Shown here piece by piece: positions 1-53,966 of a stretch of DNA of 53,966 bases. Source of the stretch: Candidatus Omnitrophota bacterium. Lineage in GTDB: Bacteria > Omnitrophota > Gorgyraeia > Zapsychrales > Fredricksoniimonadaceae. A program made the position numbers and the translations under genes. The DNA lies in NCBI GenBank assembly GCA_903959815.1, contig CAJBYM010000002.1:1-53966 (forward strand), in the 5' to 3' direction. How positions within the stretch are numbered: position 1 is the stretch's first letter; each line of letters opens with the position of its first letter. The notes beneath the pieces were generated by a model that ran no database searches, was not told where the DNA came from, and saw only the letters and a list, made by a program, of their open reading frames with translations.

Positions 1-1029
1 GTCTTTACAGTCATTAATAATAGCACGATCCGCTATGGCCTTTTGAGTGTCAAGAATATCGGGGCCGGCGCGATCGCATCTATTGTTGAAGAACGCTCTA
101 AGGGTGGCCGTTTCACATCGATCTTTGATTTCTGCCGTCGTGTGGATCTGCATGCCTGTAATCGCAAGGCCATGGAATCTTTGATCCGCTGCGGGGCTTT
201 TGACAGTTTTGGTGTGAAGCGTTCTCAGCTGGCCGCGGTGCTTGAGCCGGCGTTAAACGGGGGGACAAGCCGTCAAAAAGATGCAGAGGCCGGACAATTG
301 TCTTTTTTTGCCATGGGAGAGACTTCGGGGGGGTTTTCCGCACAGTCGGAGGCCATGCCTGATATGAAAGAATGGCCGCAGCAACAGCTTTTAGCTTTTG
401 AAAAAGAACTTTTAGGATTTTATCTTAGTGGCCATCCGCTTGATCGTTATATTGTGGAGATCCAGACATTTACCAATGCTACGACATCCAAGATCTCAGG
501 TATGCTGGAGAATCAGGGGTTGGCGATGATCGCCATGATCACAGGAGTGAAATATACGGTTACCAAAAGCCGGGGTGAACGTATGGCCATTCTTACGCTT
601 GAAGATCTTGAGGGCACAACAGAAGCTGTCATGTTCCCTGAAGTGTTCAAGCTGATGGGTTCTCATATCCGTGAAGGCGCTGTGGTGGTTGTTAAGGGTA
701 AGATCCTTTCCCGTAAGGGGAAAGATGGCAAGCCGACCGGGCCGCGCAATATTGTGGTTGATGAGCTGCGCGATATCAATGAGATCTATCAATTGGTTAA
801 ACTGATCAGGATCGATATGACCAAGGTTGGTCCCGACAAGTTGACGGTCATTAAAAAGAAACTGGAACATTTCCCCGGTGATACGCCCGTTCATCTTCAG
901 ATCGATACCCGTAATCATAAAAGTGTTGAGATCAAGGTCGGACGGGAGCTTTATGTAACACCCAGCGAGGTCTTGATGGATGAGATCAAGTTTGTTGTCG
1001 GTGAAAATGGGTTCAGGGTTGTTTTGTAG
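1..1029 (+). CDS. dnaE: DNA polymerase III alpha subunit, C-terminal part (5' end outside window)
   Basis: The frame is open from base 1, so the gene begins upstream; 342 residues are visible. They match the C-terminal third of bacterial DnaE, the replicative polymerase subunit. The first residues read FTVINNSTIRYGLLSVKNIG, the end of the fingers region, followed by the helix-hairpin-helix segment (LIRCGAFDSFG). An OB-fold follows near visible residues 180-240 (ITGVKYTVTKSRGERMAIL then LEGTTEAVMFPEVF). The protein ends with the usual small tail domain that would contact the clamp or tau. No polymerase active-site residues are expected in this part. A TTG at 43 could be misread as a start, but homology runs through it. 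The next gene follows after 36 bases. Confidence 0.95.
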   Translation, partial: VFTVINNSTIRYGLLSVKNIGAGAIASIVEERSKGGRFTSIFDFCRRVDLHACNRKAMESLIRCGAFDSFGVKRSQLAAVLEPALNGGTSRQKDAEAGQLSFFAMGETSGGFSAQSEAMPDMKEWPQQQLLAFEKELLGFYLSGHPLDRYIVEIQTFTNATTSKISGMLENQGLAMIAMITGVKYTVTKSRGERMAILTLEDLEGTTEAVMFPEVFKLMGSHIREGAVVVVKGKILSRKGKDGKPTGPRNIVVDELRDINEIYQLVKLIRIDMTKVGPDKLTVIKKKLEHFPGDTPVHLQIDTRNHKSVEIKVGRELYVTPSEVLMDEIKFVVGENGFRVVL

Positions 1030-1065
1030 GGTGTATAACGGAAGATTTCAAAAATAGGGGGCTGC

Positions 1066-2517
1066 TTGATCTGGGAAGTTCTTTCTTTATTCTTCATGAA
1101 TTTATGTGCCGGACTTGTTTTTATTAATGAGGGGCTGTTTCACTGTGACAGCGTTGCTCTGGCGCGTGCCGTTGAAGTGACATATCAGACCGGTCAGCTG
1201 CAGCCTGCGGTGGCGGGCCGGTATGGCGCTGTTATTATCAATTCCATTTTGTATTTTCCTTTCTTTTTGTTGGGAGACAATGCGGATTTTCTTACCCGAT
1301 TCTCCAGTATCTTGTTTCATTCTCTATCTATCGTTGCCCTTTATTTGTTCATTGTTGAGTTCTTAGGTGACCGTGTCGTGGCTCTTTTTGGCGCCCTATT
1401 ATTTTCTGCGACCCCGCTTTATTTTATGCCCAACACCTATGGGAAAGAACATGGGATGGCCATGTTCTTCTTTTTATTTTCTTTTTATTCTTTATTACGC
1501 GGATGCAGAAAAAATTCCTTGTTTTGGGTCAGTCTTGCGAGCGTTTTTATGGGGATTTCTATTAGTGTGAGAGAATCTATTCTTGTGATGGTTCCCATGT
1601 TTGTGTTGCTTGCTTTTAGTCCGGCTATCACGACGCGTCCTTTTGCGATAACCATTCCCAAAGAAAAACGTGAATTGAAATGGTTGAGTGCTTTATTTTT
1701 GCCATTGTGTTGTGTTTTGGGAACCCTGTTTTTTACATACTTAGGTGATTTGTGTCATAGGACGCTGTTTGTTAGGGATGTCTCAGTGGCGTTTTATTGG
1801 GGATTGTTATCACCTGCTCTTTATCATGCGATGTACGATCTGGAAAATACGCTTGGCGTGTTCGGGGTTGGTTGCTTTGTGATGGGGATGACGGTACTGT
1901 TTTCTAAAGAAAATTTGTTCAAGGTGTTGTTTCTATTTATCTGGTGCATGTTCATTTTGTTTTATGGCAACAACAGATGTTACACTCCCCGGTATTTGGA
2001 TATGATCATGGTTCCTCTGTGGATAGCCGTGGCTTATGGTATTGTTTGGGTCTACCGGCTTAGAAGTGCTGTGGGAATCTTTCTACTTAGTTTGTTTTTG
2101 ACAGGCATGATCCTTTTTATGTATCCCATGCTTGTTTTTAGGCATCATTACAATGGAGAAAAGCGTTTTGCTGCGTATGTTCAAGGTGTTACCGAAAGTA
2201 ATGCGATTATTTTAGGTGCGGATGATAACTCTTTTATTGAATATTATGCCAAAAGAAAAACTTTAGGGATCCCTGTGAATGACTTTAATTCAATGGACGC
2301 TTTTTTGGATGAGGTTAGTGTGTATGTGAGACAAGGGGTTCCTGTTTATTTGATGGGATCGTTACGTATGTACGATGAACAGGGTATTTTTTGGAAAAAA
2401 ATCGCAGAAAGATTAAATTTGTTCCAAGTTGGGAAATTCCTTGCAGAAGATTTTCATAGACCTGAGAGGAAGCTTCAGACGTATTATGAAGGATTGTATC
2501 GGGTTTTTATTAAATGA
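1066..2517 (+). CDS. GT-C type integral membrane glycosyltransferase (PMT/ArnT-like)
   Basis: A 483-residue polytopic membrane protein with roughly ten hydrophobic segments. It resembles bacterial GT-C glycosyltransferases that use polyprenyl-phosphate sugars. Visible features are an acidic residue early in the chain (FINEGLF), the conserved-looking stretch FSATPLYFMPNTYGKEHGM near residues 110-130 and an arginine-rich loop (SISVRESI) near 170. After the last membrane helix comes a soluble domain of about 120 residues, probably periplasmic. The TTG start at 1066 has a G-rich ribosome site at 1055-1061 but short spacing; the in-frame ATG at 1096 is the alternative. Substrate unknown. It could decorate lipid A, glycans or the large secreted proteins encoded downstream; this is inference. 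Confidence 0.7.
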   Translation: MIWEVLSLFFMNLCAGLVFINEGLFHCDSVALARAVEVTYQTGQLQPAVAGRYGAVIINSILYFPFFLLGDNADFLTRFSSILFHSLSIVALYLFIVEFLGDRVVALFGALLFSATPLYFMPNTYGKEHGMAMFFFLFSFYSLLRGCRKNSLFWVSLASVFMGISISVRESILVMVPMFVLLAFSPAITTRPFAITIPKEKRELKWLSALFLPLCCVLGTLFFTYLGDLCHRTLFVRDVSVAFYWGLLSPALYHAMYDLENTLGVFGVGCFVMGMTVLFSKENLFKVLFLFIWCMFILFYGNNRCYTPRYLDMIMVPLWIAVAYGIVWVYRLRSAVGIFLLSLFLTGMILFMYPMLVFRHHYNGEKRFAAYVQGVTESNAIILGADDNSFIEYYAKRKTLGIPVNDFNSMDAFLDEVSVYVRQGVPVYLMGSLRMYDEQGIFWKKIAERLNLFQVGKFLAEDFHRPERKLQTYYEGLYRVFIK

Positions 2518-2577
2518 TATTAAATCTTTAGTTTAAAGGTGTGGGTTTAAAGTGGTTTTTTAGGGGTTTTTTATAAC

Positions 2578-2606
2578 TTGACATCATAAAGCCCTGTTGA
2601 TACTAT
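2578..2606 (+). promoter_or_regulatory. sigma-70 type promoter for HU and the aminoacyl-tRNA synthetase genes
   Basis: TTGACA at 2578-2583, a 17-base spacer, then TACTAT at 2601-2606. The -35 is a perfect consensus and the -10 matches 4 of 6. Transcription would start near 2613, leaving a leader of about 40 bases before the HU gene, whose strong ribosome site GAGGGAGG lies at 2638-2645. Confidence 0.7.
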
Positions 2607-2654
2607 GTTTACAAAAATTAGCTCGTATTTTTCCACAGAGGGAGGCTTCAGATT

Positions 2655-2927
2655 ATGACCAAGAAAGACATTGTTCTTAAGATCACCGATATGACCGGCA
2701 TTAAGCAAGTCGATGTGAAGAAGATCGTTCAGAAAACATTCGATGTTATTGTCGAGAGTCTTAACCGCAACGAGAAGGTTGAGTTGCGTAATTTTGGCGT
2801 TTTCAAAATCAAAGAGCGCCGCGCCCGTTTTGGACGTAATCCGCGGACCGGAGAGAGCGTTCCCGTTCCACCGCGTCGCGTTGTTGTATTTAAACCCGGC
2901 CTTGAGATGAAACAGAAGATCAAATAA
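2655..2927 (+). CDS. HU/IHF family nucleoid-associated DNA-binding protein
   Basis: A 90-residue protein of exactly the usual HU length. The N-terminal helices (MTKKDIVLKITDMTGI) form the dimer base. ELRNFGVFKIKERRARFGRNP is the start of the DNA-binding beta arm, ending in PRRVVVFKPG. HU dimers bend and compact DNA and assist replication and repair. The NP dipeptide and arginines of the arm tip are intact, so it should bind DNA normally. The ATG at 2655 has GAGGGAGG 10 bases upstream and a good promoter at 2578-2606. hisS starts one base after its stop, so the two are co-transcribed. HU and IHF subunits cannot be told apart by reading alone, so no symbol is given. Confidence 0.95.
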   Translation: MTKKDIVLKITDMTGIKQVDVKKIVQKTFDVIVESLNRNEKVELRNFGVFKIKERRARFGRNPRTGESVPVPPRRVVVFKPGLEMKQKIK

Positions 2928-2928
2928 C

Positions 2929-4230
2929 GTGAAAATATCCTCTCCCCGCGGCACAAGCGATATCTTACCCGACCAGATCGCCGCATGGCAGGCCCTCGAG
3001 CAGACAGCCCGAACGCTTTTCAAGACATACGGTTACAGCGAGATCCGTACACCTGTGTTCGAAGACACGGGGCTTTTTAAACGTTCCTTGGGAGAGACCA
3101 CGGAAGTTGTTAACAAACAGCTCCTTGAGGTCAAAAGTCAGCGTGAAGGGGCAGCGGATGATGCTGCGTTCGCACTTCGCCCTGAAGGGACTGCTTCGGT
3201 CGTGCGTGCCTACAATCAATATGATCTTGGCCGCGAAGAATTCTTATCCAAACTTTTTTATATTGCGCCGATGTTTCGCGGTGAGCGTCCTCAAAAAGGA
3301 AGGCTTCGTCAGTTCCATCAGATCGGGGCTGAGGCTATCGGCCGTGGGGCTGATCATCCTTTACTGGATGCCGAGATCATTGCGCTCAGCGTCGAACTTC
3401 TTAAGTCTTTTGGCTTAAGTGACTTTAAGCTCAAGATCAACAGCCTTGGCAGTGCACAAGATAAACAGAAATTTGCGGACTGGCTGCGTGCCGAGCTTAA
3501 GGACAAGATCTCTCATTTGAGCGATACGTGTAAGGACCAGTATGAGCGCAATGTGTTCCGTTTGCTAGATTCCAAGGATGAGGATTGTAAGAAAGTTGTT
3601 CAGGGCTTAAATATTGGTACGCGTCATTTGTCTGATAGCGGGCTAAAATATTTTGAAGAGGTTAAAAAGGGCCTGGATCAATTAGGCGTTGCTTATGAGG
3701 TGTCGTCTCAGCTTGTGCGTGGTCTGGATTATTATACGCATACGGTCTTTGAGATCTCTTATGCCGGCTTGGGGGCCCAGGATGCCTTGGGAGCGGGTGG
3801 CCGGTATAACGGGCTCATTGAACAGCTCGGCGGCGGTGATAGGCGTTTTCCGGAACCTGTCGGAGCGATCGGTTTTGCTTTGGGTATGGAACGGATCCTT
3901 TTGGCGCTTGAAGCGCAGGGCAAGACAGTGGTATCAAAGCCTTCGATCGATGTTTTTGCTGTGGCGGGAAAGCTTGAATTTGAGAAAGATGTCTTTGCTT
4001 TGGTGAATCTTTTGCGTGAGAATGGCATATCCGCAGACATGGATTTCGGCTGTGGCCGTGCCGTGAAGAAGCAGTTTGACCAGGCCAATAAGCTTGGCGC
4101 AAGGTTCGTACTCGTCTTGGGTGAAGAAGAGATGCGGCATGGCACCGTGGGTTTTAAGAACATGTTCACCGGGGATCAGACGGATGTTCCCCGGAATGAA
4201 ATTATTTTAAAAATAAAATCGATGTTGTAG
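2929..4230 (+). CDS. hisS: histidyl-tRNA synthetase
   Basis: A 433-residue class II aminoacyl-tRNA synthetase that charges tRNA-His in the cytoplasm. All landmarks are present: the N-terminal SPRGTSDILPDQ start typical of HisRS; motif 1 near EIRTPVFEDTGLF; motif 2 (FRGERPQKGRLRQFHQIG near residue 115); the histidine-specific signature LVRGLDYYTHTVFE near 263; motif 3 (GAIGFALGMERI near 312). A C-terminal anticodon-binding domain of about 95 residues follows. Length is normal. The start is GTG at 2929, one base after the HU stop, with no strong ribosome site of its own, so translation is probably coupled to HU. Confidence 0.97.
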   Translation: MKISSPRGTSDILPDQIAAWQALEQTARTLFKTYGYSEIRTPVFEDTGLFKRSLGETTEVVNKQLLEVKSQREGAADDAAFALRPEGTASVVRAYNQYDLGREEFLSKLFYIAPMFRGERPQKGRLRQFHQIGAEAIGRGADHPLLDAEIIALSVELLKSFGLSDFKLKINSLGSAQDKQKFADWLRAELKDKISHLSDTCKDQYERNVFRLLDSKDEDCKKVVQGLNIGTRHLSDSGLKYFEEVKKGLDQLGVAYEVSSQLVRGLDYYTHTVFEISYAGLGAQDALGAGGRYNGLIEQLGGGDRRFPEPVGAIGFALGMERILLALEAQGKTVVSKPSIDVFAVAGKLEFEKDVFALVNLLRENGISADMDFGCGRAVKKQFDQANKLGARFVLVLGEEEMRHGTVGFKNMFTGDQTDVPRNEIILKIKSML

Positions 4231-4251
4231 GGGCGGGTCTATGACCCGCCC
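4231..4251. repeat. REP-like perfect hairpin between hisS and aspS
   Basis: A 9-bp perfect inverted repeat, GGGCGGGTC and GACCCGCCC, around the loop TAT, beginning on the base after the hisS stop codon. There is no T-run after it, so it is not a standard intrinsic terminator. A second element of the same design (core GGGGCGGTTC) lies at 17539-17562 before rsmE. Shared core sequence at two intergenic sites suggests a dispersed palindromic repeat family. Confidence 0.7.
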
Positions 4252-4277
4252 GTATGACGTATCAGAAAGGTAATATC

Positions 4278-5678
4278 ATGTTGCGTACGCACACATGTGG
4301 TGAGCTTCGTCCAGCGCATAAAGATCAGGAGGTTGTCCTCACGGGATGGGTTCATCGTCGCCGTGATCATGGCAAACTCATTTTCATTGATATCCGTGAC
4401 CGTTATGGTATCACGCAGGTTGTTTTTGTTCCGTCCGTCGCTAAAATGGCGCATGACAATGCTCAAAAGCTTGGTCCGGAGTTTGTGGTCCGTATTAAAG
4501 GGTCGGTGAGCGTTCGCCCGGATAAGAATGTTAATCCGGATATGCTGACCGGAGGGGTTGAGTTGTTGGCCAAAGAGCTTGAGATCCTTAACGAGAGCAA
4601 GGTTCCTGTTTTTGAGATCGACGGTGATACTGAGGTTACGGAAGAGCTCCGATTGACATATCGCTATCTCGATCTTCGCCGTGATAAGATGCGTGAAACG
4701 CTTGTGATGCGCGCCAAACTTGCGGCGGCGGTCAGAACGTTCCTGAATAGTGAAAATTTCCTTGAGGTTGAAACACCTGTTCTGACCAAATCAACACCTG
4801 AAGGCGCACGTGATTTTCTCGTTCCTTCAAGGCTCAATCTGGGACAGTTTTATGCTTTACCGCAGTCGCCTCAGCTTTTCAAACAGCTTTTGATGGTTTC
4901 CGGCATGGACCGTTATTATCAGATTGTCAAATGTTTCCGGGATGAGGATCTGCGTGCGGACCGTCAACCTGAGTTTACTCAGATCGATATGGAAATGTCC
5001 TTTGTCGACGAGGAAGATGTTTACGCTGTGACTGAGCGCATGTACCAGAAGATCTTTAAGGATGTGAAGGGCATTGATTTGCCTATTCCGTTCCCGCGCA
5101 TGACGCATGCCGAGGCTATGGCGAAATATGGTTGTGATAAGCCGGATATCCGTAAAGATAAAACGGATAAAAATGAATTTGCATTCTTATGGGTGACAGA
5201 ATTTCCGCTTTTTAAATGGAACGCTGAAGAGAAGCGTTGGAATAGCGAGCATCATCCGTTCACGTCTGTTCATCCGGATGATGTGGCCATGATGGACTCT
5301 CAGGATCTGTCCAAGATCCGTTCGCGCGCGTATGACCTGGTCTTGAACGGTAATGAGATTGGTTCAGGATCGATCCGTATCCATCGCCGTGAGATCCAGA
5401 AAAGGATCTTTGATATCATTGGTCTTAGCCAGGAAGATATTGAGGGGCGTTTTGGATTCTTGCTGAGGGCCTTTGAGTATGGTGCGCCGCCGCACGCGGG
5501 CGTTGCTTATGGCCTTGACCGTTTGGTTGCGATCCTCACCGGCCTTGATTCGATCAGGGATACGATCGCGTTCCCCAAGACCCAGCGCGGGGCGTGCCCT
5601 TTGTCTGATGCTCCGTCAGTCGTAGAAGCTAAGTCTTTGCAGGATCTTGGGTTGATAACGCTTAAGAAAAAGTCATAG
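4278..5678 (+). CDS. aspS: aspartyl-tRNA synthetase lacking the bacterial GAD insertion
   Basis: A 466-residue class II synthetase that charges tRNA-Asp (and perhaps tRNA-Asn). The N-terminal OB-fold begins MLRTHTCGELR. Motif 1 is near FLEVETPVLTKSTPEGARDF, motif 2 is CFRDEDLRADRQPEFTQID, and motif 3 is GAPPHAGVAYGLDRL near the C-terminus. It is bacterial-type in sequence, but that type is normally about 590 residues, with a GAD domain of roughly 120 residues between motifs 2 and 3. Here YGCDKPDIR is followed within about ten residues by FAFLWVTEFPLF, so that domain is missing without loss of frame. The ATG at 4278 is preceded by AGAAAGG at 4264-4270. An in-frame upstream GTG at 4254 is unlikely because it follows the hairpin directly. 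Confidence 0.95.
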   Translation: MLRTHTCGELRPAHKDQEVVLTGWVHRRRDHGKLIFIDIRDRYGITQVVFVPSVAKMAHDNAQKLGPEFVVRIKGSVSVRPDKNVNPDMLTGGVELLAKELEILNESKVPVFEIDGDTEVTEELRLTYRYLDLRRDKMRETLVMRAKLAAAVRTFLNSENFLEVETPVLTKSTPEGARDFLVPSRLNLGQFYALPQSPQLFKQLLMVSGMDRYYQIVKCFRDEDLRADRQPEFTQIDMEMSFVDEEDVYAVTERMYQKIFKDVKGIDLPIPFPRMTHAEAMAKYGCDKPDIRKDKTDKNEFAFLWVTEFPLFKWNAEEKRWNSEHHPFTSVHPDDVAMMDSQDLSKIRSRAYDLVLNGNEIGSGSIRIHRREIQKRIFDIIGLSQEDIEGRFGFLLRAFEYGAPPHAGVAYGLDRLVAILTGLDSIRDTIAFPKTQRGACPLSDAPSVVEAKSLQDLGLITLKKKS

Positions 5679-5687
5679 GAGGCAGTT

Positions 5688-6200
5688 ATGATGAAGAAAA
5701 CACTTCCCTTTGTTTTAAGTTGTGCGGCTGTTATGCTTTTGTCCGGTTGTTATACGGCAAGGACCTATGTGGTTAATAAAGAACGCGTGGATCAAGACAT
5801 TCCTGGACAAACCAACAATGCCCCGGCGAAGACCCGGAAGGTTGTTGTGCTTGAGGTGATCGAGAAAGATAAGGCGCATCCTGCTTTGGCTGGCGATAAA
5901 GTTGGCACGGCATCTGCGTCCGCATCGGCATCGACGTCTCAAGAGGGCAGTTTTACCTTGCCGCAAAGCAGTCCGGCGGTTGAAAAAGCAAGCGTGGTTG
6001 TCCCTGAACCACAGAATTATGTGGTTGAGAAAGATGACACCTTGCAGAAGATCTCGAAGAAAGTTTATGGTTCTTACAGCAAATGGACCAAGATCTATGA
6101 TGCCAATCGTGATGTCATCAAGGATCCTAATTTCTTGAAGTTTGGTGTTACGCTCAAGATCCCTGCGTTGGAAACACAGACGACAACAGAGAATAAATAA
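5688..6200 (+). CDS. LysM-domain lipoprotein
   Basis: A 170-residue predicted lipoprotein. The N-terminus has basic residues, a hydrophobic core and the lipobox LLSGC, so it should be cleaved before Cys21 and lipidated. The middle is low-complexity and rich in Ala, Ser and Val, like a flexible linker. A LysM motif fills residues about 109-158 (YVVEKDDTLQKISKKVYGS and LKFGVTLKIPAL), suggesting peptidoglycan binding. An exact AGGAGG at 5677-5682 overlaps the aspS stop codon; ATG at 5688 or the adjacent ATG at 5691 could start translation, and spacing slightly favours 5691. It probably anchors an envelope to the cell wall; exact function unknown. Confidence 0.85.
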   Translation: MMKKTLPFVLSCAAVMLLSGCYTARTYVVNKERVDQDIPGQTNNAPAKTRKVVVLEVIEKDKAHPALAGDKVGTASASASASTSQEGSFTLPQSSPAVEKASVVVPEPQNYVVEKDDTLQKISKKVYGSYSKWTKIYDANRDVIKDPNFLKFGVTLKIPALETQTTTENK

Positions 6201-6215
6201 CGGAGACAATCCCTC

Positions 6216-7163
6216 ATGATCATGAACCTTAAGTTTGACGACAATCGTGATATCCAGCAGCTTTTTGGCAAGTATGACGAGAATCTGAAGACCATTGAAA
6301 AAGAATTTGGTGTCCGTATTTACCGCACGCACGAAGGGCTTCGCGTTGATGGTGTGGATGACAAGGTCAGTCAGGTCGGTGAACTTTTTAATTATCTTTT
6401 GGGGATCGTTAAAAGCGGGCGTGCGGTCAAGAAACGTGATATTCAGTATGCCAATCGGGTCGCGGAACAGGAAAAGGAAGACGGCCTTAAACGTTTGTCC
6501 AAAGAAAAGATCGAGCTTCCGATCAAGGGCGGTCTTATTACGCCCAAGACCAAAGGGCAAATCGAATATGTCGAAGCTATTAAGAAATACGATATTGTTT
6601 TTGGGATCGGTCCGGCGGGTACAGGAAAGACATACCTGGCCATGGCGATGGCCGTTAATGCGCTCAAGAAAGGGCTGGTGCGTCGTATCATTTTGACGCG
6701 ACCGGCTGTTGAGGCAGGCGAAAATCTGGGTTTCTTGCCCGGCGAGCTTGAGCAGAAGGTCATGCCGTATTTGCGGCCTCTTTATGATGCGCTTTATGAA
6801 ATGTTGGAGCCGGATAAAGTTGAACAATATTCCGAGCAGGGGATCATTGAAGTGGCGCCGTTGGCCTATATGCGCGGCCGCACGTTCAACGAGGCGTTCG
6901 TTATTCTTGATGAGGCGCAAAATTCGACGCCGGAGCAGATGAAAATGTTCTTAACGCGTCTTGGATTTGACTCGAAGACGATCATTACGGGTGATGTGAC
7001 CCAGAGCGACCTTCCGGAAGGCCAGCTCATTGGTCTTATTGAGGCGGAGAAAGTGCTGAGGAATGTGGATGAGATCAAGTTTGTGCATTTGACGGGAGAA
7101 GATACTGTCCGTCATGAGCTCGTTCAGAAGATCATTGAGGCGTATGATAAATATCATAAATAA
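6216..7163 (+). CDS. phoH: PhoH-like ATPase (YbeZ type)
   Basis: A 315-residue PhoH-family P-loop ATPase, close to the family's usual length. Walker A is GPAGTGKT at residues 132-139, and the Walker B-like motif VILDEAQN is near residue 228. TRPAVEAGENLGFLPG near 165 and ITGDVTQSDLP near 265 are strongly typical of the family. The N-terminal 100 residues resemble the KH-like RNA-binding region of PhoH/YbeZ proteins. The family is linked to RNA metabolism and, through YbeY, to 16S rRNA processing. That fits the ybeY gene two genes downstream. The ATG at 6216 has GGAG at 6202-6205. Confidence 0.95.
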   Translation: MIMNLKFDDNRDIQQLFGKYDENLKTIEKEFGVRIYRTHEGLRVDGVDDKVSQVGELFNYLLGIVKSGRAVKKRDIQYANRVAEQEKEDGLKRLSKEKIELPIKGGLITPKTKGQIEYVEAIKKYDIVFGIGPAGTGKTYLAMAMAVNALKKGLVRRIILTRPAVEAGENLGFLPGELEQKVMPYLRPLYDALYEMLEPDKVEQYSEQGIIEVAPLAYMRGRTFNEAFVILDEAQNSTPEQMKMFLTRLGFDSKTIITGDVTQSDLPEGQLIGLIEAEKVLRNVDEIKFVHLTGEDTVRHELVQKIIEAYDKYHK

Positions 7164-8511
7164 GAAAAAAGACAGCATCATCAAGGCGGCTGTGATCTTC
7201 ACGATCCTTTTGGGCTATTGTGTGGTAGCCGGATTTTCTTTGATCATTCCGCTCTTGTTGGTATTTTATGGATGTCATCTCGCGCTCTTTAAGAAGATCG
7301 ATGCCCGTCGTTTTCTTCATCTTGGATTTCTTCTGGTTCTGATCGTGGCGCTGGGTCATGCCATGACAGAATATTGGAAGTTCTCACCGTATGTCGTGCC
7401 TGTCGCGAGTGTGGCGATGCTGGCTATGCTGCTTTTCAATGATTTTCAGTTGGCTTTTTCCATGTCGTTCATGTCTTCGGCGATCTTGAGTTTGGCCGTT
7501 GGGATGCCGCTGGATTATTGCATCATCGTGTTTATCGGCGGGCTAACCGGTGCTTACATCATCCGTGATGCGCGTACGCGAGGCAAGGTGCTTTTCGCAG
7601 GGTTGTTGGCGGGTATGGTGCAGGCATTCGGATATTTTTTGGTCCATCCCGTATTCTCAAAAGAGCTTTTCTTGGATGGGCTGGAACCTTTCTTTGCCAA
7701 TGGACTTCTTTCGGCTGCCATTGTATTGGCGACGCTCAAGATCTTTGAGAGTTTGTTCGGAGAGTTGACCAATTTTAGTCTTTTGGAACTTTCAGATTCG
7801 CTGACCCAGCCGCTTTTGAAACGACTCGCGTTTGAAGCGCCAGGAACTTATCATCATAGCCTGGTTTTGAGCAATCTTGCCGGAGCGGCAGCGGATGCGA
7901 TCGATGCCAATACACTTTTGGTGCGTGTCGGATCTTATTATCATGACATCGGGAAATTGGTGAAGCCTGAATATTTTACCGAGAATCAGATGATGGCGGA
8001 TAATAAGCATGATGAGCTTGAGCCCTCGATGAGTCGTCTGGTCATCCTCAATCACATTAAAGAGGGCGTTGAAATCGCCCGTAAGCATAAACTGAGCCCC
8101 AAGCTGATCGATTTTATCCAGCAACATCATGGCACGAGCCTGATCTATTATTTTTATCAGAAAGCCCTGACGGGCGATGATGCTGAATCTGTGAGTGAAG
8201 AGAATTACCGTTATCCAGGCCCCAAGCCGCAGACCAAGGAGACGGCGATCGTTATGTTGGCGGATTCTGTTGAAGGTGCGACGCGTGCCCTGGATGAGCA
8301 TACGCCTACCAGGATCAGTGATATGGTCCGCAAGGTCATCAATAATAAGTTCATTGATGGACAGTTGGATGAATGTACGCTGACGCTGCGCGAGATTGAA
8401 ACGATCTCCGGTGTGTTTTCGCGTGAACTTTCCGCCATGTATCATGTGCGTGTGAAATATCCCAATGCCAAAAAGTCAAACGGACATAACGGCGAAGAAG
8501 AGCGGTCTTAA
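7144..8511 (+). CDS. 7TM-HD protein, PgpH-like c-di-AMP phosphodiesterase without extracellular domain
   Basis: A 455-residue membrane protein. About seven hydrophobic segments fill residues 15-215, followed by a cytoplasmic HD phosphohydrolase domain. Catalytic features are APGTYHHSLVLSNLAG (His237-His238) and YYHDIGKLVKPEYF (His267-Asp268), as in PgpH/YqfF enzymes that hydrolyse cyclic di-AMP. Typical PgpH proteins are about 700 residues with a large extracellular domain after the first membrane helix. Here the chain runs straight into the membrane block, so that domain is absent. The ATG at 7144 lies inside phoH (20-base overlap) with GAGG at 7137-7140. The next gene also overlaps, implying tight coupling in the conserved phoH-pgpH-ybeY order. 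Confidence 0.88.
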   Translation: MINIINKKKDSIIKAAVIFTILLGYCVVAGFSLIIPLLLVFYGCHLALFKKIDARRFLHLGFLLVLIVALGHAMTEYWKFSPYVVPVASVAMLAMLLFNDFQLAFSMSFMSSAILSLAVGMPLDYCIIVFIGGLTGAYIIRDARTRGKVLFAGLLAGMVQAFGYFLVHPVFSKELFLDGLEPFFANGLLSAAIVLATLKIFESLFGELTNFSLLELSDSLTQPLLKRLAFEAPGTYHHSLVLSNLAGAAADAIDANTLLVRVGSYYHDIGKLVKPEYFTENQMMADNKHDELEPSMSRLVILNHIKEGVEIARKHKLSPKLIDFIQQHHGTSLIYYFYQKALTGDDAESVSEENYRYPGPKPQTKETAIVMLADSVEGATRALDEHTPTRISDMVRKVINNKFIDGQLDECTLTLREIETISGVFSRELSAMYHVRVKYPNAKKSNGHNGEEERS

Positions 8512-8941
8512 GATCACGGTCTTTTTCAGCTCTGGCTTACGCAAGGATCTGGCCGGGGGTTTGTCTGCGGCCACGATCGAACGGGTGGCTTTGCTTTTTC
8601 TTTTGCATCATGGGATCAAATCTGCAACATTGTCCCTTGTTTTTGTTACGGGACCTGCAATTCGAAAGATCAATAAAACACATCTTGGTCATGATCATGT
8701 GACAGATATCATCACATTTGATTTTGGTGACGATAAGGCTCATTGTATAGATGGGGAGCTTGTGATCTGTTTAACCGAGGCTGTTCGTAATGCCCGGATT
8801 TTTGGTGAGCCTGTTGAACGTGAGATCTTGCGTTATGTGGCGCATGGCATTCTTCATTTATTGGGGCAGGATGATGCTACGGACAAGCAGCGTGCCGCGA
8901 TGCGCGTGAAGGAAGATCAATTATTGGAGTTGATCTCATGA
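8465..8941 (+). CDS. ybeY: YbeY-family endoribonuclease with altered active site
   Basis: A 158-residue member of the YbeY family, which acts in 16S rRNA 3' end maturation and ribosome quality control. The fold signature is HDHVTDIITFDFG, GELVIC and the metal motif HGILHLLGQDD. In canonical YbeY three histidines bind zinc (HxxxHxxxxxH). Here His127 and His131 are kept, but the third position is Asp137. The arginine equivalent to E. coli Arg59 is Leu74. Asp can bind metal, so activity is not ruled out. The ATG at 8465 overlaps the preceding gene by 47 bases and has only a weak ribosome site. The stop overlaps the next start by ATGA. Confidence 0.87.
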   Translation: MPKSQTDITAKKSGLKITVFFSSGLRKDLAGGLSAATIERVALLFLLHHGIKSATLSLVFVTGPAIRKINKTHLGHDHVTDIITFDFGDDKAHCIDGELVICLTEAVRNARIFGEPVEREILRYVAHGILHLLGQDDATDKQRAAMRVKEDQLLELIS

Positions 8942-10836
8942 AGTGCTCATATTGGATCACGGGACGTGCCGTGATCGTACTTTTTGTGTTGGCTGCGGCG
9001 ACGTTCATAGCCTTCTGGCCGTCTTTGTTTAACGGATTTTCGAATTGGGATGACGGGCTTCTCGTTGTCAGCAATCCTTTTGTGACCGGGTTAACCCTGC
9101 AAAATTTCCCGGATCTATTGACCAGCATGATCGGCAAGACGTACGTTCCACTCACGGTCTTGTCATTTTCCATCGAGCATTTCTTTTTCAAGCTCTCGCC
9201 CTTGTTTTATCACCTTGATAATCTGATCCTGCATTTTGGGGTTGTGGTTTTGGTCTGGGCACTGGCTCTGCGTTTTCATTTTTCGGCGGGGGCTGCTTTC
9301 TTGGCAGCTTTGATCTTTGCTATTCATCCGATGCGTGTGGAGTCCGTGGCATGGATCTCCGAGAGGAAAGATCTTCTTTACGCTTTTTTTTATATGGCTG
9401 CAGTTCATCAGTATCTGTCTTACATACGCTCCGGGAAATTCCTGCCTTACATGGGGAGCCTTTTCTTTGCCCTTTTGAGTATTCTGTCCAAAGCCATGGC
9501 GGTTAGTCTGCCACTTATCTTTTTGCTCGTGGATTGGTATGAGAAAAGACCGTTAAGTCGTCGCAGTTTAGTTGATAAGGCACCGTTCTTTATGATCCTT
9601 CTGGGTATTGCTGCGGTGACGTATGTTTTTAATGAGCGTATTTTTGCTTCGAACGTTGATCAGGCCATTCTAGTTTGGATCTGGACGTTTGTTTTTTATC
9701 TAAAGACATTTTTGTGGCCGCTCAATCTGTCTCCGTTATATCAGGCGCCCATTCCGGTTAGCCTCTGGAATGTGGAGTATTTCTCAGCGATTGTGGTGTT
9801 TGTTCTTTTTCTATCAAGTCTTGTCCTGTTCCGCAGGAATCGTCTTTGGCTGCTGGCGTGCGGGTATTACTTTCTTTCGATCTTTTTTCTTTTACGTTTT
9901 AATAAAGATGTTTTGGTGAGTTTTGTAGCTGATCGGTTCATGTATTTGCCGGCTTTGGGATTTTGTTTATGGATAGGATATGAGACGGATCGTTGGCTTA
10001 ATGGCTTGAAACAGAAAGCGTTCAAGATCAGGATCGCGGCATGGTCCCTTGTCACAGGGGTGTTCTTGGCAGGAGGTTCGCTCACGTTCGTTCAATGCCG
10101 GATATGGGGTGATGACTTGAAATTCTGGTTGCGGGCTGTTCATCGGGCGCCGGGGTATGTCAGCTATATCAACCTTGCTCATTATTACCGGGGACGTGGT
10201 ATGCATCAAGCAGCTATCGGGATCTACGAGAAAATGCTTGGCCAGGGTGATGCACGCGAGTATTGGGTTTTGAATGATATCGGCATGGAGTATGTTTCAC
10301 TCAAGGATCCTGTGCGGGCGATAGAATATTATAATCGTTCTTTGGCCTTGAATCCTTTGTGTGCCGACACGTATCTCTTGAGAGCTTTTTTACATCAGAA
10401 TGCGAAAAGGTATGACCAGGCTGTTGAGGACTACACACGGGCTGTTGAGCTTGAACCGCGCTTTGCGCTGGCGTATCATAATCGAGCGATCCTTTATTTT
10501 GTCCGGCAAGATCTTCAGGCGGCTATTAAGGATTTCAGTCATGCGGTGGAGATCATCCCGGACTTTGTGACGGCCTATTACTTCAGGGCACAGCTTTACG
10601 GTATTGCAGGAGAATATGAAAAGGCTTTGGCTGATCTGGATAAGGCCCTTCGCATAGAGCCGGGATATCAGAGTGCGATCGATTTGCGCACCAAGATGCT
10701 TGGCCATCCTTATGAGCGTTTGCCTGGAGTGCTGGATGTCCCATCGGACACATTTAAGAGATCTCAATGGGATCCTTTCGCGTATAAAAATTATATGTCG
10801 GATCGGGAGCGAATTTATAATTTAACGGGTCGCTGA
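8938..10836 (+). CDS. TMTC-like membrane O-glycosyltransferase with C-terminal TPRs
   Basis: A 632-residue protein. The first 390 residues hold about ten membrane helices with hallmarks of the TMTC/PMT-like GT-C fold. These are FSNWDDGLLVVSNP near residue 35, where the acidic pair is the expected catalytic region, and HPMRVESVAWISERKDLL near residue 130. Residues about 395-600 form TPR units, e.g. AIEYYNRSLALNPLCADTYL and AVEDYTRAVELEPRFALAY. Eukaryotic TMTC proteins O-mannosylate secreted proteins; bacterial homologues are poorly studied. Acceptor unknown; the giant secreted proteins at 11795-35233 are possible clients, which is inference. The ATG overlaps the ybeY stop, with GGAG at 8925-8928. 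Confidence 0.82.
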   Translation: MKCSYWITGRAVIVLFVLAAATFIAFWPSLFNGFSNWDDGLLVVSNPFVTGLTLQNFPDLLTSMIGKTYVPLTVLSFSIEHFFFKLSPLFYHLDNLILHFGVVVLVWALALRFHFSAGAAFLAALIFAIHPMRVESVAWISERKDLLYAFFYMAAVHQYLSYIRSGKFLPYMGSLFFALLSILSKAMAVSLPLIFLLVDWYEKRPLSRRSLVDKAPFFMILLGIAAVTYVFNERIFASNVDQAILVWIWTFVFYLKTFLWPLNLSPLYQAPIPVSLWNVEYFSAIVVFVLFLSSLVLFRRNRLWLLACGYYFLSIFFLLRFNKDVLVSFVADRFMYLPALGFCLWIGYETDRWLNGLKQKAFKIRIAAWSLVTGVFLAGGSLTFVQCRIWGDDLKFWLRAVHRAPGYVSYINLAHYYRGRGMHQAAIGIYEKMLGQGDAREYWVLNDIGMEYVSLKDPVRAIEYYNRSLALNPLCADTYLLRAFLHQNAKRYDQAVEDYTRAVELEPRFALAYHNRAILYFVRQDLQAAIKDFSHAVEIIPDFVTAYYFRAQLYGIAGEYEKALADLDKALRIEPGYQSAIDLRTKMLGHPYERLPGVLDVPSDTFKRSQWDPFAYKNYMSDRERIYNLTGR

Positions 10837-10853
10837 CCTGTGGAGTGAATAAA

Positions 10854-11591
10854 ATGGCTATTATATCGACGGAAGCGATTGTTCTTCGGTCTATTGATCA
10901 TCGGGAGACAAGTAAACTGGCATTCTTTTTTACGCGTTCTCATGGCAGGGTTATTGGGGTTCTTAAAGGTATTCGTAAGGATTCGCGTAAATTTCACACC
11001 AGCCTTGATAAACTTACCGTTAACGATATTGTTTTTTATCAGTATCGTAATAGCGATATTCACCTGGTGAGCCATTGTGATATGAAAGAATACTTTCCGG
11101 GTGTGCGTCAGGATATGAAGCGTATTACGGCTGGGGAATACGCCTGTGAGCTTGTGAACAAGATCATGCCGCTCGAGGAAAAGAACGAGAAAGTCTATGA
11201 GCTTCTTTTGAATTATTGCCATGCTTTGGGGAGGGTGCGCGATATCGGGCGCCTGGTGCACATGTTCCAGATCAAGGTGCTTTCGCTTTCAGGTTTTCAA
11301 CCACACATTGATTCGTGTGTGCAGTGTGGAGGTGATGTTCGTGCCCGTGCAAAGTTTAGTACATTTAAAGGCGGTTTGGTTTGTCCGCGATGTCAGCGTC
11401 AGGGTATGGCGCTGATGGCGGTATCACCAGGAGCAGTTGCCTCTGTGTTGTATGTGGGCCAACATTCCTGGGACCAGTGCCTGAAGCTGGTCCTTACGCC
11501 TGGCGTTAAGCGCGAACTTAAACAGATACTTAATAATTTTTTGATTTATCATTTAGAGAAGAATATTAAATCAGGCAAATATCTCGATTAG
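10854..11591 (+). CDS. recO: DNA repair protein RecO
   Basis: A 245-residue RecO, which works with RecR to load RecA on single-stranded DNA. The N-terminal OB-fold starts ISTEAIVLRSIDHRETSKL, followed by TRSHGRVIGVLKG. The C-terminal helical domain contains an intact four-cysteine zinc site (CVQCGG near residue 150 and CPRCQ near 180). Length is normal. I place the start at ATG 10854, eight bases after GGAG at 10842-10845; an in-frame GTG at 10845 overlaps that site and is less likely. recO often sits near phoH, ybeY and era in bacteria, so the position is conserved, though era is absent here. Confidence 0.93.
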   Translation: MAIISTEAIVLRSIDHRETSKLAFFFTRSHGRVIGVLKGIRKDSRKFHTSLDKLTVNDIVFYQYRNSDIHLVSHCDMKEYFPGVRQDMKRITAGEYACELVNKIMPLEEKNEKVYELLLNYCHALGRVRDIGRLVHMFQIKVLSLSGFQPHIDSCVQCGGDVRARAKFSTFKGGLVCPRCQRQGMALMAVSPGAVASVLYVGQHSWDQCLKLVLTPGVKRELKQILNNFLIYHLEKNIKSGKYLD

Positions 11592-11794
11592 TATTAATAA
11601 CTTAGGGCATGATCATCTTTTCTTAAGAAAACGTTTTCCGCAGCGATCGCCCATCTATTGTTTTAGCCTATTTGAATCATCTATATTTGTAATGGTGGTT
11701 TTCTCACAAGGATCCTTGGGAAAAAACTCCTGAGGCTGTGATGGCGCCCAACAGGCTCCCTAGCCGAGTGGGGTTTAAGAAAAAGGGTTAATAG
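11592..11794 (+). promoter_or_regulatory. intergenic leader with candidate promoter and structured RNA
   Basis: A 203-base gap. A candidate promoter is TTGTTT at 11658-11663, an 18-base spacer and TATATT at 11682-11687. A 14-base perfect palindrome (TTTTCTTAAGAAAA) lies at 11618-11631. The predicted transcript leader of about 100 bases can fold: CCTTGGG near 11714-11720 can pair with the CCCAACAGG near 11747-11755 with a bulge, and GGCT near 11735 with AGCC near 11762. I could not match it to a riboswitch class. No typical ribosome site precedes the ATG at 11795; the nearest is AAAAAGGG about 6 bases upstream. Confidence 0.4.
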
Positions 11795-14700
11795 ATGTTC
11801 AAAAGGTTTATATCCTCAATTCTCTGTGTGACATTCCTCGCGACGGGAATCGTTCCTTCTGCCATGGCCCAGGAACTCTTTTTGCCGCCGGCCGGCAGTC
11901 CTGTTTCTTTAAGCGCACCCGTTATGCCTTTGCTTTTACGGGGGATGAAGGTGGATGCACGGGATCCTTTGCATATGAATTTTCTCGTCGATCAGGGGCA
12001 TGGGGCCGTTTCTGATGATGTGTTTAAGGATGAATCCCTGCGCTTGATCAAATATTTTCTTGCAGCGCTGACCATTCCTGAGAAAGACCTGTGGGTTAAC
12101 CTTTCTCCGTATGAGAGTGATCGCATTATCCAGGATGATTTCGGGCGTACGGGTATGGGGCGTGATCTTTTGGCGCAGGATTATATTTTAAAGCAATTGA
12201 CGGCAGGGTTGTTGCATCCTGACGGGACGACAGGCAAAGTGTTCTGGGCTGAGGTTTACAAGCGCGCCTATGACCAGTACGGCACGACGGCTATCCCGGT
12301 TGATACGTTCAACAAGGTATGGATCCTGCCGGCTAAGTCCGTGGTTTATGAATCGCGCAGTCCGGATGGGGAAAATATCTCTGCCTTCGTGCAGGAGATG
12401 AATTTGAAGGTGATGCTGGAAACTGATTATTTGGCGCAAGCGTTGCCAACTGGGGGACATGTTCCGCAGAGCGTGTCCTCCATCCCTTTGGCAAGCGACT
12501 CCGAATTAGCCAAAGACATCCTCCGCCAGATCGTGATCCCTGTCCTTGAAAAGGAAGTCAATGAAGGAGCTAACTTTGCTTTGCTCCGTCAGGTCTGTTA
12601 TTCGCTCATTTTGTCCGTATGGTTGAAGAAGAAACTTATGGCGAGCGTTGCAGGTGTTCAAGAGTCGCCTCAACATGATCCTCGGACAACCAGTATTTTG
12701 GCGCAGATCTTTGTTGATCGTCATAAAACACAGGGTGTTGAGATCACGGATGCGCAGGCGCAGACTAAACTCATTTATGACAGGTATGTCGAAGCATTCA
12801 AGCGAGGGGCTTACGATCTGATCAAGGAAGAGGTGGATACGTATTCGCAGGAGCTTATTCCGCGCAAGTATTTCTCAGGGGGGTTTGATCCTTCCGAGGT
12901 GGGAAGAGATATGGAATTAAGATCGAGTGAAGATTTCTCTGAGAAGATGGGGACGGGGAATTATCGTCGTGTGGACATTGGTCTTAAGCCGGCATCAGTC
13001 GAGAAGATGACCGTTGAGGGCAATACGGTTGTTTGGGAGAATCTTTCTCCGAAGCGCCCCAGGTCTTTCTGGAAGAAGAAAATGACTTTGGTGATGGCGG
13101 GGGTTCTTTTGGGCATGGCCGTATTAAGATCAGATTCGACCTTTATTTCTGAACCTGTTGTTTCCCCAGAGCAAACGATATCTTTGAGCACGGAGGATGT
13201 GAAGAAATACATTGTGGATGTGACGGATAATAAACAGGCGTTTGAAACGGGGCTTATTGCTGAAGAGGCCGCGGGCATTGAGCTCAAGGCTTTTCTGGGG
13301 GGTATGCTTCGAGAGAGGATGGATAAGGGGTTTACTCTCGAAGAGCAGGACAGCGTGGTGAATGGTTGGGGAGGAGAACTCGCCACGATCTTTAACAATA
13401 ATTTTGATAGATTCGGTAAAGATCTTAAGGATGCAGGGTTGAGTGTTGTTGATGTTTTTCGTTTGTTAATGGCTATGGCGGGCAAAGAGAGTGGCGGGGA
13501 TATGCTGGCGGTGCAAATGATCGACGGCAAGATCCAGGCGCGTGCCGCTTTGCAGATCGAGTATGCGACATGGTGGCATCAGCTCCATATTACGCAAAGT
13601 GAATTAAAGAACATGCCGCTGGAATTTCAGAAGTTTTATACCGAGACGGAAGATTTTTATCAAAGGGTGACTAATGAAATAAAAAAACCGAAGGGCAGTG
13701 CCAGCAAGAATGAGTGGAATTCGAACGGCACTGATGATCTTGTGGCATTAACCGAAACGCATATAAGAATGGCCATCATTCGCCTGAATTACATGCTCAA
13801 GGCGCGTCCATTGCCGTTAACAGCTATTTTAAGTGATGAAGACAGAAAATTTACGGAGAAGGTTGGCATTGATCTTCCGTCTGAAATTAGAGCTCAATTG
13901 CCTGACAGTGTTCCTTTTCTTAAGGATGTGGTCAACGATATTCTTAAAGTTCATGCTTATGAGAAAGCCGGGATTTATATGGGGCTTATTCCCATGGGAT
14001 GGAATGGAGGGATCAATCAGATTGATACGGTGCTTAAGAAGAATCTTGAAGTGATGCAGCAGCCTTATGAAAAGATCGCGGATTATTTGAAAGGAACTAA
14101 TTTAGCGGAGGCGGAAGCAGAAAAGACAAGAGTTGAAGCGGAAGCGCGTGTCAAAGCATCCGTTCCTGTAAAAGTCAGGGGTTTGGTGAATTCCCTTTTT
14201 AAATCCAATAATCGTAGTGAAACCCTGGTCCGTATTTATAAACAGTTAAAAACAAAGGAACTGAAGAAAGCTTTTGTCGATAGTTGGTTTGCTTACAGAG
14301 AGGTGGAGCGAAACAAGATTTTGGCTGATGGGTTTAATAATCCAAAACCCATGGCGTATGCTTTGGTTATCAAATCATTTTTGAATGATGATAAAGGAGC
14401 TGCGAAAAAGCTGGGCAATAATTATCGGTGGATCTTGCGCAATAAGCCGGATACTTTTCAGAATGATCGCAAGGTGTTAGGGCCTGAGAAGAAGGTGTCG
14501 CCTCAGTCACAGCATAAGAAGGTTAGTCCTGCCATTATTCAGAAGAATGTCAATAAGGCTCAGGAATTAAAACGTAAGGTAACGAATGCAAAAGCGAAAA
14601 AGAAAACCCGGGATCGTAGTGAGATAAACGGCGGTATCGATTTAACGGGGCAGAGTAATGCCGTTGAGGTATGGGGTCAGTCCGGTGCATTTGGGCTTAA

Positions 14701-14839
14701 CCTTGCACCAGAGCAGATCAAAGCGTTGGATCAGGATCTTCGGGGATTCTTGCCGCTGATCATCAATATTCAACCTGTAAAAGATGTTAAAATGTTTCTG
14801 GGGTTCCAGAATGCAAGCGGTGACTTGGCCGGGTCATGA
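11795..14839 (+). CDS. large exported protein of Omnitrophota-type family with lytic-transglycosylase-like domain
   Basis: A 1,014-residue protein. A signal peptide ends at about residue 25 (VPSAMA before QE). Residues about 27-330 carry motifs I associate with exported Omnitrophota proteins: [13 protein letters not shown] at 100, GRDLLAQDY near 121, FNKVWILP near 172. A hydrophobic segment at about 428-446 may span the membrane. Residues about 545-770 resemble a soluble lytic transglycosylase: [10 protein letters not shown] with Glu565 where the catalytic Glu would be, ARAALQI like the GAxGLMQI block, [11 protein letters not shown], and [13 protein letters not shown] like the AYNGGPG block. 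Residues 945-1014 (GGIDLTG start) look like a second small family-specific domain. It shares its last six bases with the opposite-strand helicase. Function is inferred: cell-wall remodelling or surface architecture. Confidence 0.7.
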
Positions 14840-16990
14840 GGTTTGTTTGAGAATATCTTTGGCCAGCGCGAGTCCGATTCCGCGGATCTTGCCCAGCTCA
14901 TCTTCAGACGCTTTATTCAGGTCTGCAAGTTTCTCGTAGCCATGACGGAAGAGGATCCTGGCACGGATGCGGCCGATACCTTTGAGGGTGGCCAGTTCGA
15001 GCAGTTCTTCTTTGATGCCATAACGTACACGGATCTTGAGACTTTCCAGGAAGTGCGATAATTTCTTGAATTGATAAACTTCCGCAATGGATTGAGCGGC
15101 ATAGAGCAACCACTGGGCGGATTCTGTGAGACGGAAAATATCTCCCGGGCCGATGTCAAAACGCTCACAGACGTCTTCTTCTTTTTCTTCATCCATCCAT
15201 CTTAACAGCATCCAGACGGTTTTAAGCACGGCCATGGATGTGTAATAATCCTGCATGGACTGGATATCATCGCGCGTGAGTATCAGTTCATCCGCGACCT
15301 TATTGCCAAAGTCTTCAAGATCTTCCTGGTTCTTTTTGCCCGCAGAAAGCATTTCGCTGTCTGGGCATGAACAGATCAGATGCAAAATCCCGATGCCGGA
15401 GAAGTTTGACCCTGAGGCGATGCGTGCCAGGCCTTTCTTGATGATGATTGCGGACATAGGATCGATGTAAAGGCGGCTGACGCGTGTGCCGAAAGGTGTC
15501 GGGAAGAAACGAAATCCGCTTTTCTCTATAAATTGTTCTTTATGCAGAAAATCAAAGATGCTGCCCACAAGTTCGACGAGATTTGCGCCTTTGTGTTGAT
15601 GGGCCAGGAATGTGTGGCTGAGGAATTCGAACATGCTGTTGACATCATTCACATAGCCGCCCGCAATGGAAGAAAGGACATGGATCCTCAGTTTGGCTTC
15701 ATCGGACAGTTTGGAAATGATGGGTTCGGGCGGGGCTAGCACGAAGCGTTCAAAGAGCGCATCCTGATCGGCGAGCGATTTGGCGATGAGGACGGCTTCA
15801 CCGTATTCGTCGTACTGGGGCCGTCCCGCACGTCCGGCACATTGCTTGTATTCCGAGGCGGGGATGAACACAGAGCCCACTCCCGAAGCATAGCGTTTGG
15901 CATCACGGATGATGGCGCGTCTTGCCGGTAGGTTGACGCCCGCCGCGAGCGTGGGTGTACAGCAAATGACCTTGATGATGTTTTTCTTAAAGTTTTCTTC
16001 AATGGCTTCGCGCTGGCTCGGTTTTAGTCCCGCGTGGTGGAAAGCGACACCATGGATCACAACTTCGGCGAGCTTTTTGCAGACTTTTGTAGAATCCAGG
16101 GATGGGGCGAGATCATCCGCGATGCTTTTTAAGATGGTTTGTTCTTCAACAGTTAGAAGCTTTCCGACATAGCGGCATAGTTCCCGAGCGACGGCTTGGG
16201 TGGAGCGCCGTGAATTGACAAATACCAAAGCCTGTCCTTTGCCGCGCAGTGTATCCATTACAAGCTGCTGCACTTTTTCAGGTGCATCTTCATGAATGAC
16301 GCGGACATTTCCGTTCTCATATGTGAGCCGTCCGTTGTAATAAACGCCTTCATGCAAGGGTATGGGACGCCAGCTGCTGATGACGGCTGTGGCATTCAGC
16401 CAATCGGCCATGTCTTTGGCGTTGGAAACAGTGGCCGACAGGGCCAAAAGTTGCATATCAGGATTGAGAAGCCGGATGCGGGTCGTCAGGATCTCAAGGG
16501 TTGGACCACGGGAGGGATCATTGATGACATGGATCTCATCGAGGACCACCACCGCGATATTGTTGACCAGCCAATCCACGCGTGAGCGTAAGAGAGAATC
16601 AACTTTCTCGGCTGTGGCGATGACGATCTGGTAGTTTTTCAGATGGCTTGAGGGGGAATCCAGATCGCCGATGGCGATCCCGACCTTGATCCCGAGCTTC
16701 GCGTATTTCTTTTGAAACTCACGGTATTTTTCACTGGCCAAGGCTTTAAGCGGTGCGATATAAAGGCAACGCCCGCCTTTTTCAAAGATGGCTTTGAGCA
16801 TGGCCAGTTCGGCCATGAGGGTCTTGCCGGATGCTGTGGGGACAGCAAGGACAACATTCTTTCCGTCCAGTATGCCGGCGTCGATCGCATCGGCCTGCGG
16901 CGGATGGAGCGTGGTAATGCCTGATGCCAGAAGAGCATCTTTGTATTCAGGAGGAAAATTATATTGTGTCAGCAGTTTCTCGAAGTTCAT
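14834..16990 (-). CDS. Hel308-type superfamily 2 DNA helicase
   Basis: A 718-residue helicase, the usual length of archaeal Hel308. Motifs in order: upstream Q-like region (HPPQADAI); motif I PTASGKT with Lys56; Ia [13 protein letters not shown]; motif II DEIH near residue 150; motif III LSATVSN; motif IV region ALVFVNSRR; motif [16 protein letters not shown]; motif [18 protein letters not shown] winged-helix and ratchet region follow, then a C-terminal helix-hairpin-helix ([13 protein letters not shown] and [13 protein letters not shown]). Hel308 unwinds stalled replication forks in archaea, with HELQ and Ski2/Brr2-like relatives elsewhere. It is the only minus-strand gene in the window, which with its archaeal flavour suggests transfer, though this needs a tree. 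Start is the ATG ending at 16990; no clear ribosome site. Confidence 0.9.
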
Positions 16991-17052
16991 AGGCGGACAA
17001 CATTCTAGTCTGGGGGTGGGCGGGCGTCAAATGATATGAAACATTTACGCCG

Positions 17053-17080
17053 TTGACAAACTTCGAAAAGCGGCGAAAAT
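17053..17080 (+). promoter_or_regulatory. candidate promoter for the HPF-like gene
   Basis: TTGACA at 17053-17058, a 16-base spacer and GAAAAT at 17075-17080. The -35 is perfect; the -10 matches 4 of 6. It lies in the gap between the divergent helicase gene and the HPF-like gene, with a transcript start expected about 30 bases before the ATG at 17118. Confidence 0.5.
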
Positions 17081-17117
17081 GAATGCGAGTCATTTTTATT
17101 AATCCAACGGAGGCACT

Positions 17118-17513
17118 ATGCAACTTCCTTTAGAACTTATTATGAAGAATGTTGAGAACAAGGCTGAGATCGAGGCGGTCGTCGCAGAAAAGGTGGCCAA
17201 GCTTGAGATGTCGTGCGATCATATTACCAGCTGCCGTGTTTTCATTGAGCAGAATCCTACGCACCAGCATGCGAAGCATACGTATCATATTCGGATCGAT
17301 GTGCGCATGCCCCCGCATCACGAGATCGTGGTCAGGCGTGATTCCGGCCGTAAATCCCATGATAATTTGTCGACTGTTGTGCGGGATGCGTTCATGGCGA
17401 CCCGTCGGCAGGTTGAGGTGATCGTTGACCGTCAGAAGAAGAAGGTCAAATCACATACGTTGGCGCGGATGATGCCGGCCAAATTGCGTGAATTTTTGAA
17501 AATGGGGGAATAG
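17118..17513 (+). CDS. HPF/RaiA-family ribosome-associated protein
   Basis: A 131-residue protein of the small HPF/RaiA group. The N-terminus MQLPLELIMKNVENKAEIEA and the following KVAKLEMSCDHITSCRVFIE match the family beta-alpha-beta start. YHIRIDVRMPPHHEIVVRRD and TVVRDAFMATRRQVE match the second half. Such proteins bind the 30S decoding region and inactivate or store ribosomes under stress. This is the short form without the C-terminal dimerization domain of long HPF. Strong ribosome site CGGAGG at 17108-17113 and a promoter at 17053-17080. It is transcribed away from the helicase, probably as its own unit. Confidence 0.85.
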   Translation: MQLPLELIMKNVENKAEIEAVVAEKVAKLEMSCDHITSCRVFIEQNPTHQHAKHTYHIRIDVRMPPHHEIVVRRDSGRKSHDNLSTVVRDAFMATRRQVEVIVDRQKKKVKSHTLARMMPAKLREFLKMGE

Positions 17514-17538
17514 TTCTTTTAACGTTGGAATGGCATGC

Positions 17539-17562
17539 AGGGGCGGTTCATGAACCGCCCCT
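17539..17562. repeat. REP-like perfect palindrome upstream of rsmE
   Basis: A 24-base perfect palindrome with half-site AGGGGCGGTTCA. It shares the GGGGCGG core and central dinucleotide-plus-ATG layout with the hairpin at 4231-4251. It lies 25 bases after the HPF-like stop codon and 8 bases before the rsmE ATG, where the folded RNA could hide the start region. No T-run follows. Confidence 0.75.
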
Positions 17563-17570
17563 ACTGTTTT

Positions 17571-18278
17571 ATGAATTTAATCCTTCTTTTTCCTTCAGAC
17601 TTTATAGCGAACACATCTCGCGTCCTGTTGACTGGACGCCGGCAGGCACATGTCCTTGAGGTTCATCGGGCGGCAGTGGAGGACGTGCTTATTGTGGGTA
17701 TGGAGAATGGTCAGATAGGGCAAGGGCGGGTTACGCGTCTTACAGCAAAAGAGCTGGAGATGGAGGTGGCATTCTTCTCAGATCCCGTGCCCAAGATTCC
17801 TGTGATCTTGTGTGTGGCTCTGATGCGGCCGCTTGTTCTTAAGCGTGTTTTGCAAACAGCAACGACAATGGGGGTTGAAGCGATCCATCTGTTTCATTCC
17901 CGCCGGGTTGAAAAAAGTTTCTGGCAAAGCACAGCACTTCAGCCAGTCGAAATCCGTGAACAACTGGTGTTAGGGCTTGAACAGGCACGTGATACGGTTC
18001 TGCCATCGGTGATGTTCCACAAAAGGTTTAAACCTTTTGTGGAAGATGTTCTCCCTTTGCTTCTTAAGAAGCGGCAGGGTTTGGTCGCTGATCCTTCAGG
18101 AGGTTTTTCTGTTGTGCCGGCAGCTGTGCCTAAAGTTCTGATCATTGGTCCTGAGGGAGGGTTTATCCCGTATGAACTTGATCGTTTTTCTCATGCCGGT
18201 TGCACGTTGGTCGGTCTTGGCCCCCGGATCTTGCGGGTTGAGACCGCTGTCACGTCTTTTCTGGCCCGTTTGGTCTAA
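17571..18278 (+). CDS. rsmE: 16S rRNA (uracil-1498-N3)-methyltransferase
   Basis: A 235-residue SPOUT-family RNA methyltransferase that modifies U1498 of 16S rRNA. The N-terminal PUA-like region contains RRQAHVLEVHRAAVED. The catalytic knot region has the family landmarks RPLVLKRVLQTATTMGVEAI, EQLVLGLEQA, LIIGPEGGF (SAM-binding GPEGG) and LGPRILRVETAV. Normal length. The ATG at 17571 fits homologues; an upstream in-frame start at 17535 would run through the palindrome and is unlikely. No clear ribosome site precedes it, so the palindrome at 17539-17562 may affect expression. Confidence 0.93.
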   Translation: MNLILLFPSDFIANTSRVLLTGRRQAHVLEVHRAAVEDVLIVGMENGQIGQGRVTRLTAKELEMEVAFFSDPVPKIPVILCVALMRPLVLKRVLQTATTMGVEAIHLFHSRRVEKSFWQSTALQPVEIREQLVLGLEQARDTVLPSVMFHKRFKPFVEDVLPLLLKKRQGLVADPSGGFSVVPAAVPKVLIIGPEGGFIPYELDRFSHAGCTLVGLGPRILRVETAVTSFLARLV

Positions 18279-18387
18279 AAATCCTCCATTAAAATATTTT
18301 AGAATCTAATTTATTCATTATTTCTATTTGTTATGATGAATTTGGTAAAACTATTCATCAAACGTTAAATAGAAATATTTATTATAA
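18279..18387 (+). promoter_or_regulatory. AT-rich leader of the giant gene
   Basis: About 109 bases, strongly AT-rich, between rsmE and the giant gene. TATGAT at 18332-18337 is a candidate -10 (5 of 6) with only a weak -35 (TTTATT near 18310). No Shine-Dalgarno sequence is visible before the ATG at 18388: the 20 bases upstream are all A, T and a single G. A-T palindromes such as AAAATATTTT near 18292 occur, but no terminator. Confidence 0.35.
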
Positions 18388-21300
18388 ATGCCGACGGGTA
18401 AGGCCTTCCATAAAGTCCTCGAGAGCGTTAAAACAGTCCTTTTTGCTATGGGCGCGGTTTTTCTTACGTGTTTTGTGGCCTGGGCTAGCGGCATCACCGT
18501 CCCTGAAAATTCCCGCCTGAATATTGATTCCGGAGAGTTGCACGTTGAAACAGATAATGCGCCAGGTTCGGTCACTAACCGCGGCATCATCAGGACCACC
18601 ACAGGGAAGATCCGTTTAAACGGTAATTGGACCACCGTGGGTGTCGGGTCTTATCAGCCGGGCACAGGTGCAGTTATTTTTTCTGCGACAACGGGGACAA
18701 CACAGACTATAACCGCAGGACCTTTAGGTCCGGGCGGTATCGTTGTTGATTCTTTTTATGATCTGACCCATGAATCGACATCGGTGCTTGAAATCCAGTC
18801 AGCTACAAATCCGTTGAATATCACAGGGACCTTCAGGAATCTGGATGGTAAATTCAAGGCCAATGGCATGACCATGAATGTGACGAGGAATTGGATCAAT
18901 ACAGCGCCTTCTGCTGTAGGAAATCTTTCTTTTGAGCATGGTAATAATGCTGTGAACTTGATCGGTGGCGATCAGGAGATCCAGGGAGAAACGACATTTT
19001 ATGATCTTGATAAACATTTGACATCAGTGCAGCAACAACAGCTTGTCTTTCCGTCTGGAAAAAGGCAGACGATCCAGCATAAGTTGACATTGCTTGGTTA
19101 TGATACGACGCATTTCTTGGCTTTACATAAGAGCGCCGGGATTGATGCGGCTCAATTGAGATTGGAGCTTACAGGCACTAGTCAGAACATCCGTTTTGTT
19201 GATGTGTGGGACAATGATGCTTCCGGAGGGCGTATGTTGGTGGCCCGAGAATCGCCGGATCATTCGGATTACGCGACGTATCATACGACCAACTGGGCAT
19301 TCGGTGGTGTGACCATCAAGTGGGACGGGGCTCAGGATGATCATTGGGATAATCCGTACAATTGGAATATTGGTCTTGTTCCTGAACCCGGCGATATTGT
19401 TATCATCCCGTATGATGATGAGGCCCCAACTCCGACGCCATTGCCATTTCAGCCTGTGTTGAATGGCAATATTATTATCGGATCCCTTGAGATCAAGCCT
19501 AATGCGACCGTGACCCTGGATCATTATAATGTCACAGTGCAGAGTGTTTTGACCAATTCCGGCATGATCGTTCTTAACGGCAATGAATCGGTTGTGGCAA
19601 CGACGATGAATGATACGGGTGTGGTCAAATATGTAGGGCTTGTAGGCGGGACTTTGAGTGATGTGAATATCCCGGGGAGTTTTATCATCGGTGGGGCTCC
19701 GCGTAATAGTTATAACGCTCTTATTGTTGATGAGACAGATCCTGCAACGCCGGATACGTTTAAGATATCGTCTGATGTGATGGTTGCTACGACAGCAACT
19801 TTTACGGCAGGGACGGTTTCGATCATGTCTGGAAAGCTTTTTAAGGCGGATGGTTTGACCACGGTCAATGGCGGCACATTGAATGCGCAAAACGGTCATT
19901 TGGCGTTGAATAGTTTTACCATTTCTACCGGTTCTTTATCAGCGCCAGCGGCTGCCTATAGTTTTACGCTTTCGGGTAATTTTACACGCAGCGGGGGGAC
20001 GTTCACACCCAATGATGGTAAAGTCAGTTTTGTATATGACAGCTTCAATCCCAATACGCTGTTGAATCAAACGATCCTTGGCAATGTGGGTTTCTTTGGT
20101 TTGGATAAGACCATGGTGCTGGGGGATCCTGTACCCCAGACACTCACATTTGGTGCCGGGGATTTGGTGATCGTTCAGCATGATCTGACATTAAAAGGAT
20201 TGGATAATCCTGATTATTTGAATATTGCCAGCACAGATCCCGGTGTTACGCCGGGAAGAATACGGCTTTCGATCGGCGCCTTGCAGGATATTCAGAAAGT
20301 TTCTGTTTGGGACAATGATGCTTCTGGCGGGTCTTTGCCCTGGGGTGTGGCGCTGGTGGCGCGTTTATCACCGGATCATTCTAATCCTTCTTATAAAACT
20401 ACCAACTGGGTGTACGGGGCAACAACTTATCGTTGGGACGGAACGCCCCTGGCTTCGGCCACACTTCCTGCGACAGAGTGGAATGAGCCTTCAAATTGGG
20501 ACCTCGGCCTTGTGCCGGGTATCGATGATACGGTCATCATCCGTTCTGAGGATGAGACCAATGGCAATGCGCCGATCGTTAACCAGCCTATTTTATCGAC
20601 GAACGTGAGCATTGCTGATCTTACCATTCGTGAAACGAATGCCACATTGACCTTGAATGGCAACAATTTACAAGTGCAACCCGGCGTGTTCAGTCATAAC
20701 GGGATCCTTTATCTTAAGGGCAATGAGATATTGGGGCTTGTGCAGGATATTGATTCCGGTACATTTGTTTATCAGGGTGACGCGGCTCCCACGCAGTATA
20801 ATTTGACCACACCTAACACATTTTTTAATTTAGAGATCCAGGGGGCGCCTTCGGGGCCTCCTTCCGGGACTCTATTTGCGTTTACAGACAATGTGGATAT
20901 GACGATCTATGGCAGTTTGACCATGTCCGGGTCTTCCTTGGATGCGAGCGCCCACTCTTTGGATGTGCGTAAGAATTTCGTTATGACCGCAGGGGCTTTT
21001 AAGGCTCCGGGGATCACAAAAGATTTTAAACTGACAGGAAATTTTACACAAACAACGGCCACCGGATTTGATGCCAATGGCGGAACTCTGACGTTGAATG
21101 CGACTTCTGAGACAGATGATACGCAGCAGATCATTGAGGGTACAACCACATTTTCTGGTCTTAGCAAAACGACACCCTCTGCGACCAAGGTGCATCGGAT
21201 TATCTTTGATAGCTTAGGCCAACAGACGATCACACGAAGCCTTGAGCTGACGGGTTTTTCACAGCTGCATCCTTTGGAATTGAAGGCTACCGTGACAAAT

Positions 21301-24300
21301 TCTCCTGCGAAAATATCGTTACAACTGGGGGGCTTGCAAACCATTCAATTTGTAGATGTGCGTGATTCTGATGCTTCGTATGCCAGCGGCATATGGCTGG
21401 TGGCGCGCGACTCCGATGATCATTCAGATTTTACGACGTACAAGAATACGCATTGGTTGTTCGATATTCCGACGGTGCGATGGACAGGAACTCTTTCAAC
21501 GGATTGGAATGATCCCCACAACTGGGATCTTGGTTTTGTTCCGGTTAATAGCTATATGATCGGTGCGCTCACGATTCCGGGCGATGATGTTCAGATACCC
21601 AACGTGCCCAATCAGCCGCATTTAACAACGCCGCCCGGTGCTGTGAATTTGCGTAACATGACGATTGAAGTGGATGGGAATATTTATCTTGATGGTTTCG
21701 GCATGACAGTGACCGGAGCACTATCTAACCAGGGTACTGTGATCTTGCAAGGCACAGAACCTGTGACGATCCAGACACCGGACATAGACTCCGGAACGTT
21801 TAAGTATATGGGGCTCGATTCCGTTTCTCCCAGTACGATCCAGATCCTTGACATGACGGGTACGCCCTATGCACCGCTCACATTCTTCAATCTTGTGATC
21901 GCGGACACGGGATCTGTTCTTAATACGTTTCAGCCGAATGCGAATTTGAACGTCAATGGTTCATTGACGATTAACAACGGGATCCTGGATACATCTACGT
22001 CGTCTTTGGCGTTGACGGTGGCGGGTAATATGAGGGTGTCAGGGGGCGAGCTGGATGCGGCGCATGGATCAATCGCGCTTACGGGTTCAATGCTTCTTGA
22101 TGGAGGTGCTGTCTCCGCACCTGATACTGGCACGGATGCCGCGAGAACATTTACAGTGCAAGGGAATTGGACCAATACTTCCGGGATGTTCTCGCCTAAT
22201 ACCGGACGTGTTACATTTAACGGATCTAATAATATCACGTTCAGTGGCAATACGCCCTTTTGGGATCTTACGGTGATTGGTCCGCCGGCAGGCAGAACGG
22301 TATTTTTCCAGCAGGGGTCTAATCAAACGGTTGCAAACACGCTCAATATGTACGGTGATAATACGCATAAGCTTGTTTTGCGTTCCACCGTAGATAGTAC
22401 GCCTGGAGGAAGCTCTACTGATTGGATGTTGACGATATTATCCGGAACACCGCTGGTCAATAATCTTGATGTTCGGGATGCCAATGCTATTTTTCCTGTT
22501 TCCAATACAACGCTTAAAAAATATATCTTGGCCTTTAATTCCATTGATCAGAAAAATGCGGCTATTTCTACCAACACGAACTGGCTTTTCGTCATGCTTG
22601 ATATTGTTGCTCCTTTGAGTGATCGAACGGTCGATTCTGTGCCGACGATCATTGGGCATGGTATTCCAGGCGAGCCGCTTACGCTGCTGGATATAACCGG
22701 TAGTGTTGTCGCAACGACGATCGTGGATGCCAATGGGAATTTCCGTGTTGTGGTTGGGCAAGATGATGCCAATCTTGGTATTCCCATTAAGCCGGCGTTG
22801 GACATTAGTGCTGGAACCAATGACAATCAGATCGTGCCGGTCTATAACGGATATGCGGGGAATCCCTCGACGATCACCGTGGTGGCAACCACGACATCTA
22901 GTCAGGTCCCTGTGATCACGTGGCCTGCTAATATGGAACGTGTGGGTTCGCAAAATCCGACTATTACAGGTGAAGGTAAGCCTGGCGCTCATATCGTGAT
23001 CGTTTCTTATAATCCTTCCGGTTCTATGGCGTTAACACTGCCTCCCGATGCTTATGCGGGAGAAGGAACGGTGGGCCTGGATGGTAAGTTCGCCATTACT
23101 ATGACGCGGCCGCTGATGCCCGGGCATAATTTTGTGTCGGTCATTGTTGATGGTGTTTCAAGCAAGATCATGGAATATCTCATCAATGACGTAAAGGGAA
23201 CGGTTTTTGATCCGATCACCAACCAGCCTATTAAAGATGCCAGGGTTTCGCTTTATAACGCGAACGGGACTTTGGCTGTGCCAGGGGTGGATATCAGCAA
23301 TCTGGATATTAATCCGTTCATTACAGGCTCCGACGGAAAGTTCTTCTTTCTGACATCGGCGGGGCCTTTTAAGTTTGGGATTGATGCCGTGGGTTATGAT
23401 TATCCGACCAGGCTTTCGGATGCCGAGATGCCCGCAGGACGTAGCGTGACGGTAGGTTCACGCGGGGAGTTGTTTACTCCTGGACTCGCTGTGGTGATGG
23501 ATCAGCCTGTTGATCCGAATACGTTCACCTTCAGGGTTGAAAAGAAGGCGAATAAGGCTGAAGCACGCATTGGTGAGGTTGTGACATATACGGTAACGAT
23601 GGAAAGCCTTCTGCAATCAAATGTGGTTTATTTAACGAAAATGGCAGACGTTATTCCTCCGGGTTTTAAATATATGAGCGGGCGTGCCCAGTTTGATGGT
23701 GCGCCTGTTGAGCCGGAAGGTAATCGTCCGCTGCTGTTTGATACAGGGACGTTTACGGCGGGCCAGAAGAAAACCATCCGGTATCAGCTTGTTGTTGGCT
23801 CCGGCGTGGCGCCCGGGAATTATGAAAACGTGGCCACTATGAGATATACCAACAATTCGATCTTGTCGAATCGTGCAACGGCAACGGTTAAGATCATCCT
23901 GGATCCGCTCTTTGATGCCGGCACGATCTTTGGTAAGGTTTTCTATGACTGGAATGAGAATGGCCGGCAGGATGATCCAGAGTATGTGGCCGAAGATCGC
24001 GAGGAGATCATTGAAGGGCCGGTGCCGAATGTTCGGCTTGTGATGGAAGATGGAACGGTTGTGACAGCGGATGTTAACGGGCAGTTCCACATTCCTGCCC
24101 TGTTACCGGGCCGTCATTTGCTCAGGCTGGATGAACGTTCTTTGCCGCCGGGTGCTTATTTAACGGGCGATAAAGTACAGGTCATTGACGTGACGCCGGG
24201 GAGTATTTTCAAGATTAACTTTGGCGTGAATATGGATAATACGCAGATCGTCGGTAAAGATGCTGAGTTCTTCCAGAGATCGTTCTCGATTGATCAGGCT

Positions 24301-27300
24301 ACGGTTCAGCCCAAGCCGCGCTTGAATCTTAATGTCTTTAATGACAACATCCTTTTGCATAATCAAACGGTCATCGAACAGATCGAGTTCAGGATCTTCA
24401 CGAACTACGCACCCTTCTTGATGTCATGGCAGTTAGATGTCCTTGACGCCGACACGAAGAAGATCGTGCGTTCGTTCACAGGAACACGCCGTAATATTTA
24501 TGATCCGATCTATTGGGATGGCCGTGATGCCCTGGGTCAATATGTGCGTCCGGATTTTCATTATGCTTATGTCTTGAAGGTTAAGGATGAAAATGACAAG
24601 TGGGATGAAACGACGGAACAGGCCTTGTCTTTGAAAGTGATGACTGACGAGGAAATGACCGAACGTCAGCGTCAACGTTCTGATAAAGAGAAGATCGATG
24701 AAGCTAATGCGCGTTCCAAGAAATACCGTACGTTTCTCTTAGCGCTGGCCCAGGGGAACGCACTTAAGGCGCAGAACATTTGGGTCAAGGGCGATACGGT
24801 GGTTCTCAAGTCAACAGCTGCGGATGTGCGGCAGGTCCGGGTGCTTAAGAATGGCGAATTGTTCATGGAGATGCCGGTCCTGGAGCGCGCAGGTTTAACG
24901 GCACGCGAACTTCTGGATGGGGGTTCACAGCAGCAATCGACCCCGATGGAAGTCATTTTGCCTGACGGTGACTATGAACTTGATGTGGTTAGCGCCGACA
25001 GCTCTGCTGAAGGCGAGGGAAGGCCCGTCCTTTTGGCTCAAAAAGCTTCAGGCGAGGCTCTGGGGACAGGTGTGGTTCCTGCGGATGGGCTTAGTATGAT
25101 TGAGCCTGTTACGGTGCAGACCGCGCATTACAAGAGGGCTTTGAAGGTTGGTCAGGATTATCTGATGTTCGTCGCGATGGGAGATGGTAAAGCCGGATAT
25201 AACATGAATCGCGGTAACATTGAGCCTGTTCAGAGCAATGAGACATACAAGCGTGGTTTTTATAGTGAAGGTAAGCTGGCTTATTATTTAAAGGGTAAGA
25301 TCAAAGGCAAATATCTTGTGACATCGAGTTTTGATACAGAGCGTCAGCGCAAAGAAGTATTGCGCACCTTCAGGAATGAGGAATATTATCCGGTCTACGG
25401 GGATTCTTCAAGTGTTAACTATGATGCAACCAATACCGAAGGGCCTCTTTACCTTGCCGTTGATTGGGATAAATCTCAAGCTATTTGGGGCAATTACGCG
25501 GTGGCATTCAATAATGTTGAATTCGCCAATTATACCCGGTCACTTTATGGCGGAAAGCTTGATTACAAGACGGTGGCGAGCACGGATTATGGTGAGCCAA
25601 AGACAAATGTCGTGGTCTTTCATGCCGAAGTCCGTCAGCGCAGTGCGCACAATGAATTCTTAGGAACTGGCGGTTCTTTATATTATTTCAAACACCAGGA
25701 TATTGTTCAAGGGACCGACAGCATTAAGCTTGAAGTGCGTGATAGTGTGACGGGACTTGTGAAGTCGACAGCGGAGATGAAGGAAGGCGTGGATTACAAC
25801 ATGGACTATGCGAATGGCCGCATTCTTTTCTGGCGGCCGGTGTCGATGTCGGTGGACAGTGACCGCTTGATCTCCAATTCTTTGTTAGGAGGGGATCCTG
25901 TTTATGTGGTGGCAAATTATGAATACTTTGTCCATGACAAGATCGCTGAAGGGACCCAGGGTGTGCGTGTGGCCCAGGCTGTGGGGAAGAATCTTCTGGT
26001 GGGGGGGACCTATGTTTCTGAAACGCAGGCGAATCGCAATTATCAGTTGAAGGGTCAGGATGTGACGGTCCATCTTGGTAAGAATGCAACGGTGCAAGCC
26101 GAGTATGCCGAGACCTCTTCAGACGCGCAGAATAATTATATTTCAACCGATGGCGGGATCACGTTCAGTCAGTTGGCATCTGCGGATAATGCTACGGGCA
26201 GGGCTTATGGCATCAAACAGGATGCGCGGCTTTTTGACCGTATCGGTCTTAAGAGTTATTACAAGTGGATCGATGATGGGTTCTCGACAAGTGGCACCAC
26301 ATCCCAGCAGGGCAAGGAGTTGAAGGGGCTTGCGATGACGTTTGATCTGACGCCTGTCACGCGTCTGACCGCCAGCCGTGATGTCCAGCGGCTCATTGAT
26401 CGCGGGAATCTTCAGACAGCCATGCAGGTCGGTGCCAAGGAGACAACAACGACTCTTGTTCAGGTGGTGCATGATGCGCGTCGTTTAAGACTTAAGGAAG
26501 AATTTCAGAGTGTAGAAGTTAAAGGAGCTGACGGGGTGACGACCCGTAATACGAACACGCTGAGTGCAGCCGCGCAGGCTGAGTATGCACTCAATGAAAA
26601 GACGGATCTCTTGTTGCGTCATGAAGCGAGCCTCTCTGGTGCCGCAACGCAGGCTACGACGGTGGGCATCAAACGCCAGATCACGGATAAGTTGAGTGCC
26701 AACCTTGAGGAAACATTCAGCACGGATGGCACGGCCACGAAGGTTGGGGCTACGGCCAACGTGACGCCTAAACTTGCGGTTAATACCGACTTCACATTGG
26801 CTCAAACCCGTGCGGGGCAGACCGCCCAGACCGTGGCGTTGGGGGGTAAAGGGCAGATCAACAATAATACGTCACTCGAAGCCACGACCAGTGTCACGCA
26901 GACAAGTGCCGGTGTAGATGAAAAGACCCTTGCTTTGGGGGCTACAAGCAAGGTTGATGATAATACCAATGTTAAACTCGGTGTTGAATCGACGGCAACA
27001 GCAGATGCTACTAAATCACGACAGGCGCTTGTTCTTGCGGGGACGAAGACAGGGAAAGAAGGGCGTGAAACAACAACGGGTGTGAAGCTTGAGGATCGTC
27101 CGGTTGAGGGTCAGACCACGGTCATTACGGCGGGCGAGAAAGGTCAGATCAATTCAATGATGCAGATGGCGAGTGAACGTTCATTCGCATTCGGAGCCAA
27201 TGGCCAGGAACAGGCTGATACTTATAAGATCGCCAGGACTAAAGACGGGAGGAGCGTGGAAACGTCATATGCCCGTAAGTTTGCGGATACGCAGAGTGAA

Positions 27301-28539
27301 CATTCCGACTCGAATATCTTTGCGTTGAGCGGGGATGTGAACGACCGTGTGGCGTTACAGGCAAGCCTTGAAAAAGGCCAGGCTTTGAATCTTGATGGTT
27401 CGATCTACAATCGCATTGCGTTGTCGACGGGGTTGGGGTATGTCGAAAAAGATCTTGAGACGTCCAAGGTCATTTTCCAAAGTTCGACGAAGGCAGAGGT
27501 TCGTCTTGACCAGGGTGTGACCGATAAGCAGCAGTATGTGATTTATCAATCAGCAGAAGGCAAGATCAATGAGCAAACAACAGTTCGCGGCAAGTTCAGT
27601 TACTCTACAACGAAGAATATGAGCACCAAGAAAGCTGAGGCCGGATATAAGGAGATCATGTTGGGGGCGGCGTATCGTCCTATTGCGATGGACCGGGTTA
27701 ATCTTTTTGGAGAGTACACGTATAAAGAGAATAAAGGGCCGGTTGGTCAGGTTCTTGCCAGTGATGTTGAACAGACCAAAATGCATGTCTTGAGCGTGGG
27801 TGGTGCATATGAGTTAAGTGAAAAGTGGGAGTTGATCGAAAAATTAGCTATGCGCATCATGGAAGAAAAAGTGACAGGTTTTCAATTTGCTAAAACACAT
27901 ACGTGGCTTTTGATCAATCGAGCGAATTATGTTCTTAACCAGGATTGGAAGATCGGCGCTGAGTACAGGATCCTTACGGTTAAGGAAGCTAGAGATCAGA
28001 AAAGAGGGTTGTTAGTTGAGGCGGTGCGTAGTGTTAACGATAATGTTGAGTTGGGTATCGGGTATAATTTCACGAACTTTGTAGATGATCTGACTAATCT
28101 CAGTTATACGGTGCAGGGGCCGTTCATTCGCATGACCGGCAAGCTTTATGATCAAAGTCCTGAAGAGCGTGCACGGGCCAGGGGTAAATGGCTCGAACAT
28201 CGTGTTGAGATCTATGCCAAGAGAATGCTTAAGAAGGAGATCGAGGATCCTAATAGCAGGGTGATGGTTGAGTTTAATCGCATGTATCAGATGGCCAAGG
28301 CTGCGCAACAGCATGGTAAATATGAAGAATCGCGCGAGATTTACAAGAATATCATTACGGCCACGCAGATGATGTATGAAGAAGCGGCCCAGTTCGTCCG
28401 TCATCATATCGCCTATGAAGAGAAGATCTACAATGCGTATCAGCGTGCGCAGGAATATTATGCCAAAGGTGAGTTTTGGCAAGCTAGAAAATTGTGGGAA
28501 AAAATTGTGGAAGAAGCTTCCAAGGCTGTGCTAGAATAA
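18388..28539 (+). CDS. giant secreted multidomain protein with predicted outer-membrane beta region
   Basis: 3,383 residues, one intact frame. A signal-like hydrophobic segment lies at about 14-34 (VFLTCFVAWASG). Residues about 35-1390 hold four beta-rich repeats of about 360 residues, marked by WDNDASGG-like motifs at 271, 638, 989 and 1360 and by NWxxGxVP motifs. Ig-like units start near 1409 and 1512, a carboxypeptidase-regulatory-like fold near 1602, a DUF11-like domain near 1713 (GEVVTYTVTMES), an SdrD-like unit near 1845 (DWNENGRQDD, perhaps calcium-binding) and a FlgD-like Ig fold near 1995. Residues about 2247-3250 are amphipathic beta strands resembling an outer-membrane barrel. Residues 3255-3383 are helical and TPR-like (YYAKGEFWQARKLWEKIVEE). 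Function unknown; likely surface adhesion, secretion or envelope architecture. Confidence 0.8.
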   Translation: MPTGKAFHKVLESVKTVLFAMGAVFLTCFVAWASGITVPENSRLNIDSGELHVETDNAPGSVTNRGIIRTTTGKIRLNGNWTTVGVGSYQPGTGAVIFSATTGTTQTITAGPLGPGGIVVDSFYDLTHESTSVLEIQSATNPLNITGTFRNLDGKFKANGMTMNVTRNWINTAPSAVGNLSFEHGNNAVNLIGGDQEIQGETTFYDLDKHLTSVQQQQLVFPSGKRQTIQHKLTLLGYDTTHFLALHKSAGIDAAQLRLELTGTSQNIRFVDVWDNDASGGRMLVARESPDHSDYATYHTTNWAFGGVTIKWDGAQDDHWDNPYNWNIGLVPEPGDIVIIPYDDEAPTPTPLPFQPVLNGNIIIGSLEIKPNATVTLDHYNVTVQSVLTNSGMIVLNGNESVVATTMNDTGVVKYVGLVGGTLSDVNIPGSFIIGGAPRNSYNALIVDETDPATPDTFKISSDVMVATTATFTAGTVSIMSGKLFKADGLTTVNGGTLNAQNGHLALNSFTISTGSLSAPAAAYSFTLSGNFTRSGGTFTPNDGKVSFVYDSFNPNTLLNQTILGNVGFFGLDKTMVLGDPVPQTLTFGAGDLVIVQHDLTLKGLDNPDYLNIASTDPGVTPGRIRLSIGALQDIQKVSVWDNDASGGSLPWGVALVARLSPDHSNPSYKTTNWVYGATTYRWDGTPLASATLPATEWNEPSNWDLGLVPGIDDTVIIRSEDETNGNAPIVNQPILSTNVSIADLTIRETNATLTLNGNNLQVQPGVFSHNGILYLKGNEILGLVQDIDSGTFVYQGDAAPTQYNLTTPNTFFNLEIQGAPSGPPSGTLFAFTDNVDMTIYGSLTMSGSSLDASAHSLDVRKNFVMTAGAFKAPGITKDFKLTGNFTQTTATGFDANGGTLTLNATSETDDTQQIIEGTTTFSGLSKTTPSATKVHRIIFDSLGQQTITRSLELTGFSQLHPLELKATVTNSPAKISLQLGGLQTIQFVDVRDSDASYASGIWLVARDSDDHSDFTTYKNTHWLFDIPTVRWTGTLSTDWNDPHNWDLGFVPVNSYMIGALTIPGDDVQIPNVPNQPHLTTPPGAVNLRNMTIEVDGNIYLDGFGMTVTGALSNQGTVILQGTEPVTIQTPDIDSGTFKYMGLDSVSPSTIQILDMTGTPYAPLTFFNLVIADTGSVLNTFQPNANLNVNGSLTINNGILDTSTSSLALTVAGNMRVSGGELDAAHGSIALTGSMLLDGGAVSAPDTGTDAARTFTVQGNWTNTSGMFSPNTGRVTFNGSNNITFSGNTPFWDLTVIGPPAGRTVFFQQGSNQTVANTLNMYGDNTHKLVLRSTVDSTPGGSSTDWMLTILSGTPLVNNLDVRDANAIFPVSNTTLKKYILAFNSIDQKNAAISTNTNWLFVMLDIVAPLSDRTVDSVPTIIGHGIPGEPLTLLDITGSVVATTIVDANGNFRVVVGQDDANLGIPIKPALDISAGTNDNQIVPVYNGYAGNPSTITVVATTTSSQVPVITWPANMERVGSQNPTITGEGKPGAHIVIVSYNPSGSMALTLPPDAYAGEGTVGLDGKFAITMTRPLMPGHNFVSVIVDGVSSKIMEYLINDVKGTVFDPITNQPIKDARVSLYNANGTLAVPGVDISNLDINPFITGSDGKFFFLTSAGPFKFGIDAVGYDYPTRLSDAEMPAGRSVTVGSRGELFTPGLAVVMDQPVDPNTFTFRVEKKANKAEARIGEVVTYTVTMESLLQSNVVYLTKMADVIPPGFKYMSGRAQFDGAPVEPEGNRPLLFDTGTFTAGQKKTIRYQLVVGSGVAPGNYENVATMRYTNNSILSNRATATVKIILDPLFDAGTIFGKVFYDWNENGRQDDPEYVAEDREEIIEGPVPNVRLVMEDGTVVTADVNGQFHIPALLPGRHLLRLDERSLPPGAYLTGDKVQVIDVTPGSIFKINFGVNMDNTQIVGKDAEFFQRSFSIDQATVQPKPRLNLNVFNDNILLHNQTVIEQIEFRIFTNYAPFLMSWQLDVLDADTKKIVRSFTGTRRNIYDPIYWDGRDALGQYVRPDFHYAYVLKVKDENDKWDETTEQALSLKVMTDEEMTERQRQRSDKEKIDEANARSKKYRTFLLALAQGNALKAQNIWVKGDTVVLKSTAADVRQVRVLKNGELFMEMPVLERAGLTARELLDGGSQQQSTPMEVILPDGDYELDVVSADSSAEGEGRPVLLAQKASGEALGTGVVPADGLSMIEPVTVQTAHYKRALKVGQDYLMFVAMGDGKAGYNMNRGNIEPVQSNETYKRGFYSEGKLAYYLKGKIKGKYLVTSSFDTERQRKEVLRTFRNEEYYPVYGDSSSVNYDATNTEGPLYLAVDWDKSQAIWGNYAVAFNNVEFANYTRSLYGGKLDYKTVASTDYGEPKTNVVVFHAEVRQRSAHNEFLGTGGSLYYFKHQDIVQGTDSIKLEVRDSVTGLVKSTAEMKEGVDYNMDYANGRILFWRPVSMSVDSDRLISNSLLGGDPVYVVANYEYFVHDKIAEGTQGVRVAQAVGKNLLVGGTYVSETQANRNYQLKGQDVTVHLGKNATVQAEYAETSSDAQNNYISTDGGITFSQLASADNATGRAYGIKQDARLFDRIGLKSYYKWIDDGFSTSGTTSQQGKELKGLAMTFDLTPVTRLTASRDVQRLIDRGNLQTAMQVGAKETTTTLVQVVHDARRLRLKEEFQSVEVKGADGVTTRNTNTLSAAAQAEYALNEKTDLLLRHEASLSGAATQATTVGIKRQITDKLSANLEETFSTDGTATKVGATANVTPKLAVNTDFTLAQTRAGQTAQTVALGGKGQINNNTSLEATTSVTQTSAGVDEKTLALGATSKVDDNTNVKLGVESTATADATKSRQALVLAGTKTGKEGRETTTGVKLEDRPVEGQTTVITAGEKGQINSMMQMASERSFAFGANGQEQADTYKIARTKDGRSVETSYARKFADTQSEHSDSNIFALSGDVNDRVALQASLEKGQALNLDGSIYNRIALSTGLGYVEKDLETSKVIFQSSTKAEVRLDQGVTDKQQYVIYQSAEGKINEQTTVRGKFSYSTTKNMSTKKAEAGYKEIMLGAAYRPIAMDRVNLFGEYTYKENKGPVGQVLASDVEQTKMHVLSVGGAYELSEKWELIEKLAMRIMEEKVTGFQFAKTHTWLLINRANYVLNQDWKIGAEYRILTVKEARDQKRGLLVEAVRSVNDNVELGIGYNFTNFVDDLTNLSYTVQGPFIRMTGKLYDQSPEERARARGKWLEHRVEIYAKRMLKKEIEDPNSRVMVEFNRMYQMAKAAQQHGKYEESREIYKNIITATQMMYEEAAQFVRHHIAYEEKIYNAYQRAQEYYAKGEFWQARKLWEKIVEEASKAVLE
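18490..22599 (+). repeat. four protein-level repeats of about 360 residues in the giant gene
   Basis: Each unit runs through hydrophobic beta-strand turns (LxGNFT and FxGL-like) into a block with VDVWDNDASGG, then DHSxxxTxxTNW, then a WxG...NWxxGxVP block with a following D(D/T)VxIP. The marker motif starts near residues 271, 638, 989 and 1360. The fourth copy is degenerate and lacks the final WxG block. At DNA level they are diverged, so recombination is unlikely now. Confidence 0.75.
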
Positions 28540-28615
28540 CGGCGTTTATTTAATAATGTCATTGATTTCAATCGGTTCTGTCATTTCTCCGTCGGAGGGG
28601 CTTTAAAAAGACCTT

Positions 28616-31600
28616 ATGAAGCAAAACCGTCTGGCAATTCTTGTTATATCTGCGTTGGCCTTCCTGGTTTGTGCTGAGGTTCAAGCGCAATCCACAGTGG
28701 ACGGACAGCCTTCGGTCCTTAAAGAGGACAAAGGGCAGTCGAATTATGTCTACGATCTAAAGCTCCTCATTAAAAAATCTAAAGATAATATTAAAGATGT
28801 TAATGAAAAGATCAAAGAACAGGCTGTTATCAAGCGCAATCAGCAGCGCGAGGATAAAGCCAGGGAATATTATGAACAGGCTTTGAAACTGCAGGAAGAA
28901 GGCCGCCTTGAAGAGGCCCGGCAAATTTTTGATAAAGCGATCCGCATCACCGAACATCCTGAAATGAAATATTATATTAAGGAAAGCGAACGGCGTTCCA
29001 AATTGCAGCAGGTGGCGTTGCAGCGTGAAGAGACCGATCAGGAGCGTCGGGCACAAGAGGATCAAAAGCTTGTGATGGAACGCGCGGAGAATTCTTACCA
29101 GACAGCCGTCAATCTCTATAAACAACAGAAATTTCGTGAAGCCAAAGATGAGTTCATCTTAGTGGAAGAGCTTTATCCTGATTATAAAGCGGTCCGTAGT
29201 TATCTGCAGATCATAGAACAGGACATCGTTCAATCCGAACATTTGGACATGAAAGAGCAAAAGAGCGAGATCGAACGTCAGCAGAAAGAAGAAGAGATCG
29301 CGCGTTTGCGTGAAAAAGAGTTGTGGCGTAAAGAGGTTGATAAGAAGGAACAAGAGCGTCAGCAGCAATTGCGCAAGCAGGCTCAGGGTGTTTATGAGGA
29401 AGCGCTGAAGCTTTTTGATGAACGTAAATATATGGCCGCCCGTGACAAGTTTCAGGAAGTGGAGTGGGTGGTGCCGGATTATAAAGCAACACGTACGTAT
29501 TTAAACCGCATTGAGGGTGGGATCGACGATCAGAAAAAGGAGATCACCCAGGAGCGTCAGCGAGAATTGGAGAAACAACGTTGGCAAGAGGCGTTGAGCG
29601 ATAAGAAATCGACGGAAGAACGCCGTAAAGCCATAGAGCAGCGAGAACAAGAGCACCTGATGCAGGTTAAGGATCAAGCGGAATTCGTTTATGTCGCGGC
29701 GGTGGCTTTGTTTGAGAAAGACCTCCTGGAACAATCAAAAGAAAAGTTTAATGAAGTAGAAGGCATTTATCCGAATTATAAGTCTAGCCGTGATTATCTG
29801 AAACGCATTGATCAGGTTGGCCGTGAAAAGATCGAGCGTGAAGCGTTGAAAAAGAAGACTGAGGATGAGCGTCGTATTTGGGAAGAAGAAATGGATCGCC
29901 GCAAGGAAGATAAGCAGAAGTTCAAGCTCCTGGCGAGTGAAGCGGATATTTTTTATAAAGATGCGATGGCCCTCTATCAAACAGGCCGTTTGATCGAAGC
30001 CAAAGAAAAATTCCTTGAGGTTGATCAACGCGTTCCTGATTATAAGTCGACCCGGAGTTACCTCAAGCGGATTGACGATGACATTGAGCTTTTAGTTAAG
30101 ACCCAGCGGGTTCAGGATTCTTTGGTAAGTCAGCGTGAAGAAATTGAGAAGATGCGTATGATGCGCGATAAGGCTGAAGAGGTTTATCGCCAGGCCGTTG
30201 AGGCCTACGAGGTCAGGAATTTTGATGTGGCAGCGGACAAGTTCCGTGAGACAGAGGGAATATATCCTGATTATAAGAAAACAAAGTTGTATCTTGGTCA
30301 AATTGAAGACAATATTCGTTCGCAACAGGAAATGGCGGCGCGTGCTGAGCGTGAAAAAGAGGCAGCCGTTCTTTATGGTGAAGCTGTTGCTTTTTATCAA
30401 GCCAGGCAGTTTGAGGATGCAAAAAAGAAATTCTTGGCGGTCCAGGATGTGCTTACGGGTTATAAAGAGACTTCAGATTTTCTTGGCCGGATCGATGATG
30501 ATATTTTAAAGAAAAAAGAAAATGATCTTTTACAAATAAAAGAAGAGCGCGTTAAGGGGTTGTACGCCCAGGCGCTGGCGTTTTACAAGAATGGCGATCT
30601 ATCTGAGGCCAAACAGAGATTCCTAGAGGTTGAGGTCATTTATCCTGGATATAAGGACGCACTGCGTCTTTTGGAAACGATCGATGCTGAGATCCAAAAG
30701 AAACAAAAAGAGGTTATGGGCCGTCAAGGGGCCGATGCCGCTGAAAAATTTTATAATGAAGCGTTGGGGCTTTATCAGTCAGGTGATTATGCGGGCGCGA
30801 AAGCCAAATTCATTAAAGCAGAGGTTGCTCAGCCTGACTACAAGGATTCTTTAAAATATCTGGCTCGTATTGATGTGGATATTGATCGCAAGAGCAAAGA
30901 AGAGGATTTTAAGCGCAGATCGCAGGAGGCCGAGCCGATCTATCTTCAGGCTGTGGCTCTTTATAAAGATGGAGATTTTATTGAAGCCAAGCGAAAGTTC
31001 ATTGCCCTGCAATCTGTTTTCTTAGGGTATAAAGATGCGACAGTTTATTTGGCGCGTCTTGATAAAGACATCCGTGATCAGGAGGAGCGTTTGATCAGGG
31101 AGGAGAACAAGGGCCGGGCAGAAGTGCTTTATAGTGATGCGCTTAAACTTTATGCCGATCGTCAATTTGTGGATGCCAAAGCGAGATTTGTAGAACTCGT
31201 TGGTTTGGATCCTGCTAATAAGAATGCGCTTATGTATTTGGCGCGTATTGATGAAGATATCCGTAAAGAATCCGCCAGGATCAAGCGTGAATCTTTAGAA
31301 GGGCGCGTGGCTGAGCCGTACGCTCAGGCTGTTACGTTTTATCATGATGGGGATTTTGAATTGGCAAAAACAAAGTTCCTGGAAGTTTCCCGATTGATAT
31401 CAGATTATAAGAAGACCAGGTTTTATCTTTCCCGTGTGGATGAAGATATTCGTACCAAGAAGATCGTGGAAGATAAAGAGCGGATGCTCAAGGCTGAAGG
31501 TTTATATAAACAAGCCATGGACCTGATGGCCAAAGAAAAGATGGTAGAATCGTTTGTAAAGCTTGCCGAGGTCGAAAACATTTATCCCGATTATAAAGCC

Positions 31601-34600
31601 GTTCGTTCGCATATGGAGAAATTGCGTAAGTTGGAAGTTAAGAATGGATTTAATCTTCCGGAACCACCCATATCAGTTCCTGTTATTTCAACAGATCAAG
31701 AACAGGTGGCGGCCCTTTATAAAGAAGCCGTGGAACTGTATAAGAATAAGAAATATGATGAGGCGCGTCTTAAGTTTGAAGCTGTTGCGGCGATCAGGCC
31801 CGGGTATCGTTCAACTCAAAAATACTTCGATAGTCTGCATGAGTTTAGGGATATCGCTGCTAAGAAGGCGGCGGCTGAAGACAAGAGTGCTAAAGTTAAA
31901 GCTGCGGCTCAACTTGAAGCCTTGGTCAAAGCTGAAGCCAGAGAGGGGCTTCAATCCGAGCTTTTAGCGCCTGCTAAAACGGCGGATAAGGCTGTTGTTT
32001 CCCCTGAAGATGCCCAGGCTATTGCTAAATTATCAGAGCGCTCCAGCGCGATCTATCAACAGATCAGGTCTTTATCTGAAGAGAAGGAACTCTCGGATAC
32101 ATCCCGTACATTCGCGAAGGTGGATCGTCTGATCGAAAATCTTGATGTAGAGCGTCGGCGTATCGCGGATCAGCTTGCGCGAGAAGCAAAAGCCAAAGAA
32201 GCAGAATCCGCGCGCATTAAACGTGTTGAAAAAGAAAAGATAGTCGCGCAGCAAGTTGAAGCTTTGCGTCAAAAGACTCAAGAAGGAGTTCAAGACGATC
32301 AAGCAAAGTTAGCCAAAGAGCATGAAGATCTGCGCAAGAAAGAGCGTGATGAGCTTGATCGTTTGAAGGATCAGGCGCGTGAAGCTCAGTTTAAGGCAGA
32401 GGCTGTTTATCAACAGGCTGTCATTTTCTATCGCCAGAAGAATTACCTCGCCGCGCAGGCGCGTTTGCTAGAGGTAGGGAAGATCGTTCCGGATTATAAG
32501 GATGTTGCAAAACTTCTGATGCGTGTTGAACGCGCTCAGGATGAAGTGAAGATCATGGCTGAAGAGCGACAGGACCGGGATGTGATCAAGGGTCTTGCTG
32601 AGAAATCTGCTGCGCTTAATGTTGAGATCCTGCAGCTTTCTCAAAATAAGGATTATCCGTCTATTGAACAGCGCTTCAATGATCTAGAGGCTATTCTTAA
32701 AGATATTCAAACGGTGAAAGGCCGTATTGCTGATCGTCGCAGTGAATTTGAATTGCGTTGGGAAAAACGAACATTCGCACAGAGGGCGGATGTGAAGCCT
32801 CCTGTTCTTTTTGAAGAAAAGGCAGCTCCCAGACTTGACAAGAAGATTGAAGCGGTTGTTTCACCTGAGGAAGCTCAGGCGATCGCCAAGCTCTCTTCCC
32901 GTTCGAGTACGATCTATCAGCAGATCAAATCTTTGTCTGAAGACAAACAATTGTCTGATGCTTCCCGTACATTTGCTAAGGTTGATCGTTTGATGGGCAA
33001 TCTTGAAGCAGAGCATCGTCGTATTGCCGAACAGATCGCGCGCGAGAAGAAGCTTGGAGAAGCGGAAGCTTTGCGTATTAAACGCGTCGAGAAACAACAG
33101 GTCGCGGCGCAGCAGATCGAGACTGTTCGTCAAAAAGCTGAAAATAAGGCTGAAGAAGACATTCAAGCTCATCAGGCGCAGTTGGTCAAGGAGCGTGAAG
33201 AACTTCGAAAGAAAGAGCGCCGTGATCTTGAACAATTGAAAGATCAGGCACGCGAAAGCCAGCTTAAGGCTGAGGTTCTTTATCAGCAGGCCTTAGGGCT
33301 TTATCGTCAGAAAGATTATGATGCTGCGCAGGCGCGTTTGCTCGAAGCACAGAAGATAGTGCCGGACTACAAGGATACGGGAAGACTTCTTGTTCGTGTT
33401 GAACGAGGCCAGGATGAAGTTAAAATTATGGCAGCGGAGCAACAGGATCGGGATACCATTAAAGGTCTTGCCGAGAAAGCAGCTTCTCTTAATATTGAGA
33501 TTTTGGCGCTTTCGCAGAAAAAAGATTATGTCCTTGTTGAACAACGTTTTAATGACCTGGAGTCGATCCTTAAGGAGATCCAGACCGTTAAGGGGGCTAT
33601 GGTCGACCGTCGCAGCCAGTTTGAGACACGCTGGGAAGCTAGGGCATCAGAGCGCAAGGAAGATGTGAAGAAGCGGACTCCTCCCAAAGCTGTTAAAGAG
33701 GGTGAGGATTTTATTTCGCCGCGTCAGAAGGCCCGGATGCTCTTTAAAGAAGGTGAGCAATTTTATGCGGCAGAGAATTTTGCAGAAGCACGCGTGAAGT
33801 TTATGGAAGCGGTCCGGCAGGATGCTTCTTTTAAAGCGCCGATGAGTTATGTAACGCGCATTGATCGCATTTTGTCACAAAGGGATTTTGAAGTTCATCA
33901 GCAACAGGAGAAGGCCAAAGTCCGTCAATTGGAAGAGGCAGATCAGGCCGCGGAAGGCGCGTCTGGAGCTGTTGTAAAACCGGCTGAGACCATCATTGAT
34001 CCTGAGCGTGCGGCACAGGTTCTTGCAGAGGGCGTTCGTCTTTATGAAGCAGGACGTTATCGCGAGGCACGGATCAAGTTTGAAGAACTGCTTCATGTTG
34101 GTACTTCTGTTGACCAACAGAGAGCATCTCGTTATTTGACGCTCATTGAACAAGCTTTGGAAAAAGAAAAGAAAGTCACGCAAGCTGAACAGCGTGCGCA
34201 GGAAGATCGCTATCTTGAAGAGCGCCGTGCTCAGGTGAGATTGGCCTGGGAACGTGACAAGAAGCAGCAAGAGCGTGAACGGCGCAAGACACGCGAACTT
34301 GTAGCTGTTCAGCGTGAGCTGGATATCCGTCGGCAGCAGGAACTAAGGGCGATCGAAGAGCAGAATTTAAGACAGCGCCGTGAAATGTTAGAAAGAAAGA
34401 GCGTAGAGTTGGCCAAGGCTTTGCATGATGATGAACAAGAGCGCACAAAGTTTTCTGTTGAGGCGATTGAGGAAAGATCACCTTTGGATGTTAAAAGGGC
34501 AGAGGTGCAGGCTAGGACAGAGGTAACGGAATCGATACGGACGGAAGTTCAAGGCACTGCGGTTGCGGTTGATGCCCTTGAACAGGCTTCTCAAGAAAAA

Positions 34601-35233
34601 GTTGAGACAGACGCCAAGATGCAGAAGCAACGTCGTAGATTGGAACAATTGGAGTCTAAAGAAGAACGGGATCGTCGTCTTGTCCAGGAAAAAGAACGTC
34701 GTAAGATCGATCAATCTGAACTTGGAAATCGCGATGCTTCACAGAAGCGCCTGAAGGATAAACAAAATGTGCAAAAAGCTGCCGTGTTGTCGCAGCAACA
34801 GGAAGAGGATCTCAAGAAAAGCACTGTCGAGCGTCAGCAGCAAGAGCTTATCCGTCGCAATCAACAGGAAGTTCAAGCTATTTTAAAAGAAACTCCTGTT
34901 GCTCCGGCCGTTTCTGTACCGGCGGCGTCATCTGCTGTTGTTATTCCTTCGACGCCGAAGGGTGTGGCTGATGAGGACCCCGCTGCTCTTCTTCTTAAGC
35001 AGGCGGCGGAGCAGGAGAAGCAATATTTGCAAGAACAGCGTGCGTTGATACGTAAGGATTTTGAAGATGGCGTCGAGCGTCTTTATAATGAAGCGATAGG
35101 GCTTTTTAAGAAGAAGATGTATGTTCAAGCCCGTCAGGATTTTGAGCAGGTTGATAAACTTATTAAGGGTTATAAAAAGACGGCACAGTATTTGAAAGAT
35201 ACAGAACGTTATTCATTACGTTCTGGACGTTAG
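28616..35233 (+). CDS. giant periplasmic TPR/coiled-coil protein
   Basis: 2,205 residues. A signal peptide ends at about residue 24 (EVQA before QS). I count about 19 TPR-like units of the pattern YxxAxxLYxxGxxxxAKxKFxEVxxxxPDYKxxxxYLxRID, near residues 82, 155, 256, 355, 442, 520, 582, 647, 707, 772, 832, 899, 959, 1029, 1260, 1549, 1706, 1799 and 2150. They are separated by highly charged helical linkers likely to be coiled coil. Residues about 1127-1385 and 1414-1680 are a tandem duplication. No membrane anchor follows the signal peptide. Its TPR units resemble the tail of the giant protein upstream, which ends 76 bases before this start. GGAGGGG at 28594-28600 is rather far from the ATG. 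Likely a periplasmic scaffold; function is inferred. Confidence 0.85.
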   Translation: MKQNRLAILVISALAFLVCAEVQAQSTVDGQPSVLKEDKGQSNYVYDLKLLIKKSKDNIKDVNEKIKEQAVIKRNQQREDKAREYYEQALKLQEEGRLEEARQIFDKAIRITEHPEMKYYIKESERRSKLQQVALQREETDQERRAQEDQKLVMERAENSYQTAVNLYKQQKFREAKDEFILVEELYPDYKAVRSYLQIIEQDIVQSEHLDMKEQKSEIERQQKEEEIARLREKELWRKEVDKKEQERQQQLRKQAQGVYEEALKLFDERKYMAARDKFQEVEWVVPDYKATRTYLNRIEGGIDDQKKEITQERQRELEKQRWQEALSDKKSTEERRKAIEQREQEHLMQVKDQAEFVYVAAVALFEKDLLEQSKEKFNEVEGIYPNYKSSRDYLKRIDQVGREKIEREALKKKTEDERRIWEEEMDRRKEDKQKFKLLASEADIFYKDAMALYQTGRLIEAKEKFLEVDQRVPDYKSTRSYLKRIDDDIELLVKTQRVQDSLVSQREEIEKMRMMRDKAEEVYRQAVEAYEVRNFDVAADKFRETEGIYPDYKKTKLYLGQIEDNIRSQQEMAARAEREKEAAVLYGEAVAFYQARQFEDAKKKFLAVQDVLTGYKETSDFLGRIDDDILKKKENDLLQIKEERVKGLYAQALAFYKNGDLSEAKQRFLEVEVIYPGYKDALRLLETIDAEIQKKQKEVMGRQGADAAEKFYNEALGLYQSGDYAGAKAKFIKAEVAQPDYKDSLKYLARIDVDIDRKSKEEDFKRRSQEAEPIYLQAVALYKDGDFIEAKRKFIALQSVFLGYKDATVYLARLDKDIRDQEERLIREENKGRAEVLYSDALKLYADRQFVDAKARFVELVGLDPANKNALMYLARIDEDIRKESARIKRESLEGRVAEPYAQAVTFYHDGDFELAKTKFLEVSRLISDYKKTRFYLSRVDEDIRTKKIVEDKERMLKAEGLYKQAMDLMAKEKMVESFVKLAEVENIYPDYKAVRSHMEKLRKLEVKNGFNLPEPPISVPVISTDQEQVAALYKEAVELYKNKKYDEARLKFEAVAAIRPGYRSTQKYFDSLHEFRDIAAKKAAAEDKSAKVKAAAQLEALVKAEAREGLQSELLAPAKTADKAVVSPEDAQAIAKLSERSSAIYQQIRSLSEEKELSDTSRTFAKVDRLIENLDVERRRIADQLAREAKAKEAESARIKRVEKEKIVAQQVEALRQKTQEGVQDDQAKLAKEHEDLRKKERDELDRLKDQAREAQFKAEAVYQQAVIFYRQKNYLAAQARLLEVGKIVPDYKDVAKLLMRVERAQDEVKIMAEERQDRDVIKGLAEKSAALNVEILQLSQNKDYPSIEQRFNDLEAILKDIQTVKGRIADRRSEFELRWEKRTFAQRADVKPPVLFEEKAAPRLDKKIEAVVSPEEAQAIAKLSSRSSTIYQQIKSLSEDKQLSDASRTFAKVDRLMGNLEAEHRRIAEQIAREKKLGEAEALRIKRVEKQQVAAQQIETVRQKAENKAEEDIQAHQAQLVKEREELRKKERRDLEQLKDQARESQLKAEVLYQQALGLYRQKDYDAAQARLLEAQKIVPDYKDTGRLLVRVERGQDEVKIMAAEQQDRDTIKGLAEKAASLNIEILALSQKKDYVLVEQRFNDLESILKEIQTVKGAMVDRRSQFETRWEARASERKEDVKKRTPPKAVKEGEDFISPRQKARMLFKEGEQFYAAENFAEARVKFMEAVRQDASFKAPMSYVTRIDRILSQRDFEVHQQQEKAKVRQLEEADQAAEGASGAVVKPAETIIDPERAAQVLAEGVRLYEAGRYREARIKFEELLHVGTSVDQQRASRYLTLIEQALEKEKKVTQAEQRAQEDRYLEERRAQVRLAWERDKKQQERERRKTRELVAVQRELDIRRQQELRAIEEQNLRQRREMLERKSVELAKALHDDEQERTKFSVEAIEERSPLDVKRAEVQARTEVTESIRTEVQGTAVAVDALEQASQEKVETDAKMQKQRRRLEQLESKEERDRRLVQEKERRKIDQSELGNRDASQKRLKDKQNVQKAAVLSQQQEEDLKKSTVERQQQELIRRNQQEVQAILKETPVAPAVSVPAASSAVVIPSTPKGVADEDPAALLLKQAAEQEKQYLQEQRALIRKDFEDGVERLYNEAIGLFKKKMYVQARQDFEQVDKLIKGYKKTAQYLKDTERYSLRSGR
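31994..33665 (+). repeat. tandem duplication of about 287 codons inside the TPR gene
   Basis: Two copies start at about 31994 and 32855, an offset of 861 bases (287 codons, in frame). Each holds SPE(D/E)AQAIAKLS, TIYQQI-like and SRTFAKVDRL helices, a charged linker, one TPR unit with IVPDYKD, and a coda with DIQTVKG or EIQTVKG. The second copy has a few extra residues in the linker. Confidence 0.88.
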
Positions 35234-35290
35234 AAAACCTCCGCGTTGACCTGCCTAAAAGAATTCAGAAAAACTAACAGGGAGTTGAAG

Positions 35291-37048
35291 ATGAAGGTTC
35301 TCAAGATTGTTCTTATTGTGGCGGCCGTCTTAGTTGTTCTCGTTATGGCGGGGCTGTTCGTTTTTCTTAAGACATTTGATGCGAATAAATTCTTGCCGCA
35401 GATCACTCAGCAGGCGACACAGGCCCTTGGCCGGGATGTTCGTGTCGGCCGGGCAGAGCTGGGATTTTCTTGGGTTAACGGCATTGGTCTTCAGGTCAAG
35501 GATATTGTGATTGCGGATGACCCTAAGTTCGCGGACAACCCTTTCTTGACCGTGGAAAGGGTTGAAATCGGTGTGAATGTAGGGGCATTGATCTTCGAGC
35601 ATAAGATCCAGCTTGTTCAGGTTGTCGTTGTTTCTCCTCATGTGGTCATTATCCGTTCAAAAGAAGGCCTTGTGAATGCAGCAACTTTGGGTGTCAGGCC
35701 CGTTGTGTCTGCGACGGATCCTGCTACTCAAACACCAGGAGGTTCTGCCGGAAGTCTTCCGGCATTTCTTGTTAATGATATTAAGATCACCTCTGCCCGT
35801 GTGACGTATGTGGATGAGATGTTCACGCCACGTTTGGCGCTTGAATTGGCGCATATGGATATTAATGTTCGGGATCTTACGTTGACGGGTCCATTTGGAG
35901 TTACGATCAAAGCAGCGTTGTTTTCAGATGAGCAGAATGTGCGCGTGGATGCGAAAATGGCTGTGGATATTCTTAAACAGTCGCTTTTGATCCAGGGAAT
36001 GAACATTGAAGCGGATCTTATCAAATTTAATCTTTCGCGTTTGGAGAGCGAGCTTTCTATGCTGAAACCGCTGTCCCTTAAGAAACTGGGAGGAGTGTTA
36101 AAAGTATCTGTTTCTGATGCTCAGATCAGCGCACAAGGATTGTTGCGTTTGAAGGGACAGTCTGTTCTTGAAAAAGGGTTTGTTTTGTCCGCGCTTTTAC
36201 CCGTGCCTTTTGAAAGCATTCAAATGCAGGCGGATCTTGATGAGAAAAAGATCAATGTCAAAAGTTTTTCGTTGGTGGTGGCCGGAGGAGCTGTGAATGG
36301 AGGGGTGCTTTTGACGGATTATCTCTCTGATTTGAAAGCGAGTGCGACATTCGATGCGCAAAGGATCAATGCGCAGAAGCTTGTAGAAGGGTATAAAGCG
36401 CCTGTTAACATGAGCGGTCTTATTTCTGCGGCAGGAGAGCTTAATTTTTCGGGCAAGTCTCCGGAAGACGTCTTGTCTTCCTTGAGTGGACAGGTCAAGG
36501 GGGAACTCAAAGACGGAGTCCTTGAAAGCATGAATCTTCTTGCTTTTGGATTAGAGAATATTCCCATGTTGCCCGGACTTTTGGATAGCGTGATGGCAGA
36601 TTTCTCTTCGGAAACACAAGATGAGATCAAGAAGGGTATAACGCGTTTTGAAATGTGCAAGGCCGATGCGCACATCACCCGTGGTTTGATGCAATTGGAT
36701 GCGGCCGATATTATGACCCGTGATTTTAGTGTTCATGCGACAGGTACCGTTAGGCTTATCGAAGATCTTTCGATCAAAGCTGAGATCCGTATGGAAAAAG
36801 AGCTTTCTCGACGTTTAAATGAGAGGGTCAAAGAGCTTTCCTATCTTCAAGATGATCAAGGTAAGATCTATTTACCTATGAAATTAACAGGGCGTGTGGT
36901 GAAGCCGGTTTTAATGCCGGACATTGAATATTTGACCAAAAAACTGGTCATAGCGGCTGGCGGAGATCAGTTGCAAAAAGCATTGGGGGGAAGCCCTGCT
37001 GCCGCAGAAGCTGTGAGTGCAATCTTTGATCTTTTTAAGAAAAAATAG
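35291..37048 (+). CDS. AsmA-family envelope protein
   Basis: 585 residues. One N-terminal membrane helix (IVLIVAAVLVVLVMAGLFVF) anchors it in the inner membrane. The start of the AsmA fold follows: ITQQATQALGRDVRVGRAEL near residue 37, then repeated beta-strand blocks, with a C-terminal AsmA-like region containing LMQLDAADIMTRDFSVHATG. AsmA-like proteins (TamB, YhdP, AsmA) bridge the periplasm, and several are implicated in lipid transport or outer-membrane biogenesis. The ATG at 35291 has AGGGAG a few bases upstream; an upstream in-frame start at 35246 is unlikely. It probably shares a transcript with the giant genes, so a role in their export or assembly is plausible but unproven. Confidence 0.87.
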   Translation: MKVLKIVLIVAAVLVVLVMAGLFVFLKTFDANKFLPQITQQATQALGRDVRVGRAELGFSWVNGIGLQVKDIVIADDPKFADNPFLTVERVEIGVNVGALIFEHKIQLVQVVVVSPHVVIIRSKEGLVNAATLGVRPVVSATDPATQTPGGSAGSLPAFLVNDIKITSARVTYVDEMFTPRLALELAHMDINVRDLTLTGPFGVTIKAALFSDEQNVRVDAKMAVDILKQSLLIQGMNIEADLIKFNLSRLESELSMLKPLSLKKLGGVLKVSVSDAQISAQGLLRLKGQSVLEKGFVLSALLPVPFESIQMQADLDEKKINVKSFSLVVAGGAVNGGVLLTDYLSDLKASATFDAQRINAQKLVEGYKAPVNMSGLISAAGELNFSGKSPEDVLSSLSGQVKGELKDGVLESMNLLAFGLENIPMLPGLLDSVMADFSSETQDEIKKGITRFEMCKADAHITRGLMQLDAADIMTRDFSVHATGTVRLIEDLSIKAEIRMEKELSRRLNERVKELSYLQDDQGKIYLPMKLTGRVVKPVLMPDIEYLTKKLVIAAGGDQLQKALGGSPAAAEAVSAIFDLFKKK

Positions 37049-37075
37049 CTTCCAGGCTTTAGGGATGAATTTTCC

Positions 37076-37104
37076 TTGTCTTTTACCGTCGTAATGGGTA
37101 TAAT
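37076..37104 (+). promoter_or_regulatory. sigma-70 type promoter for the coiled-coil membrane protein
   Basis: TTGTCT at 37076-37081, a 17-base spacer and a perfect TATAAT at 37099-37104. Transcription would begin near 37111, about 50 bases before the ATG at 37163. This makes the following gene a separate unit, closed by the terminator at 37901-37932. Confidence 0.7.
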
Positions 37105-37162
37105 TGCGAAATTAACAATATTTTTATAGCGACTTTAAATGCAGAAGGAACGAGAGGATTGT

Positions 37163-37876
37163 ATGTTAGATCAGAAGAAAAGTAATAAAATCCGCATGAT
37201 TGTTGCGATCGCGCTGGGAATACTCACTCTTTATACGTTAGTCATTTGGTATTTTAATTATCGCACATTGCAAGAGGTCGTGACAGCGGCTGAAAGTGCG
37301 GCTCAAGAGCAGGCCAAGAATTTTCGTCATTATGTCCAGGAATATCGGATCACGAAAATCGCCTTGGATGAGGCTAATCAAAAGGTCATGGAGCTGACAC
37401 TGGAGCTTCAATCTGCCAATGCTGAACTTTCTACGACGCGTGGAGAGCTTTCTTCTGTCCAGGGCCTTAATGATCAGCTTAAAGAGAACATCAGGGTTTT
37501 GGAAACATATAAAACCAAGGCTTTGGCCAAGGGTGAGGCGCTTGAGACGATGATCAATGCGTTTAAGAAAAAGAATAAACAGCTGGATGCAGATCTTCAG
37601 ATGGTGCGTAAAGAGCTATCTTCATTCCAACCGGAAATTTCAGATACTAAACAAGGCAAAGAGAAGATCCGTCGTTTTAAGAATCAGATGGTTCTTGTTA
37701 AAAGGAATATGGTTATTCTTAAAGAACAGGCTCAGATCATGAAGATCGCCGCGCAGCAGCAGCGTGATCGTCTCGAGATGCTTTACGGGAATAATGGTTA
37801 TATGATGAAGGATGGCAGGAACCAGTCTTTGAAGCGCCAGACTGCTCAAGTTGATATTAAGGTTGAATTTAAATGA
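37163..37876 (+). CDS. inner-membrane-anchored coiled-coil protein
   Basis: 237 residues. A single membrane helix at about 11-31 (MIVAIALGILTLYTLVIWYF) follows a basic N-terminus, then a long charged alpha-helical region to about residue 205 with heptad-like leucines (VMELTLELQSANAELSTTRG). The topology suggests the helix projects into the periplasm. No family is recognised. The ATG at 37163 has GAGAGG at 37152-37157, better than an upstream ATG at 37139. It has its own promoter and terminator, so it is a one-gene unit beside the giant envelope genes. Confidence 0.8.
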   Translation: MLDQKKSNKIRMIVAIALGILTLYTLVIWYFNYRTLQEVVTAAESAAQEQAKNFRHYVQEYRITKIALDEANQKVMELTLELQSANAELSTTRGELSSVQGLNDQLKENIRVLETYKTKALAKGEALETMINAFKKKNKQLDADLQMVRKELSSFQPEISDTKQGKEKIRRFKNQMVLVKRNMVILKEQAQIMKIAAQQQRDRLEMLYGNNGYMMKDGRNQSLKRQTAQVDIKVEFK

Positions 37877-37900
37877 TATTAACCGCTTCAAGCGGACTAA

Positions 37901-37932
37901 CCGAAGCTGGTGAGAACCGGCTTCGGTTTTTT
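37901..37932 (+). terminator. intrinsic terminator after the coiled-coil gene
   Basis: CCGAAGCTGG (37901-37910) pairs with CCGGCTTCGG (37917-37926), with one G-T pair and the loop TGAGAA, followed by six T at 37927-37932. A smaller hairpin CCGCTTCAAGCGG lies just upstream at 37883-37895. This is the clearest intrinsic terminator in the window. Confidence 0.93.
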
Positions 37933-37958
37933 ATTTGGCCAGGATCCTGGCCAAATAA
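37931..37958. repeat. 28-base perfect palindrome overlapping the terminator tail
   Basis: A perfect palindrome with half-site TTATTTGGCCAGGA. It begins at the last T-run bases of the terminator and could form a cruciform or RNA hairpin, or be a dimer binding site. Confidence 0.85.
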
Positions 37959-37960
37959 CC

Positions 37961-38034
37961 TCCGAGGCCCCCTGGGCCCAGGGCATGGGCCCGGGGCCGA
38001 GCGGGGTGATGAGGCCGTCCGGGGGCAAAGGAGT
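37961..38034. other. GC-rich hairpin island before the YgjP-like gene
   Basis: About 75 bases, much richer in G and C than the surroundings. GGCCCC (37966-37971) can pair with GGGGCC (37993-37998), and GGGCCC (37974-37979) with GGGCCC (37987-37992), around a 7-base loop, giving a stem of about 12 bp. CGGGGCCGA occurs at 37992-38000 and again at 38043-38051. An AAAGGAG ribosome-like site is at 38027-38033. Nothing in it looks protein-coding. Confidence 0.6.
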
Positions 38035-38718
38035 GTGAAGCTCGGGGCCGAAGGGTACACCATCATTCGTTCATCTAGGCGTCGCACGATGCAATTGAGG
38101 GTTGGTGTGCGCGGAGTTGAGGTTCACGCACCTTCATGGGTTGCAGAGAGTGAGATCGGGGAATTCGTTCTTCAGAAGAAAGACTGGATCGAACGTGCGA
38201 TCAAAGAGGCGGGGCATGATCTGACCCATGGCCGGCAGGTGTTTTCTACGGGAGGTACACTGTATGTTTTGGGAGCTCCTTATCAATTAGAAATTGTTCC
38301 TGGGGATAAAGGTCAGCCATGGCTTGAAGAAATGGTTAAAGGTTGGCGGATTAAGGGAGATGCGGCAGAAGTTCGCCGTTTGCTTGTTAAATGGTATCAG
38401 CTGAGTGCACGCGGGACTTTAAGCGCCATGGTCAGGGACTGGGCCGGGCGGATGTCGATGTCTGTTCCCAGGGTCATGGTCAAGGATCAGCAACGGTTGT
38501 GGGGTAGTTACAGCGCACGTACTCAGACGGTGAATCTCAACTGGCGGATGATGGCATTTCCGCCGGAGGTCATCGATTATATTGTGGTTCATGAACTTTG
38601 CCATGCCAGGCATTTGAATCATGCCAGGGCGTTCTGGAATGAAGTGGAGCAATATTGTTCTGCCTGGCGCATGCACCGGCTATGGCTTCGTGCCAGCGCA
38701 CGAAAATATTTATTTTAA
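38035..38718 (+). CDS. YgjP-like zinc metallopeptidase (DUF45)
   Basis: 227 residues from the GTG at 38035. The DUF45/YgjP pattern is present: IIRSSRRRTMQLRVGVRGV at the N-terminus, EIGEFVLQKKDWIERAI, KDQQRLWGSYSARTQTVNLNW, and the zinc motif HELCH (His186, Glu187, His190) with a further histidine in HLNHARAFW. Such proteins are predicted metallopeptidases of SprT/M48-like fold with no firmly known substrate. The start is uncertain. The GTG fits homology, but its ribosome site AAAGGAG ends only one base upstream. The next ATG at 38089 would cut into the domain. A longer start at 37873 would cross the terminator and GC-rich island, so I reject it. Confidence 0.85.
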   Translation: MKLGAEGYTIIRSSRRRTMQLRVGVRGVEVHAPSWVAESEIGEFVLQKKDWIERAIKEAGHDLTHGRQVFSTGGTLYVLGAPYQLEIVPGDKGQPWLEEMVKGWRIKGDAAEVRRLLVKWYQLSARGTLSAMVRDWAGRMSMSVPRVMVKDQQRLWGSYSARTQTVNLNWRMMAFPPEVIDYIVVHELCHARHLNHARAFWNEVEQYCSAWRMHRLWLRASARKYLF

Positions 38719-38730
38719 GGCAAGGTCCAT

Positions 38731-38949
38731 GTGATCATAGAGATCAAGGTTATTCCAGGTGCGAAGAAGAACTTATTTAAGGCACAAGAAGGTGGCGTTA
38801 AGGTGTATTTGACGGCGCCTCCTGTAGATGGAAAGGCTAATGAGGCTCTGGTTGAGTTTTTGGCGCAACATTACGGGATCCGGTCATCCCGGATAGAGAT
38901 AATAAAGGGATTGAAATCACGAAATAAAGTGATTAATATAAGAGATTAA
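38731..38949 (+). CDS. DUF167 family protein (YggU-like)
   Basis: 72 residues of the DUF167/YggU family: IEIKVIPGAKKN, VKVYLTAPPVDGKANEALV and IIKGLKSRNKVINI. It is a small cytoplasmic alpha/beta protein of unknown function, often near proC, yggS and yqeY. The GTG start at 38731 has AAGGCAAGG upstream. It follows the metallopeptidase after 12 bases and is likely in the same operon. Confidence 0.92.
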   Translation: MIIEIKVIPGAKKNLFKAQEGGVKVYLTAPPVDGKANEALVEFLAQHYGIRSSRIEIIKGLKSRNKVINIRD

Positions 38950-38968
38950 AATTAATAAGGAGTCGTGT

Positions 38969-39421
38969 ATGTCACTTGAGGAAAAGATCAATAAAGATTA
39001 TATTCAGGCCATGAAGGATAGAGCCGCAGAAAAGTCAGGGGCTCTCAGTTATCTACGCGCCATGATCAAGCAGGTCAAGGTTGACAAGCGTTTGGAACAG
39101 GTCGCGGATGATGAAGTCATCGCGGTGATCAAGAAACAGATCAAACAACGTCAGGATTCCATTGAGCAGTTTGAAAAAGGAGGCCGACCTGAGCTTGCAG
39201 CTAAGGAAAAGAGTGAGATCGAGATCATGAAGGTCTATTTGCCTGCGGAAATGTCTGCGGATGAGATCAAGGTTTTGATCGAAGCGGTTGTTCAAGAAAT
39301 GGGCGTTGTGTCCATGAAAGATATGGGCACTGTCATGAAGTCTGTCCGTGAAAAGACAGGCGGTCGTGCGGATGGGAAGCTTGTCAGTGAACTCGTTAAA
39401 GAGAAGTTGGCATCCCTGTAA
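38969..39421 (+). CDS. YqeY-like protein (GatB/YqeY domain)
   Basis: 150 residues, typical of stand-alone GatB/YqeY-domain proteins: MSLEEKINKDYIQAMKDR, DEVIAVIKKQIKQRQDSIEQF, EIEIMKVYLPAEMSADEIK and VREKTGGRADGKLVSELVKE. The domain is the tRNA-binding tail of GatB; in stand-alone form its role is unclear. AAGGAG precedes the ATG at 38969. It sits between DUF167 and a deacetylase-like gene with short gaps. Confidence 0.93.
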   Translation: MSLEEKINKDYIQAMKDRAAEKSGALSYLRAMIKQVKVDKRLEQVADDEVIAVIKKQIKQRQDSIEQFEKGGRPELAAKEKSEIEIMKVYLPAEMSADEIKVLIEAVVQEMGVVSMKDMGTVMKSVREKTGGRADGKLVSELVKEKLASL

Positions 39422-39424
39422 CCC

Positions 39425-40204
39425 ATGAAAAAACGCTTGTGGTTTATTTCGATCTTGTGTTCGTTTCTTTTTGTGATTGTTATTTCGTTGGCGTTGTGGC
39501 TGCCGACGAAGTATCAGGTCCCGATCTTGATGTACCATTCGATCGCAACGGCGTGGCATGAGCCCCTTAATAATGTTAACCTAGAACATTTTAACCGGCA
39601 AATGGCGTATTTGAAACAAAAGGGCTATAAAGTTATATCATTAGTTCAGCTCGTTGATGAGATCAAGTCTGGGCGTGGGCATGATCGTAAGAGCGTGGTT
39701 ATCACATTTGATGATGGGTATGAAAATAATTATACAGCGGCTTATCCGGTTTTAAAGAAGCATGGATTTCCCGCAACGATCTTTGTTGAAGTGGCACATC
39801 TGGATCATCCGGGGCGTTTGACATGGGTTCAGGCAAAAGAGATGGATGCGGACGGTATCAGCATAGAAAGTCATGTGATGACAGGTGCGTATCTGCCGGG
39901 TTTGTCGCATGAACAGGCTTGGGGCGAGATCACGCAGAGTAAGAAGAATTTACAGATGCGCCTGGGACATCCGGTGCGCTTTTTAGCGTATCCTACGGGT
40001 GGTTTTAGTGAGGATATAAAAAAGATCGTAGCGCAAGCAGGTTATGATGCTGCTTTTGCTACGAATCGCGGGTATGACAGGGATGTCAGGGATCTTTATG
40101 AGATCAAGCGCATTCGTATGAAGAATTCAGATGATGATCCGCAGATGTGGCTCAAAGTTTCGGGTTATTATAATCTTATTAGAAAATCTAAAAATCCTTT
40201 CTAA
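39425..40204 (+). CDS. NodB-type polysaccharide deacetylase homologue
   Basis: 259 residues. An N-terminal hydrophobic segment at about 5-27 anchors or exports it. The NodB domain follows: VPILMYHSI, the catalytic base motif TFDDGYENN (Asp96-Asp97), a second metal motif SHVMTGAYL and LAYPTGGFSED. In active enzymes the second motif is usually HTxTH; here His150 is kept but the second histidine is Gly154. One metal ligand therefore appears lost, and the protein may be inactive or use another ligand. It starts three bases after yqeY with no strong ribosome site. Likely acts on envelope or extracellular glycans. Confidence 0.85.
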   Translation: MKKRLWFISILCSFLFVIVISLALWLPTKYQVPILMYHSIATAWHEPLNNVNLEHFNRQMAYLKQKGYKVISLVQLVDEIKSGRGHDRKSVVITFDDGYENNYTAAYPVLKKHGFPATIFVEVAHLDHPGRLTWVQAKEMDADGISIESHVMTGAYLPGLSHEQAWGEITQSKKNLQMRLGHPVRFLAYPTGGFSEDIKKIVAQAGYDAAFATNRGYDRDVRDLYEIKRIRMKNSDDDPQMWLKVSGYYNLIRKSKNPF

Positions 40205-40213
40205 AGGAGCAGC

Positions 40214-43200
40214 ATGAAGACCAGATCTGATTATTATTTGCGCCCTGATGGCACATTTGTCATCGAAGATTATAATCGCAAGACCCCGTTCTCGAATTTT
40301 TTCCCGGGGATCGCGGGCGAGTGGGGTATTCCGATGTGGGTGTTTTATAGTAATCGCGGCCAGGGGATTTCTTCTTTCGGGATTGAGTCCAAGGATAAGG
40401 CCATTATGGAATTTCAGCCGGCCAATAAGTCCTACCGTTTGATCTCGACGCATGGTTTTCGTACATTCCTTAAAGTGAAGAAAGGCTCTGTTGAAAAGTT
40501 TTATGAGCCATTTGCTAGTCCTGTCGGATCATCATTTAAAGTCCGCCAGACGATGATGGTCACGTCCCATGATCTGACGATCGAAGAAGTTAATGTTTCG
40601 TTAGGTCTGATGGTTACGGTTAATTATTTCACGGTTCCTGATGAACCATTTGCCGGTTTTGTGCGTCGTGTCTCAGTAAAGAATATGTCGAAAGGTGCCG
40701 TTTCTTTTGAGATGATCGATGGTTTGCCGTTGATCATACCTTATGGGCAGAATGACTGGATGATGAAAAACATGTGCCGCACCATTGAAGCGTGGTATAA
40801 GGTGCGCAATCTGGATAAAAAGGCGCCCTATTTTCAACTGGATACGGAGGCAGCTGATGTGCCGCAGGTCAAGCACATCAAGGAAGGTCATTTCTATTTT
40901 GCGTTTGACCCGAAGGCCAAGCCTGGATCGTTGCTGGATGCTGTGGTTGAAGCCAAGGCTATTTTTGGTTCGTCGACTGATTTCTTGAATCCTGAACGCT
41001 TTATGACGGGGAAGAATTTTACTCTTGCGAAAGATCAGCAGACAGACAATCGTACGCCGAGCGCCATGAGTTTGTTGAAGTTTACACTTAAGGCAGGGGG
41101 TGTTAAGGACCTTGTGAGTGTGACAGGATTTTCCCGCAGTGTTCAGGAGCTTAACCGGAATGTTAAGAAGATCACGTCCAAAGGATTTATTGTCGGGAAA
41201 CATGCCCGTAATCGCGCGATCATCGAAGGCGTGAAATCTTTAGCCTTTACGCATGGGGCATGTCCGCAATTCAATGCTTATGCGGGACAGACATTTCTGG
41301 ACAATGTTTTGCGCGGAGGGCTTCCGATCAGTTTAAAGACCCATGAAGGTCCTGCGGTCTTTAATGTTTACAGCCGTAAGCATGGGGATCCAGAGCGTGA
41401 TTATAACTTCTTTAAACTTTCGCCAACGTTCCTTTCACAGGGCAATGGTAATTACCGTGATGTGAATCAGAACCGGCGCAATGATGTCTGGTTTAATCTT
41501 GACCTCAAAGAAGGTGCGGTGCTCAATTTCTTTTCGTTGACGCAGGCTGATGGGTACAACCCTCTGATCGTGTGTGGCATGGCATTTACAGCTGAAGATG
41601 GCGCAAAACTTGACGGCATCTTAAAAACGTGTGTGCGGTCAGGAGATACGTCAGAGCTGAAAGCTTTTCTTAAAAAAGGATTCATGCCCGGAGATCTTTT
41701 TAATTTTATTGCGGACCATGCGATTGAACTTAAGGTCAAGCCGCGCGAATTCCTGGCCCATATTTTGGCTGTTTGCCAGAAATTCGAGACGGCGCAGCAC
41801 GGAGAAGGTTTTTGGATCGATCATTGGGCTTATAATCTTGATCTTCTGGAAAGTTATCTTGCCCTTTATCCGGAAAATTTACGCTTGATCTTTCGGGATA
41901 ATAAAAATTTTACGTTTTATCATAATTCAGTTTATGTGCAGCCACGCGACAAGAGGTATGTTCTTACGTCACGCGGTGTGCGTCAATACCATTCGCTGCA
42001 TGAAGGTCAGGAAGATAAGGGAAAAGGGCATAAGCTGCGCGTGCGTCATGGTCAGGGTGAGGTTTACCGGACCAGCCTTCTGGTGAAGATGTTGTGTCTG
42101 ATCGCTAACAAGGCGGCGACACTTGATCCTGATGGTATTGGCATTGATATGGAGGCCAATAAACCCAGCTGGTATGATTCCCTTAATGGCTTGCCAGGAC
42201 TTTTGGGTTCTTCCATTTGCGAAACATTGGAGCTTAAGCGTTTTGCGTTGTTCACATTGAATGCTTTGGATAAGATCGGTTTGGATGGCAGTGAGAGCGT
42301 CGCGGTCTTTGATGAGCTGGCGCTGTTCATCCATGAGCTCATTGATATTTTTCAGAACGGAAGTTCAGATCTGGATCGTTGGAAGAGATCCAACACCGTT
42401 AAAGAGGATTATCGTGAGAAAGTGCGTGAAGGGATCAGTGGTGTTGAAAAAGAAATCAACTTTTCTGATATTCGCCGGTTCCTTGAGTCTGTGGTGAATA
42501 AAGTGGATAAGGCTGTTGAGAAAGCCCGGCGTAGTGATGGTCTTTTTCCGACGTATTATTATTATAAAGTCACAAAATATGAGGCAGTGGAGGGGGTTCA
42601 TCCGGCCAAGGAAGGGCCTTTTGTCCAACCTCTTGAATTTGAACGTCATGATATGCCGCTGTTCCTTGAAGGCATTGTTCATGCTTTGCGATGTGAACAG
42701 GATCCTTTACGTATCCTTGCCCTGCATCAGAAGGTCAAGAAGAGCCCGTTATTTGATAAGGCCCTTAACATGTATAAGGTCAATGTGGATATATCGACGG
42801 AGACCGAAGAGGTTGGCCGCACGCGCGTGTTTCCGCGCGGATGGCTTGAAAATGAATCGATATGGCTTCACATGGAATATAAATATCTTCTGGAGTTGCT
42901 GCGTCACGGATTACATGCGGAGTTCTACGAGGAGCTTGAAGCGTGCTGCGTTGCGTTCATGGAGCCTGAGCGTTACGGACGCAGCATCCTTGAGAATTCG
43001 TCCTTTATTGTTTCAAGCGCCCATCGGGATAAAGAATTGCATGGTCAGGGTTTTGTGGCAAGGTTGTCCGGCAGTACGGCGGAGTTTGTTCATATCTGGA
43101 TGTTCATGAATGCTGGGGTTGATCCGTTCATTGTTAATCTTAAAGGTGAATTGGAGCTGACATTTCGCCCTGTGCTTAAAAAGGAATGTTTCACATCGGA

Positions 43201-43480
43201 AAGAAAGACCGCGGAATTCTTTACGCTTGAAGGTAGGCCTGTGCGCGTTGATCTTCCTGCACATACGTATGCTTTTAATTTTATGGGACGTACGCTTGTG
43301 GTTTATCATAATGCGCAGGGCAAGGATACTTTTGGTATGGGGAAAGCTGAGGCTAGACGGATCGTGTTGCAGTATCCGGGCAAGAAGACAAAAGAGATCG
43401 TGGGCAGTGTCATACCGTCCCCGATGGCGCAGGATGTCCGAGAGGGCAAGGTTGTGCGCATAGATGTGGTGATGGCCTAA
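40214..43480 (+). CDS. GH94-like glycoside phosphorylase/hydrolase
   Basis: 1,088 residues without a signal peptide, so cytoplasmic. It resembles cellobiose-phosphorylase-like proteins. The N-terminus (MKTRSDYYLRPDGTFVIEDY, then IPMWVFYSNRGQGISSFG) and SFEMIDGLPLIIPYG suit the beta-sandwich part. PSWYDSLNGLPGLLGSS with Asp655 lies where GH94 enzymes have their catalytic acid in an (alpha/alpha)6 barrel. It is longer than typical cellobiose phosphorylases (about 800). Substrate unknown; beta-glucans or internal polysaccharides are possible. It has AAAGGAG at 40203-40209. gcvT begins on the base after its stop, which joins it to the glycine cleavage operon. Confidence 0.65.
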   Translation: MKTRSDYYLRPDGTFVIEDYNRKTPFSNFFPGIAGEWGIPMWVFYSNRGQGISSFGIESKDKAIMEFQPANKSYRLISTHGFRTFLKVKKGSVEKFYEPFASPVGSSFKVRQTMMVTSHDLTIEEVNVSLGLMVTVNYFTVPDEPFAGFVRRVSVKNMSKGAVSFEMIDGLPLIIPYGQNDWMMKNMCRTIEAWYKVRNLDKKAPYFQLDTEAADVPQVKHIKEGHFYFAFDPKAKPGSLLDAVVEAKAIFGSSTDFLNPERFMTGKNFTLAKDQQTDNRTPSAMSLLKFTLKAGGVKDLVSVTGFSRSVQELNRNVKKITSKGFIVGKHARNRAIIEGVKSLAFTHGACPQFNAYAGQTFLDNVLRGGLPISLKTHEGPAVFNVYSRKHGDPERDYNFFKLSPTFLSQGNGNYRDVNQNRRNDVWFNLDLKEGAVLNFFSLTQADGYNPLIVCGMAFTAEDGAKLDGILKTCVRSGDTSELKAFLKKGFMPGDLFNFIADHAIELKVKPREFLAHILAVCQKFETAQHGEGFWIDHWAYNLDLLESYLALYPENLRLIFRDNKNFTFYHNSVYVQPRDKRYVLTSRGVRQYHSLHEGQEDKGKGHKLRVRHGQGEVYRTSLLVKMLCLIANKAATLDPDGIGIDMEANKPSWYDSLNGLPGLLGSSICETLELKRFALFTLNALDKIGLDGSESVAVFDELALFIHELIDIFQNGSSDLDRWKRSNTVKEDYREKVREGISGVEKEINFSDIRRFLESVVNKVDKAVEKARRSDGLFPTYYYYKVTKYEAVEGVHPAKEGPFVQPLEFERHDMPLFLEGIVHALRCEQDPLRILALHQKVKKSPLFDKALNMYKVNVDISTETEEVGRTRVFPRGWLENESIWLHMEYKYLLELLRHGLHAEFYEELEACCVAFMEPERYGRSILENSSFIVSSAHRDKELHGQGFVARLSGSTAEFVHIWMFMNAGVDPFIVNLKGELELTFRPVLKKECFTSERKTAEFFTLEGRPVRVDLPAHTYAFNFMGRTLVVYHNAQGKDTFGMGKAEARRIVLQYPGKKTKEIVGSVIPSPMAQDVREGKVVRIDVVMA

Positions 43481-44578
43481 ATGTCGACTGGATCGTTACA
43501 TCGAACCTCTCTTTATGATGCGCATGTTGCTTTGGGCGCAAAAATGGTGCCTTTTGCCGGATGGGACATGGCCTTGCAGTATCCTGCGGGGATTCTTAAA
43601 GAACATGAGGCCAATCGCAAGGGGTGTTCGATCTTTGATTGTTCGCACATGGGCGAGTTCTTGATTGAAGGAGACGCGGTTGCGTCGGGTCTCGATCGTA
43701 TTGTGACGCAGAGCATTGTCGACCAACCCGTTGGAACATGCCGTTATGGCATGGCGTTGAACGATGCCGGCGGCACGATCGATGATCTGATCGTTTACCG
43801 TCTTTCGTCTGAAAAGTGGATGGTGGTCGTTAATGCTTCGAATATCGATAAAGATGCCGCACATTTTCGTCGATCTTTGGCTTCCGGTGTAATGTTTAAG
43901 GATGTTTCTTTTCAGACGGCCAAGCTGGATGTGCAGGGTCCGTTATCACGTGATGTGCTCAAAGCTCTTGTTCCTGGGATCGAAAAATTGGATCATTACA
44001 CCTTCGGTATATTTTGTGTTTTAGGTGAAGATGTCATTGTTAGTCGGACCGGTTATACGGGGGAGCTGGGTTATGAGATCTATTATCCTTGGGATAAGGC
44101 GGAAAAGCTTTGGAATGTTGTGATGGATGATAAGCGTGTTTATCCGACGGGCCTCGGCGTGCGTGATGTGCTGCGCATCGAAGTGTGCTATCCTCTTTAT
44201 GGTCATGAGCTTTCTGAAGCCATTACACCTGTTGAAGCGGGTTTGAAGCGCTTTGTGGACATGAACAAAATATTTATCGGTAAGGAGGCGCTTGTTGTGC
44301 GCCAACAGGTGCCGTCACGTCGGATCATTCATTTCATTTCTGATAGTCGTCGTGCGCCGCGCCAGGGGCATCAGATCTCGCTTAACGATGGTACTGTTGT
44401 GGGCGAGGTCGTTAGCGGGACGTTTTCACCGGCTCTTGGTTTGGGTGTGGGTATAGGATTTATTAAAAAAGAGTTTACGGGCACGGTCAAAGATATTATA
44501 TTTGGGGAAGAAAAATTAAGACTGGGTGCGCAGACGGCAGCACGTCCGTTCTACAAAACCGGTTCTCTTAAGAACTAG
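43481..44578 (+). CDS. gcvT: glycine cleavage system aminomethyltransferase (T protein)
   Basis: 365 residues. T protein transfers the methylene group from the H-protein aminomethyl-lipoyl arm to tetrahydrofolate. Family landmarks are LYDAHVALGAKMVPFAGWDM, IFDCSHMGEFLIEG, GGTIDDLIVYRL, SRTGYTGELGYEIYYP and the C-terminal region SDSRRAPRQGH. Length is normal. The ATG directly abuts the stop of the GH94-like gene, so there is no room for a glycine riboswitch here. First of four gcv genes in order T-H-PA-PB. Confidence 0.97.
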   Translation: MSTGSLHRTSLYDAHVALGAKMVPFAGWDMALQYPAGILKEHEANRKGCSIFDCSHMGEFLIEGDAVASGLDRIVTQSIVDQPVGTCRYGMALNDAGGTIDDLIVYRLSSEKWMVVVNASNIDKDAAHFRRSLASGVMFKDVSFQTAKLDVQGPLSRDVLKALVPGIEKLDHYTFGIFCVLGEDVIVSRTGYTGELGYEIYYPWDKAEKLWNVVMDDKRVYPTGLGVRDVLRIEVCYPLYGHELSEAITPVEAGLKRFVDMNKIFIGKEALVVRQQVPSRRIIHFISDSRRAPRQGHQISLNDGTVVGEVVSGTFSPALGLGVGIGFIKKEFTGTVKDIIFGEEKLRLGAQTAARPFYKTGSLKN

Positions 44579-44598
44579 ACCGAAGGACGGAGAGATGT

Positions 44599-45012
44599 AT
44601 GGAGATCGTTGAGCATTACCTTTATACCAAAGAGCATGAGTGGATCAACATGGAAGACGGAACGGGAACCGTCGGTATTACGGAGTATGCGCAGAGCACA
44701 CTGGGCGATATTACTTTTGTCGAGCTTCCGAATGTTGATGCTGAAGTCGAGCAGTTTGAGCCTTTGACGTCGATCGAGTCGGTCAAATCCGCGAGTGACA
44801 TTTTTTCTCCGATGTCGGGGCGTGTTGTTGAGATCAATGATGAGCTTTCTGAGGATCCTGGCCTGATCAACCGTTCCTGTTACGACAAGGGATGGATCGC
44901 GAAGGTCGAGATCTCGGATATGGATGAATCTTCCAACCTGATGACCGCCGCAGAATATGGCAGTTATCTCGAGAGCCTTGAGCGTGAAGGTGAGGCTGAG
45001 GGCGACGAATAG
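44599..45012 (+). CDS. gcvH: glycine cleavage system H protein
   Basis: 137 residues. H protein carries the lipoyl arm that shuttles between P, T and L proteins. YLYTKEHEWI starts the domain, and SIESVKSASD has the lipoyl-lysine at Lys63. The C-terminal YDKGWIAKVEI is also typical. Good ribosome site GGACGGAGAG at 44585-44594. The last ten residues are acidic and slightly longer than usual. A lipoate-protein ligase in the same operon probably modifies Lys63. Confidence 0.97.
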   Translation: MEIVEHYLYTKEHEWINMEDGTGTVGITEYAQSTLGDITFVELPNVDAEVEQFEPLTSIESVKSASDIFSPMSGRVVEINDELSEDPGLINRSCYDKGWIAKVEISDMDESSNLMTAAEYGSYLESLEREGEAEGDE

Positions 45013-45051
45013 TCGGTTGCCGTCAGGCTTTTCAAGAGTCAGGATCTTCCT

Positions 45052-46389
45052 TTGAATCCCTATATTGCTAATACACAGACAGATGTGCGTGCCATGCTTG
45101 ATGCCATTGGCGTTAAGAGCGTGGATGCGCTTTTTGTTGATATCAAACCCGAGCATGCGCCCAAATCGTTTGATTTGCCGCAAGGGCTTTCCGAATTCGA
45201 GGTCATGGAGCGGCTGCGTCTTCTGGCTGCTAAGAATACAGGTGCTCTTGTTCCTTTTATCGGCGGGGGTTATTACGACCATTATGTCCCTGCCGCATGT
45301 TCGGCGATCATTTCTCGCGGCGAATTCTACACTGCTTATACGCCTTATCAGCCGGAATGTGCCCAGGGTACGCTCCAGGCACTCTTTGAATATCAGAGCA
45401 GTATCTGTGCCTTGACGGGAATGGATGTGTCGAATGCTTCGCTTTACGACGGGGGGACTGCGCTGTATGAAGCCATGATGATGGCTATCCGTATCACGGG
45501 TCGCAAGAAGGTGATCATGGATGGCGGTGTGAGTCCGATCTACCGCAAGCTCATTAAGTCGTATACGCACAACTTGCATTTCGAATTCATTGAAACGCCC
45601 GTTGTCCACGGTCAGTCGGATCGTGTGGCTATGGCGAAGCTGATCGATAAAGATACGGCTGCGGTCATTGTGCAGAATCCGAATTTCTTTGGCACGATCG
45701 ATGATCATTCCGATATTGTTGAGAAAGCGCATGCGGCGGGTGTGATCGTTGTCTCGAGCGTGTATCCCGTATCTTTGGGCCTTCTGAAGACTCCGGCGGA
45801 AATGGGCGTTGATATTGTGACCGGTGAAGGTCAGTCTTTGGGTTTGCCACTTAATTTTGGCGGGCCGTATTTGGGGTTCATGGCCACACGCAAAAAGTTC
45901 ATTCGTCAGATGCCGGGGCGTATCGTCGGTGAGACGGTTGATGCAGACGGCCGCAGATGTTTTGTCAATACGCTGCAGGCGCGCGAACAACATATTCGCC
46001 GTGAAAAAGCGACGTCTAATATTTGTACGAATGTGGCGCTCTGTGCTGTTCAGGCATCTGTATTTATGTCTCTTTTGGGTCGCCAGGGTTTTCGTCAGCT
46101 CGCCCAGTTGAATCTCGATAAGGCCGAGTTCGCCCGTGAGGTGCTGGGCAAGGTCCCTGGTGTTGAAGTGAAGCGTTCATCGCCCACGTTCAATGAATTC
46201 ACCGTCCGCTTGCCGAAAGACGCCTCCGATGTCGTTGAGGCTATGATCCCGCGTGGTTTTGCGGCAGGATTTCCTTTGGGCCGTTATTATCCGGGCATGG
46301 AAAATTATCTTTTGGTTGCTGTTACGGAAAAGCGGACTCGCGCGGAGATCCTCTCCTTTGCGAAGGTTCTGGCGGAGGTTTTACGATGA
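45052..46389 (+). CDS. gcvPA: glycine dehydrogenase (decarboxylating), subunit 1
   Basis: 445 residues, the usual length of the N-terminal half of split P protein. NPYIANTQTDVRAMLDAIGV opens the domain; FIGGGYYDHYVPAACSAI, YTPYQPECAQGTLQALFEYQ and GEGQSLGLPLNFGGPYLG are diagnostic. It forms the alpha2beta2 decarboxylase with subunit 2 and binds near the PLP site. The start is TTG at 45052, 39 bases after gcvH, with AGGA at 45041-45044. No ATG fits the N-terminus. The stop overlaps gcvPB by ATGA. Confidence 0.96.
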   Translation: MNPYIANTQTDVRAMLDAIGVKSVDALFVDIKPEHAPKSFDLPQGLSEFEVMERLRLLAAKNTGALVPFIGGGYYDHYVPAACSAIISRGEFYTAYTPYQPECAQGTLQALFEYQSSICALTGMDVSNASLYDGGTALYEAMMMAIRITGRKKVIMDGGVSPIYRKLIKSYTHNLHFEFIETPVVHGQSDRVAMAKLIDKDTAAVIVQNPNFFGTIDDHSDIVEKAHAAGVIVVSSVYPVSLGLLKTPAEMGVDIVTGEGQSLGLPLNFGGPYLGFMATRKKFIRQMPGRIVGETVDADGRRCFVNTLQAREQHIRREKATSNICTNVALCAVQASVFMSLLGRQGFRQLAQLNLDKAEFAREVLGKVPGVEVKRSSPTFNEFTVRLPKDASDVVEAMIPRGFAAGFPLGRYYPGMENYLLVAVTEKRTRAEILSFAKVLAEVLR

Positions 46390-47843
46390 AGCTTATTTTT
46401 GAAAAAAGCGTATCAGGCCGTCAGGGTTTCAAACTTCCTGTTTCCGATGTTCCTGTTCAAGCGAAGATCGCGGATAGATTCCTGCGCAAGGCCGAAGCTG
46501 TGCTTCCGGAAGTTTCCGAGCTCGATGTGGTGCGTCATTTTACGCAATTGTCCCAGCTTAATTTTTCTGTGGATGCGAATTTCTATCCTCTCGGTTCTTG
46601 CACCATGAAATACAATCCGAAATTTACGGAAAAAGCAGCCGGGATGCCGGGTTTTGCTGAGCTGCATCCTCTTTTGCCGCAGCTTAAGGGCGGAGACCGT
46701 TATGTGCAGGGCGCGCTTGAAGTGCTTTATGACACGGAAAAGTGGTTGTGTGAAATCACAGGCATGAAGGCTATGACCATGCAGCCTTTGGCCGGGGCTC
46801 ACGGAGAATTGACCGGGATCATGTTGCTGGCAGCTTATCATCAAGCCAAAGGGAACAAGAAGAAATATATCATCATCCCTGATTCCGCGCATGGTACTAA
46901 TCCTGCGAGTGCTGCTGTTGCGGGCTATGAGATCATTTCCGTTCCGTCGGATAAGAACGGTGGTATGGATATTGATAAATTGAAGGCTGTTCTGACGGAC
47001 GAGGTTGCGGGACTTATGATGACATGTCCGGATACGCATGGCGTGTTCAACTCACAGGTCAGTGAGATTGCGCGCCTCATCCATTCGGTCGATGGCATTA
47101 TGTATTATGATGGTGCGAATTTGAATGCCACGATGGGGCGCTGTCGTCCCGGTGATGTGGGGTTTGATGTTGTGCACCTGAATCTTCATAAAACTTTTGG
47201 AACGCCGCATGGGGGCGGGGGTCCGGGGTCGGGTCCTGTCGGCGTAGGAGAGAAGCTTGAGAAATTCCTGCCGATCTCTCGTGTGCTCAAACGCGCTGAT
47301 AATACATTTGTTCTGGATTACAATTATCCTGACTCCATAGGTTACATCGCTTCTTTTTACGGTAACTTCGCGATCATTTTGCGTGCCTACGCGTATATGC
47401 TCCTTTTGGGCGGCGATGGGCTTAAAGCGACCAGTGATCATGCGGTTTTGAATGCCAATTATATTTTAACGAGACTTAAGAAATACTATCAAGTAGCGTT
47501 CGACCGTATTTGTATGCATGATTGCCTGTTCTCGGCGTCCAAGCAGACAGAACGTGGGGTCCATGCCATTGATATTGCCAAGTTCCTCATTGATCAGCGC
47601 ATTCATCCGCCGACCGTTTATTTTCCGCTGACCGTTAAGGAGGCGATCATGATCGAGCCCACAGAGACTGAAAGTAAAGAGACAATGGATGTTTTTATTG
47701 AGGCCATGATCAAAGCAGATGAACTTTCCAAATCCGACCCGCATGTGTTTCATGCGATGCCCGTCACTATGCCTATTTCCCGTCCTGATGAAACCAAGGC
47801 TGCGCGTGAAATGAATGTTAATTTCTTTGCACCCAGGGCATGA
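46386..47843 (+). CDS. gcvPB: glycine dehydrogenase (decarboxylating), subunit 2
   Basis: 485 residues, the PLP-binding half of split P protein, which decarboxylates glycine and loads aminomethyl on H protein. FYPLGSCTMKYNPKF, QPLAGAHGELTGIML, IPDSAHGTNPASAAVAGYE and the PLP-lysine motif HLNLHKTFGTPHGGGGPGSG (Lys269) are all present. Length is normal. It starts by ATGA overlap with subunit 1 and ends by ATGA overlap with the lipoate ligase, so translation is tightly coupled. Confidence 0.97.
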   Translation: MKLIFEKSVSGRQGFKLPVSDVPVQAKIADRFLRKAEAVLPEVSELDVVRHFTQLSQLNFSVDANFYPLGSCTMKYNPKFTEKAAGMPGFAELHPLLPQLKGGDRYVQGALEVLYDTEKWLCEITGMKAMTMQPLAGAHGELTGIMLLAAYHQAKGNKKKYIIIPDSAHGTNPASAAVAGYEIISVPSDKNGGMDIDKLKAVLTDEVAGLMMTCPDTHGVFNSQVSEIARLIHSVDGIMYYDGANLNATMGRCRPGDVGFDVVHLNLHKTFGTPHGGGGPGSGPVGVGEKLEKFLPISRVLKRADNTFVLDYNYPDSIGYIASFYGNFAIILRAYAYMLLLGGDGLKATSDHAVLNANYILTRLKKYYQVAFDRICMHDCLFSASKQTERGVHAIDIAKFLIDQRIHPPTVYFPLTVKEAIMIEPTETESKETMDVFIEAMIKADELSKSDPHVFHAMPVTMPISRPDETKAAREMNVNFFAPRA

Positions 47844-48478
47844 AGGTCCTGGATCTTTCTTTCCCAGATCCTCAACAAAATCTAAGTTATGACGATGAAC
47901 TTCTTCTTAAGGCGGATAAGGCCGGGGGAGGGGAAGTGTTGCGTTTCTGGGAATCGCCCAAGGTCTTTGTGGTTTTGGGTCGAACCTGTGATGAATCGGG
48001 GGAGGTTTATGGAGAGGTGTGCTCTAGAGAGGGTGTTTCTGTTTTGAGGCGTTCCTCTGGAGGAGGTACGGTGGTGCAGGGTCCCGGATGTCTGAACGTT
48101 TCGTTAGTGCTTTCTAAGGCACGGCATTCTGATTTTGCAGTTATCACGCGTTCGTATGAGCACATTCTTAAGAGCGTGATAACCGTGCTGGGATCCTGCG
48201 GCATTAAAGCGGAATTCCGGCCGGTCTGTGATCTTGTCACCGCTTCGGGTGAAAAGAAGTTCTCCGGTAACGCTCAACGCCGGGGCCGAAGCCATATTCT
48301 TCATCATGGGACCATCCTTTATCATTTCGATCTTTCTTTGATCCCGCGTTATTTAAAAATGCCGCCTAAAATGCCGGATTACCGTCGTTTTCGTTCGCAT
48401 GGGGATTTTATTACGAATGTAAATCTTGATGTTCCAAGGTTTAAAAAGGCCTTGGCTTTTGCCTGGGATGCTGTTTGA
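47840..48478 (+). CDS. lipoate-protein ligase A family protein
   Basis: 212 residues of the LplA/BPL fold. VLRRSSGGGTVVQGPGCLNVSL is the nucleotide/lipoate-binding RRxxGGGxV loop. KKFSGNAQRRGRSHILHHGT carries the catalytic lysine, Lys140. It is shorter than E. coli LplA (about 340) and lacks the accessory domain, so it may need a partner or be of the LipM/LplJ-like group. Position after gcvPB strongly suggests it lipoylates the GcvH in the same operon. No separate ribosome site; coupled by ATGA. Confidence 0.88.
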   Translation: MKVLDLSFPDPQQNLSYDDELLLKADKAGGGEVLRFWESPKVFVVLGRTCDESGEVYGEVCSREGVSVLRRSSGGGTVVQGPGCLNVSLVLSKARHSDFAVITRSYEHILKSVITVLGSCGIKAEFRPVCDLVTASGEKKFSGNAQRRGRSHILHHGTILYHFDLSLIPRYLKMPPKMPDYRRFRSHGDFITNVNLDVPRFKKALAFAWDAV

Positions 48479-48504
48479 TTTTCCATTTCTTTTTATATTA
48501 TTAA

Positions 48505-48513
48505 TGATAGAAT
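48505..48513 (+). promoter_or_regulatory. candidate extended -10 promoter for the S41 peptidase gene
   Basis: TGATAGAAT at 48505-48513 fits the extended -10 pattern TGnTATAAT (5 of 6 in the hexamer). No good -35. Transcription would start near 48520, just before the GGAGG ribosome site at 48528-48532. Confidence 0.45.
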
Positions 48514-48536
48514 AACTTCCTATTAATGGAGGTTAT

Positions 48537-49793
48537 GTGAATTCAGCTCGTTTCTTGACAGCCACGATTGTTCTGATGGCTATGATTGTTTTTGTTCCTC
48601 TTGCTGATGCGGCTAAATCTCTGCAGGGCGCACCACTCCCATCTGCGCACGAAAAGTATCTTGCTTATTTTGAAGAAGTTTATAAGGTGATGCAGGATAA
48701 TTATTTCTTTGATGTTCGGCGCTCTGATTTTGAGCGTTTTCTTCAGGTTTTTGATGAAAAGATCTATCCTGCCATTCTTCTTGAAAAGAAAAGCAATGAT
48801 TATGTCCGATGGCGCAGTGCGGCTTATCTCGTTGAGATGTTAAAACAGCCGGATGATCTTTTTTCGCGTTACTGGCCGCCTAAGCCTGCTGAGAAATTCG
48901 TGAAAGAGGTTTATGGCAAGAAGGTTGATCTGGGCATTGTGGGGCATCTGATCGACAAAGGTTATGTGGTTGATTTCATTGAGCCCCGGTCTGATGCGCA
49001 TGAGAAAGGTTTGAGGGATAATGATCTGGTTGTTCGTATTGATGGAGCGGATGTACTGGGGATGGGAGAAGGTAAGATCCAGGATAAGCTTAATCCTTTA
49101 GAAGGCACAAAAGTTTTGATCGATTATTTTTCAGGAACAACGCGCACACCGGGTGTCGTTGAAGCCGTTAGCCGTGAATATTTCAAGCAGGGCGTTTTCA
49201 TTAAATCGACGGGCATTCCGGATATTTATTGTTTGGACCTGCAGAAATTCAATCAGGGAACGCCTGAAGATTTCGCGCGTCTTTTAGGTGTTCTTCAGTC
49301 TCAGAATCCCAAGGGGCTTATCATTGATCTGCGTGGGAATCCTGGTGGGCCGCCTTTGGCCGCACGCGCGATCTCCGCGTTCTTTTTACCCAATGGGGAG
49401 CAGCTTGTTTATTTTGAAGGGCGTAAACGGCCTAAAGCTGAGCTTGATATCCCCGTTCTTCCGTCGCACTATCACATTGATTGGCCGATCGCTGTTCTTG
49501 TAGATAAAGGTACGGGTAGCGCGGCTGAACTTTTTTCTGGAGTTCTTCAGGACAGGAAGCGTGCGATTGTTTTTGGTGAAGATACAGCCGGGCAGGTTCT
49601 TTTAAAGAGCATGTATGACCTGTCCGACGGATCTACGCTGGCCCTGGTTAATGCCCGCGGGCATTTTCCAGACGGAAGGCCTTTTCCTTTTGACGGTGTT
49701 CATCCGAATGAATATTTTCCGCAGGACCAGAAAGAGAATATGGTGGGTTTGGCTGCAAAATATCTTTATTTGAAAGGACAGGGCAAGATCTGA
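48537..49793 (+). CDS. S41-family (C-terminal-processing-like) peptidase homologue
   Basis: 418 residues. A signal peptide ends near residue 26 (PLADAA). A helical N-terminal region is followed by a PDZ-like domain (LGIVGHLIDKGYVVDFIEP to DNDLVVRIDGADV) and an S41 protease domain: GLIIDLRGNPGGPPLAARAI, then VDKGTGSAAELFSGVLQDRK with the likely catalytic serine in GSAAE. In classic CtpA/Tsp the base is Lys in GxxTxGK; here the site reads GEDTAGQ. The base is therefore missing or supplied elsewhere (a lysine lies four residues later). Periplasmic processing role inferred. The GTG start at 48537 has a clear GGAGG upstream. Confidence 0.87.
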   Translation: MNSARFLTATIVLMAMIVFVPLADAAKSLQGAPLPSAHEKYLAYFEEVYKVMQDNYFFDVRRSDFERFLQVFDEKIYPAILLEKKSNDYVRWRSAAYLVEMLKQPDDLFSRYWPPKPAEKFVKEVYGKKVDLGIVGHLIDKGYVVDFIEPRSDAHEKGLRDNDLVVRIDGADVLGMGEGKIQDKLNPLEGTKVLIDYFSGTTRTPGVVEAVSREYFKQGVFIKSTGIPDIYCLDLQKFNQGTPEDFARLLGVLQSQNPKGLIIDLRGNPGGPPLAARAISAFFLPNGEQLVYFEGRKRPKAELDIPVLPSHYHIDWPIAVLVDKGTGSAAELFSGVLQDRKRAIVFGEDTAGQVLLKSMYDLSDGSTLALVNARGHFPDGRPFPFDGVHPNEYFPQDQKENMVGLAAKYLYLKGQGKI

Positions 49794-49796
49794 GTT

Positions 49797-50186
49797 ATGG
49801 ATGGACTCACGCGCGTGTTCACAGATGGAAATGTTCTCATGAAGATCGTGTTCTTGCAGGTCGCTGTGGCGGTCTTTATTATTTTCGTTCTGAAAAAACT
49901 TTTGGAGCGTGAGCTTTTTATGTCCATGCTGGAGAAGGTGGCGCATCTTCCGACGCTTCAGGGTGAATGTGTTGATGATATTGTGGTGGTGGCTGGAGGG
50001 AAACTTACGGGAGATGAAGAGTTCCGTTTAAGGATGACGATGAAGGAAAAATTCCCACAGGCCGACGTCACTGTTGGCGAAGATCGCTCGTTGTGGGGTG
50101 GTGTTGTGCTGCGTGCGGGTGATCATGTCTTTGATTTTAGTTTGCGTACGAAAATCGGCCAACTGCTTAAATTTTCCAACACATGA
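49797..50186 (+). CDS. small membrane protein with ATP-synthase-delta-like C-terminus
   Basis: 129 residues. A membrane helix at about 15-36 (MKIVFLQVAVAVFIIFVLKK) is followed by a short helix and a soluble domain. Residues about 75-125 read FRLRMTMKEKFPQADVTVGE and then GGVVLRAGDHVFDFSLRTKI. This matches the C-terminal domain of F1 ATP synthase delta (AtpH), whose signature is GGxxxRxGDxVxDxSxR. The layout is like a shortened b subunit membrane helix joined to the delta tail, but no ATP synthase genes are nearby. Starts four bases after the peptidase stop; M15 is an alternative start. It overlaps the next gene by ATGA. Confidence 0.7.
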   Translation: MDGLTRVFTDGNVLMKIVFLQVAVAVFIIFVLKKLLERELFMSMLEKVAHLPTLQGECVDDIVVVAGGKLTGDEEFRLRMTMKEKFPQADVTVGEDRSLWGGVVLRAGDHVFDFSLRTKIGQLLKFSNT

Positions 50187-50908
50187 CCCTTAAGACCCTT
50201 GTTATTATTCCTGCATTCAATGAATCTGCTGCGATCGAAGAGACTGTGCGTGAAGTCCGTGGTGTGTGCGTGCACGGCTTTGCCATTGATGTTCTCGTTG
50301 TTGATGATGGTTCTGGGGATGATACAGCACGACGGGCTCAAGCGCTTGGTGTTCGGGTGGTGCGCTTGCCTTTTAATGTGGGCATCGGCGCTGCGGTACA
50401 AACAGGCTATCGTTACGCGGTTGCTCATGGTTATGATATTGCTGTTCAAGTTGATGGTGATGGACAACACGATGCATTGTATTTGAAAGATGTGATCATG
50501 CCGGTTGCTGATGGCCGCGTTGATATGTGCATTGGCAGTAGATTCTTAACGGAAACAGAAGGATTTCGTTCTTCCGCGCTACGACGTTTCGGGATCCGCT
50601 TTTTTTCTTTTCTTATTCGTCTTTTGACCGGCTTGACCATTAAAGATACAACATCAGGATTTCGTGCTTGTGGACGGCGGCTTATGAGAGTGTTCGCTTT
50701 CTATTATCCGCATGATTATCCCGAGCCTGAGGCGATTGTTGTGGCCCGTCGCCTGGGTTGTTCTGTTGTTGAAGTGCCTGTTGTCATGCGCTCGCGAGCA
50801 ACAGGGGCTAGTTCCATTGCGTTCTTGAAGCCTCTTTATTATATGCTGAAAGTTTCGGGGGCCATTCTTCTTCATACCCTTAAACACAGAAAGGTCTATG
50901 AGTCATGA
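50183..50908 (+). CDS. GT2 family glycosyltransferase, DPM1-like
   Basis: 241 residues with the GT2 fold of dolichol/polyprenyl-phosphate sugar synthases: LVIIPAFNESAAIEETV, VLVVDDGSGDDT, NVGIGAAVQTGYRYAV, QVDGDGQHD (metal-binding acidic motif) and IGSRF. These enzymes load mannose or glucose on polyprenyl phosphate at the cytoplasmic membrane face. That donor could serve the GT-C enzymes encoded at 1066-2517 and 8938-10836. Starts by ATGA overlap and ends by ATGA overlap with the DUF2304 gene, a common partnership. Confidence 0.92.
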   Translation: MTLKTLVIIPAFNESAAIEETVREVRGVCVHGFAIDVLVVDDGSGDDTARRAQALGVRVVRLPFNVGIGAAVQTGYRYAVAHGYDIAVQVDGDGQHDALYLKDVIMPVADGRVDMCIGSRFLTETEGFRSSALRRFGIRFFSFLIRLLTGLTIKDTTSGFRACGRRLMRVFAFYYPHDYPEPEAIVVARRLGCSVVEVPVVMRSRATGASSIAFLKPLYYMLKVSGAILLHTLKHRKVYES

Positions 50909-51261
50909 CGATCCAATGGCTTGCGATCATCCTTTCCATCATTGTTTTTGTTTTTGTCATTGAACTTGTGCGTCGTGAACGATTAACGTTCAAGTATGCT
51001 TTTGCCTGGCTTTTCTTTGCTGGTTTGGGTGTTCTCGCGTCTGTCTTTAAAGAACAGCTATTTACCTTGTCACGCTGGTTCGGTTTTGAGCTGCCGAGCA
51101 ACTTTATATTTTTTGGACTTCTGTGTGCCTTTGTGTTCTTAAGTCTTCTGTTGACAGTATTTTTGTGCCAGCAAAATAAGCGTAATGATCGTATGGCGCA
51201 GACATTAGGGCTATTGGAATTGGAGCTTACAAAGCTGAAGGAGAAGGTTGATGGCCGTTGA
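50905..51261 (+). CDS. DUF2304 membrane protein
   Basis: 118 residues with three membrane helices: an N-terminal one (IQWLAIILSIIVFVFVIEL), one near 35-50 and one near 72-90. Between the first two is LRFKYA-like LTFKYAFAWLFF, typical of DUF2304, and it ends in a short charged tail. DUF2304 genes commonly neighbour DPM1-like GT2 genes, as here. Probably helps the glycosyltransferase at the membrane; no catalytic residues. Confidence 0.88.
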   Translation: MTIQWLAIILSIIVFVFVIELVRRERLTFKYAFAWLFFAGLGVLASVFKEQLFTLSRWFGFELPSNFIFFGLLCAFVFLSLLLTVFLCQQNKRNDRMAQTLGLLELELTKLKEKVDGR

Positions 51262-52228
51262 TCGGGGCGTGAGCGTTGTCATTCCAGCGTATAACGCCGA
51301 AGATACCATCGCAGCTGCGATCGAGTCGGTGTTGGCGCAAGATTATGCACACCCTGTTGAACTTGTGGTGGTGGATGATGGATCGACGGACGCAACAGCA
51401 GATATTGTGCGACGCTATCCAGCTGTTGTGTATATCCACCAGGAGAATGCAGGGCCGGCGAGTGCCCGTAATCATGGGGCGCGGGTTTCTAAAGGATCGA
51501 CCTTGTTTTTTACAGATTCGGATTGTTGTCCGGAGCGTTCCTGGATTTCTAAAATGATGCAAGGGTTTGCCCAAGAAGGTGTTATGGTTGTTGCGGGAAG
51601 TTATGGCATTGCGAATGTGGCATCGCGTTTGGCGCGTGTTATTCATGAGGAGATCATTTTTCGTCATCGGGTCCTTATGCCTGAATTTCCCAAGGCTTTT
51701 GGCAGTTATAACGTTGCGATTCGTCGTGAAGTTTTTGAGGCTGTTGGAGGATTTAATGCACAGTATCGCAGGGCCAGTGGTGAGGATAATGATCTTAGCT
51801 ATAAGATCATTGCCCGTGGAGAAAGGATCTTTTTTCAAAGAGATGCGTGTGTTGATCATTACCATCAAGAATCGTTGCCACGTTATCTCAAAGAGCAGTT
51901 CCGTCATGGGGTTTGGCGTCTAAGGATATATGTTGATCATCCCGGGATGATGGCTGGTGATGGGTATACGTTCTGGAAAGACATGATAGAGATCCCCGTT
52001 GTTGCGGCGCATCTTTTAATATTCTTTTGGCCGATCCCCGCTTTGATGCTGTTGTTGCTTTTTTTGCTTTTTGAAATAGTATTTTGCGGCATCATGATGG
52101 GTGCGCGCAGGGATATCTTCTTTGCGGGCTATGTTTTATGGCTACGATCATTCATGCGAACGGCTGGTTTTTTTAGTGGTTTTTTTATTCTTTTAAAAGA
52201 TAGATTATCTGGTGTTAAAAAAATCTAA
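51251..52228 (+). CDS. GT2 family glycosyltransferase with C-terminal membrane helices
   Basis: 325 residues. The N-terminal GT-A domain has VSVVIPAYNAEDTIAAAIES, VELVVVDDGSTD, ENAGPASARNHGA and the acidic motif FFTDSDC. A conserved GEDNDLSYKI catalytic-base block lies near residue 178. Two hydrophobic stretches at about 250-285 suggest membrane attachment. ATG at 51251 has AGGAGA upstream, overlapping the previous gene by 11 bases. Probably adds a sugar to an extracellular polysaccharide or lipid-linked glycan; substrate unknown. The gene is the last of the glycosylation cluster. Confidence 0.9.
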   Translation: MAVDRGVSVVIPAYNAEDTIAAAIESVLAQDYAHPVELVVVDDGSTDATADIVRRYPAVVYIHQENAGPASARNHGARVSKGSTLFFTDSDCCPERSWISKMMQGFAQEGVMVVAGSYGIANVASRLARVIHEEIIFRHRVLMPEFPKAFGSYNVAIRREVFEAVGGFNAQYRRASGEDNDLSYKIIARGERIFFQRDACVDHYHQESLPRYLKEQFRHGVWRLRIYVDHPGMMAGDGYTFWKDMIEIPVVAAHLLIFFWPIPALMLLLLFLLFEIVFCGIMMGARRDIFFAGYVLWLRSFMRTAGFFSGFFILLKDRLSGVKKI

Positions 52229-52235
52229 AAAAAAC

Positions 52236-52263
52236 TTGCGAGCCACTTCTCCTATGTTAATAT
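52236..52263 (+). promoter_or_regulatory. weak candidate promoter for the GspC-like/secretin operon
   Basis: TTGCGA at 52236-52241, 16-base spacer, TAATAT at 52258-52263. Each hexamer matches 4 of 6. The A-rich DNA just upstream could serve as an UP element. The leader to the ATG at 52325 would be about 55 bases. Confidence 0.35.
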
Positions 52264-52324
52264 GAAACTGTCTCAAAAGATAAAAGTCTACTTCTGACAA
52301 CAATTTAAAATTAAAATACCGACG

Positions 52325-52933
52325 ATGGTAAAAAAAGAAACCGCTGAAGAAAAGTTACTTAAGATCATTGAGGCCACGAAAAAGGCCAAGGGTCTTTCTT
52401 CGGCAGCCGTTGCGGCGCCCGCAGCTGCAAAAATTTCTCAGCCGCGCATTTCCATTTCACTTCAACAGCTCAACATTGTTCTTATAGCTGCTCTTATCGC
52501 GGGTTTTTTATTTCTGGTCAATGAGATTCGTAGCGGAAATGTGCTACTCAGTGAAGATGTCAGCATTGCGATTGATGTGGCAGCACCCAAGAATGCCGAG
52601 AGCGTCGCAGTACCGCAGATGAAGAATATATCGTATTACCTCGACAAGATCACGTTGCGCAATATCTTTCAGCCGTATGATAAGAAAGCGGCAGAACAGA
52701 GCGGCGCGTCGGGTGCGGCGAGTTTGCAGGCTAAGATGTCGAAATACAAGCTGGTTGGTGTGGCATGGCTTGATGTGCCTGAATCAGCGACAGTGATGAT
52801 TGAAGATGTCGCCAAGCGCGAGACCCGTTTCTTGAGAGAGGGAGATAAAATTGAAGATGTGAAAGTGAAGACGATCTATACGGATAGAGTGGTCTTCAGT
52901 TACGCAAACGAGGAGATAACAATCAAGCTATGA
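52325..52933 (+). CDS. GspC/PilP-like inner-membrane component
   Basis: 202 residues. A cytoplasmic tail of about 45 residues precedes one membrane helix at about 47-66 (LNIVLIAALIAGFLFLVNEI). Residues about 100-202 form a periplasmic domain: ITLRNIFQPYDKK, KYKLVGVAWLDVPESATVMI and FLREGDKIEDVKVKTIYTDR. This is the homology-region pattern of GspC and PilP, which contact the secretin. Immediately followed by a secretin gene with ATGA overlap, consistent with type II secretion or type IV pilus function. Low sequence conservation, so GspC versus PilP is not decided. Confidence 0.82.
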   Translation: MVKKETAEEKLLKIIEATKKAKGLSSAAVAAPAAAKISQPRISISLQQLNIVLIAALIAGFLFLVNEIRSGNVLLSEDVSIAIDVAAPKNAESVAVPQMKNISYYLDKITLRNIFQPYDKKAAEQSGASGAASLQAKMSKYKLVGVAWLDVPESATVMIEDVAKRETRFLREGDKIEDVKVKTIYTDRVVFSYANEEITIKL

Positions 52934-53966
52934 TAAACCACACACTTTCCCCCCGGAAGATTGCTGTGACGTTGTTTGCTGGACTGCTCGCGACAGTTGC
53001 TTTTGTCGGTTTGCGGTCTGCGGTTGCGCAAGAGGCAGAAACCCCTAAGCCTCTTATTATTTCGCAGCCTAAAGAAACGTTAGATGAGCGTTTGAACCGC
53101 AAGATCGCCTTGGATGTCCGCGATATGAACATCGTGGATGTTCTTAAGTTTCTGGCGATGAAGGGTGAGTTCAATGTGGTCATCAGTCCTTCTGTCGACG
53201 GAAGAACAACGGTGTTGCTGGATAATGTGGCGATCAAGGATGCGATGGATATCGTCGTTATCTCAAGCCGTTTGGCCTACAGCATTCAAAACAATATCAT
53301 CCAGGTTATGACGGCAGCTGAGTATGAGGCTATGTTCGGAAAACAATTTAGTGATAAGACGGTTGTGGCGACACTGCGTTTGCAGTATGCCAAACCCAGC
53401 TATGTTTTGGCGGCACTCGATAACGTTAAAAGCAATGTGGGCAAAATAATCATAGATGAAGATACGGGTGCGGTTGTTTTGATCGATACGCCTCAATCTA
53501 TAGAGAAGATGAAGAAGATCATTGCTGAGATTGAACAACCTTTGGAAACGGTTGTTTATAATCTTCAGTATGCTCGTGCGGATGTTGTCGCGGACAAGTT
53601 GCGTTCTAAGATCGATGCAAAGTCCGTGGGGTCGATCACGGCTGATGAGCGCTCCAATCAACTCATGGTGCGTGTGTTCCCTGGTCGAAAAGATGAAGTA
53701 GAAAAGATCATCCGTCACTTGGATGAGCCGACTAAAGAAGTTCTTATTGAAGCGCGCATTCTCCAGGTTATCTTCAAACCCAGCTATGATGCAGGGATTG
53801 ATTGGGCTATCGCCAGTAGTGATAAGACCAATCCAAATGTGCAATTTAAGAATTTGTACATGGACACTGCCAACATGAACACATCTGATAATTTGAGTGC
53901 TACATTTGGGCAAATTGCAGTTGGCAACATTGATTTTGATAAATTCGCAGTTAACATTCGTGCCAA
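52930..53966 (+). CDS. secretin (GspD/PilQ family), 3' end outside window
   Basis: 345 residues visible; the frame is open to the window end. A signal peptide ends near residue 34 (AVAQ). The N0/STN domain (IALDVRDMNIVDVLKFLAMK) is near residue 56. An N1 domain follows (LRLQYAKPSYVLAALDNVKS, then LIDTPQSIEKMKKIIAEIEQ), then a second one (YNLQYARADVVADKLRSKID). The start of the secretin core follows, IEARILQVIFKP near residue 278. Secretins form the outer-membrane channel of type II secretion and type IV pilus systems. ATG at 52930 overlaps the stop of the GspC-like gene. The secretin core is cut off, so the type is undecided. Confidence 0.93.
   Translation, partial: MINHTLSPRKIAVTLFAGLLATVAFVGLRSAVAQEAETPKPLIISQPKETLDERLNRKIALDVRDMNIVDVLKFLAMKGEFNVVISPSVDGRTTVLLDNVAIKDAMDIVVISSRLAYSIQNNIIQVMTAAEYEAMFGKQFSDKTVVATLRLQYAKPSYVLAALDNVKSNVGKIIIDEDTGAVVLIDTPQSIEKMKKIIAEIEQPLETVVYNLQYARADVVADKLRSKIDAKSVGSITADERSNQLMVRVFPGRKDEVEKIIRHLDEPTKEVLIEARILQVIFKPSYDAGIDWAIASSDKTNPNVQFKNLYMDTANMNTSDNLSATFGQIAVGNIDFDKFAVNIRA

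What the first reader, a model, noticed from the sequence alone, without database searches (positions are those of the whole stretch)
18388..37048. Possible envelope-spanning giant system: surface/outer-membrane protein, periplasmic TPR scaffold and AsmA protein
Three consecutive genes encode proteins of 3,383, 2,205 and 585 residues. The first has surface-type domains, a barrel-like region and a TPR-like tail; the second is an unanchored periplasmic TPR array; the third is an inner-membrane AsmA bridge. The tail of the first and the TPR units of the second share a pattern (YYAKGEFWQARKLW versus YYEQALKLQEEGRLEEARQIF), which suggests they stack in the periplasm. I know of no described system with this composition. 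Domain identities are inference from reading.
Basis: partly seen in the sequence, partly recalled or inferred. Interest (0 to 1): 0.8.

Follow-up and report, generated by a model that had tools for sequence, protein, structure and literature searches.

The report
Shared periplasmic docking tail on Omnitrophota barrels
A giant predicted outer-membrane protein of an uncultured bacterium ends in a small helical tail that is almost always encoded next to one matching helical partner protein, and the same tail-partner pair also occurs on an unrelated secretion pore in relatives, so it looks like a reusable periplasmic docking module rather than the three-part envelope-spanning machine first proposed.

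Summary
The three genes exist as described (3,383, 2,205 and 585 aa). The first two belong together; the AsmA gene does not belong to the module.

The giant is a signal-peptide protein with exoprotein-like repeats, Ig-like domains, a long predicted beta-barrel (about 41 strands in a medium-confidence model) and a 127-aa helical TPR tail. The next gene starts with a conserved 93-aa "head" (a Y-x-Y-x-L-K-x-L-I helix plus one TPR), followed by a variable coiled-coil/TPR rod.

Among 44 distinct tailed giants, 43 have the head gene directly downstream. The exception carries a truncated head motif fused onto its own tail. Forty-three genomes of other classes have the barrel without the tail, and none has the head. 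The same tail also sits on an unrelated barrel, the ShlB/FhaC-type two-partner-secretion transporter, again usually beside a head gene; all those tails form one clade, so the tail was swapped once.

AsmA occurs in 29 of 32 family genomes against 18 of 32 for the giant, is often separated by a DUF255 gene, and was not found near the transporter-type loci.

Best reading: the head docks on the tail under the outer membrane, and the rod scaffolds or tethers the pore. Binding and function are inferred, not shown.

The parts
18388..28539 (+). Giant outer-membrane/surface protein, 3,383 aa
   Evidence: ORF; orthologues in 18 of 32 family genomes; barrel core in 75 of 285 Omnitrophota genomes
18505..22587 (+). 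N-terminal repeats (aa ~40-1400, NWDxGxVP-type), predicted extracellular passenger
   Evidence: Align to Omnitrophota exoproteins including TPS-domain proteins L205 and L212, and L208
22645..22764 (+). Bacterial Ig domain Big_6 (aa 1420-1459)
   Evidence: Pfam PF17936, 30.5 bits, above cutoff
23191..23448 (+). CarboxypepD_reg domain (aa 1602-1687)
   Evidence: Pfam PF13620, 33.1 bits, above cutoff
23542..23700 (+). DUF11-type repeat (aa 1719-1771)
   Evidence: TIGR01451, 22.5 bits, just under cutoff 24
25165..26487 (+). Conserved core of the barrel family (aa 2260-2700)
   Evidence: Alignment A1, 78% mean column identity; phylum-wide search
25894..28140 (+). Predicted beta-barrel region (aa ~2503-3251), ~41 consecutive strands; hairpins around aa 2780-2980 low confidence
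   Evidence: AlphaFold2 model, pTM 0.57, mean pLDDT 66; Foldseek hits to LptD, SprA, TonB-dependent receptors, SlpA with low TM-scores
28156..28536 (+). C-terminal helical TPR tail (aa 3257-3383), predicted periplasmic
   Evidence: Alignments A3/A5; helices at pLDDT ~75-90; shared with TpsB-type transporters
28616..35233 (+). TPR/coiled-coil rod protein, 2,205 aa, signal peptide by eye, no membrane anchor seen
   Evidence: ORF; TPR_2; synteny
28742..29020 (+). Conserved head of the rod protein (aa 43-135)
   Evidence: Alignment A4, 31 sequences, 66% mean column identity; full-length in 38 of 285 genomes
28745..28819 (+). Candidate docking motif YVYDLKLLIKKSKDNIKDVNEKIKE (aa 44-68)
   Evidence: Conserved in A4; fused truncated to the giant tail in L119; kept without TPR in L250
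29021..35230 (+). Variable array of TPR units and coiled coil
   Evidence: Units seen in window protein; partner proteins range from 112 to 2,230 aa in relatives
35291..37048 (+). AsmA-family protein, 585 aa: neighbour, not judged part of the module
   Evidence: PF05170 91.9 bits; 29 of 32 family genomes versus giant in 18

Best explanation
The giant is a secreted outer-membrane protein: an N-terminal passenger of exoprotein repeats and Ig-like domains (probably extracellular), a large C-terminal beta-barrel, and a TPR tail that follows the last strand and should lie in the periplasm. The next gene encodes its dedicated periplasmic partner, whose conserved N-terminal head (Y-x-Y-x-L-K-x-L-I helix plus one TPR) docks on that tail, while its variable rod of TPR and coiled coil scaffolds or tethers the pore in the periplasm. 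Tail and head form one module that was also swapped, once, onto ShlB/FhaC-type transporters. AsmA is an operon neighbour. Shown by sequence: linkage, co-occurrence, swap, cis fusion. Inferred: topology, binding, scaffold or tether role.
For: 43 of 44 distinct giant tails have a head gene directly downstream. In 285 genomes: tail in 41, full head in 38, both in 35 (Fisher p 4e-35, not phylogeny-corrected); 32 of 42 tails have an adjacent head by profile, 35 counting diverged heads. 43 genomes of other classes have the barrel but no tail and no full-length head; such proteins end at ...GKF/GKY. The same tail occurs on ShlB/POTRA_2 transporters, 10 of 13 beside a head gene; those tails are one clade at 100/99 although the barrels are unrelated (hhalign 0.3%). 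L119 lacks the head gene and its shortened tail ends in YPYNLDKLIKMSEKSIKRIDRKL; the partner in L250 keeps only the motif.
Against: No interface was predicted or measured. Counts are not phylogeny-corrected and the barrel swap is a single event. Heads without a found tail: G001, G145, G286, G013; tail without head: G225; orphan tail fragment G159. The L119 fusion could be a decayed gene pair. The barrel model is medium confidence with low TM-scores to solved barrels, and which side the N-terminal domains lie on was not tested.
Confidence: 0.6

Rival explanations
1. The TPR protein is a periplasmic chaperone or assembly factor that docks transiently on the tail and handles the passenger or barrel during export, rather than a structural tether.
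For: Both tail-bearing barrel types are predicted exporters or displayers of large exoproteins; some partners are only 112-136 aa, too short to span the periplasm.
Against: Partners of up to 2,230 aa are larger than a holdase needs; nothing here separates chaperone from scaffold.
Confidence: 0.22
2. One reading: giant, TPR rod and AsmA form one trans-envelope bridge.
For: The three genes are adjacent in the window genus and several sister genera; AsmA follows, usually after a DUF255 gene, in related families.
Against: AsmA is in 29 of 32 family genomes versus the giant in 18, sits beside a headless TPR array without a giant in L086, and was not found near transporter-type tail/head loci.
Confidence: 0.08
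3. Tail and head are just conserved operon neighbours with no physical contact.
For: Gene order around this locus is widely conserved, including housekeeping genes.
Against: The head gene accompanies the tail on an unrelated barrel at other loci, is missing from barrels without tail, and its motif is fused in cis once.
Confidence: 0.1

Closest known systems
Two-partner secretion transporter TpsB (ShlB/FhaC/CdiB)
   Same: Relatives carry the same tail and neighbouring head gene; the giant's repeats align to TPS-domain exoproteins
   Different: The giant has no POTRA or ShlB match and its barrel is unrelated; the window genome's own TpsB is a separate tailless gene ending LQVSKKF
Exopolysaccharide porins with TPR (PgaA, BcsC, PelB; AlgK as separate lipoprotein), PMC9384988
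   Same: Outer-membrane barrel working with a periplasmic TPR scaffold
   Different: From own knowledge the TPR there precedes the barrel; here a short tail follows it and the long rod is a separate protein; no polysaccharide genes were identified nearby
Treponema pallidum FadL orthologues TP0548, TP0859, TP0865, PMC12369335
   Same: C-terminal TPR domain after an outer-membrane barrel, predicted periplasmic
   Different: FadL-type barrel; no dedicated TPR partner is described in the passage read; homology of the tails was not tested
Type IX secretion SprA with the SprE partner
   Same: Very large barrel; SprA complexes that include SprE are among the Foldseek hits
   Different: No sequence match in the PDB search; TM-scores about 0.1; SprE as a TPR protein is from own knowledge
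Omnitrophota giant ORFs reported by Seymour et al. 2023, PMC10066038
   Same: Giant, few annotated domains, proposed role in adhesion
   Different: Those are over 20 kb with predicted transmembrane helices; the passages read mention no barrel, TPR tail or partner

Membership tests
TpsB / two-partner secretion transporter (giant) | POTRA_2 and ShlB domains | tested here: not met
   No Pfam match; barrel profile versus TpsB profile hhalign probability 0.3%
Classical autotransporter (type Va) (giant) | Pfam autotransporter beta-domain at the C-terminus | tested here: not met
   No such match in the Pfam scan
Classical autotransporter (type Va) (giant) | Protein ends at the last barrel strand | tested here: not met
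   A 127-aa helical tail follows the barrel; distant tailless relatives do end at ...GKF/GKY
Outer-membrane beta-barrel protein | Run of amphipathic strands closing a barrel | tested here: inconclusive
   About 41 consecutive strands, pTM 0.57; best Foldseek hits are LptD, SprA, TonB-dependent receptors and SlpA but TM-scores are low
TPR protein (28616-35233) | TPR repeats over the curated cutoff | tested here: met
   TPR_2 65 bits, cutoff 27
AsmA family (35291-37048) | Pfam AsmA match over cutoff | tested here: met
   PF05170 91.9 bits, cutoff 29.8
Three-part envelope bridge | AsmA gene confined to genomes and loci with the giant | tested here: not met
   AsmA in 29 of 32 family genomes, giant in 18
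PgaA/BcsC/PelB-type exporter | TPR superhelix N-terminal to a 16-strand porin | tested here: not met
   Helical TPR is C-terminal and the strand run far exceeds 16

The most novel reading that the evidence does not exclude
Omnitrophota have a reusable periplasmic docking system, tail plus head, that plugs different outer-membrane pores into a family of TPR rods of very variable length, including a giant barrel that may have more strands than any solved one.
Probability: 0.35. Interest if true: 0.8.

Novelty: new variant of a known kind. Interest (0 to 1): 0.6.

Why it matters
Proteins with a TPR domain on an outer-membrane barrel are known, but a C-terminal tail with a matching partner gene that also occurs on an unrelated secretion barrel suggests a modular way to couple surface pores to the periplasm in a phylum with almost no experimental cell biology. 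It gives a small, testable target (a 127-aa tail and a 93-aa head) and a handle on giant proteins proposed to act in adhesion or predation.

Tried and rejected
AsmA as a module member: rejected on distribution. Tail/TPR sequence pattern as evidence of stacking: kept only as generic TPR similarity. Giant barrel as a TpsB relative: rejected. Sequence search of the barrel and tail against solved structures gave nothing useful. The AsmA protein as a query in genome contigs found no relative. The DUF255 gene between TPR and AsmA was considered as a component and set aside as probable housekeeping. Promoter and terminator scans gave no clear operon boundary. Papers: no hit for Omnitrophota with two-partner secretion, and no paper found on a TPR-tailed TpsB.

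Full report
Observation. The three ORFs are present as stated. Pfam and NCBIfam support Big_6, CarboxypepD_reg and a sub-cutoff DUF11 repeat in the giant, TPR in the second protein and AsmA in the third.

Synteny. The window lies in a 1.81 Mb Omnitrophota-type genome (the phylum is inferred from record titles of close relatives). In its GTDB family, 18 of 32 genomes have the giant's C-terminal region and 29 of 32 have an AsmA homologue. Giant, TPR protein and AsmA are adjacent in the window genus and several others; in other genera a DUF255 gene, and sometimes a one-helix coiled-coil gene, separates TPR from AsmA. In G015 (L086) a TPR array without the head sits near AsmA with no giant.

Giant. 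Its barrel core is found in 75 of 285 sampled phylum genomes and in single records labelled Auribacterota, Nitrospira, Alphaproteobacteria and Cyanobacteria (some labels may be mis-binned). Two forms exist: long tailed proteins in the window's class, and ~1,550-aa tailless proteins in other classes that end at ...GKF or ...GKY like ordinary outer-membrane proteins. An AlphaFold2 model from 37 sequences (pTM 0.57, mean pLDDT 66) shows about 41 strands from aa 2503 to 3251 followed by helices at aa 3258-3382. A shallower first model gave the same layout. Foldseek returns LptD, SprA, TonB-dependent receptors and SlpA with low TM-scores, so the barrel fold is likely but closure and strand number are not established. 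The N-terminal repeats align to exoproteins, two of them with TPS domains.

Tail and head. The tail (aa 3257-3383) and the head of the TPR protein (aa 43-135) are each conserved. Of 44 distinct giant tails, 43 have a head gene directly downstream. The exception, L119, a single-contig genome, has no head hit, and its shortened tail ends in the head's opening motif before a stop; this could be a working cis version or a decayed pair. In 285 genomes, 41 have the tail, 38 a full head, 35 both (Fisher p 4e-35, uncorrected for shared ancestry). The 43 genomes of other classes with the barrel have no tail and no full-length head.

Second carrier. Tails also end proteins of about 700-760 aa with POTRA_2 and ShlB domains, related to CdiB and FhaC. 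Of 13 distinct tails of this kind, 10 lie beside a head gene, one has a partner keeping only the motif (L250), one genome has its head on another contig (G058), and one has none (G225). The TpsB and giant barrels are not detectably related, while the TpsB tails form one clade at 100/99. The tail therefore moved between barrel types once, and the head gene is found with it on both; the head tree is too poorly resolved to trace its own path. The window genome's own TpsB is tailless and next to a TPS-domain exoprotein.

Mechanism. The simplest reading is a docking module under the outer membrane: the head binds the tail and the variable rod scaffolds or tethers the pore. The motif Y-x-Y-x-L-K-x-L-I is the best candidate for the contact because it is the part left in the most reduced partners. 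Topology, binding and function are inferred. Whether the rod is a tether, a scaffold or a chaperone is open; very short partners (112-136 aa) favour a docking or chaperone role in those lineages, very long ones a scaffold.

Comparison. TPR domains on outer-membrane barrels are known: PgaA, BcsC and PelB (PMC9384988), and C-terminal periplasmic TPR domains on three T. pallidum FadL orthologues (PMC12369335). What appears new is the dedicated partner gene and the sharing of tail and partner by two unrelated barrels. Searches of the paper library found no description, which is weak evidence since subscription journals are mostly missing.

Noticed in passing
L219 (G000:C22): The window genome has a canonical tailless TpsB (572 aa, ends LQVSKKF) next to a TPS-domain exoprotein.
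   Followed up: yes
L119 12701-13174: Giant tail shortened and fused in frame to the opening motif of the head, then a stop; possible natural cis fusion or decayed gene pair.
   Followed up: partly
L202, L203, L204, L209, L210, L212, L213: Tails on TpsB proteins end in a conserved [K/R/E]P[LF]xLE[FM]-like motif, recalling an outer-membrane beta-signal after a helical tail.
   Followed up: no
window 14834-16990 (-): DEAD-box helicase with an archaeal helicase domain 4 (PF21280, E 1.8e-32) and HHH: Hel308-like, unusual in a bacterium.
   Followed up: no
L071 6217-8268 and equivalents: DUF255 (Thioredox_DsbH) gene between the TPR and AsmA genes in several genera.
   Followed up: partly
window 11795-14839 and 40214-43480: Large proteins of 1,014 and 1,088 aa without Pfam match; the second is strongly conserved in synteny (64-75% identity).
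   Followed up: no
L253 5623-5952: Orphan 109-aa tail fragment without a barrel, probably a gene remnant.
   Followed up: no
G221:C109 and G221:C88: One genome with two tailed barrel proteins, each followed by its own head gene, the second pair strongly diverged.
   Followed up: partly
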